From the NCBI GenBank assembly GCA_037501455.1, contig CM074860.1:50540501-50604500 (forward strand): a stretch of 64,000 nt of DNA. Direction: 5' to 3'. The notes under the pieces are model-generated. The model was given only the letters and a program-made list of their open reading frames with translations. It had not been told where the DNA came from and did not search any database. This document shows positions 1 to 64,000 of this stretch, piece by piece; the stretch's first letter is position 1; the number at the start of each line of letters is the position of its first letter. The position numbers were made by a program, and so were the translations under genes. This stretch comes from Lantana camara. Lineage: Eukaryota > Streptophyta > Magnoliopsida > Lamiales > Verbenaceae.

Positions 1-1298
1 CCCAAACATTTTGAGGGGTCTTCACTTATGGCCTCCTTGTTACTTGAATGTGGTCCATCTTACTCCATGGGTGCATTGTCTCCAAAATGAAAATAAAACC
101 TCACCACCTATCTCTACTCTAAAATTACAATAAAAAGAAAAAGACATAAAGTAATAAGGCTCAATCTTCATATTGGCCTTAGACAATTACACGGGGCATA
201 CCCCGGCCTCAAAAACAGTAATATGGAAAGCCACATAATAAATCACATAACAGTACGCACATAAGTGAGGCTCCAACCTCAATTGAAAAACGCAACTATA
301 GGGCTCCAACCCCAATTTAAACCATCCATGTGCATAAATTAAAACCATACATAGGTCTAAACCCATGATCACCTAACATGCTTTTGTAAGAATTTAAATT
401 TAGCCAATAAATTAAAATTCTCGTTTCAAGTCCTAATGACTTAAAACACGACTTAGATGCAATTCTTGTTCAAGAGTCTTTTCAATAAAACCCGAAAAAC
501 AATAAACCAATAAAATTCCAATTAATTTCCAAAATTAATAATTTTATTCTTTCATTAAAAAATTCATAATTTTCCAAAATCCAAATCGCTTTAATTTCTC
601 AAAAATCCCAATTTAATCAAAATTTTAAAATAATTTTATTTTAACAAAACTGATTTTCAAAGATAAAATTAAAATAAAATTAAATCGGGATTTTTCGGAC
701 CGAGAACACGAAACACGAAAACACGAAATTAGGCCCGAAAGCACCCGCCCAAAGGAGGGTACCGCCGCGCCGCATCAGGCGCGCGCGCGTGCAAGTGCCA
801 GCGCGCGGCTCGTGCGCTTGTCGCGCGCAGCAGTGCCCGCCCGACGGCGGGCGATCTCGGCCTGGGCGTCCCGCTCTGTTGCGGGGACGGTGCAGGCGGC
901 TGTCCCGCGCGGTTGCGGGACAGGCGAGCGGTCGAGCCTAGGCGCGGGCGGGAGGGCCTCCCGCGCGGTTGCGGGAGGGCTGGGCGGCGGCGACGGGCCT
1001 GGGCGTGCGACGTGCTAGCACGCCTAGGCTCGTCCTTTTTCGTGTTTCGTTTCGTATTTTGGGTTTCTCCAAAACCCGGTTCAATCCAAAATTAAAAAAT
1101 TCGATTTAAACATATTTCAATCAAAACGGTTTTCAAAAACACAATTCAAGAAAACAGTTTCAGAAATTCAAGAAAAATTACAGTTTCGTAATTCAGGCTT
1201 TCTAAAAGAACTCATGAATACCTAATTCGAATCTAAGCCTAAGAATTTCTACCAAATTCAGAATAATTGAGACGAATCAGAAACACGATTAACGAGGT
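1..1298 (-). mobile_element. Ty1/copia C1: 5' leader, incomplete
   Basis: On the minus strand this stretch follows the LTR end and primer site of C1, so it is the untranslated leader between primer site and gag. It has no long reading frame. The low-coordinate half is AT-rich and featureless to me; 765-1032 is strikingly GC-rich and hairpin-forming. The related copia C3 has a leader of about 2.1 kb, so finding no gag within 1.3 kb is expected. The rest of C1 lies outside the window. A further insertion within 1-700 cannot be excluded. Confidence 0.6.
835..1032. repeat. GC-rich hairpin array in C1 leader
   Basis: Several perfect or near-perfect short inverted repeats lie in tandem. GCCCGCC/GGCGGGC is at 835-852. 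CTGTCCCGC/GCGGGACAG (900-923) and CCTCCCGC/GCGGGAGG (957-978) share the same loop GCGGTT. A weaker CGTCCCGC/GCGGGGACG is at 867-889. A 12-bp inverted pair CGAGCCTAGGCG (933-944) and CGCCTAGGCTCG (1021-1032) encloses part of the array, and GTGCTAGCAC lies at 1012-1021. Identical loops with different but still paired arms suggest duplicated hairpins kept palindromic. Confidence 0.75.
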
Positions 1299-1311
1299 GG
1301 CTCTGATACCA
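1299..1311 (-). other. C1 primer-binding site
   Basis: Read on the minus strand this is TGGTATCAGAGCC, the complement of the 3' end of initiator Met-tRNA, two bases inside the LTR end CCAACA. It fixes C1 on the minus strand and defines the inner boundary of its 5' LTR. Confidence 0.9.
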
Positions 1312-1313
1312 CT

Positions 1314-3271
1314 TGTTGGAAAACACGAATCAGAAAACAGCGGAATTTAAAAAATTTTCCCAACAAAAGGACCTTGAACTCGCAATCGTGTAACCAAATT
1401 CGTAAAGATAGAAAACTTACTTTTCTTTTGTTCTTTCTTGAAGCGTTTCAAGCCACCCAAGAATGCTCTTCTCGCGGCTTGATCCCCTCTCCTTGGTAAA
1501 GCTCGAATCTTCAAACTTCTAACTTGAAGTCTCTAGAGAAAGTCCACCAACTTGATCGCAATCTAACTAGTAAGGATGCTAGTTCTCTAGTTAGTGTTTA
1601 GGCTTAACCTAGGGTTTAATTTAATCTTGGAGAAAGAAAGGTGTTCAACACATGAACCAACAGAATTGTCAAATTAGCTCCATAAGGAGCTCGAGCTCCC
1701 CTATTTATAGAGAGGGGAGTGCCGAAATTCCTAGTCCCTTATGGGCTAGGATTTTGGTCCCTCTCTCCTATTACTTGATCTTCAAGTAATTTCCCACTTT
1801 GACTTTGAATTCAAATTCAAATCAACTTTAGGAGAGCTAAAAAATATCCAAACTATTTTTTGGATTATTTTATACTTTATTTATTATAAAATAAATAACT
1901 TATTTTATCTAATTAATTAATTCATAATTAATTAACTAGATTATTTTTCTCCAAAATAAGACTTTCTTTTTAATTCAAAATTAAACCAAAGTCTATTAAA
2001 TAATTAACACATTTAATTATTTAATACATATATATATATAATATATATATATTCACACGTGTGTGACACGTGTCACAGTGACACGTATCACTCACGTGAG
2101 CCACACGTGTGATTTCACACGTGTGGAACCCTCTTGGCCCGATTAACTCGTTTAATCATTTTAAAGCCTCAACTCATGTAACCAAGTTGTTGTGTGTGAC
2201 CCTCTAGGTTCTCAATTCAATTAGCAGTGACCCTAATTAATTAATTCACTAATTAATTAATCAGTCCACAGATTAAACGACCATAGTCTAGCAACAGGTG
2301 TTTAACCCCTAGCTGAATTGGAATGTTCGGATTCGACAGAACCTTTAAGTCATTGATTAATGTGAGATACAATCCTCCTAATTACTATCTCTCAACCAAG
2401 ATCTAGGGTAAGGGAATAATCAGAACCCTAATAATCCGGTCTAAAGCTAAGTGCATTTCATATCCATTTGATCTCAATCCAAGAAACCCTTTTCTTGATG
2501 TCTTGATCTACTGCCTTGGCCAAGGACTCCATATGGCATATGAATGACTTACACAATAAGAGATCACCTTGCAGATGCAAGTGTAGGTCCTTTCTTGATT
2601 CTCATTCACTTTCATGAATCACTTGTGCAGCCCCAGCATAAGCCTTGAATCAGTTGTCTAAGGCGACACCCTCTAAAGCTTATACCTAAGACTACAGAGT
2701 TAACTCATAAAGTGACAAGGAAACTCAAGTCTAAGGATCAATTAATCACATCAATGACTCGTGAGATATTTCCTAATCTGGAAGTTTCCATTTCCTGAAA
2801 TAGAAACTTCCTTTTCCCATTTAGGAATGTTCTCACAAGGCGCACCTCAGTGAACTTACTTATTAAAGTAAGCACCCTCATGTATCACGCACGTATCAAC
2901 TATACACTTTCCACTTCCATGAAATAAGGTGGTCCTTCTTAAGGGCGTGATCCCACAAGCAAGCCTTAGAGGAGTCAGGTTGACACTCCCACTGTCTGTA
3001 GGACTCATCGGCTTGGAGTATTTTACTAATCATGACTTATGTGATATAGGGCTCGTTTCATGAACCATTTCACCTAAATGGTAGAGTCCTAACGTCATCA
3101 GGATTAGGGGAGTTCTCATACATGCACAGCTAAAGTAAACGCATACCAAACAAGAGCATATAAAGAAGTGTTGCCTTAATTCGTTCTTTCATTCAAAGAT
3201 TGTCTGTGATTACAATAAGGAAAAGCACAAAGCGGATATACAATCGGCTTTCTAGGGTACTATTCCTAACA
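1314..3271 (-). mobile_element. Ty1/copia C1: 5' LTR
   Basis: The LTR is 1,958 bp and bounded by TGTTAG...CCAACA on the minus strand. The primer site abuts the low end. It has nearly the same length as the copia C2/C3 LTR (about 1,956 bp) and the same order of landmarks, including a block around GTGTGACCCYYTAGGTTC and an AATTAATCAGT stretch, so C1 and C3 belong to related families despite diverged sequence. A TATA-rich tract at 2028-2052 and a palindrome array at 2054-2125 probably lie in U3. Outside the LTR is G1 leader sequence; the expected 5-bp target duplication would begin ATAAC at 3272. Confidence 0.88.
2054..2125. promoter_or_regulatory. G-box palindrome array in C1 LTR
   Basis: Six short palindromes centred on ACGT or CACGTG lie within 72 bp: CACACGTGTG (2054-2063), GTGACACGTGTCAC (2063-2076), an imperfect AGTGACACGTATCACT (2077-2092), CTCACGTGAG (2091-2100), CACACGTGTG (2102-2111) and CACACGTGTG (2116-2125). 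CACGTG is the plant G-box, bound by bZIP and bHLH factors. Their position in the LTR next to an AT-rich run suggests a promoter or enhancer cluster. The sequence is direct observation; the regulatory role is inferred. Confidence 0.6.
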
Positions 3272-3499
3272 ATAACTTATTTCAAGGATATATGCATGCG
3301 ATTAGTGCATGCTCATGGCACATTTTAACACAAAAGGCACTGATCCAATACAGAGATGCAGCAGATAAGTCAACAAGTCTCAGAAAGCAAAGCAATTCAT
3401 ATTCAAGATCAATGCAATGCACACATGGTCACATAGTTCCTAAGCCGTGCGACCTAGACTGACTCAATCACGACACGAGAACACCGGTTTTGCAACCGG
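3272..3499 (-). mobile_element. Gypsy G1: leader, interrupted by C1
   Basis: Minus-strand leader of G1 between its primer site and the point where C1 inserted. G2 has about 195 bp between primer site and gag start, so C1 lies at or near the G1 gag start. 3484-3499 forms a hairpin CCGGTT/AACCGG directly adjoining the primer site. Confidence 0.75.
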
Positions 3500-3511
3500 G
3501 CTCTGATACCA
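3500..3511 (-). other. G1 primer-binding site
   Basis: Minus-strand TGGTATCAGAGC, complementary to initiator Met-tRNA, eight bases inside the LTR end. The same arrangement (LTR end, CATCCTTAAG spacer, primer site) is repeated in G2 to G6. Confidence 0.9.
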
Positions 3512-3871
3512 CTTAAGGATGTAGCACCCCATCCGGAAAGGTGCCACATCCCCCGCACCAAGACCCGACCCGAATATGAAATGGACAATCCATACCCGAG
3601 CTAGATCACGGCGAACGGGGACTCACTCACTCCTTAGGCTAGGCGGGAACTAAACCTTCGCAACCAAATCAAAAGAACAAGGATAAATGCCAAAGCAGAA
3701 GCAAAACATAATTCTATAGTCACAAACATAGTTATACATTTATCCATTCTTGCAAATTCAATCAAATTACAAGATGCAGATGAAGTGACTCAGACTTAAC
3801 CAGTAGACCTGACGAACTAGACTCCCCGCCTAGCACTCCAACCTGCAAAGAAACAGAAAACAAACCGGGTT

Positions 3872-3888
3872 CAGTCTATACGAGACTG
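3872..3888 (-). other. Conserved stem-loop CAGTCT-N5-AGACTG (G1)
   Basis: Six-base perfect stem with a 5-nt loop, about 30 bases upstream of the predicted exon 3 acceptor. The same stem with a 5-nt loop is at the same place in every other gypsy LTR of the window. Confidence 0.7.
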
Positions 3889-4280
3889 GTGGGTATAAAA
3901 TCAGGCCTAAATAGCGTATACAACAATATTTAACATTCACATGCAAGTTATAATCCCAAATGAGGTTTTAGAGCATTTCCCAAGTGGGTAAAATAAAGAA
4001 GTCTTCAAAAGGGATTGTAACGTTCATTTTCATTCTTTAGGTCTTTTGTGGCCCGGCGAGTGGGCGTGCATCAACTCCAACCAACACCATGTGTAATTCA
4101 ATAATCATTCATTCATTAAATCGTTCATGCATATCATTCTTTGTGCTCAATCAATCGATTCGATTCAATCGGTCATATACACCTTCTTCATCCGGTTGAT
4201 GGCCGGGTGATCGGCCCGAACCATCCAATCATTGACCAAAAGGGGTTACATGACTCCCCAGATGGCACTCAGCTCCCTTT

Positions 4281-4302
4281 CCCCGCCAATCTCCTGACGA
4301 GG
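4281..4302 (-). other. Conserved GGAG-loop stem (G1)
   Basis: On the minus strand CCTCGTC, loop AGGAGATT, then GGCGGGG; all seven pairs form if G-U is allowed. It is equivalent in position to the GGAGGTT-loop stems of G5 and G6. Confidence 0.6.
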
Positions 4303-5385
4303 TCCGGTACCGCCGTTCAATAGTGGGACTAGTGTGAGGGTTTACCGTCAGCCCTTACCTCCTCGGGTCCCCACTCACACCATGCCCCTGGGCCCCATTC
4401 TGTGCATTCATTCATTCATTCATTTCTCGCCAAAACATTTGGTAGGTTCAAGAAATAATAGCTTTACGTTTGCAATCATTTACTCGATAAAAGACTCAAT
4501 ATATATATATATCGTATTACTTTGGCTTAAAGCTTTTCACATAGGGAGATATATCGGGTCGTTTTATCTAAGTAGAAGAGAAACCCACCTGTACGCATCT
4601 TACCGAACAAAACCAAGAAGACAAGAAGACTTGAAAGTGTCCTATGAACCCGGCATCTCCGCCCTGGAGAAAACTGTGCAAATGACAATGTAACTTGTTC
4701 GTGAGACTCAAGACCCCAAATGAACCAAATATGACTCACGACAATGCTATGAATATGATATGAAGGTATAAGATATGATATCATCTCATAGAAACATTCT
4801 TGTGTACAATTAATGTCTTAAAGACATATAAATGTTCAACGCATTCCTTTCGAGACTCATATAAAAATCATTTAGGTTCGTCACTTCATAATCATACCAA
4901 ATTAATCCAAGTAATTCAAATAATACGCTTAACCCATAGTACAATAGGTAAAGAATTCATGTAAGCTATTAAAAGAAGTAAGATGCCACTTAGGATCCCC
5001 AAATGAAGCATCAAGGCATACGTTTACCATTTAAATTCATTTAAGTTCATACCTCTCATAGATCAAGCCAATTCAATCCAAGAATTCCAAATAACAAGCA
5101 TAACTCGTCATATAGTGCATACACATATCGTACAAGTCATAAAATAAAAGATGGCAAGCAATTAGGGTTCATCTTAGACGCAAAGGATCCATGCATGCAT
5201 ACATTAGGAGCATTAAAGACATATGAAGCCACAACTCGGAAAATAATTCACGAAAAATTATAAAACTTCATAACACACAAGTTCACACATTATATGACAT
5301 GTTAATGAAGTGAAGGAACCAAAAACAATCCAATAAAGCCATGCAAATGGGGTTTGAAAAAACAAATTTTCATGCAGCCATGCAG

Positions 5386-5623
5386 GGGTCGCGGGCGGGA
5401 CCCAAATTACTCATGAAATGGTCGCGGTCGCGACCTAATAAAATCGGAATTTTCATGCAATTTTGTGAAATTAACGTGAGCAAATGTGTATAGTGGTCAC
5501 GGGCGCGACCTGAAATGCAAAGGATTCAGGTCGCGGGCGCGACCTGAGAGAACTCAACGCGGCAACTATGTGCATGTCGCGGCCGCGACTGGTTTTGCAC
5601 CAATCGCGATCGCGGCCGCGACC
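5386..5623. repeat. CpG-rich palindrome array (type B) in G1 LTR
   Basis: Variants of GTCGCG-NN-CGCGAC: GGTCGCG/CGCGACC (5420-5435), a mutated copy with CG to CA (5495-5510), TCAGGTCGCG/CGCGACCTGA with 10-bp arms (5526-5547), the perfect GTCGCGGCCGCGAC (5576-5589) and a near copy (5608-5623). An imperfect copy starts at 5386. All lie inside predicted intron 1. Confidence 0.8.
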
Positions 5624-7330
5624 AGCCATAACCAACAACCAAAATGCACGAAAAACAGGGGTAAGCCATGCCACAACTTCCTTAACATGATCAGCCAACA
5701 ATTGAACCCAAAAATGCAATGAAATAACTCCAAAGTAACACACCAACATGCTCCCAAACCATTGAAACATGAAGTGGAGAGTGTGAAGATCATTTCATGC
5801 TAAAGCTTGAATATCCATTAATGGTGGTTCATGAATGACTCAACCATCATCTAATACATCACCATAAAAGTAAAGAAGAGATCAAAACAATCATTCTCAT
5901 GCTTGGAATCAATCTAAATCATCAAGGAATGAATGGAATCAAGAACATGGTGCCAAACCTAACTATTCATGTATCTCTTCATAACTCAAAGAATACAAGC
6001 TCAAATTTAAGAGATGCATAGCTTAAAATGACACCTAATGAATGTATATTATCATCCTTAGCTCACCTTGTGAATTGGATGGAAGATGGAAGAGATTTGA
6101 GCTTGAATCTCCAAGGGATAGCATAGCTACGGGACTGGAACTGGAGCAGGGGATATTTCCTGATTTTGGCTTTGTTTCTGAGTGTGGTTCGGTGAGGGAG
6201 GGTTATGGGAGGATAGAGGGCTTAACTAGGGTTCCATAGCCTCCAACCATAGTTAATTTTGTCAACAATTGAATAAGTTATGATTTATTTGGTAAAAGGT
6301 GGCAATTTTGTTCTCGTTTCGTTTTTCGGTTGAGTTTCGGTGGTTCAACTGAATTCGGGAAAAATATAAGGCTAAGTTCATTAAACTCGAATTTTCGTTG
6401 CGAGGTCAGCGAAGTTGACGAAACTCGAATCCGAGTTTCCTAGCTCAAGATATCACATACGGAACCAAGGGTGCGCTAATTGCTCGTTAGCCCCCGGTTT
6501 GGTTCCACTCATACCAAATTAATTTAAAATGCAATTAAACAAATCCGAAAAGGTAAAACGAGCGTACGTACACATTCGCGACGCACATAACTACAACATA
6601 TCAAATTTCCACCAAATTTCGAATTCATTTCATATAGTAACGACGCGCAACTTGTCACGTGAATGCAAATCGTTCAAGAATTTATATATTTCCAATATTC
6701 AACTAAAATTAAGTATCCATTTAAAGTATTTAATAAAATTATAACAAATACATATAATGGAAAATTGATGAATGTAACGATTAATAATTAGCAAAGGCGA
6801 TTAATTAAACAATTACATAATATAAACGCGAAATTACGGAGCACACAAGTTATTCATATAATTTCCAATTTTAATATTGCATATATTTAAACTACTCACT
6901 TATTTAACAATTTAAACAATGAAAATTAATTATAAAAACACTGAAAGCCAATTAATTTGCGCAAATTAGTAAACACATATGTCATTTTAAAAATACCGAA
7001 AAACTGGGGCGTTACATGTAATGTTTGTATGAATGAAAGGGATGCAAATGTACGTGATATGCAGCTATGAGGGGAAAAGAATTGGCCAATTTGCTATTAA
7101 GTCCCTCCATTATTTAAGTCATGCAAGTGAGTCCCCAAACTTTTGAAATATAAACAATTAAGTCCATGCAATTAGGTCCTCAAAGTTCATGAAATGATCA
7201 AATAAGGCCACAACGAAATTAAGTCAAATTCGGGAAATTAATTCACGTTGCAATCAAGTTCAATTTATGCAATAAATATCAATTTGATGAATTCATAAAA
7301 TACTTAATATTAAATAACGTACGCAATTAA

Positions 7331-7331
7331 C

Positions 7332-7384
<53 letters not shown>
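7331..7384. repeat. AT microsatellite in G2 3' LTR
   Basis: Alternating AT over roughly 54 bp. The equivalent site in the G2 5' LTR (25001-25026) is about half as long, showing slippage after insertion. Confidence 0.9.
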
Positions 7385-7385
<1 letters not shown>

Positions 7386-7472
7386 CAACAATAAAATAAA
7401 AGAGATAGCATTTAACACAATTAAAATAAAATCAACTATATAAACAAGTAAAATAGTTATTTTGCGCAATTT

Positions 7473-7477
7473 GGTAA
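7473..7477. repeat. G3 target-site duplication, left
   Basis: GGTAA directly before the G3 left end; the same five bases follow its right end at 17725-17729. The flanks join into continuous G2 LTR sequence. Confidence 0.92.
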
Positions 7478-7922
7478 TGTAACACCCCGGAGCGAAGGGC
7501 GCCACATCCCCCGCACCATAACCCAACACGTGAAGCGAAATGGGAACTCCGTCCACGTATCAAGTCACGGCGAACGGGTGACAAACAAAAATCCAACCTA
7601 AGCTAGGCGGTCTAGACCCTACTCAGAGCACGCAATAAAGCAAGTAACGAATGCGGAAGCACCAGAATCTCATAAAGCAAATAAACATACTCAAGATATA
7701 TCAAACTTTCGATTCAATCTATACAAACTTTACAATTTCGAATTGGAGGCATAACTTATACATAATTCAGAATTAGCGAAAAAGCATAAAGAAACGAAAA
7801 TGCCATGCATGAGACTCAAGCTATCCTCAAACCCGACTCAAAGACAACCGCCTAGCTCCAACACCTCAGAACGAGTACCTGCAACTCAAAACAAAGGGGG
7901 AAAAGATAGAAATAACGAGGGT

Positions 7923-7937
7923 CAGTCCTAGAGACTG
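7923..7937 (-). other. Conserved stem-loop CAGTC-N5-GACTG (G3 3' LTR)
   Basis: Five-base stem with a 5-nt loop just upstream of the predicted exon 3 acceptor. Confidence 0.65.
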
Positions 7938-8364
7938 GTGAGGGGGCTAACACACACACCCATACATATACGTAAGAGCAAAGCATATACAAAGCTTAAA
8001 GCGTTCATGAACCGGGCACGGTTTTTGCATTCTAAAACATTTAACCCGTGGTAATATATATAAAGAAAGAAGGTTGGGGCCGAAGGCCAAATCAGTCAAG
8101 TTTTAGAGTTTAGAAATCCGCCCCCGTTTCACAACCATAATCGAAACATAACGAACTGAAAGCTTAAATCCATCACCCTTACTTACTCCATACACCAAGG
8201 CGAAACGAAAACAAAACAAATCATAACCCAACTCCACCCCAACACCGTTTTGGGGAGAGAGGTGCCCTTCTCAACCCCTGCTGAAAGCTGAATGAGACGG
8301 GGGATCCACCCGCTCCTTCGACGGGTCACTAAGCACACCGCCGGCTCAAGAAGACCCGCCTTCC

Positions 8365-8380
8365 CCTCGACCTCCCGAGG
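8365..8380 (-). other. Conserved GGAGGT-loop stem (G3 3' LTR)
   Basis: Minus-strand CCTCG, loop GGAGGT, CGAGG. The stem is shorter than in G6 but the loop is the same. Confidence 0.6.
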
Positions 8381-9433
8381 ATGGGCGAAATCTCCCTTTT
8401 GTGGAGTCGTGTTGATAAGAGAGCCCGGCGACCCCATGGCCGACCCGGGATCACATACCACTTCTCCGGGGCCCAAACTTACACTTACACTTATACTTGC
8501 ACTTATCACACTTACCAGGCGAAGCTTATCCACAAATCTTATCACGCTTACAAACACACACACACTTAAACAAAGCTTGTCAAAACAAAAGAAAATAGAG
8601 CTTATATACTTATAAAAGCGTTTTCAAATTCTTAAGGCAAACGGGATAAATCCCACGAAATACGTATCCAAACACATATCTATATATATACATATATAAG
8701 TCGCATGCGGGTTCGAAATTCAATTAGGGTCTTAGGTCATCATAACTAAAAGGAAAGAAAACCTCACCTGGACGAGCAAACCAACCAAAACGGACCAAAA
8801 GGAGTCAAACGAACCACTTCCTCAACAACGGGATGAACCTAAGAGCAAAACAAAGAGCAAGAGGCAAACTTAGACTCAAATGAACCATATTGACGCTCAG
8901 CGAATGCGTATGATTGCATAAAAGATGATATTATGTCATGAACACGTTCATGTGCACTATTAAGGAATTTAAATCATATAATCAAGTCATTCAATCCTTC
9001 GATCACTTTCATTCGAATTCCTAATTACACGTTTCCAATCAATTCAAGAAATTCAAAGCACAAGATCTAACATTTAAACAAATAAGAGCATTGAAGTAAA
9101 TTAAGTTCGACACACATTCAAACGTACTCAATCTTACACAAACCTCTACTACGTACACACTATTACCTCATATAACATATTTCCAAAGTATGAAAACAAG
9201 AACAAATCACAAGACAAGGGAAATGGGTTATGTAAATCACAAACGCCACAAAACGCACATAAACGACATTCAACAAAAGCATGTCTAAATCTCACCCAAA
9301 TGTTATGAAATTAACCACAATACTCCCAACACTTAGTAAAACAAGTTCATAGTTCATCACAAACGAAGATAAAGGCAATAAAGAGGTGAAACAAACCAAA
9401 AACCAAAAAGGAAAACCAAGGGCTGCGCAAGGG

Positions 9434-9561
9434 GAGGGACACGGGGGTGTCCCTCAACTTAACTAAGCTAAGCCACGCCCGTGGCTCAGTCCAGACATGC
9501 CCAGGAAGCATGACACGCCCGTGTCTCACATTTTAGTGCAAATGAGACACGGGGGTGTCTC
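9434..9561. repeat. CAC-N4-GTG palindrome array (type A), G3 3' LTR
   Basis: Four palindromes: GAGGGACAC/GTGTCCCTC around GGGG (9434-9455), AGCCAC/GTGGCT around GCCC (9471-9486), GACAC/GTGTC around GCCC (9512-9525) and GAGACAC/GTGTCTC around GGGG (9544-9561). The arms differ between copies but still pair. They lie inside predicted intron 1. Confidence 0.85.
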
Positions 9562-12500
9562 GGTACAGGCCAAAATTGCATATAAAGTTTTACCGGCAAA
9601 ACTGACCCTAAACAAAATCAGTCCAAAAGCATACCAAATAAACTCCAAATATTATGAAACTTGATATACAACATATTTAGCATGTTAGGAACATATTTCA
9701 TTTAGAACTCAAAGGCTAGATCACGCGTTAAGAGCACCGAAATCATGCAGCAACTCTGGAGCGCCAAAAACGGACATATGAGCTCAATTGGTTCAATCAT
9801 GCCATGATCAAGTACTTAGGAGCTGAAAATGAAGCTGAAACTCTAGGGAATGAACACTAACATGATAAGAAACTAATATAATCCATGTATATGCAAATTG
9901 ACACGAATTGGAGCACATTAGAACCACCAAGTAATCACAAAATGCAACAGCAGCAGTTCGGTTCGCGCATAGCATACAAACAGGCCATCATGCTTCGATT
10001 AGGAGCTGAAAATGAATCTAAAAACTTGCAAGAGCAGGGCTAATATGTAAACCAATTAGTATACAACATCTCCATGCAAATTCACACGAATTGGAAGTCA
10101 TTAACTCAAGCAACAAAGCACAAAACGTCACAGCAATCCCAAAACAGGGGAGCAGTTTTTAAGGTTCAAGAACTCAAGTTTGCAGCCATATTAAAGCATG
10201 AATTCCGGGCAAAACGAAGCACATTCATAGAACAACATGTATACTACATTACCAAGCATTAGCATACGAAATTGGAGGCAAGAATTCATCCATTTGATCT
10301 CAAAAACGTGACAGCAGTTTGGTGGAAATGAGCAGATTTGCAGCAGTTCGGTTTTCAAGTTTCATGGCCAAAAACTCAAGGTTTCAATCATGTTATCCAA
10401 GAGAAAACAACCCTAACACATCTAGCATGAAGTAAGAATCAAGAATGGAAGCAAAGGAGTTCATATAATCAACAAGGAAGCACCAAATCAGCCACAAACT
10501 CAAGCTAAGGCAAGGAAGCAACAAATGACCTCTAACCCTAACTATTCATGCAAGTCTCCATAACCTTATTAAATCTGATGCAAATCATGAATTTCAAGGA
10601 TCAAATGAAGCGTAGAAGAGAGGAGAATACATAAATATACTTACCTTTAAGAGTTCATGGAGTGTGGAAGAGATTGGCTCCAAAAATCACAAGGTCTTGA
10701 AGAGGGCTTTCTTCTTCTCCTCTTCTCTTCTCTCTCGATCTGTTTCAGCACAAATGAGGGGGGGTTTGGCTAGGTTTTCAGCTGATAAGGGAGAGGGAGA
10801 GACTTAACTCAAGTCAAGTTATCAAGGGTTAGGCTTAGGTTGAGTTAAATTGGCCCCACAAGTACATGACTAGTCAAAGAAGGTGGCTTAAGCACAAGCT
10901 GTTCGTTCCGGTCAAAAAACGAGGGTCTAAACGGGCTTAGAAAAATACCAAATCAGGTTCCTTGGCTTCATCTCTTCGTTACGAGTCCAACGCATCTTCC
11001 GGAATTCGAATCCGAATTCCCTAGCTCAGGTTATGGCCTCCGGAACAAGAGGCGCGCTAAAACTAGTTAGGCCCTCATGTCCCTTGTCACATACTTAAGG
11101 TTTAAAACCTCGAAAAACGAACACGAAAACTTAAAACGAGCATGCAAACACATTCATAACTCACGTATATCACGCATATCAAAATTTCACAAAAATCGGA
11201 ATTGAATTCCGGCACATAACAAGCAAATTACGAGCATACGAAACTTAAACGTTTAAAATCAAAGTTCATGAATATAAACAATTAATTTCATATTAATTCA
11301 AATAATCATATAAGCATTAAAATAACATTCAAATACGTAATTAAATAATTTAAAGCACATAAAACCCTCTCGTTACGGCGTACCTGGAAATCCGAACGAT
11401 CGGGATGTTACAAACTCCCCTCCTTCAAAAGGACCTCTCCTCAGGTCCTAAGGAGAATCTTGAACGGCTTCGAAGACAAGCCCAAAATCCACATTTCCGC
11501 TGCGCCACTCTGATCCTATACTTCTTTTTACCCTATCTCCTTAATTGGCGAACCGGACACAAAGTCCTAGTCGTTTGCCCCAACTTCCCAAATAAAGATT
11601 CGGGAGTAGTTGGAGAATTCTCAACCTTGGCACGTAGACATTACTACACAAAGTCCATAACGTCTTTCTTATGCCAGAACATCCGGGTCCCAAAACTCCG
11701 AACAACCTCAACCCTGAGTGGGATAAACTCGTGACCTTGCACTCCTTAAGGCGTAGGCTACCGTTCGTCTACGAGCAACACACAACAAAGGCCTTCCTTT
11801 ATGCCTCGGTTGGAAACAAGGTAGCCTTTTGTACCTTTGGTTAGGCAAGAGCCAATACCGTGGGTAACTCTCTTCAACCGCCTCTTCCCACTCAAAACCG
11901 TGCCTCTTACTCTGAGACAATCCTCGGTTCTTCTACGGGAAATACCAACGGGTTAGCCTTCTATCTAGTACCCGAAGATATCGTTGAGTCCCTGACGGAC
12001 CTCCTAAAAGCATCCGCTAACGCCAACGAAAACAAGGCACCTTCAGACAAGCTGACCAAAAGCAGTTCGACCCTCACAACTCACCAAACACTCACGAACA
12101 CTCCACACCACAAGCTCTCACCACAAGAAAGTACTAACGCAAAAAGGGAAACAAACAAAGCACACAACGAACAAGAGCCAAGTAGGAAAAGAGATACGTA
12201 ACAAGTAAAACTAGGAAATAAAGGAAGCACACTTCAAATAAAAACCAAGAAGAGAAAGAATCACACAATAGGCAAGAACCAAGGGTGAAAGCAATTACGC
12301 ATCAAGCAAAACTGAAAAGGGAAGGAAACACATTACAAGTAAGAGCCACGAAGGGAAAGAAACACTTAACAAGCAAGAACAAGAAGAGGCATAATTACGC
12401 AACAAACATAATGAAGAATCACCTAAAAACAAGGAGTAAGACAATAAGCACATGCGTTTCCCCCCAATGTTATAATATGCGTGAAATGTAATGCCATGAA

Positions 12501-12919
12501 TGCTTCATGTACCGTTCACCATAGGAGTAGCGTTGAGTGTGATGCCATCCTCTTGTTTTCCGGGAGGATCATCTTGTGCTTGAACCGGGATCTTGAAGTC
12601 ATAGTATTTCCTTGAAGACCTCAACTTCTTGTTATTCGATTAACTTTCATCATGCCTTCGATTCCTCCACAATTGAGTCCTCCTACCACCTTTGGTATTG
12701 AAATCTGTCATTGTTTGATATTGGTGACCTCATGAGATTCTTGAGTTTCTTCATGCCATGTAATTCGAGTCTCTACAATGTATATATTAAATTATTTCCG
12801 GTGAGGAGATGTAAAAATCTATCTATCTTCGGTATTTTAATCTTCTTATACTCGGCAACTTTGAAGTCTTAAGTTTTCAAAATTTCTCTTGTCTCTTAGT
12901 TTCTCGCCTTGTCTCCCAA

Positions 12920-13138
12920 TTATTTCGCCTTGAAATATTTTCCCAACTCGCGGCACTTGAAACAATTCCTAATTTCTCTTAATTTGATCCTTTTACTTCG
13001 GTGTTGGAATCTTTCTTTTCTTGACATTGTTGATATCTTGAAGCTTCTCGAAATTTCTTGAAATTTAGATTCCTTGCTTGATCTTCGAACTCCAAACTGA
13101 TCTTTTCTTCTCATAAGTGTTGGCAAGACTCCCTTCAT
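12920..13138 (-). pseudogene. G3 gag fragment with decayed zinc knuckle
   Basis: A 72-residue basic reading frame ending CFKCRELGKYFKAK. In G5 the same place reads CFKCRELGHK followed by a stop and Cys, so this is a CCHC zinc knuckle (nucleic-acid-binding part of gag) that kept the first two Cys and lost the His and last Cys. The family is inferred from the G5 comparison. Confidence 0.5.
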
Positions 13139-13785
13139 TAATTGACTATTCCTTCATAGCTCCTTTTATCTTGTATCCTCGGATCACGCACATATTCTTG
13201 AAATTTGAAAATTTGATCGAATTTCATACTTACTTGCTTGAAATCAATTCCGAACCTTAGGACAGTCCTCGAAGATACCCAATCTTTTAAACCCTTGTTG
13301 GAAATTGTCCATCTACTTTCATTCTTAAATTTGAAACTTTCCTATCACCAAACACGAAAGGAGGGTGCTTGCACAAAGTTCTCGAATAGAACTTCTTCAC
13401 AGGAATTATTCTCGAACTCCTCAAATCTTTATTAAAATCTCTTGCTCACCTAGAACTTGACCTTGATATCCCCATTTCAAACCCCTTCAAAAGATAAAGT
13501 CTCCAAACCCCTTATAGCCCGAATATACCAGTCTCCCTTGTCCTTTTCCCGGTAATACTTGTTGATGTCGAAGGAGTATCCTGAAATAAAATACAATTCC
13601 AAGAAGGTATCGATGCATGCGGGGTTTCTAGTGCGTGTTCATGTGAACTATTAATACAAATAATATCAAATAATATCAAGTAAGTCACATAAATGATGTA
13701 GTGAATGCCAACGAACCCGTAATCCTAAGCCGAACGACCAAGACAAACCCGACACGACACGAGAGCTCCGGTTTTGCAACCTAGA

Positions 13786-13797
13786 GCTCTGATACCA
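13786..13797 (-). other. G3 primer-binding site
   Basis: Minus-strand TGGTATCAGAGC, eight bases inside the 5' LTR. It forms one arm of a hairpin AGAGCTC/GAGCTCT (13762-13790) with inner pairs GGTT/AACC, the same design as G5. Confidence 0.88.
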
Positions 13798-14250
13798 CCT
13801 AAGGATGTAACACCCCGGAGCGAAGGGCGCCACATCCCCCGCACCATAACCCAACACGTGAAGCGAAATGGGAACTCCGTCCACGTATCAAGTCACGGCG
13901 AACGGGTGACAAACAAAAATCCAACCTAAGCTAGGCGGTCTAGACCCTACTCGGAGCACGCAATAAAACAAGTAACGAATGCGGAAGCACCAGAATCTCA
14001 TAAAGCAAATAAACATACTCAAGATATATCAAACTTTCGATTCAATCTATACAAACTTTACAATTTCGAATTGGAGGCATAACTTAGACATAATTCAGAA
14101 TTAGCCAAAAAGCATAAAGAAACGAAAATGCCATGCATGAGACTCAAGCTATCCTCAAACCCGACTCAAAGACAACCGCCTAGCTCCAACACCTCAGAAC
14201 GAGTACCTGCAACTCAAAACAAATGGGGAAAAGATAGAAATAACGAGGGT

Positions 14251-14265
14251 CAGTCCTAGAGACTG
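14251..14265 (-). other. Conserved stem-loop CAGTC-N5-GACTG (G3 5' LTR)
   Basis: Identical to the 3' LTR copy at 7923-7937. Confidence 0.65.
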
Positions 14266-14692
14266 GTGAGGGGGCTAACACACACACCCATACATATACG
14301 TAAGAGCAAAGCATATACAAAGCTTAAAGGGTTCATGAACCGGGCACGATTTTTGCATTCTAAAACATTTAACCCGTGGTAATATATATAAAGAAAGAAG
14401 GTTGGGGCCGAAGGCCAAATCAGTCAAGTTTTAGAGTTTAGAAATCCACCCCCGTTTCACAACCATAATCGAAACATAACGAACTGAAAGCTTAAATCCA
14501 TCACCCTTACTTACTCTATACACCAAGGCGAAACGAAAACAAAACAAATCATAACCCAACTCCACCCCAACACCGTTTTGGGGAGAGAGGTGCCCCTCTC
14601 AACCCCTGCTGAAAGCTGAATGAGACGGGGGATCCACTCGCTCCTTCGACGGGTCACTAAGCACACCGTCGGCTCAAGAAGACCCGCCTTCC

Positions 14693-14708
14693 CCTCGACC
14701 TCCCGAGG
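14693..14708 (-). other. Conserved GGAGGT-loop stem (G3 5' LTR)
   Basis: CCTCG/CGAGG stem with loop GGAGGT on the minus strand, as in the 3' LTR. Confidence 0.6.
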
Positions 14709-15762
14709 ATGGGCGAAATCTCCCTTTTGTGGAGTCGTGTTGATGAGAGAGCCCGGCGACCCCATGGCCGACCCGGGATCACATACCACTTCTCCGGGGC
14801 CCAAACTTACACTTACACTTATACTTGCACTTATCACACTTACCAGGCGAAGCTTATCCACAAATCTTATCACGCTTACAAACACACACACACTTAAACA
14901 AAGCTTGTCAAAACAAAAGAAAATAGAGCTTATATACTTATAAAAGCGTTTTCAAATTCTTAAGGCAAACGGGACAAATCCCACGAAATACGTATCCAAA
15001 CACATATCTATATATATACATATATAAGTCGCATGCGGGTTCGAAATTCAATTAGGGTCTTAGGTCATCATAACTAAAAGGAAAGAAAACCTCACCTGGA
15101 CGAGCAAACCAACCAAAACGGACCAAAAGGAGTCAAACGAACCACTTCCTCAACAACGGGATGAACCTAAGAGCAAAACAAAGAGCAAGAGGCAAACTTA
15201 GACTCAAATGAACCATATTGACGCTCGGCGAATGCGTATGATTGCATAAAAGATGATATTATGTCATGAACACGTTCATGTGCACTATTAAGGAATTTAA
15301 ATCATATAATCAAGTCATTCAATCCTTCGATCACTTTCATTCAAATTCATAATTACACGTTTCCAATCAATTCAAGAAATTCAAAACACAAGATCTAACA
15401 TTTAAACAAATAAGAGCATTGAAGTAAATTAAGTTCGACACACATTCAAACGTACTCAATCTTACACAAAACTCTACTACGTACACACTATTACCTCATA
15501 TAACATATTTCCAAAGTATGAAAACAAGAACAAATCACAAGACAAGGGAAATGGGTTATGTAAATCATAAACGCCACAAAACGCACATAAACGACATTCA
15601 ACAAAAGCATGTCTAAATCTCACCCAAATGTTATGAAATCGAACCACAATACTCCCAACACTTAGTAAAACAAGTTCATAGTTCATCACAAACGAAGATA
15701 AAGGCAATAAAGAGGTGAAACAAACTAAAAACCAAAAAGGAAAACCAAGGGCTGCGCAAGGG

Positions 15763-15890
15763 GAGGGACACGGGGGTGTCCCTCAACTTAACTAAGCTGA
15801 GCCACGCCCGTGGCTCAGTCCAGACATGCCCAGGAAGCATGACACGCCCGTGTCTCACATTTCAGTGCAAATGAGACACGGGGGTGTCTC
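15763..15890. repeat. Type A palindrome array, G3 5' LTR
   Basis: GAGGGACAC/GTGTCCCTC (15763-15784), CTGAGCCAC/GTGGCTCAG around GCCC (15797-15818, perfect here while the other LTR has one mismatch), GACAC/GTGTC (15841-15854) and GAGACAC/GTGTCTC (15873-15890). Confidence 0.85.
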
Positions 15891-17724
15891 GGTACAGGCC
15901 AAAATTGCATACAAAGTTTTACCGGCAAAACTTACCCTAAACAAAATCAGTCCAAAAGCATACCGAATCAACTCCAAATATTATGAAACTTGATAAACAA
16001 CATATTTATCATGTTATAAACATATTTCATTTAGAACTCAAAGGCTAGATCACGCGTTAAGAGCACCGAAATCATGCAGCAACTCTGGAGCGCCAAAAAC
16101 GGACATATGAGCTCAATTGGTTCAATCATGCCATGATCAAGTACTTAGGAGCTGAAAATGAAGCTGAAACTCTAGGGAATGAACACTAACATGATAAGCA
16201 ACTAATATACTCCATGTATATGCAAATTGACAGGAATTGGAGCACATTAGAACCACCAAGTAATCACAAAATGCAACAGCAGCAGTTCGGTTCGCGCATA
16301 GCATACAAACAGGCCATCATGCTTCGATTAGGAGCTGAAAATGAATCTAAAAACTTGCAAGAGCAGGGCTAACATATAAACCAATTAGTATACAACATCC
16401 CCATGCAAATTCACACGAATTGGAAGTCATTAACTCAAGCAACAAAGCACAAAACGTCACAGCAGTCCCAAAACAGGGGAGCAGTTTTTAAGGTTCAAGA
16501 ACTCAAGTTTGCAGCCATATTAAAGCATGAATTCCGGGAAAAACGAAGCACATTCATAGAACAACATGTATACTACATTACCAAGCATTAGCATACGAAA
16601 TTGGAGGCAAGAATTCATCCATTTGATCTCAAAAACGTGACAGCAGTTTGGTGGAAATGAGCAGATTTGCAGCAGTTCGGTTTTCAAGTTTCATGGCCAA
16701 AAACTGAAGGTTTCAATCATGTTATCCAAGAGAAAACAACCCTAACACATCTAGCATGAAGTAAGAATCAAGAATGGAAGCAAAGGAGTTCATATAATCA
16801 ACAAGGAAGCACCAAATCAGCCACAAACTCAAGCTAAGGCAAGGAAGCAACAAATGACCTCTAACCCTAACTATTCATGCAAGTGTCCATAACCTTATTA
16901 AATCTGATGCAAATCATGAATTTCAAGGATCAAATGAAGCATAGAAGAGAGGAGAATACATAAATATACTTACCTTTAAGAGTTCATGGAGTGTGGAAGA
17001 GATTGGCTCCAAAAATCACAAGGTCTTGAAGAGGGCTTTCTTCTTCTCCTCTTCTCTTCTCTCTCGATCTGTTTCAGCACAAATGAGGGGGGGTTTGGCT
17101 CGGTTTTCAGCTGATAAGGGAGAGGGAGAGACTTAACTCAAGTCAAGTTATCAAGGGTTAGGCTTAGGTTGAGTTAAATTGGCCCCACAAGTACATGACT
17201 AGTCAAAGAAGGTGGCTTAAGCACAAGTTGTTCGTTCCGGTCAAAAAACGAGGGTCTAAACGGGATTAGAAAAATACCAAATCAGGTTCCTTGGCTTCAT
17301 CTCTTCGTTACGAGTCCAACGCATCTTCCGGAATTCGAATCCGAATTCCCTAGCTCAAGTTATGGCCTCCGGAACAAGAGGCGCGCTAAAACTAGTTAGG
17401 CCCTCATGTCCCTCGTCACATACTTAAAACGAACACGAAAACTTAAAACGAGCATGCAAACACATTCATAACTCACGTATATCACGCATATCGAAATTTC
17501 ACAAAAATCGGAATTGAATTCCGGCACATAACAAGCAAATTACAAGCATACGAAACTTAAACGTTTAAAATCAAAGTTCATGAATATAAACAATTAATTT
17601 CATATTAATTCAAATAATCATATAAGCATTAAAATAACATTCAAATACGTAATTAAATAATTTAAAGCACATAAAACCCTCTCGTTATGGCGTACCTGGA
17701 AATCCGAACGATCGGGATGTTACA

Positions 17725-17773
17725 GGTAAACAATTACGTTATACCTGCACGGCCGAATTATCGGGGCGCCATA
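17725..17773 (-). mobile_element. Gypsy G2: 3' LTR, terminal piece
   Basis: Starts with the second copy of the GGTAA duplication (17725-17729) and ends at the LTR terminus, minus-strand TATGGCGCCCC, where the 5' LTR has TGTGACGCCCC. The terminal TG has decayed to TA. Confidence 0.88.
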
Positions 17774-17791
17774 ACCTCTCCCCCTTAAAGG
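17774..17791 (-). other. G2 polypurine tract
   Basis: Minus-strand CCTTTAAGGGGGAGAGGT directly before the 3' LTR. G6 has the equivalent TTTAAGGGGGAGAGA at the same place. It primes plus-strand DNA synthesis. Confidence 0.85.
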
Positions 17792-17806
17792 AATCCGTCC
17801 TCGGAT

Positions 17807-18001
17807 TCATTGATCGCCCGGAAACAATTCGGGATGAAATCTTTTCATCTTATCCTCCGTCTCCCACGTAGCCTCTTCCGTTTTATCACTTCTCCATAAG
17901 ACTTTAACTAGTGGGATCTGCCGTTTTCGAAGCTCTTGAAATTTACGATCCAAAATCTTAATCGGCTTCTGAACGAAGGTGAGATTCGGTTCTAACTCCA
18001 T
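17807..18001 (-). pseudogene. G2 integrase C-terminal chromodomain
   Basis: 64 residues. PIKILDRKFQELRKRQIPLV followed by KVLW and EEATWETEDKM is the chromodomain signature at the end of chromovirus integrases, which helps target integration to chromatin. It is in frame with the preceding piece but separated by a stop codon at 18002-18007. The nearest known lineage by wording and LTR length is Tekay/Del. Confidence 0.8.
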
Positions 18002-18004
18002 TTC

Positions 18005-18217
18005 CTAAATGGGAATAACTTCCGATTCATCCGGATAATATTTCCGAAGCTGAGACACATGAAATACATTATGAATTCCAGTCAAACTCGGGGGTAGGTC
18101 CAAACGATAGGCCGTATGTCCAATTTTCTCCAAAATTTCATACGGTCCTAGATACCGAGGATTCAATTTCCCTCCTTTTCCGATCCTCGAAAATCCCTTA
18201 CGAGGTGAGGCTTTCAA
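18005..18217 (-). pseudogene. G2 integrase GPY/F module
   Basis: Contains KLNPRYLGPYEILEKIG and the FHVSQLRKY stretch typical of the integrase C-terminal part in Ty3/gypsy elements. In frame with pol upstream, separated by a TGA at 18257-18259 after ADH and a TAG at its own end. Confidence 0.8.
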
Positions 18218-18256
18218 GAATACCCTATCACCAATCTCAAACTGAAGATCTTTCCT

Positions 18257-20335
18257 TCAGTGATCAGCATAGCTTTTCTGTCTGTCCTGGGCTGCTTTCA
18301 TCCGTTGTCTGATTATTTGGACCTTATCAATTGCCTCTTGCACGGCCTTAGAGGGTTTTTCCTTGTTCTCTCCTCGTTTCACACCCTCTTGCTTAGTCCA
18401 ATTCCATTCTTCCAAATCAAAGAACAACGGTGACCTGCATTTCTGTCCGTAGAGAGCCTCATATGGAGCCATTTCTATTGATGCTTGAAAGCTGTTATTA
18501 TAGGCGAATTCAATCAAAGGCAATTGTTCGTTCCATGAACTCGAAAAGTCCAATGCACATGCTCTCAACATATCCTCCAAATATTTAATTAATCCCTCCG
18601 ATTGGCCGTCTGTCTGAGGATGGAAAGTTGTGCTGAATTGAAGTCTTGTGCCCAGATTCCTTTGTAATTCTTGCCAAAATCTAGAAGTAAACCTCGGATC
18701 CCGATCTGATACAATGCTAACTGGTACTCCATGAAGTCGGACAATTTCATCCACATACTTCTTAGCCAATTTATTCACCTTATCCGACATTCGAATAGCG
18801 AGAAAATGTGCCGATTTCGTCAGTCGATCCACTATTACCCAAATTCCATCTAAACCACCTTTCACTCGGGGAAGACCCGTAACGAAATCCATCGCCACTT
18901 GCTGCCATTTCCATTCTGGAATAGGTAACAGTTGCAGTAGCCCCGATGGCTTCTGATGCTCTGCTTTCACCACTTGGCAAGTCAAACAATGTCTCACGAA
19001 GTTGATTACATCCCGCTTAAGTCCATTCCACCAATAAAATTTCTTTAAGTCCTTATACATCTTATTTCCCCTGGGATGTATCGAATACCCTGGCCGATGA
19101 GCTTCTTCCAAAATCAACCGTCTCAACTCTTCCGGAACCACAACTCTGTTCTTAAACCTAAGAAGTCCGGTGTCATCAAATCCGAACGGACTCTCTGAAT
19201 CATTTCTAGCTTTCTGCACTAATTTCTGAACCTCGGAGTCCACTCTCTGAGCTTCAAATAACCTCTGCTGAAGATCCGGTTGAACGGCAATATTCCGAAT
19301 ACTAGCTCTTAGCTTGAAAGACTCAGATTCATCCATAGTTTCCACTTTAACACTTGACACGCTAGCCTTCCTACTAACCGCATCCGCGACCACGTTGGCC
19401 TTTCCTGGATGGTATCGAATCGTACACGCATAATCCGCCAACATTTCCATCCAACGCCTCTGTCTCTTGTTTAATTCCTTCTGAGAAAACAAATACTGGA
19501 GACTCTTGTGGTCGGAAAAGATCTCAAAAGAAACTCCGTAGAGATAGTGTCTCCACTTTCCCAAAGCGAAGATCACTGCTGCAAGCTCGAGATAGTGAGT
19601 GGGATAATTCTGTTCATGATCTTTCAGTTTTCTCGAGGCATAAGCTATCACCTTACCCTTCTGCATCAAAACACATCCCAACCCTTCTTTCGAGGCGCCC
19701 GTATAAACCATGTATCCTTCCGTGCCCTCGGGAAGTGCTAATACCGGTGCAGTGGTCAATTTTTCCTTTAAGAGTTGGAAAGTAGCTTCACATGCCTTGT
19801 CCCACTCAAATATTGCTTCCTTCTTAGTTAATCGAGTTAAAGGACCGGCTATCTTCGAAAAATCCTTCAGGAACCTTCGGTAATAACCTGCCAATCCCAA
19901 GAAACTTCTAACCTCAGAAGCATTTTTCGGACTCTGCCATTGAATAACCGTCTCGATCTTTGAAGGATCAACTTCCAAACCCTTACTCGAAATAATATGG
20001 CCTAGAAAAGCAACCCGGTCGATCCAAAACTCACACTTACTAAACTTCGCATACAACCGGTGCTCTCTCAATGTCTCCAATACCAAATTGAGATGCCTAA
20101 CATGATCTTCCGGAGTCTTTGAATACATAAGAATGTCATCAATGAAGATTACGATGAATTTATCCAAATAAGGTCGAAGAATCCGATGCATCATATCCAT
20201 AAATGCTGCAGGGGCATTTGTCAAACCAAAAGGCATCACTACGAACTCATAATGCCCATACCGGGTGTTAAATCCTGTCTTTGGTATATCCTCTTTCCGG
20301 ATTTTCAACTGGTAGTAGCCTTGCCTTAAATCCAA
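18257..20335 (-). CDS. G2 pol fragment: RT, RNase H, integrase
   Basis: 692-residue reading frame. The RT part begins in LDLRQGYYQ and contains [12 protein letters not shown] and the catalytic FIDD (near residue 66). RNase H follows, with ELAAV and SDHKSLQY present but the first catalytic Asp replaced: VYTGAS where relatives (including G6) have YTDA. Integrase has an HHCC zinc finger (H..H, CLTC), Asp in MDF, Asp in SDRDPRF and Glu in GQSE, spaced as D-35-E. Flanking stops (TAA at 20357-20359, TGA at 18257-18259) break it from the rest of pol. Expected product is an RT/integrase polyprotein; this copy should be dead. Confidence 0.88.
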
Positions 20336-20356
20336 TTTCGAATAAACCTTTGAACC

Positions 20357-21091
20357 TTACAGCATGTCAAATAAATCCTCAATGTGGGGCAACGGGTACT
20401 TATTCTTGATGGTCATCCGATTAAGCTCCCGGTAATCTATACACATCCTCAACGGCCCATCTTTCTTTTTGACAAAGAGAACCGGAGCACCCCACGGAGA
20501 TGAACTCGGTCGGATATAACCACTCTTAAGTAATTCCTCGAGTTGAATCTTCAGCTCCTTCAACTCTGTCGGAGCCATTCTATAAGGAGTCTTGGAGTAA
20601 GGTTCTGATCCCGGATATAAATCAAAAACAAATTCAATCTCCCGATCCGGTGGTAGAGAACCCAGAATTTTTGGAAATACATCGGGATATTCCTTTACTA
20701 CAGCCGTCTCCTCAAAACTTGATTGATCCTTTGGTTTATTAAGGAGATAGGCAATAAATCCCGTGGCTCCATCCTTTACCAAGTTGCGAGCTTCCATAAA
20801 CGATAAAAGAGACACATTCTTCGACCCAACTTCTCCAACCAACTCTTCACCCAACTTTATCTTCTTCTTAAAATAATCAACTTCGGGCCGGTGCCGATAC
20901 AACCAATCGATCCCGAAGATTACCCCATACTTCTTCATAGGCATAACAATAAAATCTGACGGATAATCTTTCCCCTCTATCAAAACTGAACAACCACTGA
21001 CAATCCGATCTGTCTGCAAACTACCTCCAAGGGGCGAACTCACAAAATAACAGGAATTTGAGAAGTAACAGGTAGGCACAGAGAGGCACAT
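20357..21091 (-). pseudogene. G2 pol fragment: protease C-part and RT N-part
   Basis: 244 residues. It opens in the C-terminal half of the protease ([20 protein letters not shown]), passes the linker EYPDVFP and enters RT with [27 protein letters not shown] and CIDYRELN. It ends at a TAA just before [10 protein letters not shown], where related copies have a sense codon. The start in another frame than 21040-21573 marks a frameshift near 21060-21090. Confidence 0.82.
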
Positions 21092-21573
21092 AGATCAGAA
21101 GATATAAAAGTATGCGTAGCACCCGGATCGAATAATGCATGAATGCTCGTGTTATGAATGCAAACGGTACCTTCCACTACCGCGTTTGGATCAACCACGA
21201 CATTCTGCTCCTCGCTCTCAAGAGCATAAGCTCGTGCCTGAACCATCGGTCTCTGAGCTCCAGCTTGATATCCTGGAATCTTGTCCGGGCATGCAAAAGC
21301 CATATGATCTCCTTTCCCGCAAATTAGACACAACTTTAATCTTTTTCGGCAATTGTTAAAAGAATGAGTTGGCCATCCACAATAGGTACACGGTGGCTGA
21401 TCATTGCGAGATCCTTTAGGAGCCGGTGCAGCCTGAGGTGGTCGTGGAACGGGTGCAATCGGACCTCCGATTCTCGGCTTCTTGAAAGGCCCTTTTTGTG
21501 GGGGAGTTGGTACATTCATCGGCCTCTTTCCCTTGTTAAATCCCCAGCCGGATCCTGACCTTATCCTTGGCAA
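21040..21573 (-). pseudogene. G2 gag C-part and protease N-part
   Basis: 177 residues. A basic proline-rich stretch is followed by two CX2CX4HX4C zinc knuckles (CTYCGWPTHSFNNC and CLICGKGDHMAFAC), then the protease with LFDPGATHTFIS. The canonical active-site triplet is DSG or DTG; here it is DPG, which should abolish activity. Frameshifted against both gag and the next pol piece. Confidence 0.82.
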
Positions 21574-21698
21574 GAAACTGGCCTCCTAGCATTCACCGAA
21601 TCTTAAACCTTTAAGGCTTTTGAAGTAGCCTTCGCCCAAGTGCTCGTATTAACTGCCTCTAGAGCTGTCTGGATATCCAGTTGAAGCCCTTGAACAAA

Positions 21699-22313
21699 CT
21701 ACATAGCCTTATGGAAGTCATCGCCTGCTATATTTGGTGCATAGTGGGATAACCTCTCATACTCTGAAATATATTCGGCCACATATCTCGACCCTTGCTG
21801 CAATTCGGTAAATTCTCTAAGCCTTCGAGTCCGGGATGAGGGAGGGATGAATTTATTCTTGAATTCCCTTGTAAATACTTCCCAGTTGATCTCTTCTGCA
21901 GTTGCTTCCAATACAATCCGTGTGCTTTCCCACCAAGAGTGGGCTTCCCCTTGTATTAAAGTGATGGTGCATCGAGCCTTCTCTTGGGCCTCACATGGAA
22001 TGAGTTCCCATATCCTCTCTACCTCTTTCAACCACAAATCCGCTTGTATATCATTTCCCTTGAAGAACTTGGGAGGTCTTTGATTCTGAAACTCCCTAAG
22101 TATAACAGAAAGCGGTACCTCGGGCGGTACAACAGGTGGAGGTGGTGCTGGAGGTGCCGGTGGTACATAATCTCGTAGCCCTTGATCTATAATATTGATA
22201 ACTGAATTAACAAAGGCCTCTGCCAGCGTTGGTTGTGGAGGTGGAGGTGTAGGAGTACTATCACGATGATGACGTCGTCCTGGAGATCTCTCTCGATGTC
22301 TACGTGGAGGCAT
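21699..22313 (-). CDS. G2 gag, N-terminal part
   Basis: 204 residues from MPPRRHRERSP, the same start as G6 (MPPRRHRERSPGHRR). Arginine-rich N-terminus, proline-rich linker (residues about 22-70), then the retrotransposon gag domain with WLKEVERIWE, GEAHSWWEST and FTREFKNKFIP. It ends in a TAG after DDFHKAM; the gag sense continues (FVQGLQL) past the stop. It would form the virus-like particle coat. The start lies about 195 bp past the primer site, as in G6. Confidence 0.82.
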   Translation of the reverse strand: MPPRRHRERSPGRRHHRDSTPTPPPPQPTLAEAFVNSVINIIDQGLRDYVPPAPPAPPPPVVPPEVPLSVILREFQNQRPPKFFKGNDIQADLWLKEVERIWELIPCEAQEKARCTITLIQGEAHSWWESTRIVLEATAEEINWEVFTREFKNKFIPPSSRTRRLREFTELQQGSRYVAEYISEYERLSHYAPNIAGDDFHKAM

Positions 22314-22507
22314 CCTGTCAATAAAACACTGAAAATGCGTGTTATTTTTAGTCTATGCATGTTAATGCAAATAATTCAATCAAAATTCAAAATTTAAATC
22401 AATTAAGCACAAAAGAGATGTATATGAAACACATTGTCAAGTAGTCCCTAAGCCGAACGACCTAGACTGACTCACACGACACTAGAGCGCGGGTTTTGCA
22501 ACCCTAA
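22314..22507 (-). mobile_element. G2 leader between primer site and gag
   Basis: Short untranslated leader. Near the primer site it contains GGGTT/AACCC within AGCTTAGGGTTGCAAAACCC, the conserved post-primer hairpin. Confidence 0.75.
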
Positions 22508-22519
22508 GCTTTGATACCA
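22508..22519 (-). other. G2 primer-binding site, one mismatch
   Basis: Minus-strand TGGTATCAAAGC; the family consensus is TGGTATCAGAGC. Confidence 0.85.
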
Positions 22520-22938
22520 CTTAAGGATGTAACACCCGAGCGCAAGGTGTCACATCCCCCGCACCGAAACCCGACCCGAATATGAAATGGACGATCCATA
22601 CCCGAGCCAAGTCACGGCGAACGGGGATAAACACACACTCTAAGCTAGGCGGGCTAACCCTTAAAACCATAAAACAACATAAAACATTAAAGCGGAAGCA
22701 TAAACGAACATATACCATGAGCATCCAAGCTCCAAAAATAAGTCGTAGACATCATCAATTGCCATCACGGCCCAAAACATGTACGCTCCACATCATTATA
22801 CATATACAATGATCAAAATAAAAGTATGGAAGTGTAAGACCCAAAATACAAAGCTAGAGACGAATGCAAGACCTAGGACTCGTATTCCCGCCTAGCTCTC
22901 TCAACACCTGCACAAAACAGCTGAAAACCAAACAGGTT

Positions 22939-22955
22939 CAGTCCAAAAAGGACTG
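22939..22955 (-). other. Conserved stem-loop CAGTCC-N5-GGACTG (G2)
   Basis: The sixth pair is changed from T-A (G1, G4, G6, G7) to C-G on both sides, a compensatory change that supports a paired structure. Confidence 0.7.
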
Positions 22956-23332
22956 GTGGGTATAAAACAGGGCATAAATAGAATATATGACGGTAATTAA
23001 ACAATCACATGCAAGCTATAATACCAAGTGAGGTTTTTAAAGACTTTCCTAAGTGGGTGAAATAGAAATCATCAAAAGGGATTATAACGAATCATTAACA
23101 TTAGGTCATTAATGGCCCGACGAGTGGGCGTGCATTATCTCCAACCAACACCTTGTGTAAACCATTTAAAACATTCATTTATTCATTCTTTTCATGCAAT
23201 CAGTCTTTGGTGCACATTCATTAACATTTACACCTTCTTCCTCCTGGTTGGTGGTGGGTTTGCAAGGCCCGACCACCCATTCATTGACCAAAAGGGGTTA
23301 CAGGACTCCCCAGATGGCGCTCAGCGTCCATT

Positions 23333-23353
23333 CCTCACTAACTCCTAACGAGG
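23333..23353 (-). other. Conserved GGAGT-loop stem (G2)
   Basis: Minus-strand CCTCGTTA, loop GGAGT, TAGTGAGG; eight pairs including two G-U. Confidence 0.6.
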
Positions 23354-23965
23354 TCCGGTTACGTCGTTCATTGGTGGAACTAGTGTGAGGGATCACCGTC
23401 GGCCCGTACCTCTCCGGATAGCCACTCACACTAAGTCCCTGGGCCCCATTCGTGCATTCGATCATTTCTCGCCAAAACATTAGGTAGGGTTCATAAAATA
23501 AGGCTTTACGTTGAAAACATTTACTCTTTAAAACGACTCTCTACATATATATAATTTTGGTCGAAAGCTTTCACATTGAAGGTATATATATGGTCTTGTA
23601 TCTACATAGCAGAAAAACCCACCTTAAACCGTCAAAAGAAGAAATCACGAGCCTCACTGACCAGCCTCGTCTCCAACTGGATCAAAATCTGTGCAAGAAC
23701 GGTGAAGTGAGACTCAATATGACCAAATAAGACGCTCGGCAATGCTATGATCATGATATGAATATGTAAAAGATGAGATTATGTTATGAAATGTTCATGT
23801 GCACTATTAAGAGATTAAATCATATATTCAAGTCATTCATTCAATCATTCAATTCACGTTTCAATCAAATTAATTCAGATAATAATTAATTATTCACTAA
23901 ACATATATATATAATGCATGCACACGTACAGCCATGCATGCCAAACAAGTACATGAAAAACAGAG

Positions 23966-24180
23966 GGTGACACACCCGTGTCACCTCTACACACTAAGCC
24001 GTGACACCCCCGTGTCACAGTACAGCGGACAACAAACCAGGAAATAGAAGGTGACACGCCCGTGTCACCACTACAAAGCAAACCGTGACACCCCCGTGTC
24101 ACGGTACAGAACAAAAAACCCAACTAACATGCACCCCCGTGTCACGCCGAGCAAGGAAAAAGTGACACGCCAGTGTCACT
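23966..24180. repeat. Type A palindrome array in G2 LTR
   Basis: GGTGACAC/GTGTCACC around ACCC (23966-23985), GTGACAC/GTGTCAC around CCCC (24001-24018), GGTGACAC/GTGTCACC around GCCC (24050-24069), CCGTGACAC/GTGTCACGG around CCCC (24083-24104), a decayed copy near 24131-24146 and AGTGACAC/GTGTCACT around GCCA (24161-24180). Outer pairs change on both sides together. Confidence 0.85.
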
Positions 24181-25000
24181 GTGCGTACCAGAAAGAAAAC
24201 AGGGTATCGACGCAAAAGCAACAACACCCAACCAAAACACCAATTCCAACCAATAAATGCAACCAAAACTTAACGAAACATGTGACCATACTTAAAGCAC
24301 AATAAAATCTAACATATATACTCATATCATGCATTGATCATCAAGATTTAACAATCTCAAACACATAAACAAGTTCATCAACCAAGTTCATAATCAACAA
24401 GTTGAATGCATATAACTTAAGCTTAAAGTTCCTAAACATATTTCCAATAACAATTACACACATTAACCAATTCATTACAAAGCCCTATCTTTCCATATTT
24501 CCAAGAAAATTATCCATGCTCCCAAATATTACCTCAAATGCAAGAAATGGTGCTAAGGTGAAGAGATGATATTGATGATGCTTGATTGATCACAAAACTC
24601 ACAATTATGAAGCTTGAAAGATGAAATCTTCCTCCACTTTGGTAAGGGTTTTGATTGGTTGGCTTGGGAGCAAGAACAAGAATGTATGTAATGTTTGTAT
24701 GAATGAAAGGGATGCAAATGTACGTGATATGCAGCTATGAGGGGAAGAGAATTGGCCAATTTGCTATTAAGTCCCTCCATTATTTAGGTCATGCAAGTGA
24801 GTCCCCAAACTTTTGAAATGTAAACAATTAAGTCCATGCAATTAGGTCCTCAAAGTTCATGAATTGATCAAATAAGGTCACAACGAAATTAAGTCAAATT
24901 CGGGAAATTAATTCACGTTGCAATCAAGTTCAATTTATTCAATAAATATCAATTTGATGAATTCATAAAATACTTAATATTAAATAACGTACGCAATTAA

Positions 25001-25026
25001 CATATATATATATATATATATATATA
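25001..25026. repeat. AT microsatellite in G2 5' LTR
   Basis: Alternating AT of about 26 bp, the shorter partner of 7331-7384. Confidence 0.85.
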
Positions 25027-25154
25027 ACAACAATAAAATAAAAGAGATAACATTTAAAATAAAATCAACTATATAAACACGTAAAATAGTTATTTTGCGC
25101 AATTTGGTAAACAATTACGTCATACCTGCACGGCCTAATTATCGGGGCGTCACA

Positions 25155-26715
25155 CCCCTAATATGACATATATGACTTGGAATCATGTTTCTATGCATTG
25201 TAATGTCTTGCATGCCTCGATTATGCGTAAGAATGTGCTAAGTATGGGTAACATGCTGATATTTGCTTATCTTATAACTTGAAAGCTTGTTATATGACTT
25301 ATATTATGATGTTTGATCATCATTGCTGAACTTGTGCCATACTTGGACATTCATTGCACCTCATGAGCATGTTTACTCTTTCTTGAAGTCGTGCGTCGTC
25401 TTACTTGGTTTCGAGTCGTATCTTGCCCTTGTTGGTACGTTTGTCTTGTTAGGTGGTCAGCCTCCGGTTGAGTAGTTGTTGCTCGTGGTTGACCTTCGAA
25501 GTTCTTGGTGAAGGTGAGGAGCTATAGTATAAAACGATTTTAAAACTGTGGACACATATGACCTATCATGTTTGATGGTTTTAAACTCCCATTTTGTAAA
25601 AAAGTATATGTAGGCTTAATAAGCCAAGTTTTGTGAGCGTTGCTCGTATTATTGTTTTTTAATTATGGAAAAAGTTTTTCAAGCAAAACTTGCTTGTTGG
25701 TACATGGGATAAGTACCCAAAATGCTTTTAGAACTTTCATTTGAATTTTATGAACGTGTTAGTTGTGTAGCGAGGTTGATTGCCCCATGCAAAGACGCTT
25801 GCTTGGTTGGATTATAGCGCTCGGGGCTAAGGTGAGCGATATTCCGGGAAGGCAAGGGCCGACAGCTGCCCTCATTCGATGTTCCCACTTGTAGGAAACT
25901 TGCTAACCAAGACTCCAAGGAGGTCTCGGGATTGAGGTTGCAAGGGAGAGGCCGATTTCATGGACCCATCTCTTCATACGGTAAGGATGTTCGGGGGACC
26001 GTACACCTTCGACATCAATGGTGCGAAGGATGGATTGTTGTGTTTCGGTTTTGCGAGAAATGATGGAGTGCTCGAACTACCCGAGTCGGTTATGCGTACG
26101 GTTCGTGGTCTGATTTTTATACAACTTGCATTGTTTCAAAAATGAGTTCGGATCATGAGCACTTTTGATTTGAGCGTGGATTGAAGCTTTTATTTTTATA
26201 TCCCTTACGTTAATGTAATTCTCCTCACCGTTTCCTTTTGAACACACCTCCTTTACCCTTCGTGTCCGCAGGTTGCGTTTTGGAGTCAAGCTAGGTAGGG
26301 TCTTGTTGAGTGTCTTGTCTTTAAGTCTAGCTTGTATTCGTTTTACTGCTGCGTACTTTATGTTTTAAGTATTATTTCGGGATTTATGGATTTGGCATGT
26401 ATGATGACTTATTATGTTTGTTTGGACCGTGTTGGTCACTTAGGATGATTTTACATTACGCACTTGAGCATTTTGTGCTGGACCTTGGCGGTCACATAAT
26501 TGTTGGTTAAATGAACTTTATACACTTGATATGTTTTGATTAAGCTTCCGCATACTTGTGTTTGATTTACTCGCTTTGCGAGTCTAGTACCGCCTAGCTA
26601 GGATGTCCGTTGGTTACCGCTTGCTTCGTACTTAGCGGGTATATGGATAGCAATTCTATATACAATCTAGGTCCGTAGAGCGGGATAGGCGTGGATGCCC
26701 TCGTCCAGGCGTTAC
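25155..26715 (+). mobile_element. Gypsy G8: partial plus-strand LTR
   Basis: No coding. It shows the common LTR leader order on the plus strand: acceptor CTTGTTAG|GTGG, exon 2 25453-25513 (61 nt), donor GTGAAG|GTGAGG, acceptor GTCCGCAG before exon 3 at 26272, then CTAGGTAGGG and an LTR-like end GGCGTTACA at 26715. It is the apparent insertion target of G2 and the most decayed LTR here; the upstream part lies beyond G2. The exact right boundary is uncertain. Confidence 0.6.
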
Positions 26716-27907
26716 AATAAGGGTGAATGAATTCGGCTTCCATGATTGCATGATCTCATTTGTTCCACTTCGATCTGATTATCGAACATAAATGTCAATT
26801 TGAGTACCTTGACTTCCCATAGATTTATGTGGATTACATCATTGCTTGGTTCCTCTACTTGTCGCCTTCATGAATCCAAAATTGGTTGATCTCCAACCCA
26901 ATCCGAGTTTTATTTTAATATCCAAAGTGTCCCAACTCATCTCTTTCTTCATGATTTCTTATTCTAACTTTAAGATGTTCTACCCCGGGCTTAGCTTCCG
27001 ATCTTAACTTCGACCCTAACCATCTTGTTTTTGCCATTCAATTCCGGTAATGTAGTTCCCTTTAAGATTTACTTTTTTTTTTATTTTTTTATTTTCCGAT
27101 CACCACCCAAGGTTTAAATTTATTTAGACATCCCCTCAAAGATCCCTAGTTCGCTCGCTTCTCAAACCTCGACTTTAACACCTTCGAGATTCTTTTCCCC
27201 TAATCATTCATACCGAATGATCCTTCGTACTACTAACTCGATCCCAAGTGAATCTCTTGTAATTTCCCCACTTGCTCGTACATTAATGCCTTGAATCTTG
27301 ATGTCTTCAGGGTTTCCTTCTCTTTCCCCTCGAATTAAACGAGCCTCTTGGTCCCGGTTGATCAACTTCGTTTGTGGTGTAGGTACGTTTTTTTATCTTG
27401 TGGGTTATAGACATCACACACCACACCATTAATTTATCCATACGCAACTTCACGGATGATTTAATCCCTATCTCGAGCTTGAACTCCCAACACATAGCTT
27501 TGTCAAAGGGACCCTCAAACACCCGAATTTCTCTAAATCTCTAGGGCCTTCTTCCATTCATCCGTACCCGAAAGAAGAGCCCTTGACAAGTTATTGTAAT
27601 CTTAGAAATTGGCCATGGTTTGAGGTTGTAGTAATATCCTACAATTCACAACTAAACTCAAATATAATGCATGCCAGTTAGTCTATGCATATGGCATATA
27701 CTTAGCATAAAAAACACGGATTAATGTAAAAGGCAACACGTAAAATACCAAAATTCAAGTTAAACACATTTAATAATATATTTTCCATGTCAAATTTCAA
27801 TAACAATGGTCGTGATCAATACGGTGTACACGTTGACATGTTGTTCCTAAGCCGTTCGACCTATACTTGATATGACACGACACAAAAAACCCCGGTTTTG
27901 CAACCTA
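26716..27907 (-). pseudogene. G4 internal fragment, non-coding
   Basis: Minus-strand DNA following the G4 primer site. It contains leader-like sequence (27640-27907) and then GA-rich sequence resembling the degenerate internal regions of G3 and G5. A short open stretch at 27307-27522 may be a gag remnant, but I see no zinc knuckle or pol motif. How it joins the G8 LTR at 26715 (deletion or nested insertion) is unresolved. Confidence 0.45.
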
Positions 27908-27909
27908 GG

Positions 27910-27921
27910 GCTCTGATACCA
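27910..27921 (-). other. G4 primer-binding site
   Basis: Minus-strand TGGTATCAGAGC, eight bases inside the LTR end, followed by the conserved GGTTGCAAAACC hairpin. Confidence 0.88.
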
Positions 27922-28415
27922 CTTAAGGATGTAGCGGCCTAAACGGAAGGCACCACATCCCCCGCACCGAGACCCGGCCCGCTTATGAAATGGGAAGTCC
28001 ATACACGTGCCAAGTCACGGCGAACGGGGACTACTCACTCACTATGCTAGGCGGGAGCTAACTTCGAAACCAAATAAGTAATTCCAAAGAATAAAATGCA
28101 CCTGCGAAAGCAAAACATATAATAAATCATAGTTGCAATTAATAGTTGACGGGTTCAACTAGCATAGATACCTAGTCCCGAAATTCCAAACTAAAATCAT
28201 AAATCACAATTCACAATTCACGGGTTCAATCTATCCCTAAAAGCCTGTCCCGAATTTATAAAATGAAATCATAATAATTCATACATTTATTGTAAAACTT
28301 AATTAATATACAAAATTCTTGTGGTGTGACTCGGACTTAATCACAGGACTCGACAGAACTAAAATCTCACCTAGCACTCCAAAACCTGCAAAAGAACTGA
28401 AAACAAAGTCGGGTT

Positions 28416-28432
28416 CAGTCTATAGGAGACTG
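28416..28432 (-). other. Conserved stem-loop CAGTCT-N5-AGACTG (G4)
   Basis: Perfect 6-bp stem, 5-nt loop, upstream of the exon 3 acceptor. Confidence 0.7.
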
Positions 28433-28839
28433 CTGGGTATAAAACAGGGCTTATTATAATGTTATCGCAGAATTTAAACATCCACACATGCAAGCTATAA
28501 TCTCGTGCGAGGTTTTTGAGATATTTCCAAAATGGGTGAAAACAAAGAAAAGCATCCACGAGATTACAACTGTCATATTCATTCATTTCATTCACAAGGT
28601 TCCATGGCCCGGCGAGGGGCCGTTCATAATCTCCAACCTTCTCCTCGTGTGTGCATATCAATTCAATCTTTACATTAGTGATTACACACATTAATACATA
28701 TTCGTTCATAATCAACCATAATCATATCATTCACACCTTTTTCGTCCGGGTGGTGGACGGGATTGCAAGGCCGGGCCACCTAAACACATCGATGTGGCTA
28801 GTGAGGTACATGAATCCTCAAAAGCCCGGTTAGCCTTTT

Positions 28840-28861
28840 CTCGTACAAACTCCTGAACGAG
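28840..28861 (-). other. Conserved GGAG-loop stem (G4), weaker
   Basis: Minus-strand CTCGT, 12-nt loop containing AGGAGTTT, ACGAG. The stem is shorter than in the other LTRs. Confidence 0.5.
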
Positions 28862-30322
28862 GTCGGTTTCACCATAAATTTGGTTGGAACTAGTGTATGG
28901 GATCACCGTCGGCCCTTGCCTCCCCGGATAGTCACATACACTAAGTCCGTGGGCCCGTGTTCATTTCATATCATACACTCGCCAAAATCATAGGTAGGAT
29001 TACATAAAAGGAGGATTATACATTGGAAACCATTTACTCTTGAAAAGACTCGATATATTTATATATATACAGTATTTTGGCTCAAAACTTTTCACATAAG
29101 GGATAGATCGGGTCGTAATAAGTAATAGAAGAGAAACCCACCTGTTACATCTTACCGAACCAAAATCAAGAAGAAAGGAAGACTTGGGAGTAACCTATGA
29201 ACCCGGCATCTCCACCCTGGAGAACTGAACAAAGAACAATACAGTGTACTTGTGAGATTCAAGACTTCCAAATGAACCATATAGGACACACGACAATGCT
29301 TTAGCATGATATGAGATGTATGCACGATAATAACATGTTATGAAGATGTTCATGGGCACAATTAATGCATCAGAAGTATATAAACAAGCAATTCATTCAA
29401 GCTCAATTGATACATGAAGGTTTGAAGTTCATTCATTCCATATCTTTCATGAATCATATCAAATCTAGCCATAAGCTTTATACATTAATCATAACTCGTA
29501 TTATAACATGTTTACAATGCATGCGAGTCATAGATGAAGCGAGAAGTAATCATATGAGGCCAATAAACCGAGGAACAATTCATATATGCAAGCTAGAGAG
29601 CATTTACCACTCATCACATCCCCGTTAAACTTGCCCGAAGGATCATAATTCACGAAATGTTTAACAAAATCACATTATGATTTCATAATAAACAAGTTAA
29701 CACATAATATAGAATATTAACAAAATATATAAGTCTTGGAAGAATCTATACACAACATACAAAACAATTTAAACCAAGCAAACCATTCATGTATGTATAA
29801 AAGTAGCACATAAACGTTCACGTTGTCATTTCACGTTTATACATTGCATTCATAGCATAAAATTCATAATCATATCAAGATATATACATATAATCAATTA
29901 ATCAAGAATAAAATTCATTCAAACCACATATGGAGTCCGAGAAAGTGGAGGGAAAGCAAGAAAACGGATTGAGCAAGCTTTTGGCGAGAGCTGACAATTT
30001 CCGGGAATGTACGAGCAGTAAAGAATTGAACATATCTTGAGTTCTAGAAGTTGGAATGGATTTTTGTTTGTTGGGAATGAAACTAGACACATAGGCCTTT
30101 CGAATGATATACGGCCCGAATCATGGTTCAAAGCGATGTGGAAATGGCGAACGTCCGAAGTTGGGTGAGTGCAGTGTTCTGGTAAGATGGCGACACCAAA
30201 AATAATTGCTTATATCTCATAAACGAGAAAAGATATTTAAGTGACTCTAATTGGAGATTATTCTACATTTCAAAAGGTTTCAGTGGTCCAAAATTTAGGT
30301 AAATCGGAGTCCATATAAGGGT

Positions 30323-30445
30323 GTCGCGGCCATGACAGAATTATACTAAAAAGCAGTCGCGGCCGCAATGGAAAAATAGCCAAGTTTCGACTTGTTGGTC
30401 GCAGCCACGACAAAAAATGGCTTAACAATGGTCGTGGGTGCGACC
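30323..30445. repeat. Decayed type B palindrome array in G4 LTR
   Basis: Four copies of the GTCGCGGCCGCGAC pattern at 30323-30336, 30356-30369, 30398-30411 and 30430-30445. Most departures from the perfect palindrome are CG to CA or TG changes, as expected from deamination of methylated CpG. Confidence 0.7.
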
Positions 30446-30931
30446 CTGGTACCCAGGCGACAAAAATGGCATCGGGAAAATAGGGAAGTGGCGGAAAAAG
30501 ACTTCAAGAATGCCAACGGAGCTCCCAATTCACCCAAAATCACATAACAACAACCAAATACAACGTATATACACATATCACTCATCAATTCATGAATTCA
30601 TCCATCAAATTATATAAATCCCTATTTATATATATACATATATATACACATATACCTTGGAATAGAGAGGAGAAGAGAAGAAGGAAGATGGTAGGCTTGA
30701 AGTTTGAACTTGAGGGAGAAGAATGGAGCTTGGAATCTTGGCTCCTTGCTTCATGGTTGGATCGAATTGGAGAGGGAGAGAATGGAGGGTTTTTTCTTAC
30801 TCTTGTGTGAGAAAAAATGAAGAAGAAAATAAGGTATTTATGTATATACATACATATAGTGCAACAAGGAAGGAAAGGGGAGAACAATTACCAACAAATC
30901 CCTCAACAATTTAAGTGTTCCATTAAGGTCC

Positions 30932-32491
30932 AGAGATTTAATAGGTGATAGACAAATCTTGAACCCAAGTGTAAGTTCTAATTCGATTGCAACACTTAAG
31001 GTATCGTATCCACAGGGAAGGGAATTCAACAACCACTTTTATGATTATTTCTAATCTAGAGACCGGAAAAGATTGATCAGGTTATATTATACTACTATGA
31101 CAAAATTAAACTTAACTAATAATAAATCAATCACACAAGCTAACAAATAAATACGAGAATTAACCACTTAATTAAAACAGGTCGGGGGATAAATCATATG
31201 CTCTTTTATGATCAAATCAATACTTAAGTACGGATGTATGATTCTTCAACCTAATCACGATGTTATATCTAGCTTCTTTCGAAGGCTAGATGTCTAATTA
31301 ATTAAGCCAAGTGTTGTCCTCACAATCACTTAGTAACCAAATTAATCGAATAAAGCAAGATTAGTGTATTTAAAACCTAGCGGCTTGGCATGGAATTCTA
31401 AATACGGGTTGTAGAAATTAGGGTTAAATTTCTTTAAGCCCAAAAGATCTAAGTTTCAGAAAACGCTCTCAATTATCCTCAATCTCTCGATTATCGGATA
31501 ATTTACAACATGTTCATGGATGGCCAATCCATTCCCAGCTTATTCAATACCGTTTTCCTAACAAAGAATCACACAAATTTACTCAAGCATTAATTCAAAC
31601 ACTTTAGATGCATAATCCTTACCCCCTAACCCTAGGAGATTAGTTCCTCATAATTGGATCAAAACTCATTAAGATCAAAGGAATTGTATTCAAAATAATC
31701 ATGTCTAACATAAACATCAAAACGGGATTAATAATTCTGAATTCTAACCTAGTTATCCAAAAACGAATCTAAAACAAGAAATTAACTAAACTAGAATTGA
31801 AAACCAAAACTTGAGGAATTAGTTTGATCGGAAAGCAGTAAATAAAACCAAATTGACAAAGTCTTGTGATTGGAATGAATCTTCAACTCTCAATCTTCGT
31901 GTTCCTTCGTTCTTCAAGTGTTCTTGAACTTCTGGGGAAAGACTCGTCCAAAAGCTCCCTTAATCCGCCTAAAAACCGTGTATATATAGGGGTTCGAATC
32001 CTAAACTGGCCCGTGACACGGGCGTGCAAGGGTTCTGCTTTAAAATGTGACACGCCCGTGTCACATAATAAAATCGTATCTGCGCTTTCTTCTTGACACG
32101 GGGGTGTCAAAACTTGTTCTTCTCGATGACACGGGGGTGTTAAGTCTCCAGGCTTCTCTGTACCTAGTCACGGGCGTGCAACAATTTACTCTTCATAGGT
32201 GACACGGGCGTGACACCTCCTGAAATCCGAGGGCTTTCTCTGTACTGAGACACGGGCGTGTCTCAGTTTGCTCATCCATGGGGACACGGGCGTGTCCCCT
32301 AAAAATCTCTGGTTTTTCGCCCTTTATTGCATGGTTTTGCTTTTATCCGTCTTTTCAACTCCAAGGTAAAAGGTACCTAATAAGGAGCATAAACCACGTT
32401 ATAAGTTCTTAAAACTGCTTGAATTTAACTAATTTTGCCCTACAAATCCATGCAATAAACTGATACATCAATAGGCGAACAATTAAGGTCC
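30932..32491. mobile_element. 1.56-kb non-LTR insertion with 10-bp duplication
   Basis: ATTAAGGTCC occurs at 30922-30931 and 32482-32491, and joining the flanks restores a smooth G4 LTR. No terminal inverted repeats, poly(A) or long reading frame are visible. Near the left end are AGGTGATAGACAAATC and GTATCGTATCCACAGGG. A 9-11-bp duplication fits Mutator-like elements, including those lacking terminal repeats, but classification is open. The right half carries a type A palindrome array (32013-32299). Confidence 0.65.
32046..32299. repeat. Type A palindrome array inside the non-LTR insertion
   Basis: TGTGACAC/GTGTCACA around GCCC (32046-32065), TTGACAC/GTGTCAA around GGGG (32093-32110), a decayed copy (32127-32140), CTGAGACAC/GTGTCTCAG around GGGC (32245-32266) and GGGGACAC/GTGTCCCC around GGGC (32280-32299). 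Half copies lie near 32013 and 32168. The same core is seen in LTRs of G2, G3 and G6, although this host element is unrelated to them. Confidence 0.82.
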
Positions 32492-32762
32492 AAATCAAAA
32501 TTCGATTGAGTCCAAGGATTTCATACAATATCAAGAAAGTACATAATCGAAATAAAACATTTAATTAACAAGTAAACAAACTAAAAACGAGTTTATGTAA
32601 CATAATCACTTAAGTCATATAGGTCACATAATATCAATTAGTTCAAGAAATTATTAAATTAAATAATCACTTAGCAATTAAAACATAATTAAACCACATA
32701 ACAATCGGTCTAAACCCACTCGTGACGTCATACCTGTACGGCCGAAAAGTCGGGACGTTACA

Positions 32763-32819
32763 GGTACAATGCGGGATGAATGCTCGTGCTATGAATGCAA
32801 TTACGTTTTTCATTATTTC
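32763..32819 (-). pseudogene. Gypsy protease scrap
   Basis: About 45 bases on the minus strand resemble the CIHNTSIHALF stretch just before the protease active site of G2 (near 21130-21175). It is the remnant of another gypsy element in which G4, and next to it G5, sit. Confidence 0.5.
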
Positions 32820-34035
32820 TATAACATCCCGCTCGTCCGGCCGTACAGGTACGTTTCGGGAGTGTTAGTTGCGCATTGAATTTATTTATTTATGTAATTA
32901 TATGTTTATTTTAATGTTTAAATGCTATTCTTGAATTAATTGAATTATTTGTTAATTATATGATTAAATATTTGAACGTTTTCAACTTTTTTAACTCGTT
33001 TTTTATCCGTTTGGGTTCGATTTTATTTTCGTGATATTTTACCATGCATGAAATATACGTGTTATGAATTTTTCTATGTGCTCGTATTTCATTTTTGGAC
33101 TTGTTTGATACAGTAACGCACCATATTTTATTTGTTGGGGACTCGAGGGCCTAACTTGTTTTAGCGCGTCTTGTGTTCCGGAATTTATATCTTGAGCTCG
33201 GGAATTCGGATTCAAATTTCGGAAGTGGCACCGGACTCTTAACGAAGAATGGAATCTAGATAACTTGGCCTCGTAATTTTCTAAGCCCGTTTGAACCCCC
33301 GTATTTTGTCAGAAACGTGACCCGCATGACAGATTTGTGACCCTCGCCCATTTTTCTCATAACCGACCCATTTCTTATCCGAATTGCCCCATTTTCGAAC
33401 CCTTTTAACCCTTTATCTCCCTATCTCTCCATAATTTCGGTTCAACCCAGGAAACACGCAAGAAAGAAGTAGGAACGAAGCAGCAACAAGGGAGAAAGGA
33501 AAAGAGAGCAGGGTACTATTCACAAGTCGGATTTTGAGCTCGTTTGACCTCCAACTCACCTCAAATTTGAAAGGTAAGTATAAATTTGTAATCTCCATCT
33601 TCTTACCTTTATTTTACATATTATTTTGTTCATTTTCATGAAGATTAGGGCCTGATTTGCTTCATTGAAGGAATAGTTAGGTTAATTGCATTTTTGGATG
33701 ATTTCTTGCAATTCTTTGATCCATTTCTTGATTTTAAGCTATGTATATGATCTATATGAGTTCTACGTTAAGTTTATGAGCATGAATCTCTTGGAAAATT
33801 TTTGAAATCCAAACCACCATTGTTGAACATTCATGAACTTTGAAGCTTGAAGGTGTGTTTGACTGATTTTGCTCCCTTACTTTGCCGTGTTGTTTAGGGG
33901 TGTTGTGCGTGTGTTTTTATGTTGTTGTTGTTGTGCTTTTGCTGCTCGTTTTGCCTGGAATCAACCTGGGTTGCTGCTGCTTTGCTTGGACGAAGAACAG
34001 GGGCTGGAATTTTTGCTTCGCGACCTGCTACACGC

Positions 34036-34083
34036 GGTCGCGGCCGCGACCATTTCTAAGGCTTTTAGGGTCGCGGCCGCGAC
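34036..34083. repeat. Type B palindromes in G5 LTR
   Basis: Perfect GGTCGCGGCCGCGACC (34036-34051) and GTCGCGGCCGCGAC (34070-34083); a partial copy begins near 34160. Each contains a NotI-type GCGGCCGC core. Inside predicted intron 1. Confidence 0.85.
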
Positions 34084-34429
34084 TGAGAAAGGGCCAAGCT
34101 TCGAGTTGGAGATGCTGCTGGGATTGGAGGAGGTGGTGGTCGCGCTTGAACTGGTTTGGGGTCGCGGGCGGAGTTCGGACTGCCGCTGCTGTGTGTATTC
34201 TTTTTTTGTTGTAATTGGTTTGGGCATGGTTTGTGTGACTGAATACGTTAGTGCATGTGTATATTTAATATGTTATTTGTGCATGCATGAGTGCATATAT
34301 ATATGTAATATATTGTGTATATTTAATGCATGAATTTATTTGATGGTTTGAAATTTTCATACAATCAATTTGTTGAATGCTAATGTATATATATATACAT
34401 ATATATAGTATTTATTAGTGCATGTATGT

Positions 34430-34525
34430 GTGTTGTGTTGTACGTGTGTGTGTATATATATATATATATATACTATACATATATATAATGTGTAATGCAT
34501 GCATGTACGTGTGTATATATATATA
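34430..34525. repeat. AT/GT-rich simple repeats in G5 LTR
   Basis: Runs of TATATA and GTGTGT alternating with ATGCATGC; they lie in predicted intron 1. Confidence 0.75.
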
Positions 34526-35543
34526 TGTAGATATTATAAATGTTTTATGTATTTAGTGTAAATATTTGATTTATTTTTACATTTTATAACTTTAGATACT
34601 ACGATCTTGTGTGCTTAACTTTCATGCTTCGTTCTGTACTTTCCAATTCCTTCTTTTTATTCGTTTATGACTTATATGCTATATGAATATATTGTATTTC
34701 GTGCTAGGTTGTATATTGTAAATTTATTGCTTGACTTGAATGCTCGTTTTAATTTATGAACTCATATGCTCTTATGTGCCACTTCATTTCATTTTTATAC
34801 ATCTCTTGCTCTCTTTAGGAACTTTAAATTTGTCAATGCTCTTAATATGCTATTAAATGATAACTTAGGAATTTAATTCATGCATTATGAGATTAATTTG
34901 ATAATTATTTGTTTGATATTTCGTTAATTGCCTCGATAAGCCTAAGTATGAAATTATGTGAAGTGGATTATATCATTTGCATTCTTTATGCATCATTTGC
35001 ATCCATATGCGTTTGTCGGGCGTCTAATTGGTACATTTTGAGTCTAAAGTTGTCGTTTGCCCTTTGTTTTGTCCTTAGGTTCGTTCCGTGGGTGACGAGG
35101 AGGTCTTTTAGAAGTGTTTTGCGTTCGTTTGTCCGGTGTGGTCGACAAGGTGAGTTTTTCTTTCTTTTAGTTATCATGACCTACAACCCTACGTGAATTT
35201 TGAAGCCCGCATGCGCCTTACGTATATATATTATATGTAAATACGTGTTCGATATGTATTTTGTGGGAATTGGCCCGTTTGCTATGAAACGTTGGAAAAC
35301 GCTTTTATATATACGTAAGTTATTTTAGTTTATTTGTTTTGAAAGGGTTGGTGTGCGTTATTTTGAAATAGCGAGTTATGTTTTGAAAATTAAGAACGAT
35401 TTTTGAAAATTCAGAACTTTTGAAATTAGAACAATTTGATTAATTAGATTGGGCCCCGGAGATTCGTGCGAAGGAGACCAGGGACGGTGTGGGCCGTCGG
35501 GTATTCCCTAGCATGGTCTCCATACTTAAGGATCACCCCTGAA

Positions 35544-35564
35544 CCCACCAGGAGGTTTGGTGGG
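35544..35564 (+). other. Conserved GGAGGTT-loop stem (G5)
   Basis: CCCACCA, loop GGAGGTT, TGGTGGG: a perfect 7-bp stem with entirely different stem bases from G6 but the identical 7-nt loop. Confidence 0.7.
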
Positions 35565-35979
35565 GGAAGGAGTCCTCGGGAGTGAGCGACATGAAACTAA
35601 CGACCCATACTGTATGATCGATAGTTAGGGTCGCGCGGCCCTTCCATCACCCGGAGAAGAGGTATGTATGTCTTCTGATTCTATTTTTGTTTGAATTTTA
35701 ATTTATGTTTAGAATTTTGAACGGAGTTAGGTGGTCTGAAGCTCGTACTCGCCGAGTTGTGTCATTTTGATTATGAATTTAATTCGTGAAACGGGAGTGG
35801 ACTTCTAATTACTAAAATTGGTGTAGTTTGGCCTTCGGCCTTAAACCTTTTTCTTTATATATAGTATCACCGGTTAAATGTTTTGGCATGCAAAAACCAC
35901 GTCCCGGTTCATGAATTTCCTTACTTTGAATATGCTCTGAATTATGTATATGTATGCGTGAGTGTGTTAGCCCCCTCAC

Positions 35980-35994
35980 CAGTCTTTAGGACTA
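35980..35994 (+). other. Conserved stem-loop AGTC-N5-GACT (G5)
   Basis: Four-base stem, 5-nt loop; the outer pair is broken (C and A). The weakest member of this stem-loop set. Confidence 0.5.
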
Positions 35995-36477
35995 ACCCCT
36001 CCTCGTTGTTTTTTTTTTCCCCCTTTTTGTTTATTTTGAGTTGCAGGTGTTCGTGGGGAGTTTGTGCTAAGCGGCGGTCGGTTGTCGAGTCTTGGGTTTT
36101 GCTTTTAGTTTCATGCATCATTTTAGTTTATTTTGTACTTTTACACTTATGGAAATTTTGTATATGCAAATATGAAACGAATTTAAGAAATTTGTACAAG
36201 AAGTCTTTAAATTCAAACGTAGAAACTTGTACATTTTAATATTTGATGAGTATGAATATCTGTATTTGAATCCTGGGAGCTTCCTTACGTGATATTTGTT
36301 TAGTTGCGCACTCTGATTTAGGGTCTAGACCGCCTAGCATTGGGGCGTTTTTGTTTGTCATCCGTTCACTGTGGCTTGGTGTGTGTGCGGAGTTTCCATT
36401 TCGTTATACGTATCGGGCTATAGTGCGCGTGGGGGGGGGGTGTAGTGCCTTGCGCTCCGGGGTGCTACATCTTAAAG

Positions 36478-36513
36478 TGGTATCAGAGCTCCTGGTTGCA
36501 AAACCGGAGCTCT
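36478..36513 (+). other. G5 primer-binding site with overlapping hairpin
   Basis: TGGTATCAGAGC at 36478-36489. Its last bases start the stem AGAGCTCC (36485-36492), which pairs with GGAGCTCT (36506-36513) around an inner GGTT/AACC. Confidence 0.85.
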
Positions 36514-36685
36514 AGCGTCGTGCCGGGTTTGTCTAAGTCATTCGACCTAGGATTATGTGTTTGTTTGCATTCACTTTCATCACTTTATGTGAATTATTTG
36601 TATTATTTGCGTTAATTGTTAACATAAACATGCATCGAAACCCCGCATGCATCCATATTTCTTGGAAATTGAATTTTATTTCAGA

Positions 36686-37923
36686 ATGTCGTCCCAATAT
36701 CAACGGTTATCACCGGGAAAGGACAAGGGAAACAAGAGACTACTTTATACAAAGGAGTTTGGAGATTTTGATACTTTGAAGTGGTTCGGTGTTGTAGATT
36801 TTCAAGTTGAAGAAGGATTATTCGAGATAGTATGATTTTGGGAAGTTGTTCGAAAATTCACAAGAGAAAGGAGAAGTATTCCCCGTTTATTTGAAGGTGA
36901 ACTAAAAAATAATAATAATAATAATAATAAATAAATAAATAAAAAAATTGAAGAGTTCAAAGAAGAGTACACTTTAGGAGGTATTCTTTTGGGAGATTTG
37001 ACACAATCAAATCTTTTTAAGTTCAACGGTCAAAAGATTTCAGGACTTCTTGGCTCATAGATGAAAATTGGACATGGGTGATTTTATATGAGAATTTGAG
37101 AGATTCGGAGTGAACAAAGCTTACCTCTACGTTCGAAGTTGTTTACAAGAGATTCGAGGCGACATTTAACAAGCTTTTCAAGATCAACGTTGCATACTTG
37201 GTTCGAGGAAATAAGGGATACGGTTCAAATGGAAATAGATAGACAACGATTTGGATTTCATATTTTTTAGCTGGGATGAGAACCCGGTCTGAGTTCGAAG
37301 ATTAAGTTAGAGATCCAAATTTCAAGAAATTTCAGAGAAGACTCGAGATGTCAAGATCGGGAAGGGTAATCCGAGACAATATAGTTTTTGAAGACTTATT
37401 CGGGGATGTTCCAAGAACGGTGAAGTATACCTTCCATTTAAGATCAAGGTCAAACTTCAAAGTATTTTAAGAGAATGATATGGAAATTTAAAGAGTTCGG
37501 GGGAGAATTTCATTCGAGATTTTTCTAAGAGTAAATCCCTCCAAGCTCATTGACAAGAAGACTTCAAGACTTCCTAAATCTCAAACAAGAATTAAAGAGA
37601 GAGGTTTCGAGATGTCAACAATACCAAAGAAAGAAGAGGATTCTATTATTGATGATAGAATCGATGCATCCTCACCGGAGTTGATTAAATACTCCTATCG
37701 CCGAAGTCCGAATAACATGGAAGAGATTTATAAGAAGGAAGAAGGTGGATGCTTCAAGTGTAGAGAATTAGGTCACAAGATGAACTAGTGTCCGAATAAC
37801 AAAAATCCGAAGACTTCAAAATATCACGAATTCAAGATCCCGATTCAAGCCCAAGATGACCCTTTGCAAAGTAAGAGTTTGACACCGAATTCGACACTTC
37901 CACCTTGGTGCACGGTACACTAA
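36686..37923 (+). pseudogene. G5 degenerate gag
   Basis: Starts MSSQYQRLSPGKDKGNKR about 195 bp after the primer site, the same spacing as gag in G2 and G6. The open frame stops at 36835. Further on is a zinc knuckle CFKCRELGHKMN, stop, C (37750-37791), i.e. CX2CX4HX4C with a stop just before the last Cys. Several frameshifts and stops. No intact gag is made from this copy. Confidence 0.65.
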
Positions 37924-39487
37924 GACATTCATGGCACTTCATACATGCATCTTTACTTTAATTTAGTGATGTTTTTCTTCCTTCGTTGTTTCTTGGTAAT
38001 TTTATATTCTTGTTTGTCGCTCGCTTGTGGTTTTTCCTTCCGTGTAAACTCTCTTCTTGGTGAGAGTTTGGTAAGTTGAGTGTCCGGGAGTGTTGGTGAG
38101 TTGTGAGGGCCGAGTTTGCCCAGTGGTTTAGTTGAAGCCGCTTTGTTAGGGTACGGTGTTACCTTAAGTGTTGAGGGTTGCTTTTAGGAGGTCCTTTTTG
38201 GGCTTAACGATATTTTTGGGTCTTAGATTGAAGGCTAGCCCATCTATACTCCCCGTGGAGCGGCTGGTTATTCCGGGACGGTGCAACAAGCTTAGTGGCA
38301 TACCTTTGGGTTAACCGAGGGTCGAGCGAAGCTTGAAGAGACGAAGATCGTAGTAAGACCCTCTTGATGCTTCCTTCAAGGTTGGAATCATCACCACTTG
38401 ATAGGGACGTTGAGACGGTCGTGGTCTTTATCCCGGAATCGAACCTTGTTTGAAGATTCCCTACCGGAGAACTCTAGCATGGTTGTGGAGTTTAGGACGT
38501 GGTCGATAAGCTCTTAGAAGGTAGTTTCATCAACTCGAGTACCTCTTCGTGGAGTGCTCTTATCCTATCTAAGGAAGAAGACGGGGCTTTAGGATGAATG
38601 TAAGTATCGTGAGCTACACGGGTTAACCGTGGAAGAAGAGAATACCCTTTGTTTGAGTTTCGTGGGTGGCTCCGAGTGTAGTTTCTACAAGGGTATTATC
38701 GACTACGCGTCCGGGTAGAAGAATCGAGAATTACCTCAGAGTATAAGTCTCTAGTGTTATCGGGATTCAACAGGAGATTTGTCTTTCTATAGGCGGTCAT
38801 CCCATGACATGAACGATAAATAAGAGGTACGATTTTGAGTGGGATGAGGCGGTCGAAGCAAGTTGCCTTCGGTACCGGCTTTTCCTTAATCGAGGGTACT
38901 CAAGCCTACATTGGTTATAATTGAGGCAATAAGGAAGGCTTTGGTTGTGGGTTCTAGCGAGAGAGTGTGGCCTACGCCTCAAGAGTGCAAGGTCACGAGT
39001 TTATCCCCACTCTTGGTTCGAGTTTATTCGAGGATTTGAAGAGTCGGTTTGGTGTAGTAGCATAAGAAAGATATTGCAAACTTCGTGTAGCAATATCTAT
39101 TGTGCCATCGGTTGAAGACCGAGCACCGATAACCGACAGGATTCTCCAACTACTTTCGAATTCTATTTGGAAGTGGGAGCAGACAACTAAGGATTTCGTG
39201 TCCAGATTGCTAACTTTAAGGGGATCCTAAGAGATTCGAGAGGTTGCTCATTTAATTGAGTTGAACTATTTTCTCTTGGCGCGTTTGTCCGATGAGTTCG
39301 AGAGCTTCGAGGTTGGGAAGAGAAGATTTCTTGGGTCGAAGATTTCTACCGAGTTCTGTGGCGGGATTAGAAGGCTACTTGAAAATCGATTAGAGTAGCA
39401 CAACGAAAGTTGGAGTTGAACTTCGTTCCAGGTTCGATCAAGACTCTGGTTTAGGACCTGAGGAGGTCCTTTTGAAGGAGGAGAGTT
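37924..39487 (+). pseudogene. G5 3' internal region with pol remnants
   Basis: Non-coding now. Around 38825-38870 a frame reads RYDFEWDEAVEAS, like KFEWDEACE in the RT/RNase H connection of G6, so decayed pol is present. The polypurine tract AAGGAGGAGAGTT is at 39474-39487. Much of 37924-38700 shows nothing I recognise. Confidence 0.5.
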
Positions 39488-40037
39488 TGTAACATCCCGC
39501 TCGTCCGGCCGTACAGGTACGCCGTTTCGGGAGTGTTAGTTGCGCATTTAATTTATTTATTTAAGTAATTATATGTTTATTTTAATGTTTAAATGCTATT
39601 CTTGAATTAATTGAATTATTTGTTAATTATATGATTAAATATTTGAACGTTTTTAACCATTTTAACTCGTTTTTTATCCGTTTGGGTTCGATTTTATTTC
39701 TGATTTTTGTGATATTCTACCATGCATGAAATATACGTGTTATGAATTTGTCTATGTGCTCGTATTTCATTTTCGGACTTGTTTGATATGGTAACGCACC
39801 ATATTTTATTTGTTGGGGACTCGAGGGCCTAACTTGTTTTAGCGCGCCTTGTGTTCCGGAATTTATATCTTGATCTCGGGAATTCGGATTCAAATTCCGG
39901 AAGTGGCGCCGGACTCTTAACGAAGAGTGGAATCTAGATAACTTGGCCTCGTAATTTTCTAAGCCCGTTTGAACCCCTGTATTTTGTTCGAAACGTGACC
40001 CGTATGACAGATTTGTGACCCTCGCCCATTTTTCTCA
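39488..40037 (+). mobile_element. Gypsy G5: 3' LTR, truncated
   Basis: TGTAACATCCCGCTCGTCC onward, matching the first 550 bp of the 5' LTR with few differences, then stopping abruptly at TTTCTCA where copia sequence begins. Confidence 0.88.
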
Positions 40038-40111
40038 CAGTAAGGGTATCTAAGTACTCCTTACTGAAGTTCAACAAGAACCTTTTGTAAGGGTAGCTAA
40101 GTACTCCTTAC
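40038..40111. repeat. Junction with duplicated 25-mer
   Basis: A 25-base unit beginning GTAAGGGTA and ending ACTCCTTAC occurs at 40040-40064 and 40087-40111 with one mismatch, 22 bases apart. The first copy is inside an inverted pair CAGTAAGG/CCTTACTG (40038-40066). It looks like filler DNA made when the G5 LTR was joined to the copia gag. Confidence 0.7.
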
Positions 40112-40916
40112 AGTTCCTTTTCCAATGCCCTAGTTTCTTGCAATGGAAGCATTGATCCTCAGCTTTATTAGCTTTCTTCTTAGTGTTCACTTTCTTAACC
40201 CCACCAGTGGGCTTAAGAGTCTTTTTCTTCTTTTGGAAACCCTTTCCTTTACCCTTCTTCGGCTTTGCAGCCTTAGTTTGGGATGAAGATGAACCTACTA
40301 AGAAAACAGCCTTATCCTTCTTCATAGTTCGCTCGGCAGTTACGAGCATGTTCATCAGTTCCTCAACTGAGACTTTAGCTCCATTCATATTGAAGTTTAT
40401 TATGAACTGTTTGAACGAAGGTGGCAGAGAGGTTAAGATCAAATCTACGTAAAGCTCATTATCCATGATCACCTCGAGACTTGCAAGCTTTCCAATAAGG
40501 CCTAAAGCCTTAATACAGTGTTCATGAACACTTGATCCTTCAGCGATCTTTAGGGAGAATAACTCATTAGATGCTGCGAATCGATCAATCCTATTGATCG
40601 GCTTGTAAATCTGTTCCAAGTGAAGATGGATCTCAGCCGAGTGGTTCATCTCAGCATGCTGCCTCTGCAACTCGGGAGACATAGTGGCAAGCATTAGACA
40701 TCTAGCCTGTAGATCATCTTCTTGCCACTGGAGAGTAGTTTCCCTCTCATCGGCTGCCATGTCATCAGGTATGACATCGGGAAGAGACTGTGTCAAAACA
40801 TAGGTCCTCCTTTCGGAATCCAAGACAATCTTGAGATTGCAAAGCCAATCAGCATAATTCGAGCCAGTCAATTTATTGGCCTCAAGGATAGCACTAAGTG
40901 GATTTTTAGACATCAC
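40071..40916 (-). CDS. Copia C2 gag, intact frame, element truncated
   Basis: 281 residues from MMSKNPLSAILEANKLTGSN. The N-terminal DUF4219/UBN2-like copia gag domain has NYADWLCNLK. A lysine-rich segment (about residues 214-250) precedes the zinc knuckle CFHCKKLGHWKRNC (CX2CX4HX4C). The frame is fused after LATLTKG to junction DNA and stops. Unlike the C3 copy it has no internal stop: residue 64 is Trp. It would encode the particle protein, but the rest of C2 pol is absent. Confidence 0.85.
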   Translation of the reverse strand: MMSKNPLSAILEANKLTGSNYADWLCNLKIVLDSERRTYVLTQSLPDVIPDDMAADERETTLQWQEDDLQARCLMLATMSPELQRQHAEMNHSAEIHLHLEQIYKPINRIDRFAASNELFSLKIAEGSSVHEHCIKALGLIGKLASLEVIMDNELYVDLILTSLPPSFKQFIINFNMNGAKVSVEELMNMLVTAERTMKKDKAVFLVGSSSSQTKAAKPKKGKGKGFQKKKKTLKPTGGVKKVNTKKKANKAEDQCFHCKKLGHWKRNCKEYLATLTKGSC

Positions 40917-41122
40917 GATTTTAGCAAAAAATCTACATGTAAGCAGAAAACGTAGTATGAGTGACTGATATGAAATAATAACAATTACAAATGATATGGA
41001 CTTTTATCAAATGTTGTCTCCCACTATATTAATCAAACTGCTTTGACCCCCTTATAGAATTTAGAAAAATCATATTTTTCAAATAGTGGGTATTAAGATC
41101 CTCAAGCACTTATCATCGGACC

Positions 41123-41425
41123 CACGACTCGTGAGACATCCGACTTTAAGCCTTCAGGTAGACGATCTTATCATCAATTGTATCTCTATACAACTCCTAA
41201 TATTATTTTGCATTACCTTTCATATAGACCCACGACTCGTGCGACATCTATATTAATTAGTAGTTAAATCCGACCCATCAATCCCTAAGATTTCTCCATC
41301 GCCATTATGAATATCCCACGCCTCGTGGCCAATACCATAATTTTGACTTTGAAAAATTGCATCTTTTATGCAAAGAATTATTTTAGTTCAATTAATCTCG
41401 TCATTTCGTATCCCACGCCTCGTGG
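41123..41425. repeat. CACG/CGTG short palindromes in copia leader
   Basis: CACGA/TCGTG around C at 41123-41133 and 41231-41241; CCACG/CGTGG around CCT at 41316-41328 and 41413-41425. Each lies in a similar context of the form CCCACG..CGTG followed by GACATC or GCCAATAC. The same series is present in C3 near 60650, 60768, 60846 and 60942. Confidence 0.7.
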
Positions 41426-42476
41426 CCAATACTTAATGATTCAATTAATTCTAAAACAAATAATTCTATTGACGGAATGCTTGGAAATTTATAAAATTGA
41501 ATTTTATCGTTTAATTTCCATTTAGATTTAATATTTGTTTTGTCTGAGACTATCTAAGACGGTTCGGGGTTTAAGAATTTCAAAATTTCCACCAAGACTC
41601 ATCAGTTGTAATTATTATCTTATTTTTTCTTAATTAATGCATGAACACATTTATGCACATAAAGATAACATTCATAAGAAGATAATAAAAGCCTAGCATG
41701 CTTCTATAAAATATGGATAATCATGGGCTTCCTATGCATGGTCCATAATAGCCATTTTATGGACCATGGTTCTATTCATGCATCAAGCGGAATTAAACAC
41801 ACACACAGAGAGCACTCAAATAGAATCCTATTCTATTACATCAAAATAAATGCACCCAAACACTTTTGGGGCCTTGATGGACTTCTTATTCCGTTGCTTG
41901 TTTCGTTTTGTTTCTCCATCTCCTAATCTAATTAGAGATCTCACCCTAAAACTACTCTCTTTACAAAATAAAGGGGGATTACATTTTAAGGGGGAGAAAA
42001 TAAAAACAATGCTTACAACAATTGAATAAGAGGCTCGCAGGCTCTCGTTTAAAAACAATATCAAAATGCATAAATAAAATAAAACCATACATAGCGCAAA
42101 TAAAGCCCATGATTGATCCAAACATACATCCAATGCATTGCATAAAATAAATTTACCGAGTAAATAGTCATTATGTGATTTAAAGTCTTTAAATAATTTC
42201 TAAAATTATTTATTGACCAAGGATTATCTTTTAATTCACTAATTAAATTAATCTTTCAATTTTAATTAAATTGAATTCTCTAACCCAATTTAATTCCCAT
42301 TAGATCTCTATCTAATATATCAAGCTTCTATTTTAACAATTCTATTTTGGGCAAAAACAATTAATTTTCAAGTAAAACAGTTTTACAAAATTAATTAAAA
42401 GGATTTAGTATTAAAACAATTTTAAAAACTGTGGCCGGTAAGTAAAACTAAATTTTACCAAAATTGGACCAACAAT

Positions 42477-42761
42477 AGTGGAAGGTGGAGTGGCTGGGCA
42501 TCTCCTTTCTCAAAGGGGAGGTCACGGGTTCAAATCCCATGACTCTCCATTTTGCACAAATAAAAGGGGGACCTGGGCGGACCCGCCCCAACTCAGCCGG
42601 TGGGCAGGGCTATGACCCAAGCTCGATACGGGTCCAGCATCCACTGATCCGGATCCGACCCGGATCAGTGGTTGCCCTAAAACAACAGCCACCATCTTCA
42701 ATGTTGGCATGTTGCACACACTTGCACGGGACTGTACAGTTGCAATCCCTTTTTTTTTTTT
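42477..42761 (+). mobile_element. tRNA-derived SINE-like insert, C2 leader
   Basis: Box B GGTTCAAATCC (42527-42537) preceded by an A-box-like GGAGTGGCTGGGC, together resembling the tRNA-related head of a plant SINE, then a GC-rich body and a T-tract at 42750-42761. A perfect 12-bp inverted pair CCACTGATCCGG/CCGGATCAGTGG lies at 42641-42671. No clear target duplication seen. Present in C3 too, so it predates their separation. Confidence 0.55.
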
Positions 42762-43011
42762 GTTTAATTTTATTTTAAAACTATTTTAAAATAAAACACA
42801 AATAAAAATTATAATTTTATGAAACCTACGAAAAACAGTTTTTCGATTTGCACAAAATCTCATAATTCTTTTACAAGTTTTAAAATAAGAACTTTTCTTC
42901 AAATTTTAAAACTTTGCCCAAACGAATCTCAAATTAAAACAAGCACGACACGCATCAATATATTAATCAAATTAATACAAAGAATTAAAAATCGTAAATC
43001 AATCAACGTAT

Positions 43012-43024
43012 GACTCTGATACCA
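43012..43024 (-). other. C2 primer-binding site
   Basis: Minus-strand TGGTATCAGAGTC, one base inside the LTR end CCAACA; complementary to initiator Met-tRNA. Confidence 0.88.
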
Positions 43025-43025
43025 C

Positions 43026-44115
43026 TGTTGGAATTCGTCAACCCTAACGCAGCGGAAATAAAATTTTTTAGGGATTATAAAACAAGTTTTATCGGAATTC
43101 CAATTAAGATCAACCTTTGATTCAGATTTACGATTTAAACGGAAGAAGAATCAAATACCTCTTTCGCTTCCAGTTGATGGCGATGATAAGAAGGTTTTCC
43201 AAAACCTATCCGGTTCTTTTCTATTCGATCTTCTTCCAATAATCCTACGCGGAATTCCTCTAAGGTAGTCCACGACTCGTAATTGAATAACTAATCAATT
43301 AGCAAACTAGAACACTAATTAGATATTGATTATCTAATAGTATTCTCAATACTGTATTGAGAAAAGAGAGAGAAGAGAGACTTGGAGAGAAAGCAGAAAA
43401 TAAGAAAACAACGATCTTTGATTTCTCTTCCTTATCTTTCTTAAATACTTAGCCCTAGGTCAAAAACCCTATGGGCCAGTCTTGGGCTTATATTTAACTA
43501 CTACTTAATTAAATTAAAAACCCAATATTCATTTTAATTAGTGGACTTAATTTAATTACATTAATTAAATCACAAGTCCAATATCTAATTAAATTTGTGG
43601 ACTTAAAAATTAATTACTCCAAATTAAATTTCAAGTCCAATTAATTTAAATACACTTATTTAAATTAATGTTAACTCTTTAACATCTATTCTCAATAGCT
43701 TAACAATTAGGCATAAATTAATTAAGACAATTATTAATTAATTACTCTCTCATAAATTAAACTCTTTTAATTCATCAATCAATCTCTATTGATCTTTTGA
43801 TCATCTTGTTGTTCAATTCAAGTCATTGTGTGACCCCTTAGGTTCACCAATGAGTAGTAGTAGGCCCACATTCTTAACGTGGTATTTTAGATAACAATTT
43901 ATCTTATTGATTCAATTAAACCCTTTCAATTACTCACTGTTTAATTAAAACACCTTTTAATTAATCAGTACCTACAGATCATGATCGATTTCTAGTGACA
44001 AGCTCATGACCATCCATCCAATAGGTGAAGTTTATGTTGTGAACCTTTCAGTCTCTTGGATACCGTGAGATAAGATCCTTCTATCGTCCAATCCCCGATT
44101 AGGACCTAGGGCATG
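43026..44115 (-). mobile_element. Copia C2/C3 shared LTR, part 1
   Basis: Low-coordinate part of a 1,956-bp copia LTR split by G6. On its left it has a primer site (so it is a 5' LTR for C2). Its other part on the right has a polypurine tract (so it is also the 3' LTR of C3). It retains about 70 bp that the right-hand LTR (62539 onward) has lost. The right end GCATG is the target duplication of G6. Confidence 0.88.
44111..44115. repeat. G6 target-site duplication, left
   Basis: GCATG; the second copy is at 55722-55726. Flanks rejoin into a continuous copia LTR. Confidence 0.93.
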
Positions 44116-44275
44116 TGTAACGCCCCGACTTTTCGGACGTAAAGGTAGGACGTATGTGTTTACCTAGTTGCGCGAATTAATTGTTTTTAAGTGTTTTATA
44201 TTTAATTTTATTATAATTGTTATTATTTTATTATACTATATTATATTATTTTATTTTAATATTATTAATTTTATA

Positions 44276-44288
44276 TATATATGTTTCG

Positions 44289-44324
<36 letters not shown>
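44276..44324. repeat. AT microsatellite, G6 5' LTR
   Basis: TATATA-type repeats; copied at about 51925-51973 in the 3' LTR. Confidence 0.85.
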
Positions 44325-44327
<3 letters not shown>

Positions 44328-45048
44328 TAATTATATTATTATTAATTTAATGATTATGCTAATTATATGTTATGTTAATTAATCATGTTTTAATTAATTA
44401 CTTAATTGTATATATATTATATATATATATACGTGGAAAAACATAATTATGCATGAGAAATCATATTTATGCATGGGAATATAATTTTGCATGAATTTTA
44501 TATTTTTGCATGGGATTAAAATATTCATGCATGGAGTTTATGAATTGTGCATGGGAATTTTATAATTTATGCATGAATTGTATGATTGAGTTTGTTCGTT
44601 TATTTTGTGCTTCGTTCTCTTATGAAATGATATCGAATTGCCACGAATTTGTAATATGTTGTACATATATGTGTTATGGACATGATTTTATGCTTAAATT
44701 ATGTTTTTGAATTCATTTGTTATGTTAACGAATTAAATTTTAATTGAGGAACCAAAACGGGAGCTAACGAGCACTTAGCGTACCCTTGGTTCCGAATTTA
44801 ATATCTTGAGCTCGGGAACTCGGATTCGAGTTCCGTCAACTCCGCTGAACTCGTAACAAAAATTCGAGTTTAGTAAACTTAGCCTTATAATTTTCCCAAT
44901 TCATTTGAAACTCCGAAATCCAACCGAAAAACGAAACGGAGACCAACTTGACCTTGTTGCACTAATTCAGCCATAACTTGGCCAAACCACAACCAAATTA
45001 ACCATGGTTTGATTCCTTTTAACCCTAACTCAACCATCTATCAGTACA

Positions 45049-45055
45049 TATAAAG
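45049..45055 (+). promoter_or_regulatory. TATA box of G6 5' LTR
   Basis: TATAAAG, about 140 bp before the first splice-donor-like site, followed about 30 bp on by a CA-rich start-like region. The 3' LTR copy (52698-52704) reads TATCAAG, so only the 5' copy has an intact box. Confidence 0.6.
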
Positions 45056-45828
45056 CCCTAACCGAGATAACCCTCACACAACTCCCAAACATCAGCCAAA
45101 GCTACTGCTCTACAGTCTAGTCCCGAAACCCTTCATCCCTTGGAGATTTTGGAGCTCAAATCTCCTCCAAACTTCAACCAATCATCAAGGTAAGTTAAGG
45201 GTTGTATTGTATGTTTAATTCTGATCATTTTCATCTTTCCATTCATGAAGTTGAGCATGGTTTCCTCATTTCTGGGCGTTTTTCCGAAAAAAGGAGATTT
45301 TGGGCAAAATGTTGATCTTCTTTGATTCTCAATGATTTTGATAGATTCCAAGCCTGAGATTAATTGTTTTAACATCCTTATATCAATTATGATCATTGCT
45401 TTCGTGTTTGTTGAGATATATATGAGATATCATTTATGAAATTTTCAGAAATTCCACATGAAGGTCACGTATGCTTCCATGCTTTGATTGATCACTTTTG
45501 GAACTGATTTACTTGTTGAATACATGATATTTTGCTGCTTATTTGTTGGCCTTAACTGAGTAAATAGATGGAGAAGGATTGAATTGTTCTTGCCCTGTTC
45601 TTCCCGCAACGGTGCCCTGTTTTTTCACGCTGTGAGGTTGCTGTAAAACTGCTGTCACTCCTTCATGCTTTTGCTGTCATTTCCTTGTTTTGGTGGGGGG
45701 TAGTTTAGATGAGTTTCTTGCAGCTTTTCCTGCTCAATTTTGCTACCTTTCTTGCCTGAAATTCTTGCATGGAGTTGCTGCTTTTCTGCGCCATTTTGCT
45801 GTCCGAAACAGGGGAGGGGCTGCTGTGA

Positions 45829-45954
45829 GACACGGGGGTGTCAGCTCTCGCCTTTCCAGCGCGGAACGGGGGTGCAGACCTGGCCTGGGATTTCTGTACC
45901 GAGACACGGGGGTGTCTCGGTCTAGGTTTGAAGGGTGACACGGGGGTGTCACCC
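45829..45954. repeat. Type A palindrome array, G6 5' LTR
   Basis: GACAC/GTGTC around GGGG (45829-45842), a decayed copy near 45862-45876, ACCGAGACAC/GTGTCTCGGT with 10-bp arms (45898-45921) and GGGTGACAC/GTGTCACCC (45933-45954), all around GGGG. Confidence 0.85.
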
Positions 45955-47187
45955 CGTTTTCTGGATTTTCTTGCTGCGTTTCTGGGACTGCTACTGCTGC
46001 TGCTGCTGTTGTTATTCCTTGCATGCTTGGTTGTGTGATTATATATATATATGCATGGCTGTGTGTGAGTGAGATTGCATGCATGGTTAGTATATAGTGT
46101 ATAGTATATATATATATATGCTTGATGTGCAGTGTGTGTGTGTTGCATGCATGGGAGTGGTGTGGTGTGTCCATGGGTTTCATTTCATTTGCATGCATGA
46201 CTTTTAGTTTACTTTACATGCATGATTTTGTGTTGTTATTTGCATGCCTGAGTTCGTGCATGTGTGTGTTTATATATATTATAGTATAATGCATGCATGC
46301 ATGTGTAATGTATATAATTGTATTAAATGTATTATATGTATAAGTATGTATTGTATTATATTGTATATATTTTAATATTCTGAGCGTATATATATATATA
46401 CATTATATACACATATGATATTATATAATTATTATAAATTTATTATATTATATATGTTTATTATATATTATATATTTTAAATATTATTTGATTTAATTCA
46501 ATTCTTGAAATTAATTGATTTCAATTTCGCGTATTTATTCTACTGACCATTGTTTGAACGTTTTATTTATTTTATTCCTAAATGAGAATTTGAATAATAT
46601 GTGTTATGCTTCTTAAATGAATTTTAGATTAATTGATATGCATTATGAATGTTATGAATTTATGAAATTATGAAATTGAATGAAATATATGAACGAATGA
46701 TTGGATTATATGCTTTAAATTCTTTAATCGTGCACATGAACATTTTAATGATATAACATGATCATTTATGCATTCATGTCATATGCACTTCATTGTCGAG
46801 CGTCATATGTGGTCATTGAGTCTCATACCTTTTCTTTTGCACAGATTCGGGTTTGGTCGGAGACGAGGGCGAGCATTGAGACGCTTGTGCCTCTATTTTG
46901 CTTTGGTAAAGGTGGGTTTTTCTTCTACTAGTTAAACAACCCTATAAATCCCTTATGTGCAAAGTTTTAAGCCAAAATAATATATTTATATCAATCGAGT
47001 CATGTTGGGTAAATGATTTCAAATGTATGCCCCTTTTTAATTGTGAAACCCTACCTTATGTTTGGCGAGACACATTTATATATATGCTTATTCGGGCCCC
47101 GGGACTTGGTATATGTGGCTAACCGAGGAAGCAAGGGCTGACGGGGATCCCATATACTAGTTCCAACCAAACTACGGTGATACCGGC

Positions 47188-47210
47188 CCTCGCTAGGAGG
47201 TTTAGCGAGG
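47188..47210 (+). other. Conserved GGAGGTT-loop stem (G6 5' LTR)
   Basis: CCTCGCTA, loop GGAGGTT, TAGCGAGG: a perfect 8-bp stem. Confidence 0.7.
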
Positions 47211-47604
47211 AATGGGAGCTGAGTGCCCTTGGGGGATTCATGTACCCCCATTGGCCTATGTATGAACCGGTGGTCGGGTCTAGCTAACTTGTCCACCACC
47301 CGGAGAAAGAAGGTGTATATGTATGATTATGATCATTTATGTATGTGCACGAAAGATATGTTTGACAACCACTAATTATGATATGACTACACGAGGAGAA
47401 GGTTGGAGATTGTGCACGCTCACTCGCCGAGCTTAACCCTTATGAACAATTATGAATGAATATGAACGTCGTAATCCCGTTGATGTTTTCTATTGTTTTA
47501 ACCACTTGGTAAATTCCTTTCAAACTTCACACGGGATTAGGGCTTGCATGTATGTGTTTAATTTCTGCGATATTATATATCTTATGCCCCGTTTTTATAC
47601 CCAT

Positions 47605-47621
47605 CAGTCTCTTTTAGACTG
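47605..47621 (+). other. Conserved stem-loop CAGTCT-N5-AGACTG (G6 5' LTR)
   Basis: Perfect 6-bp stem, loop CTTTT, 30 bases before the exon 3 acceptor; ACTGAAC on its 3' side could serve as a branch site. Confidence 0.7.
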
Positions 47622-48080
47622 AACCCGGTTGTTTTCAGTTGTTTTGTGCAGGTATAGGAGTGCTAGGCGGGAATATAAGTCGTCTAGGTCTTGCATTTAC
47701 GTTTAGCACTTCTTTTCCGTCTCATATTCGTACTCTTGTTACTAATTTTGTATTTGATCATAGTTTAGATTGGAGCGTTATGATTTTGTAGGCCGTGAGT
47801 GTCGTGGCATATTAGAATGTCTTTGTATATCTGTTTTTTTTTGGAGCTTGTTAGCTCATTGTATATATGCTAGGTTATTCTTGCTTCCGCGAATTTTATT
47901 AACTCTGATTTTATGTTTCTTGAGTTGAATGGTTTAAGGGTTAGTCCCGCCTAGCCTAGCGTGTGTGTTGTGTCCCCGTTCGCCGTGGATTTGGCACGTG
48001 TATGGATTTCCATTTCATATACGGGTTGGGTCTCGGTGCGGGGGATGTGGTACCTTACGCTCGGGTGCTACATCCTTAAG

Positions 48081-48116
48081 TGGTATCAGAGCTTAGGGTT
48101 GCAAAACCCGGGCTCT
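48081..48116 (+). other. G6 primer-binding site with overlapping hairpin
   Basis: TGGTATCAGAGC at 48081-48092. AGAGC (48088-48092) pairs with GCTCT (48112-48116), with inner GGGTT/AACCC. Confidence 0.85.
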
Positions 48117-48289
48117 AGTGTCGTGTTAAGTCAGTTAGGTCGTTCGGCTTTAGGAACAAATTGTCAATGTGTTGCATATGCATTGTTTCCGTGCTTGTGT
48201 GCTCTAAATCTTGAATTTTGATCGAATTAATTGCACTTGCATGCATGGACTAAAGATAGCATGCATATTAGTGTTTCTTGAACAGGATG

Positions 48290-49411
48290 CCTCCACGTAG
48301 ACATCGTGAGAGATCTCCCGGACATCGTCGTCATCATGATCGATCCCCTACACCTCCACCCCAACCACAAGCACCATCGATGGATATGGGGAATTTTATG
48401 GAAGCAGTTTTCAACTATGTCGAGCATAGGAGGGCTCAAGCTCCCCCGCCACAACAAGCAGAACAAACGGTGCCTCCACCAAATCATAATAATAGAGACC
48501 CTCATGGGGTGTTTCTGAGCTATAACCCCCCTCGATTTTCTGGTTCTATCGATGATGCGGTCTCGGAGGGTTGGTTGATTCGAGTAGAGAGGATACCTGG
48601 AGTCCGACAGTCTACTACGCAAGGGGAGGAAATCAAAAAGAAGGATCCGGTTGTTAGAGCTCCAATGGGAAGAGGTTCCGGATCGAATTCGGGAAAGAGG
48701 CCGATGATTCAAGCTAGTCCGCTTTCTAAAGGTCCATTTAAGAAACCTCGGTTTGGAGGACAAGGTTCTAAGGCCGCACCGACTCGACAAAAGGCTCTAC
48801 CCATGGCACCAACGAGGGATCGACAAGGTCCGAGTGAGGCGAGATTGGCTCAAGCTCTTTGTACACATTGTGGAGGACCAACTCATAATTACTATAACTG
48901 TCGGAGGAGGTTGAATTTGTGCTTTATATGTGGAAAAGGCGACCATATGGCGGATACTTGCCCCTATAAAGACCCCGGATATCAAAGACGAGTTCAAAGG
49001 CCAATGATCCCGGCTCGTGCTTACGCTAACGAAGGTGAAGAGCAAGATGCCGAGATTGATCCCACAGCTGTGATTGAAGGTACCCTATGCATACATAACA
49101 TGAGCATTCATGCACTCTTTGATTCGGGTGTCATGCATTCTTTTATTTCTTGTGACTTAGTTGCTATTATGTGCTTGCCTGTTATTTGCTTTTCTTCTTG
49201 TTGTTTGGTGAGTTCGCCACCGGGTGGTAGTCTTCAGACGGATCAGTTGGTTCGGGAGTGTTCAGTTTTGATTGAAGGAAAGAATATCCGGCGGATTTGG
49301 AAGAGTTTAAGGATTCAATTAGAGGTATTACTTAAAGTTGGATATATACGGCCAAGATCGTCCCATTGGGGTGCTCCGGCTGCTTTATGGTATTTGGATA
49401 AGTGGTGGTAA
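48290..49411 (+). pseudogene. G6 gag-protease with internal deletions
   Basis: Starts MPPRRHRERSPGHRR, as in G2. Most of the gag core domain is missing (about 380 bp fewer than G2 between VERI and the basic linker). Two zinc knuckles remain (CTHCGGPTHNYYNC and CFICGKGDHMADTC). The protease keeps FDSG but reads DSGVMHSF where G2 has GATHTF, and its C-terminal half is lost in a second deletion of about 390 bp. A third deletion (about 325 bp) removes the RT N-terminal motifs after SSHWGAP. Confidence 0.82.
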
Positions 49412-49737
49412 TCTTCATCGATGACATCTTAGTTTATTCGAGAATTCCGGAGGATCGTGCCAGGCATCTCAAGATTGTGTTGGATACCTTAAGATAGCAT
49501 CGGTTGTATGCTAAGTTTAGCAAAGGCGAGTTTTGGATTGATCAGGTAGCATTTCTAGGTCATATTATTTCAAGGAAAGGTTTGGAGGTAGACCCTTCTA
49601 AGATTGAGACGGTTATTCAATGGCAAAGCCCGACAAATGTTTCAGAAGTAAGGAGTTTCTGGGGTTTGGCAGATTACTATCGAAGATTTGTACAGGACTT
49701 TCGAAGATTACAGCTCCTTTAACCCGAGTGACTAAGA
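49405..49737 (+). pseudogene. G6 RT fragment
   Basis: [12 protein letters not shown] carries the catalytic Asp pair. A stop follows after DTLR, then [22 protein letters not shown] and the thumb region [15 protein letters not shown] frameshift near 49690 moves to the next frame. Confidence 0.8.
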
Positions 49738-50230
49738 AGGTGGTTAAGTTTGAGTGGGACGAGGCATGTGAGGATAGCTTTCAACTTGTAAAGGAAAGTT
49801 GACCACCGCTGCTGTATTAGCACTTCCCGAAGGTACAGAAAGATATACGGTTTATACGGACGCCTAAAAAGGAAGGTTTGGGATGTGTGTTGATGCAAAA
49901 TGGAAGAGTAATCGCCTATGCCTCAAGGAAATTAAAAGAGCATGAATAGAATTCCTCACCTATGATTTGGAATTAGTGACAGTGATCTTTGCTTCGGGTA
50001 AGTGGAGACACTATCTTCATGGAATTTCGTTCGAGGTCTTTTCTGATTACAAGAGTCTCCAATCCTTATTCTCACATAAGGAATTGAACAAGAGACAACG
50101 GCATTGGATGGAACTTTTGGCGGATTATGAGGGTATAATCCGATATCATCCTGGCAAAGCTAATTTGGTCGCGGATACACTTAGTAGGAAAACTGGTGTG
50201 TCCGAAGTGAAAGAGGAAATTGGAGAATGA
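49738..50230 (+). pseudogene. G6 RNase H remnant
   Basis: VKFEWDEACED leads in, YTDA keeps the first catalytic Asp (mutated in G2) but is followed by a stop, then frameshifts, WRHYLHGISFEVFSDYKSLQ and GKANLVADTLSRKTG. Non-functional. Confidence 0.75.
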
Positions 50231-51226
50231 GTTGTTCAGACTGAGGACTAGTATTCGGAATATTACGGTTCGACCAGATCTTAGACAGAGGTTAATTGAT
50301 GCTCAGAGGATTGATCCCGAGGTTCAGAAATTAGCTGGAAAGCTCGAGCTGATTCAGAGTGTCCGTTTGGGGTTTGATGATTCGGGACTTCTAAGATTCA
50401 AGAATAGAGTGGTTGTCCCGGAAGAGTTAAAAAGGATTATTTTTGAGGAAGCCCATCGGTCAGGGTATTCGATACATCCCGGAGGGAACAAAAGGTATAA
50501 GGATCTTAAGCAATTCTATTGGTGGAATGGATTGAAAAGGGATGTTATCAACTTCGTGAAACACTGTATGACTTGTCAAGTGATTAAGGCAGAACATTAG
50601 AAGCCATCGGGGCTACTTCAACCATTGCCTATCCCGGAATGGAAATGGGAACAAATAGCTATGGATTTTATTTCGGGATTACCAAAAGTGAGAGGAGGTT
50701 TTGATGGAATTTGGGTTATTGTGGACAGGTTGACGAAATCCGCTTATTTTCTAGCAATCAGAATGTCCGATAAGGGAATAAGTTGGCTAAGAGATACAAT
50801 GATGAGATTATCAGGCTCCATGGTGTACTTGCTAGTATTGTCTCGGATCGGGATCCCAGATTTACTTCAAGGTTATGGCAAGAATTGCAGAAGTGTTTGG
50901 GAACAAGGCTTCAATTCAGCACAGCTTTCCATCCTCAAACCGACGGACAATCAGAAAGGTTAATTAAGTATCTAGAGGAATTTTTGAGAGCATGTGCATT
51001 GGACTTTCAAAGCTCGTGGAATGAGCAGTTGTCGTTAATCGAGTTTTCTTACAGCAATAGCTATCAAGCCTCGATTGAAATGGCCCCTTATGAAGCTCTT
51101 TATGGACGTAAATGTCGATCACCGTTGTTCTTTGACTTGGAGGAATGGAACTGGACCAAGCAAGAAGGGAAAAGAAGGAAAAACCCTCTAAGGCTGTACA
51201 AGAGGCTATTGATAAGGTCCAGATAA
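50220..51226 (+). pseudogene. G6 integrase, broken
   Basis: Zinc-finger part with YSIHPGGNKRYKDLKQFYWW and HCMTCQ, a TAG after KAEH, then the core: MDFISGLP (Asp), [11 protein letters not shown] (Asp, in another frame) and GQSERLIKYLEE (Glu). The DDE residues are all still encoded, but across two frameshifts near 50780 and 51170. Confidence 0.8.
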
Positions 51227-51731
51227 TTAGACAACGGATGAAGGCCGCTCAGGATCGACAAAAGATTTATGCAGGTCTTCGGAAAAAGAAATTGGAGTTT
51301 GAGATAGGAGATAAGGTTTTCTTAAAGGCTTTCCCACGAAAAGGATTCTCATGGATTGGACGAGGAGGAAAATTAAACACTTGGTATATGGGACCACATG
51401 AGATTTTAGAGAAGACTGGGGATACGGTTTATCGATTGGACTTGTCTCCGAATTTAACTGGAAATTCATAACGGGTTTCATGTTTCACAGCTTCGAAAGT
51501 ATTATTGAGACGAGTCCGAGGTTCTACCAGTTGAAGAAGTGGATTAGAACCGGATTTCACCTTCGTTCAGAAACCGATTAAGATATTGGATCGAGAGTTT
51601 CAGGAACTTCGAAATCGGCGTAGTCCACTAGTCAAGGTTCTTGGAGAAGTGATAAAACCGAAGAGGCTACGTGGGAGACGGAGGATAAGATGGAAAGGTT
51701 TCACCCCAAATTGTTTCCGAGCGAGCAATGA
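51227..51731 (+). pseudogene. G6 integrase C-terminus and chromodomain remnant
   Basis: GPY/F-like part (FPRKGFSWIGRGGKLN, MGPHEILEKTG), then a chromodomain remnant (PIKILDREFQELRNRR, PLVKVL) with a frameshift in the place of the LW residues. The G2 homologue is 17807-18256. Confidence 0.72.
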
Positions 51732-51749
51732 ATCCGAGGACGGATTCTT

Positions 51750-51764
51750 TTAAGGGGGAGAGAT
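51750..51764 (+). other. G6 polypurine tract
   Basis: TTAAGGGGGAGAGAT directly before the 3' LTR, same as G2 in form. Confidence 0.85.
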
Positions 51765-51937
51765 TGTAACGCCCCGACTTTTCGGACGTAAAGGTAGGAC
51801 GTATGTGTTTACCTAGTTGCGCGAATTAATTGTTTTTAAGTGTTTTATATTTAATTTTATTATAATTGTTATTATTTTATTATACTATATTATATTATTT
51901 TATTTTAATATTATTAATTTTATATATATATGTTTCG

Positions 51938-51976
<39 letters not shown>

Positions 51977-53477
51977 TAATTATATTATTATTAATTTAAT
52001 GATTATGCTAATTATATGTTATGTTAAATAATCATGTTTTAATTAATTACTTAATTGTATATATATTATATATATATATACGTGGAAAAACATAATTATG
52101 CATGAGAAATCATATTTATGCATGGGAATATAATTTTGCATGAATTTTATATTTTTGCATGGGATTAAAATATTCATGCATGGAGTTTATGAATTGTGCA
52201 TGGGAATTTTATAATTTATGCATGAATTGTATGATTGAGTTTGTTCGTTTATTTTGTGCTTCGTTCTCTTATGAAATGATATCGAATTGCCACGAATTTG
52301 TAATATGTTGTACATATATGTGTTATGGACATGATTTTATGCTTAAATTATGTTTTTGAATTCATTTGTTATGTTAACGAATTAAATTTTAATTGAGGAA
52401 CCAAAACGGGAGCTAACGAGCACTTAGCGTACCCTTGGTTCCGAATTTAATATCTTGAGCTCGGGAACTCGGATTCGAGTTCCGTCAACTCCGCTGAACT
52501 TGTAACGAAAATTCGAGTGTAGTAAACTTAGCCTTATAATTTTCCCAATTCATTTGAAACTCCGAAATCCAACCGAAAAACGAAACGGAGACCAACTTGA
52601 CCTTGTTGCACTAATTCAGCCATAACTTGGCCAAACCACAACCAAATTAACCATGGTTTGATTCCTTTTAACCCTAACTCAACCATCTATCAGTACATAT
52701 CAAGCCCTAACCGAGATAACCCTCACACAACTCCCAAACATCAGCCAAAGCTACTGCTCTACAGTCCAGTCCCGAAACCCTTCATCCCTTGGAGATTTTG
52801 GAGCTCAAATCTCCTCCAAACTTCAACCAATCATCAAGGTAAGTTAAGGGCTGTATTTTATGTTTAATTCTGATCATTTTCATCTTTCCATTCATGAAGT
52901 TGAGCATGGTTTCCTCATTTCTGGGCGTTTTTCCGAAAAAAGGAGATTTTGGGCAAAATGTTGATCTTCTTTGATTCTCAATGATTTTGATAGATTCCAA
53001 GCCTGAGATTAACTGTTTTAACATCCTCATATCAATTATGATCATTTCTTTCGTGTTTGTTGAGATATATATGAGATATCATTTATGAAATTTTCAGAAA
53101 TTCCACATGAAGGTCACGTATGCTTCCATGCTTTGATTGATCACTTTTGGAACTGATTTACTTGTTGAATACATGATATTTTGCTGCTTATTTGTTGGCC
53201 TTAACTGAGTAAATAGATGGAGAAGGATTGAATTGTTCTTGCCCTGTTCTTCCCGCAACGGTGCCCTGTTTTTTCACGCTGTGAGGTTGCTGTAAAACTG
53301 CTGTCACTCCTTCATGCTTTTGCTGTCATTTCCTTGTTTTGGTGGGGGGTAGTTTAGATGAGTTTCTTGCAGCTTTTCCTGCTCAATTTTGCTACCTTTC
53401 TTGCCTGAAATTCTTGCATGGAGTTGCTGCTTTTCTGCGCCATTTTGTTGTCCGAAACAGGGGAGGGGCTGCTGTGA

Positions 53478-53603
53478 GACACGGGGGTGTCAGCTCTCGC
53501 CTTTCCAGCACGGAACGGGGGTGCAGACCTGGCCTGGGATTTCTGTACCGAGACACGGGGGTGTCTCGGTCTAGGTTTGAAGGGTGACACGGGGGTGTCA
53601 CCC
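53478..53603. repeat. Type A palindrome array, G6 3' LTR
   Basis: ACCGAGACAC/GTGTCTCGGT at 53547-53570 and GGGTGACAC/GTGTCACCC at 53582-53603, plus the two weaker copies. Confidence 0.85.
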
Positions 53604-54836
53604 CGTTTTCTGGATTTTCTTGCTGCGTTTCTGGGACTGCTACTGCTGCTGCTGCTGTTGTTATTCCTTGCATGCTTGGTTGTGTGATTATATATATATA
53701 TGCATGGCTGTGTGTGAGTGAGATTGCATGCATGGTTTGTATATAGTGTATAGTATATATATATATATGCTTGATGTGCAGTGTGTGTGTGTTGCATGCA
53801 TGGGAGTGGTGTGGTGTGTGCATGGGTTTCATTTCATTTGCATGCATGACTTTTAGTTTACTTTACATGCATGATTTTGTGTTGTTATTTGCATGCCTGA
53901 GTTCGTGCATGTGTGTGTTTATATATATTATAGTATAATGCATGCATGCATGTGTAATGTATATAATTGTATTAAATGTATTATATGTATAAGTATGTAT
54001 TGTATTATATTGTATATATTTTAATATTCTGAGCGTATATATATATATACATTATATACACATATGATATTATATAATTATTATAAATTTATTATATTAT
54101 ATATGTTTATTATATATTATATATTTTAAATATTATTTGATTTAATTCAATTCTTGAAATTAATTGATTTCAATTTCGCGTATTTATTCTACTGACCATT
54201 GTTTGAACATTTTATTTATTTTATTCCTAAATGAGAATTTGAATAATATGTGTTATGCTTCTTAAATGAATTTTAGATTAATTGATATGCATTATGAATG
54301 TTATGAATTTATGAAATTATGAAATTGAATGAAATATATGAACGAATGATTGGATTATATGCTTTAAATTCTTTAATCGTGCACATGAACATTTTAATGA
54401 TATAACATGATCATTTATGCATTCATGTCATATGCACTTCATTGCCGAGCGTCATATGTGGTCATTGAGTCTCATACCTTTTCTTTTGCACAGATTCGGG
54501 TTTGGTCGGAGACGAGGGCGAGCATTGAGACGCTTGTGCCTCTATTTTGCTTTGGTAAAGGTGGGTTTTTCTTCTACTAGTTAAACAACCCTATAAATCC
54601 CTTATGTGCAAAGTTTTAAGCCAAAATAATATATTTATATCAATCGAGTCATGTTGGGTAAATGATTTCAAATGTATGCCCCTTTTTAATTGTGAAACCC
54701 TACCTTATGTTTGGCGAGACACATTTATATATATGCTTATTCGGGCCCCGGGACTTGGTATATGTGGCTAACCGAGGAAGCAAGGGCTGACGGGGATCCC
54801 ATATACTAGTTCCAACCAAACTACGGTGATACCGGC

Positions 54837-54859
54837 CCTCGCTAGGAGGTTTAGCGAGG
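54837..54859 (+). other. Conserved GGAGGTT-loop stem (G6 3' LTR)
   Basis: Identical to 47188-47210. Confidence 0.7.
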
Positions 54860-55253
54860 AATGGGAGCTGAGTGCCCTTGGGGGATTCATGTACCCCCAT
54901 TGGCCTATGTATGAACCGGTGGTCAGGTCTAGCTAACTTGTCCACCACCCGGAGGAAGAAGGTGTATATGTATGATTATGATCATTTATGTATGTGCACG
55001 AAAGATATGTATGACAACCACTAATTATGATATGACTACACGAGGAGAAGGTTGGAGATTGTGCACGCTCACTCGCCGAGCTTAACCCTTATGAACAATT
55101 ATGAATGAATATGAACCTCGTAATCCCGTTGATGTTTTCTATTGTTTTAACCACTTGGTAAATTCCTTTCAAACTTCACACGGGATTAGGGCTTGCATGT
55201 ATGTGTTTAATTTCTGCGATATTATATATCTTATGCCCCGTTTTTATACCCAC

Positions 55254-55270
55254 CAGTCTCTTTTAGACTG
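55254..55270 (+). other. Conserved stem-loop CAGTCT-N5-AGACTG (G6 3' LTR)
   Basis: Identical to 47605-47621. Confidence 0.7.
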
Positions 55271-55721
55271 AACCCGGTTGTTTTCAGTTGTTTTGTGCAG
55301 GTATAGGAGTGCTAGGCGGGAATACAAGTCGTCTAGGTCTTGCATTTACGTTTAGCACTTCTTTTTCGTCTCATATTCATACTCTTGTTACTACTTTTGT
55401 ATTTCATCATAGTTTAGATTGGAGCGTTATGATTTTGTAGGCCGTGAGTGCCGTGGCATATTAGAATGTTTTTGTATATCTATTTTTTTTTGGAGCTTGT
55501 TAGCTCATTGTATATATGCTAGGTTATTCTTGCTTCCGCGAATTTTATTAACTCTGATTTTATGTTTCTTGAGTTGATTGGTTTAAGGGTTAGTCCCGTC
55601 TAGCCTAACGTGTGTGTTGTGTCCCCGTTCGCCGTGGATTTGGCACGTGTATGGATTTCCATTTCATATACGGGTTGGGTCTCGGTGCGGGGGATGTGGT
55701 ACCTTACGCTCGGGTGCTACA

Positions 55722-56592
55722 GCATGGGAATGATAGAACCCTATTAGTCCTAATGCTATGAATTAATTCTAATAGCAATTCCATTTGATCTAACAATCTA
55801 GGAAACCCATTTCCTAATTTAGATCTCACTACCTTGCGCAAGGATTTAAGTGGAATGTGCTACAATAGAACTCATGGGTGATTCACTCGTTCTTCTAGAC
55901 GAGCGATAGATTCTATGTTGGCCTCTCATATGCCCCCATACATGATTCGAACAATGCCAACATACAACCGCAACGAGATTCATGGAACCCATGAATCTCT
56001 AGGCGCATATAAAACATACCCTTGTCATGCACAGGGCATCAATGGAGCCTCACGTCTAAGGACCATTTAGACACTACCATAACTAGGGAACCAACCTCAT
56101 CATTAAGGCATAAAAGCCTTACCCCATTGAGGTGTCCCCATCGGGATCCTCAGTGTACTTGTTCCCTAACAAGCACCCCCATACGCATGTGAATGTCCCT
56201 ACATTCAATACTTATGAAACAAAGTAACCTTTCTAAAAGGCACGTCGTATGAGCAAGTCTCAAACGAGTAAAGTCAACATCCCCGTGCTTATTACACTCT
56301 TCGACTTGGAGTTGGTTTAGGTCACGCCATAGAGACTTGTTTCATAACCTCCATCCCTATGCGAGGTCAAGTCCCGTAGCTCAGTGTGATCTTGGGGTTT
56401 CATCCATACACAAACAGTTATAATATGCAATTGATAAACTTGAATGAGATATGATGAATTGGCCACATAGAATTAAACGACTATAAAACGTTTCATTTAT
56501 TATTTCATTAATGTCACAAATTGCTGCTAATAAGAGTAGTTTACAAAAAGAGACCTAAACTACATTGGCTCTTCTAGGGCACTACTCTAACA
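55722..56592 (-). mobile_element. Copia C2/C3 shared LTR, part 2
   Basis: Continues the LTR interrupted at 44115; begins with the second GCATG and ends CTCTAACA (minus-strand TGTTAGAG). It adjoins the C3 polypurine tract, so it is the start of the C3 3' LTR. Confidence 0.88.
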
Positions 56593-56604
56593 ATCTCCCA
56601 CTTG
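56593..56604 (-). other. C3 polypurine tract
   Basis: Minus-strand AAGTGGGAGAT directly before TGTTAG, and directly after the RNase H reading frame. Confidence 0.85.
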
Positions 56605-56607
56605 CCC

Positions 56608-57168
56608 TCAGAGCCAATTGCCTATAGCCTTAAGGCCCATCTCCTGGAGATACCCTTCAAAGACCTTTTGGCTAAGAGGTTTAGTAAGCGGGTCTGCTAC
56701 GTTTTCTGCCGAGGGTACACGTTCCACAATAACGTCGCCTCTTTCTACGATTTCTCTAATTAGATGAAATCTTCTTAGGATGTGCTTTGACCGTTGATGA
56801 GCTCTTGGTTCCTTTGATTGTGCAATAGCTCCGTTATTGTCGCAGAAGACAACAACCGGGTCAGCAATGCTAGGCACTACATCCAACTCTTGGATGAAGT
56901 TTTTCATCCACACACCTTCCTTCGCTGCCTCTGATGCAGCTATATACTCCGCTTCACAAGTGGAGTCGGCAGTAGTTTCCTGTTTGGAACTTTTCCAACT
57001 TACTGCACCACCATTTAACCGGAAAATGAATCCGGACGTGGATTTAAAATCGTCTACATCCGACTGGAAGCTTGAGTCGGTGTATCCTTCTAATTTCAGT
57101 TCTCCCTTTCCTCCGTACACAAGAAATAAATCCTTAGTCCTTTTCAAGTACTTAAGGATGGACTTCAC
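56608..57168 (-). CDS. Copia C3 RNase H domain
   Basis: 186 residues. Contains GYTDSSFQSD (first catalytic Asp), STCEAEYIAASEA (Glu), FCDNNGAIAQ (Asp) and RSKHILRRFHLIRE, then VADPLTKPL near the C-terminus: a complete copia RNase H ending in a normal stop before the polypurine tract. It continues the RT frame of 57205-57708 but is cut from it by a TGA at 57205-57207. It would degrade RNA in RNA-DNA hybrids. Confidence 0.88.
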   Translation of the reverse strand: MKSILKYLKRTKDLFLVYGGKGELKLEGYTDSSFQSDVDDFKSTSGFIFRLNGGAVSWKSSKQETTADSTCEAEYIAASEAAKEGVWMKNFIQELDVVPSIADPVVVFCDNNGAIAQSKEPRAHQRSKHILRRFHLIREIVERGDVIVERVPSAENVADPLTKPLSQKVFEGYLQEMGLKAIGNWL

Positions 57169-57204
57169 GGCAGACCAGTGACTCTTACCAAAGTTTGATC
57201 GAAA

Positions 57205-57708
57205 TCAACTTGTAACGCTCAAAGCGTATGCGACATCAGGTCTAGTACATAACATAGCATACATTATGCTCCCTATTGCAGATGCATAGGGTATATGAGC
57301 TATCCTATCCTTCTCTTCTTCTGTATTAGGACACATTGATTTAGAGAGGATCAACCCATGTCTCATTGGCAGGAACCCCTTTTCAGATTCCTCCATACTG
57401 AATTGTTTCAGTACTTTGTCTATGTACTGAACTTGGGACATACCTATTAATCTCTGTAATCTATCTCTATAGATTTTTATACCGAGAATAAAGGAAGCTT
57501 CTCCCAAGTCCTTCATGGAAAACTGAGTAGACAACCAAGTCTTTGTTGTTTGCAGCACATCTTTCTCATTCCCAATGAATAAGATGTCATCTACATACAA
57601 CACCAAACGATTTGACTGTCTTATCAAAACGGATGTTCCAACTTCTAGACGCCTGTTTGAGTCCATATATGGATCTATGGAGTTTGCAGACTTTCTGTTC
57701 ACTCCCAC
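57205..57708 (-). pseudogene. Copia C3 RT C-terminal part
   Basis: Meaningful from LVLYVDDILFIGN, the RT active site (YVDD), onward through MKDLGEASFILGIKI, YIDKVLKQFSM and CTRPDVAYALSV. The first 35 or so residues are out-of-frame translation of the preceding RT segment. A TGA after SVTS ends it. Confidence 0.85.
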
Positions 57709-58570
57709 TGGATATGAAACCTTTCGGTTGTTCCATATAAATGTCTTTATCTAAATCTACATTTAGAAAAGCCGTTTTCACATCCATTTGCCATATTTCG
57801 TAATCATAGTACGCAGCTATGGCTAGAAGTATCCGAATGGATTTAGGCATTGCTACAGGGGAATACGTTTCCTCAAAGTCAACAACAGGCCTTTGAGTGT
57901 ATCCCTTAGCAGCCAACCTAGCCTTGTAGGTTGCCACTTCTCCATCAGCTCCAAGCTTTCGCTTGTAGATCCATTTACATCCTATAGCTTTCTCGCCTTC
58001 AGGAAGATCTACCAAGGTCCACACCTTGTTGGAGTACATAGAGTCGATTTCGGAATTCATGGCTAGCTGCCATTTCATCGAATCTCTATCCGATATTGCA
58101 TCATCATATGATCTTGGATCACTATCCGATTGACCGGTTTCAGTTAGCAAATTGAGCCGGTCTGGCAGTCTAATTGTTCTCACAGATCTGCGAGGGCTTG
58201 TGTTTACTTCTTGTTGTGGGAAAGAGGAAGGTTGCATTGCTTGATCATTTGTAGGTTCTTGTTGAACTTCAGTAAGTTCTGCAATCTTGCCTGACTTTTC
58301 AACTAGAAACTCTTTTTCTAGAAAAGTGGCATTCCTCGAAACAAACACCTTTTGTTCCGAGGGATCATAAAAATAGTAACCCACACACTCTCTAGGGTAT
58401 CCTACAAATTTGCACAAACTGGATCTGAAATCCAATTTGTCTCCCACTAGTCTCTTGACGTATGCAGGACATCCCCAAACTCTAAGGTATGAATAAGTGG
58501 GGGGTTTTGAAAACCACATCTTATATGGTATTTCGGGCACAGATTTGGAAGGAAATAAATTAATTATCAT
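57587..58570 (-). pseudogene. Copia C3 integrase C-part and RT N-part
   Basis: 327 residues: integrase C-terminal region (RVWGCPAYVK, KFVGYPRECVGYYFYDP), a variable linker, then RT (WTLVDLPEGEKAIGCKWIYK, YKARLAAKGYTQ, ETYSPVA, MDVKTAFLN, YGLKQASRSWNIRF). After KSFG the frame is lost: about 20 codons expected before the YVDD segment are missing, giving a frameshift near 57605. Confidence 0.85.
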
Positions 58571-58594
58571 CGCGGCCGTTTCAAGGGCACAAAC

Positions 58595-59629
58595 CTAAAA
58601 TGATATTGGAAGATCCGTGAAACTCATCATGGATCGGACCATATCCAATAAAGTCCGATTTTGTCGCTCGGAAACCCCATTAAGTTGAGGAGTCCCGGGC
58701 GGAGTCCACTGTGAGATAATCCCATTATCTTTCAAGTAACCAATAAAGAGATCACTTAAATACTCGCCACCTCGATCTGATCGAAGAGCCTTAATTTTGC
58801 GATTTGTTTGGTTCTCAACCTCTGTCTTAAACTCTATGAATTTCTCAAAGGCTTCACACTTATGCTTCATAAGGTACACATACCCATATCTACTGAAATC
58901 ATCAGTAAATGTGATGAAGTAATTACAACCGTTTCGAGTACTAACATTTAGTGGTCCGCAAACGTCTGTATGGATCAAATCCAGAAGATTTTGGCTTCGC
59001 TCTACATGCCCTTTAAAAGGGGACTTAGTCATCCTTCCCTTCAAACGGGATTCACAAGTGGTTAACTCGTTTAAATCATCCGTACTGAATGATCCTAAGT
59101 TTCCCATCTTTAGAAGCCTATTCTTGGAGATATGTCCAAGTCTAGCATGCCAAATCTTTGCTGAAGTTTGGTCATTTGATTTTCTTTTGTTTTCTCTTTC
59201 GACATTTAGGAGATTTAAATTAGTATTAGTTAAATACAAACCATTTTGTAAAGACCCTAATGCATGTGAAGGACCATTCTTCAAAATGTAAAACATAGCA
59301 TTAGTAATAGAGAAGGAAAAACCTTCCAACTCTAGTACAGGAATGGAAATAATATTTTTAACTAAGTGAGGAACAAATAAAACATTGTTCAATACTAAAA
59401 TAAAACCATCTCCTAACATTAACCTAACATGTCCTATGGCTTTTGCTGCAACTCTTGCTCCATTGCCCACTCGAAGAACATGTTCTCTTTCATCAACCTC
59501 ACGGACGTTGCTCATTCCCTGTAACGTATTACAGATGTGAGAAGCGCATCCAGAGTCCAATACCCAATTATTAGAATTGAATAAAAGGTTAATTTCAATG
59601 AGATTTATACCTTTTGTAAGGGTAGCCAA
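58595..59629 (-). pseudogene. Copia C3 protease and integrase N-part
   Basis: 344 residues. Protease active site WVLDSGCASHICN; integrase zinc finger HARLGH..CESR; catalytic core with HTDVCGP, TFTDDFSRYGYVY and the segment RSDRGGEY followed by NGVSERQNRTLLDM. It ends in a TAG after LPISF, where relatives carry Trp. The upstream boundary is a TAG after NCKE, so the frame opens at a non-ATG codon. Confidence 0.87.
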
Positions 59630-60223
59630 CTACTCCTTACAGTTCCTTTGCCAATGCCCTGGTTTCTTGTAATGGAAGCACTGATCCTCGGCTTGATTAG
59701 CTTTCTTCTTAGTGTTCACTTTCTTAACCCCACCAGTGGGCTTAAGAGTATTTTTCTTCTTTTGGAAACCCTTTCCTTTACCCTTCTCCGGCTTTGCAGC
59801 CTTAGTTTGGGATGAAGATGAACCTACTAAGAAAACAGCCTTATCCTTCTTCATAGTTCGCTCGGCAGTTACGAGCATGTTCATCAGTTCCTCAACTGAG
59901 ACTTTAGCTCCATTCATATTGAAGTTTATTATGAACTGTTTGAACGAAGGTGGCAGAGAGGTTAAGATCAAATCTACGTAAAGCTCATTATCCATGATCA
60001 CCTCGAGACTTGCAAGCTTTTCAATAAGGCCTAAAGCCTTAATACAGTGTTCATGAACACTTGATCCTTCAGCGATCTTTAGGGAGAATAACTCATTAGA
60101 TGCTGCGAATCGATCAATCCAATTGATCGGCTTGTAAATCTGCTCCAAGTGAAGATGGATCTCAGCCGAGTTGCGCATCTCAGCATGCTGCCTCTGGAAC
60201 TCGGGAGACATAGTGGCAAGCAT
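59630..60223 (-). pseudogene. Copia C3 gag, C-terminal part
   Basis: Same frame as 60254-60445 and 58595-59629. Zinc knuckle reads CFHYKKPGHWQRNC: the second Cys of CX2CX4HX4C is Tyr, so it is damaged. Stop TAG replaces the Tyr codon present in C2 (KEYLATL). Confidence 0.82.
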
Positions 60224-60253
60224 TAGACATCTAGCCTGTAGATCATCTTCTTG

Positions 60254-60445
60254 CTACTGGAGAGCAGTTTCCCTCTCATCGGCTGCCATGTCATCAGGTA
60301 TGACATCGGGAGGAGACTGTGTCAAAACATAGGTCCTCTTTTCGGAATCCAAGAGAATCTTGAGATTGCGAAGCCAATCAGCATAATTCGAGCCAGTCAA
60401 TTTATTGGCCTCAAGGATAGCACTAAGTGGATTTTTAGACATCAC
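60254..60445 (-). pseudogene. Copia C3 gag, N-terminal part
   Basis: Starts MMSKNPLSAILEANK as in C2 and ends at TAG (60254-60256), where C2 has TGG (Trp). A single G to A change explains it. Confidence 0.85.
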
Positions 60446-62524
60446 GATTTTAGCAGAAAATCTACACGTAAGCAGAAAACGTAGTATGAGTGGCTGATAT
60501 GAAATAATAACAATTACAAATGATATGGACTTTTATCAAATGTTGTCTCCCACTATATTAATCAAACTGCTTTGACCCCCTTATAGAATTTAGAAAAATC
60601 ATAATTTTCAAATAGTGGGTATTAAGATCCTCAAGCACTTATCATCGGACCCACGACTCGTGAGACATCCGACTTCAAGCCTTCAGGTAGACGAACTTAT
60701 CATCAATTTTATCTCTATACAACTCCTAATATTATTTTGCATTACCTTTCATATAAACCCACGACTCGTGCGACATCTATATTAATTAGTATTTAAATCC
60801 GACCCATCAATCCCTAAGATTTCTCCATCGCCATTATGAATATCCCACGCCTCGTGGCCAATACCATAATTTTGACTTTGAAAAATTGCATCTTTTATGC
60901 AAAGAATTATTTTAGTTCAATTAATCTCGTCATTTCGTATCCCACGCCACGTGGCCAATACTTAATGATTCAATTAGTTCTATTGACGGAATGCTTGGAA
61001 ATTTATAAAAATGAATTTTATCGTTTAATTTCCATTTAGATTTAATATTTGTTTTGTCTAAGACTATCTAAGACGGTTCGGGGTTTAAGAATTTCAAAAA
61101 TTACACCAAGACTCATCAGTTGTAATTATTATCTTATTTTATCTTAATTAATGCATGAACACATTTATGCACATAAAGATAACATTCATAAGAAGATAAT
61201 AAAAGCCTAGCATGCTTCTATAAAATATGGATAATCATGGGCTTCCTATGCATGGTCCATAATAGCCATTTTATGGACCATGGTTCTATTCATGCATCAA
61301 GTGGAATTAAACACACACACAGAGAGCACTCAAATAGAATCCTATTCTATTACATCAAAATAAATGCACCCAAACACTTTTGGGGCCTTGATGGACTTCT
61401 TATTCCGTTGCTTGCTTCGTCTTGTTTCTCCATCTCCTAATCTAATTAGAGATCTCACCCTGAAACTACTCTCTTTACAAAATAAAGGGGGATTACATTT
61501 TAAGGGGGAGAAAATAAAAACAATGCTTACAACAATTGAATAAGAGGCTCGCAGGCTCTCGTTTAAAACCAATATCAAAATGCATAAATAAAATAAAACC
61601 ATACATAGCGTAAATAAAGACCATGATTGATCAAAACATACATCCAATGCATTGCATAAAATAAATTTACCGAGTAAATAGTCATTATGTGATTTAAAGT
61701 CTTTAAATAATTTCTAAAATTATTTATTGACCAACGATTATCTTTTAATTCACTAATTAGATTAATCTTTCAATTTTAATTAAATTGAATTCTCTAACCC
61801 AATTTAATTCCCATTAGATCCCTATCTAATATATCAAGCTTCTATTTTAACAATTCTTTTTTGGGCAAAAACAATTAATTTTCAAGTAAAACAGTTTTAC
61901 AAAATTAATTAAAAGGATTTAGTATTAAGACAATTTGAAAAACTGTGGCCAGTAAGTAAAACTAAATTTTACAAAAATTGGACCAACAATAGTGGAAGGT
62001 GGAGTGGCTGGGCATCTCCTTTCTCAAAGTGGAGGTCACGGGTTCAAATCCCATGACTCTCCATTTTGCACAATTAAAAGGGGGACCTAGGCGGACCCGC
62101 CCCAACTCAACCGGTGGGTAGGGCCCTGACCCAAGCTCGATACGGGTCCAGCATCCACTGATCCGGATCGGACCCGGATCTGTGGTTGCCCTAAAGCAAC
62201 AGCCACCATCTTCAATGTTGGCATGTTGCACACACTTGCACGGGACTGTGCAGTTCCAATCCCTTTTTTTTTTTGTTCAATTTTATTTTAAAACTATTTT
62301 AAAATAAAACACAAATAAAAATTATAATTTTATGAAACCTACGAAAAACAGTTTTTCGATTTGCACAAAATCTCATAATTCTTTTACAAGTTTTAAAATG
62401 AGAACTTTTCTTCAAATTTTAAAACTTTACCGAAACGAATCTCAAATTAAAACAAGCACGACACGCATCAACATATTAATCAATTTAATACAAAGAATTA
62501 AAAATCGTAAATCAATCAACGTAT
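60446..62524 (-). mobile_element. Copia C3 leader
   Basis: Counterpart of 40917-43010, about 2.1 kb, untranslated. It carries the same palindrome series and SINE-like insert; a short deletion near 60976 distinguishes it. Confidence 0.82.
61991..62274 (+). mobile_element. tRNA-derived SINE-like insert, C3 leader
   Basis: Same insert as 42477-42761, with box B GGTTCAAATCC and a T-tract; the 12-bp inverted pair is mutated in this copy. Confidence 0.55.
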
Positions 62525-62537
62525 GACTCTGATACCA
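62525..62537 (-). other. C3 primer-binding site
   Basis: Minus-strand TGGTATCAGAGTC, one base inside the LTR end CCAACA. Confidence 0.88.
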
Positions 62538-62538
62538 C

Positions 62539-63429
62539 TGTTGGAATTCGTCAACCCTAACGCAGTGGAAATAAAATTTTTTAGGGATTATAAAACAAGT
62601 TTTATCGGAATTCCAATTGATGGCGATGATAAGAAGGTTTTTCAAAACCTATCCGGTTCTTTTCTATTCGATCTTCTTCCAATTATCCCACGCGGAATTC
62701 CTCTAAGGTAGTCCACGACTCATAATTGAATAACTACTCAATTAGCAAACTAGAACACTAATTAGATATTGATTATCTAATAGTATTCTCAATACTGTAT
62801 TGAGAAAAGAGAGAGAAGAGAGACTTGGAGAGAAAGCAGAAAATAAGAAAACAACGATCTTTGATTTCTCTCCCTTATCTTTCTTAAATACTTAGCCCTA
62901 GGTCAAAAATTCTATGGGCCAGTCTTGGGCTTATATTTAACTACTAGTTAAATAAATTAAAAACCCAATATTCATTTTAATTAGTGGACTTAATTTAATT
63001 ACATTAATTAAATCACAAGTCCAATATCTAATTAAATTTGTGAACTTAAAAACTAATTAGTCCTAATTAAATTTCAAATCCAATTAATTTAAATACACTT
63101 ATTTAAATTAATGTTAACTCTTTATCATCTATTCTCAATAGCTTAACAATGAGGCATAAATTGATTAATACAATTATTAATTAATTACTCTCTCATAAAT
63201 TAAACTCTTTTAATTCATCAATCAATCTCTATTGATCTTTAGATAATCCTGTTGTTCAATTCGAGTCATTGTGTGACCCCTTAGGTTCACCAGTGAATAG
63301 TAGTAGGCCCACATTCTTAAAGTGGTATTTTAGATAACAATTTATCTTATTGATTCAATTAAACCCTTTCAATTAATCACTGTTTAATTAAAACTCCTTT
63401 TAATTAATCAGTACCTACAGATCATGATC
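62539..63429 (-). mobile_element. Copia C3: 5' LTR, interrupted by G7
   Basis: Matches 43026-44005 apart from a 70-bp deletion at about 62621, bounded by the microhomology CCARTT. The remaining half lies beyond G7, outside the window. Confidence 0.87.
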
Positions 63430-64000
63430 TGTAACGCCCGAGCGCGAGACGTCACATCCCCCGCACCATGACCCGACCCATATACGAAATGGATTTCCAT
63501 ACACGTGCCGAATCATAGCGAACGGAGACATACACACTCACTAAGCCAGACGGGACTAACCTATAACTTAACCCCAACAACAACAACCATAACAACAATC
63601 AGAGCAACAGAAGAATAGCGGAAGCAATCATTCACATATTATATATTGAGCTAGAAGCTCTAGGTACCAGCAGGTAATTCATATATTGAGCAATACGCTC
63701 TATGTACCAATCTATAACGTAAGATACATATAGCTACCATTCTATGTACGCTCCATACATACAAAATCCAAAAGTGATCAAAATGTAATCATATGCGTGT
63801 AAAGGAAAGGCTAGACACTATGCAAGACTCTCCTCCCGACTCGCATCCCGCCTAGCATCCCCTTCCTGCAAAAAAAACTGAAACAACTCCGGGTTCAGTC
63901 TTAGACAGACTGGTGGGTATAAAAAGAGAGGCATAATATCATAATATTGCGGAATTTAAACACGTACATGCAAGTTATAATCCTTATCCGAGGTTTAGAA
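63430..64000 (-). mobile_element. Gypsy G7: LTR 3' end, partial
   Basis: Starts TGTAACGCCCGAGCGCGAGACG, closely like the low end of the G2 LTR, so it reads on the minus strand and its outer end borders the copia LTR: either the 3' LTR of G7 or a solo LTR. It includes exon 3 (GATGCTAGGCGGG), the acceptor TTTTTTTGCAG at 63871 and a CAGTCT stem-loop; the rest is outside. Confidence 0.8.
63896..63912 (-). other. Conserved stem-loop CAGTCT-N5-AGACTG (G7)
   Basis: Perfect 6-bp stem, 5-nt loop, at the same distance from the acceptor as in G1. Confidence 0.7.

Follow-up and report, generated by a model that had tools for sequence, protein, structure and literature searches.

Why should several long terminal repeats (LTRs) of one plant genome each carry a cluster of short palindromes whose arms differ from unit to unit while still matching each other, and would such clusters act as folded RNA, as double-stranded DNA, or not at all? 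A preliminary description had placed these clusters at one fixed position in every long gypsy LTR, and had considered selection, hairpin-templated correction or repeated insertion of small palindromic units as their cause. The window, i.e., the whole stretch of 64,000 nucleotides analysed here (C6:50540501-50604500, in a searched genome of 1,271,175,918 bases), holds nested LTR retrotransposons of plant type. A minus-strand element at 18257-22352 shows Pfam domain matches to gag, protease, RT, RNase H and integrase in gypsy order, the integrase core match lying below the Pfam cut-off and the H2C2 match above it. In the ORF of a second element, element A, protease is the sole domain match, and its internal DNA is 78% identical to element 18257-22352 over 2.4 kb (self-BLAST). 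Element A and its relatives are presumably chromoviruses of the Tekay/Del kind. The host features needed below are as follows.

44116 to 48072, plus strand: 5' LTR of gypsy element A, chromovirus-like, 99.2% identical to the 3' copy at 51765-55721 (self-BLAST)
45049 to 45054, plus strand: TATAAA box of LTR A (read directly)
45190 to 46844, plus strand: predicted leader intron of LTR A, AAG/GTAAGT ... TTTTGCACAG/A (read directly from the sequence)
30946 to 32470, minus strand: solo LTR, Athila-type by its relatives, with TG...CA ends, 1525 bp long, CCTAT on each side
31981 to 31988, minus strand: TATATATA box of the solo LTR

Two types of unit are distinguished by their cores, GACAC-N4-GTGTC in type A and GTCGC-N4-GCGAC in type B. 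The preliminary description was right that palindrome clusters with the arm variants it listed recur in long gypsy LTRs, as they are found in both LTRs of element A, in LTR X, in two copies of LTR Y and in the solo LTR. Array A (45829-45954) consists of two perfect palindromes, one partial unit and one degenerate unit, and the chromovirus-like LTRs of the window hold only 2-6 units each. The arrays and their parts are the following.

45829 to 45842, plus strand: unit 1 of array A, GACACGGGGGTGTC, partial, its outer arms unpaired
45865 to 45874, plus strand: unit 2 of array A, degenerate, 34 bp past unit 1
45894 to 45899, plus strand: CTGTAC flank in the intact module of array A
45898 to 45921, plus strand: palindrome 1 of the intact module, ACCGAGACAC-GGGG-GTGTCTCGGT, 10-bp arms, N4
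45933 to 45954, plus strand: palindrome 2 of the intact module, GGGTGACAC-GGGG-GTGTCACCC, 9-bp arms, N4, 34 bp past palindrome 1
53478 to 53603, plus strand: counterpart of array A in the 3' LTR of element A
23966 to 24180, minus strand: array of LTR X, three modules with six units, the second unit broken
9434 to 9561, minus strand: array of LTR Y, two modules
15763 to 15890, minus strand: array in the other LTR Y copy
32009 to 32299, minus strand: array of the solo LTR, eight cores in antisense modules, cores 38-306 bp upstream of the TATA box
34036 to 34083, plus strand: type B pair (GGTCGCGGCCGCGACC) in LTR Z, 33-bp step
about 5388 to 5626, minus strand: type B array in the LTR at about 3515-6700
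30300 to 30480, minus strand: decayed type B units in another long LTR (read directly)

The type A units are arranged in pairs. This pairing went beyond the preliminary description, as did the flanking CTGTAC and the difference in orientation between lineages described below. Read in the orientation of the module, CTGTAC is followed by palindrome 1, about 12 bases and palindrome 2, each palindrome having up to about 9 bp on either side of N4 and the two centres lying 34 bp apart. Modules inside one array are alike. The pattern CTGTAC-N5-CAC-N4-GTG-N22..26-CAC-N4-GTG occurs genome-wide at 19,256 places (9,529 + 9,727) and its reversed control at none; by reading, all but one of the roughly 100 module matches listed have the 34-bp step. 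When steps of 32-36 were allowed in the sampled loci and the window, 184 of 190 modules had a step of 34, two of 33 and four of 32. Exact pairs of GACAC-N4-GTGTC number 22,509 genome-wide, and those of GTCGC-N4-GCGAC, mostly 33 apart among the matches listed, number 2,700; both reversed-pattern controls gave 0, and a chance origin of the palindromes was ruled out on these controls. For comparison, GACGC/GCGTC, likewise a GC-rich palindrome pair, occurs at 0 places genome-wide, against the 22,509 of the GACAC type. The centre is not a single sequence, since Y-type modules have CCCC in palindrome 1. Separately, relatives were sought in viral contigs, where 16 stretches with a pair, each of 2-3 units, were read as chance.

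The arrays do not occupy one fixed place, contrary to the preliminary description, and instead take three kinds of position in two gypsy lineages. In the chromovirus-like LTRs examined they lie in a predicted leader intron, downstream of the TATA box or of the splice donor. In Athila-type elements they lie just upstream of the TATA box, as in the solo LTR, where the eight cores, two or more of which are degenerate, have their starts at LTR positions 177-445, ahead of a TATA box that starts at 483, and also internally, 5' of the ATHILA ORF. The internal case is locus L047, whose array lies about 7 kb from a related LTR in L051 and between an integrase-like ORF (PF00665, 4e-4, a weak match below the cut-off) and an ATHILA ORF (PF03078 ATHILA ORF-1, 2.5e-10, above the cut-off), both on the minus strand. 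LTRs related to the solo LTR are paired about 11-12 kb apart, one pair 7.6 kb. Modules are sense in A, X, Y and L043, whereas those of the examined Athila-type copies (the solo LTR, L051 and the internal array of L047) are antisense; the BLAST matches between the two groups of arrays are inverted except for one of 24 bases between the solo LTR and X. The GGGG centre, present in A, X, L043, L051 and L047, has its orientation fixed to the module and not to the transcript. Moreover, X, A, L043 and L051 share a second unit whose right arm reads GTGCA instead of GTGTC. Outside the array, BLAST matches L051 to A in two short segments of 75 and 36 columns, beside a TA repeat of LTR A, and to the L043 locus in two of 575 and 53 columns.

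Such related arrays, in opposite orientation in two lineages and with little homology beyond the array, would also be expected if the module were a small mobile or recombinationally transferred double-palindrome unit that spreads without use to the retrotransposons. The LTRs L133 and L134 are consistent with this, as they resemble the window's X array up to the second module and the window at 30160 from there on; mosaic LTRs with their junction at the array suggest recombination there. We nevertheless hold a useless mobile module to be improbable, since an unsystematic look at the loci inspected revealed no precise single-module insertion or target duplication and the conserved stems and centres described next suggest a function, while transfer together with function is equally compatible with a cis-regulatory role of the dyads. 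As to the proposal of repeated insertion of small palindromic units, single-unit insertion was not seen at the loci inspected, where whole arrays appear to have moved or been inherited.

With many copies in the genome, constraint acting while the lineage replicates can be told apart from decay that follows insertion. Family copies came from the 40 highest-scoring among 2653, 3393 and 1768 first-look candidates for the three families, and those used from outside the window were 26 of 38 (A), 39 of 39 (X, L077 included) and 20 of 39 (Athila-type), with L133, L134 and L078 drawn from other listings. Rows were left out in all three families: L130, L133 and L134 of 42 in X, leaving 39; L017 and L022, at places identical to window copies, of 30 in A, leaving 28; and W and L078 of 22 in the Athila-type family. 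Pre-insertion sites of family X were those with variants common to at least 3 copies, whereas in the Athila-type U3 family only 8 complete LTR pairs told changes before and after insertion apart; in family A the differences between the two LTRs of one element were too few for use. With positions labelled as paired by the column majority of the very rows counted, variant sites in family X were 2/88 paired, 1/24 centre, 28/101 spacer and 49/147 flank; in family A 2/48, 2/12, 19/70 and 220/370; and in the Athila-type U3 family 4/110, 1/32, 39/148 and 32/148, respectively. Paired positions thus vary at about 1/6 to 1/12 of the spacer rate (p = 5e-7 in X, 0.001 in A and 4e-7 in the Athila-type U3 family). 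Because the copies are best matches to array-holding queries, a comparison of array with flank is biased, while that of stem with spacer is not. Earlier labelling by fixed 22-base units pointed the same way, with 6/90 vs 22/85 in X (p = 7e-4), 0/36 vs 9/42 in A (p = 0.003) and 11/108 vs 27/114 in the Athila-type family (p = 0.01). In this last family, variability in the arms of the two degenerate units (5/36) did not clearly exceed that of intact units (p = 0.55).

A low mutation rate does not explain the contrast in family X, because rare alleles per site are alike at paired positions and spacers (0.42 and 0.38; centre 0.71, flank 0.49). Family A does not show this difference between lineage-shared and rare variants, since there rare variants are also scarce in stems, with 1 in 48 paired sites, 0 in the centre, 7 in 70 spacer sites and 106 in the flank; the post-insertion differences of the Athila-type U3 family (paired 3, centre 0, spacer 2, flank 3) are too few to judge. 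The 4-base centre avoids lineage-shared variants in X and the Athila-type U3 family, and the 2/12 of family A is not clear. Conserved stems and centres suggest a function, in support of the earlier proposal of maintenance by selection. They also bear on the idea that one ancestral palindrome was duplicated in tandem, as in a minisatellite, and then drifted. The likeness of modules within an array fits such a history, to which we give hardly any probability, as paired positions are far less variable than spacers in all three families, the 34-bp step is rigid and the arm changes are matched.

The preliminary description had also stated that the arms vary in pairs, so that palindromicity and not sequence is kept. 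Some outer pairs do covary, but the core is conserved as sequence and so is the centre in two of the three families. Matched changes give T-A, A-T or G-C in the third outer pair and A-T or C-G in the first, and the GTCGC class belongs to them as well; in an alignment of homologous units of X and L051, the third pair is T-A vs A-T twice and T-A vs G-C once. The 426 units with a CAC-N4-GTG core were thinned to 52 clusters, which include four G-box units (window 2054-2102) and four L081 units that are not clearly type A. With relatedness among units left in place by the shuffle tests, pairing in these clusters exceeded shuffles at outer pair 1 (40/52, reached by 8 of 2000 shuffles), pair 3 (33/52, 0 of 2000), pair 4 (28/52, 4 of 2000) and pair 5 (25/52, 2 of 2000), and no excess was found at pairs 2, 6 or 7-12. 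Among 29 thinned modules, pairs 1 and 3 stood out in palindrome 1 (6 and 11 of 5000 shuffles) and pairs 3 and 5 in palindrome 2 (0 and 16 of 5000), with no excess at pair 5 of palindrome 1 (reached by 1703 of 5000), at pairs 2, 4 and 6 of both palindromes or at pair 1 of palindrome 2. Pooling pairs in 25 step-34 modules gave z 4.1 for palindrome 1 (pairs 1-6) and 4.8 for palindrome 2 (pairs 1-5), with 0/1000 shuffles, and z of at most 2.24 when partners were slid by -3 to +3. Covariation of the arms is statistically supported by these shuffles, at a small number of outer pairs.

Type B units extend these observations. Among 120 distinct units, 40 have core changes, with 55 one-sided changes, many of them probably later decay, against 4 paired double changes, all from C-G to A-T. 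Covariation is seen at pair 6 (93/120 vs 79.0 expected by shuffles, 0/3000) and pair 3 (108/120 vs 101.3, 3/3000). Some C-G/T-A exchanges sit in a CpG context and could be two independent deaminations; exchanges between T-A and A-T and between A-T and C-G are not of the deamination kind, so the paired change is real, limited to few outer pairs in a stem that is mostly kept as sequence.

Paired changes at several positions are what hairpin-templated correction, or template switching in reverse transcription, would produce by equalising the arms without selection. This mechanism, one of those first proposed, appears very improbable, because the broken second unit was inherited unrepaired in both lineages (X, A, L043 and L051), the one-sided changes of type B outnumber the paired ones by 55 to 4, decay included, and the centres, which no arm can template, are conserved in two families.

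The arm covariation, which is statistically significant, also speaks for a role in RNA, in which the transcript would fold into a row of hairpins that serve packaging, dimerisation or splicing control of the genomic RNA, or that are tolerated as sources of small RNAs; an array in the leader intron would be carried by unspliced RNA only. Maize Sirevirus LTR palindromes were reportedly described as small-RNA hot spots by Bousios in 2016. Covariation and leader-intron placement make an RNA role conceivable, as do the lack of a pairing excess beyond the sixth outer pair, a fifth outer pair of LTR X in which T.G, a wobble in sense, became T-A (in CpG context), and stable predicted folds, although any palindrome gives values such as those of the two arrays folded (z -2.88 and -3.78 relative to shuffles). 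We regard it as rather unlikely. Compensatory changes affect few pairs only; in two of the three families the loop is conserved like the stem, where a structured RNA would constrain the stem more (family A, at 2/12, is not clear). Athila-type elements carry the array inverted with respect to the transcript, and in their U3 it stands upstream of the TATA box. One-sided type B changes are wobbles in 19 cases and A-C in 17, i.e., equal, and this strand asymmetry was set aside as a test for RNA, given too few lineage-fixed cases. Finally, the third outer pair is T..A in 22,319 of the 45,018 unit slots (2 x 22,509) genome-wide, as against T..T in 6,804, and A..A in 982.

Many of the T..T places among the matches listed belong to one high-copy family (L045 and L136), in which palindrome 1 has T.T and palindrome 2 has A.A. 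No other single fact speaks as strongly against the idea that every palindrome must be perfect as this family, which also counts against RNA hairpins. As a separate observation, the two palindromes are reverse complements of each other at 17/18 positions, so that the whole module could fold as one long inverted repeat, yet each palindrome is imperfect.

The reading that we favour, at roughly even chances, is that the arrays act as double-stranded DNA, as orientation-independent, enhancer-like cis-regulatory elements. CTGTAC and two dyad sites (up to 9 bp - N4 - 9 bp) with centres 34 bp apart would form a binding-site array in which a dimeric sequence-specific protein, encoded by the host or by the element, may read the GACAC half-sites, and the two dyads at their fixed spacing would be bound together, which would raise transcription or counter silencing. 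The conserved core, the centre conserved in two families, the orientation independence, the placement near the TATA box or an internal ORF and the rigid spacing fit a DNA-binding dimer better than a hairpin. As each arm change must match in both half-sites, the limited matched changes might represent specificity classes of related homodimers. Several points weigh against the regulatory dyads. Firstly, outer-arm covariation is unexpected from one dimeric factor with independently degenerate positions, so that several related factors or a structural role would be needed. Secondly, chromovirus-like arrays lie downstream of the TATA box or splice donor, in a predicted intron. Thirdly, palindrome 1 of Y-type modules has the CCCC centre, and family A shows neither a clearly conserved centre (2/12) nor abundant rare alleles in stems. 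A further possibility, which we put forward tentatively, is that the module crossed as an array between deeply diverged Ty3/gypsy lineages and came to lie in opposite orientation; a dedicated factor would read it and would also select for matched changes in the arms. Retrotransposons of different lineages would then share a transferable control cassette, its placement convergent with that of Sireviruses. If the module is shared by transfer, the control regions of retrotransposons evolve partly via cassette exchange, and the factor that reads it becomes a concrete target, with some 19,000 copies of its presumed site in one genome. Auxin-response and G-box binding sites were dropped as an identity for the units, as their half-site orientation and the N4 spacing do not fit.

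Comparable systems are known. In fungal mitochondria, double-hairpin elements have two short GC-rich hairpins per unit and paired arm changes, as here; these elements are mobile themselves, whereas no single-module insertion was seen at the loci inspected here. The BI and BII boxes of Tnt1, a copia element, are repeated, partly symmetric regulatory boxes of the LTR and resemble our arrays in this respect; Tnt1 is not known to have a fixed double-dyad module. PMC2829016 describes Tnt1 box I as symmetric. The same source reports palindromic repeated motifs (RM) in the LTRs of Sireviruses (Ty1/copia) as high-copy dyads clustered upstream of the TATA box, with more copies 5' of the ENV gene, in which a symmetric core, CGG-CCG, is kept while symmetric flanking bases differ among elements. 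To that extent the likeness is close, since the dyads here are high-copy, the Athila-type arrays lie either ahead of the TATA box or 5' of the ATHILA ORF, and the core is kept while matched flanking arm bases vary. The solo LTR, with eight cores and further units internal to Athila-type elements, has the palindromes in at least 8 copies per element that define an RM, and they cluster upstream of its TATA box, whereas the array of LTR A lies downstream; the L047 array, between the integrase-like ORF and the ATHILA ORF, is a candidate counterpart of the second RM cluster, which lies 5' of an envelope-like gene. The differences are that the hosts are Ty3/gypsy elements (gypsy order at 18257-22352; PF03078 in L047), that the cores are GACAC-N4-GTGTC or GTCGC-N4-GCGAC, that type A sites are paired 34 bp apart with CTGTAC, and that chromovirus-like LTRs hold their arrays in a predicted leader intron and in the other orientation. 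The RM were called Sirevirus-specific and absent from the classic retrotransposons compared there (PMC2829016); palindromic LTR control arrays would thus be extended to Ty3/gypsy elements. Two further sources (PMC10760457, PMC5311732) present the LTR palindromes of maize Sireviruses as small-RNA hot spots, likewise clustered in a cis-region of the LTR with predicted secondary structure. No description of such arrays in Ty3/gypsy elements was found in the literature searched, subscription papers being mostly outside its reach, and among the matches listed for papers quoting the core strings none concerned plant retrotransposons by title.

Other palindromes occur in the window. A minus-strand LTR with its primer site at 1299-1311 has a G-box-like cluster of palindromes at 2055-2126 (CACACGTGTG, TGTGACACGTGTCACA, CCACACGTGTGATTTCACACGTGTGG), with a TATA box (CTCTATAAATAGGGG) about 345 bp downstream; here, too, the palindromes precede TATA, but their core differs. 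At 835-978, GC-rich palindromes with the core CCCGC-N6-GCGGG lie about 320-460 bp inside the same primer site, and their outer arms differ yet match (CTGTCCCGC/GCGGGACAG and CCTCCCGC/GCGGGAGG). A single palindrome, GGAACTCG-N4-CGAGTTCC, is present in several LTRs (window 44815-44834, 11001-11020, 17330-17349 and 6420-6439; L045 at about 225-247), with variants carrying matched changes (GGAATTCG/CGAATTCC and GAAACTCG/CGAGTTTC); the copy in LTR A ends some 215 bp ahead of the TATA box.
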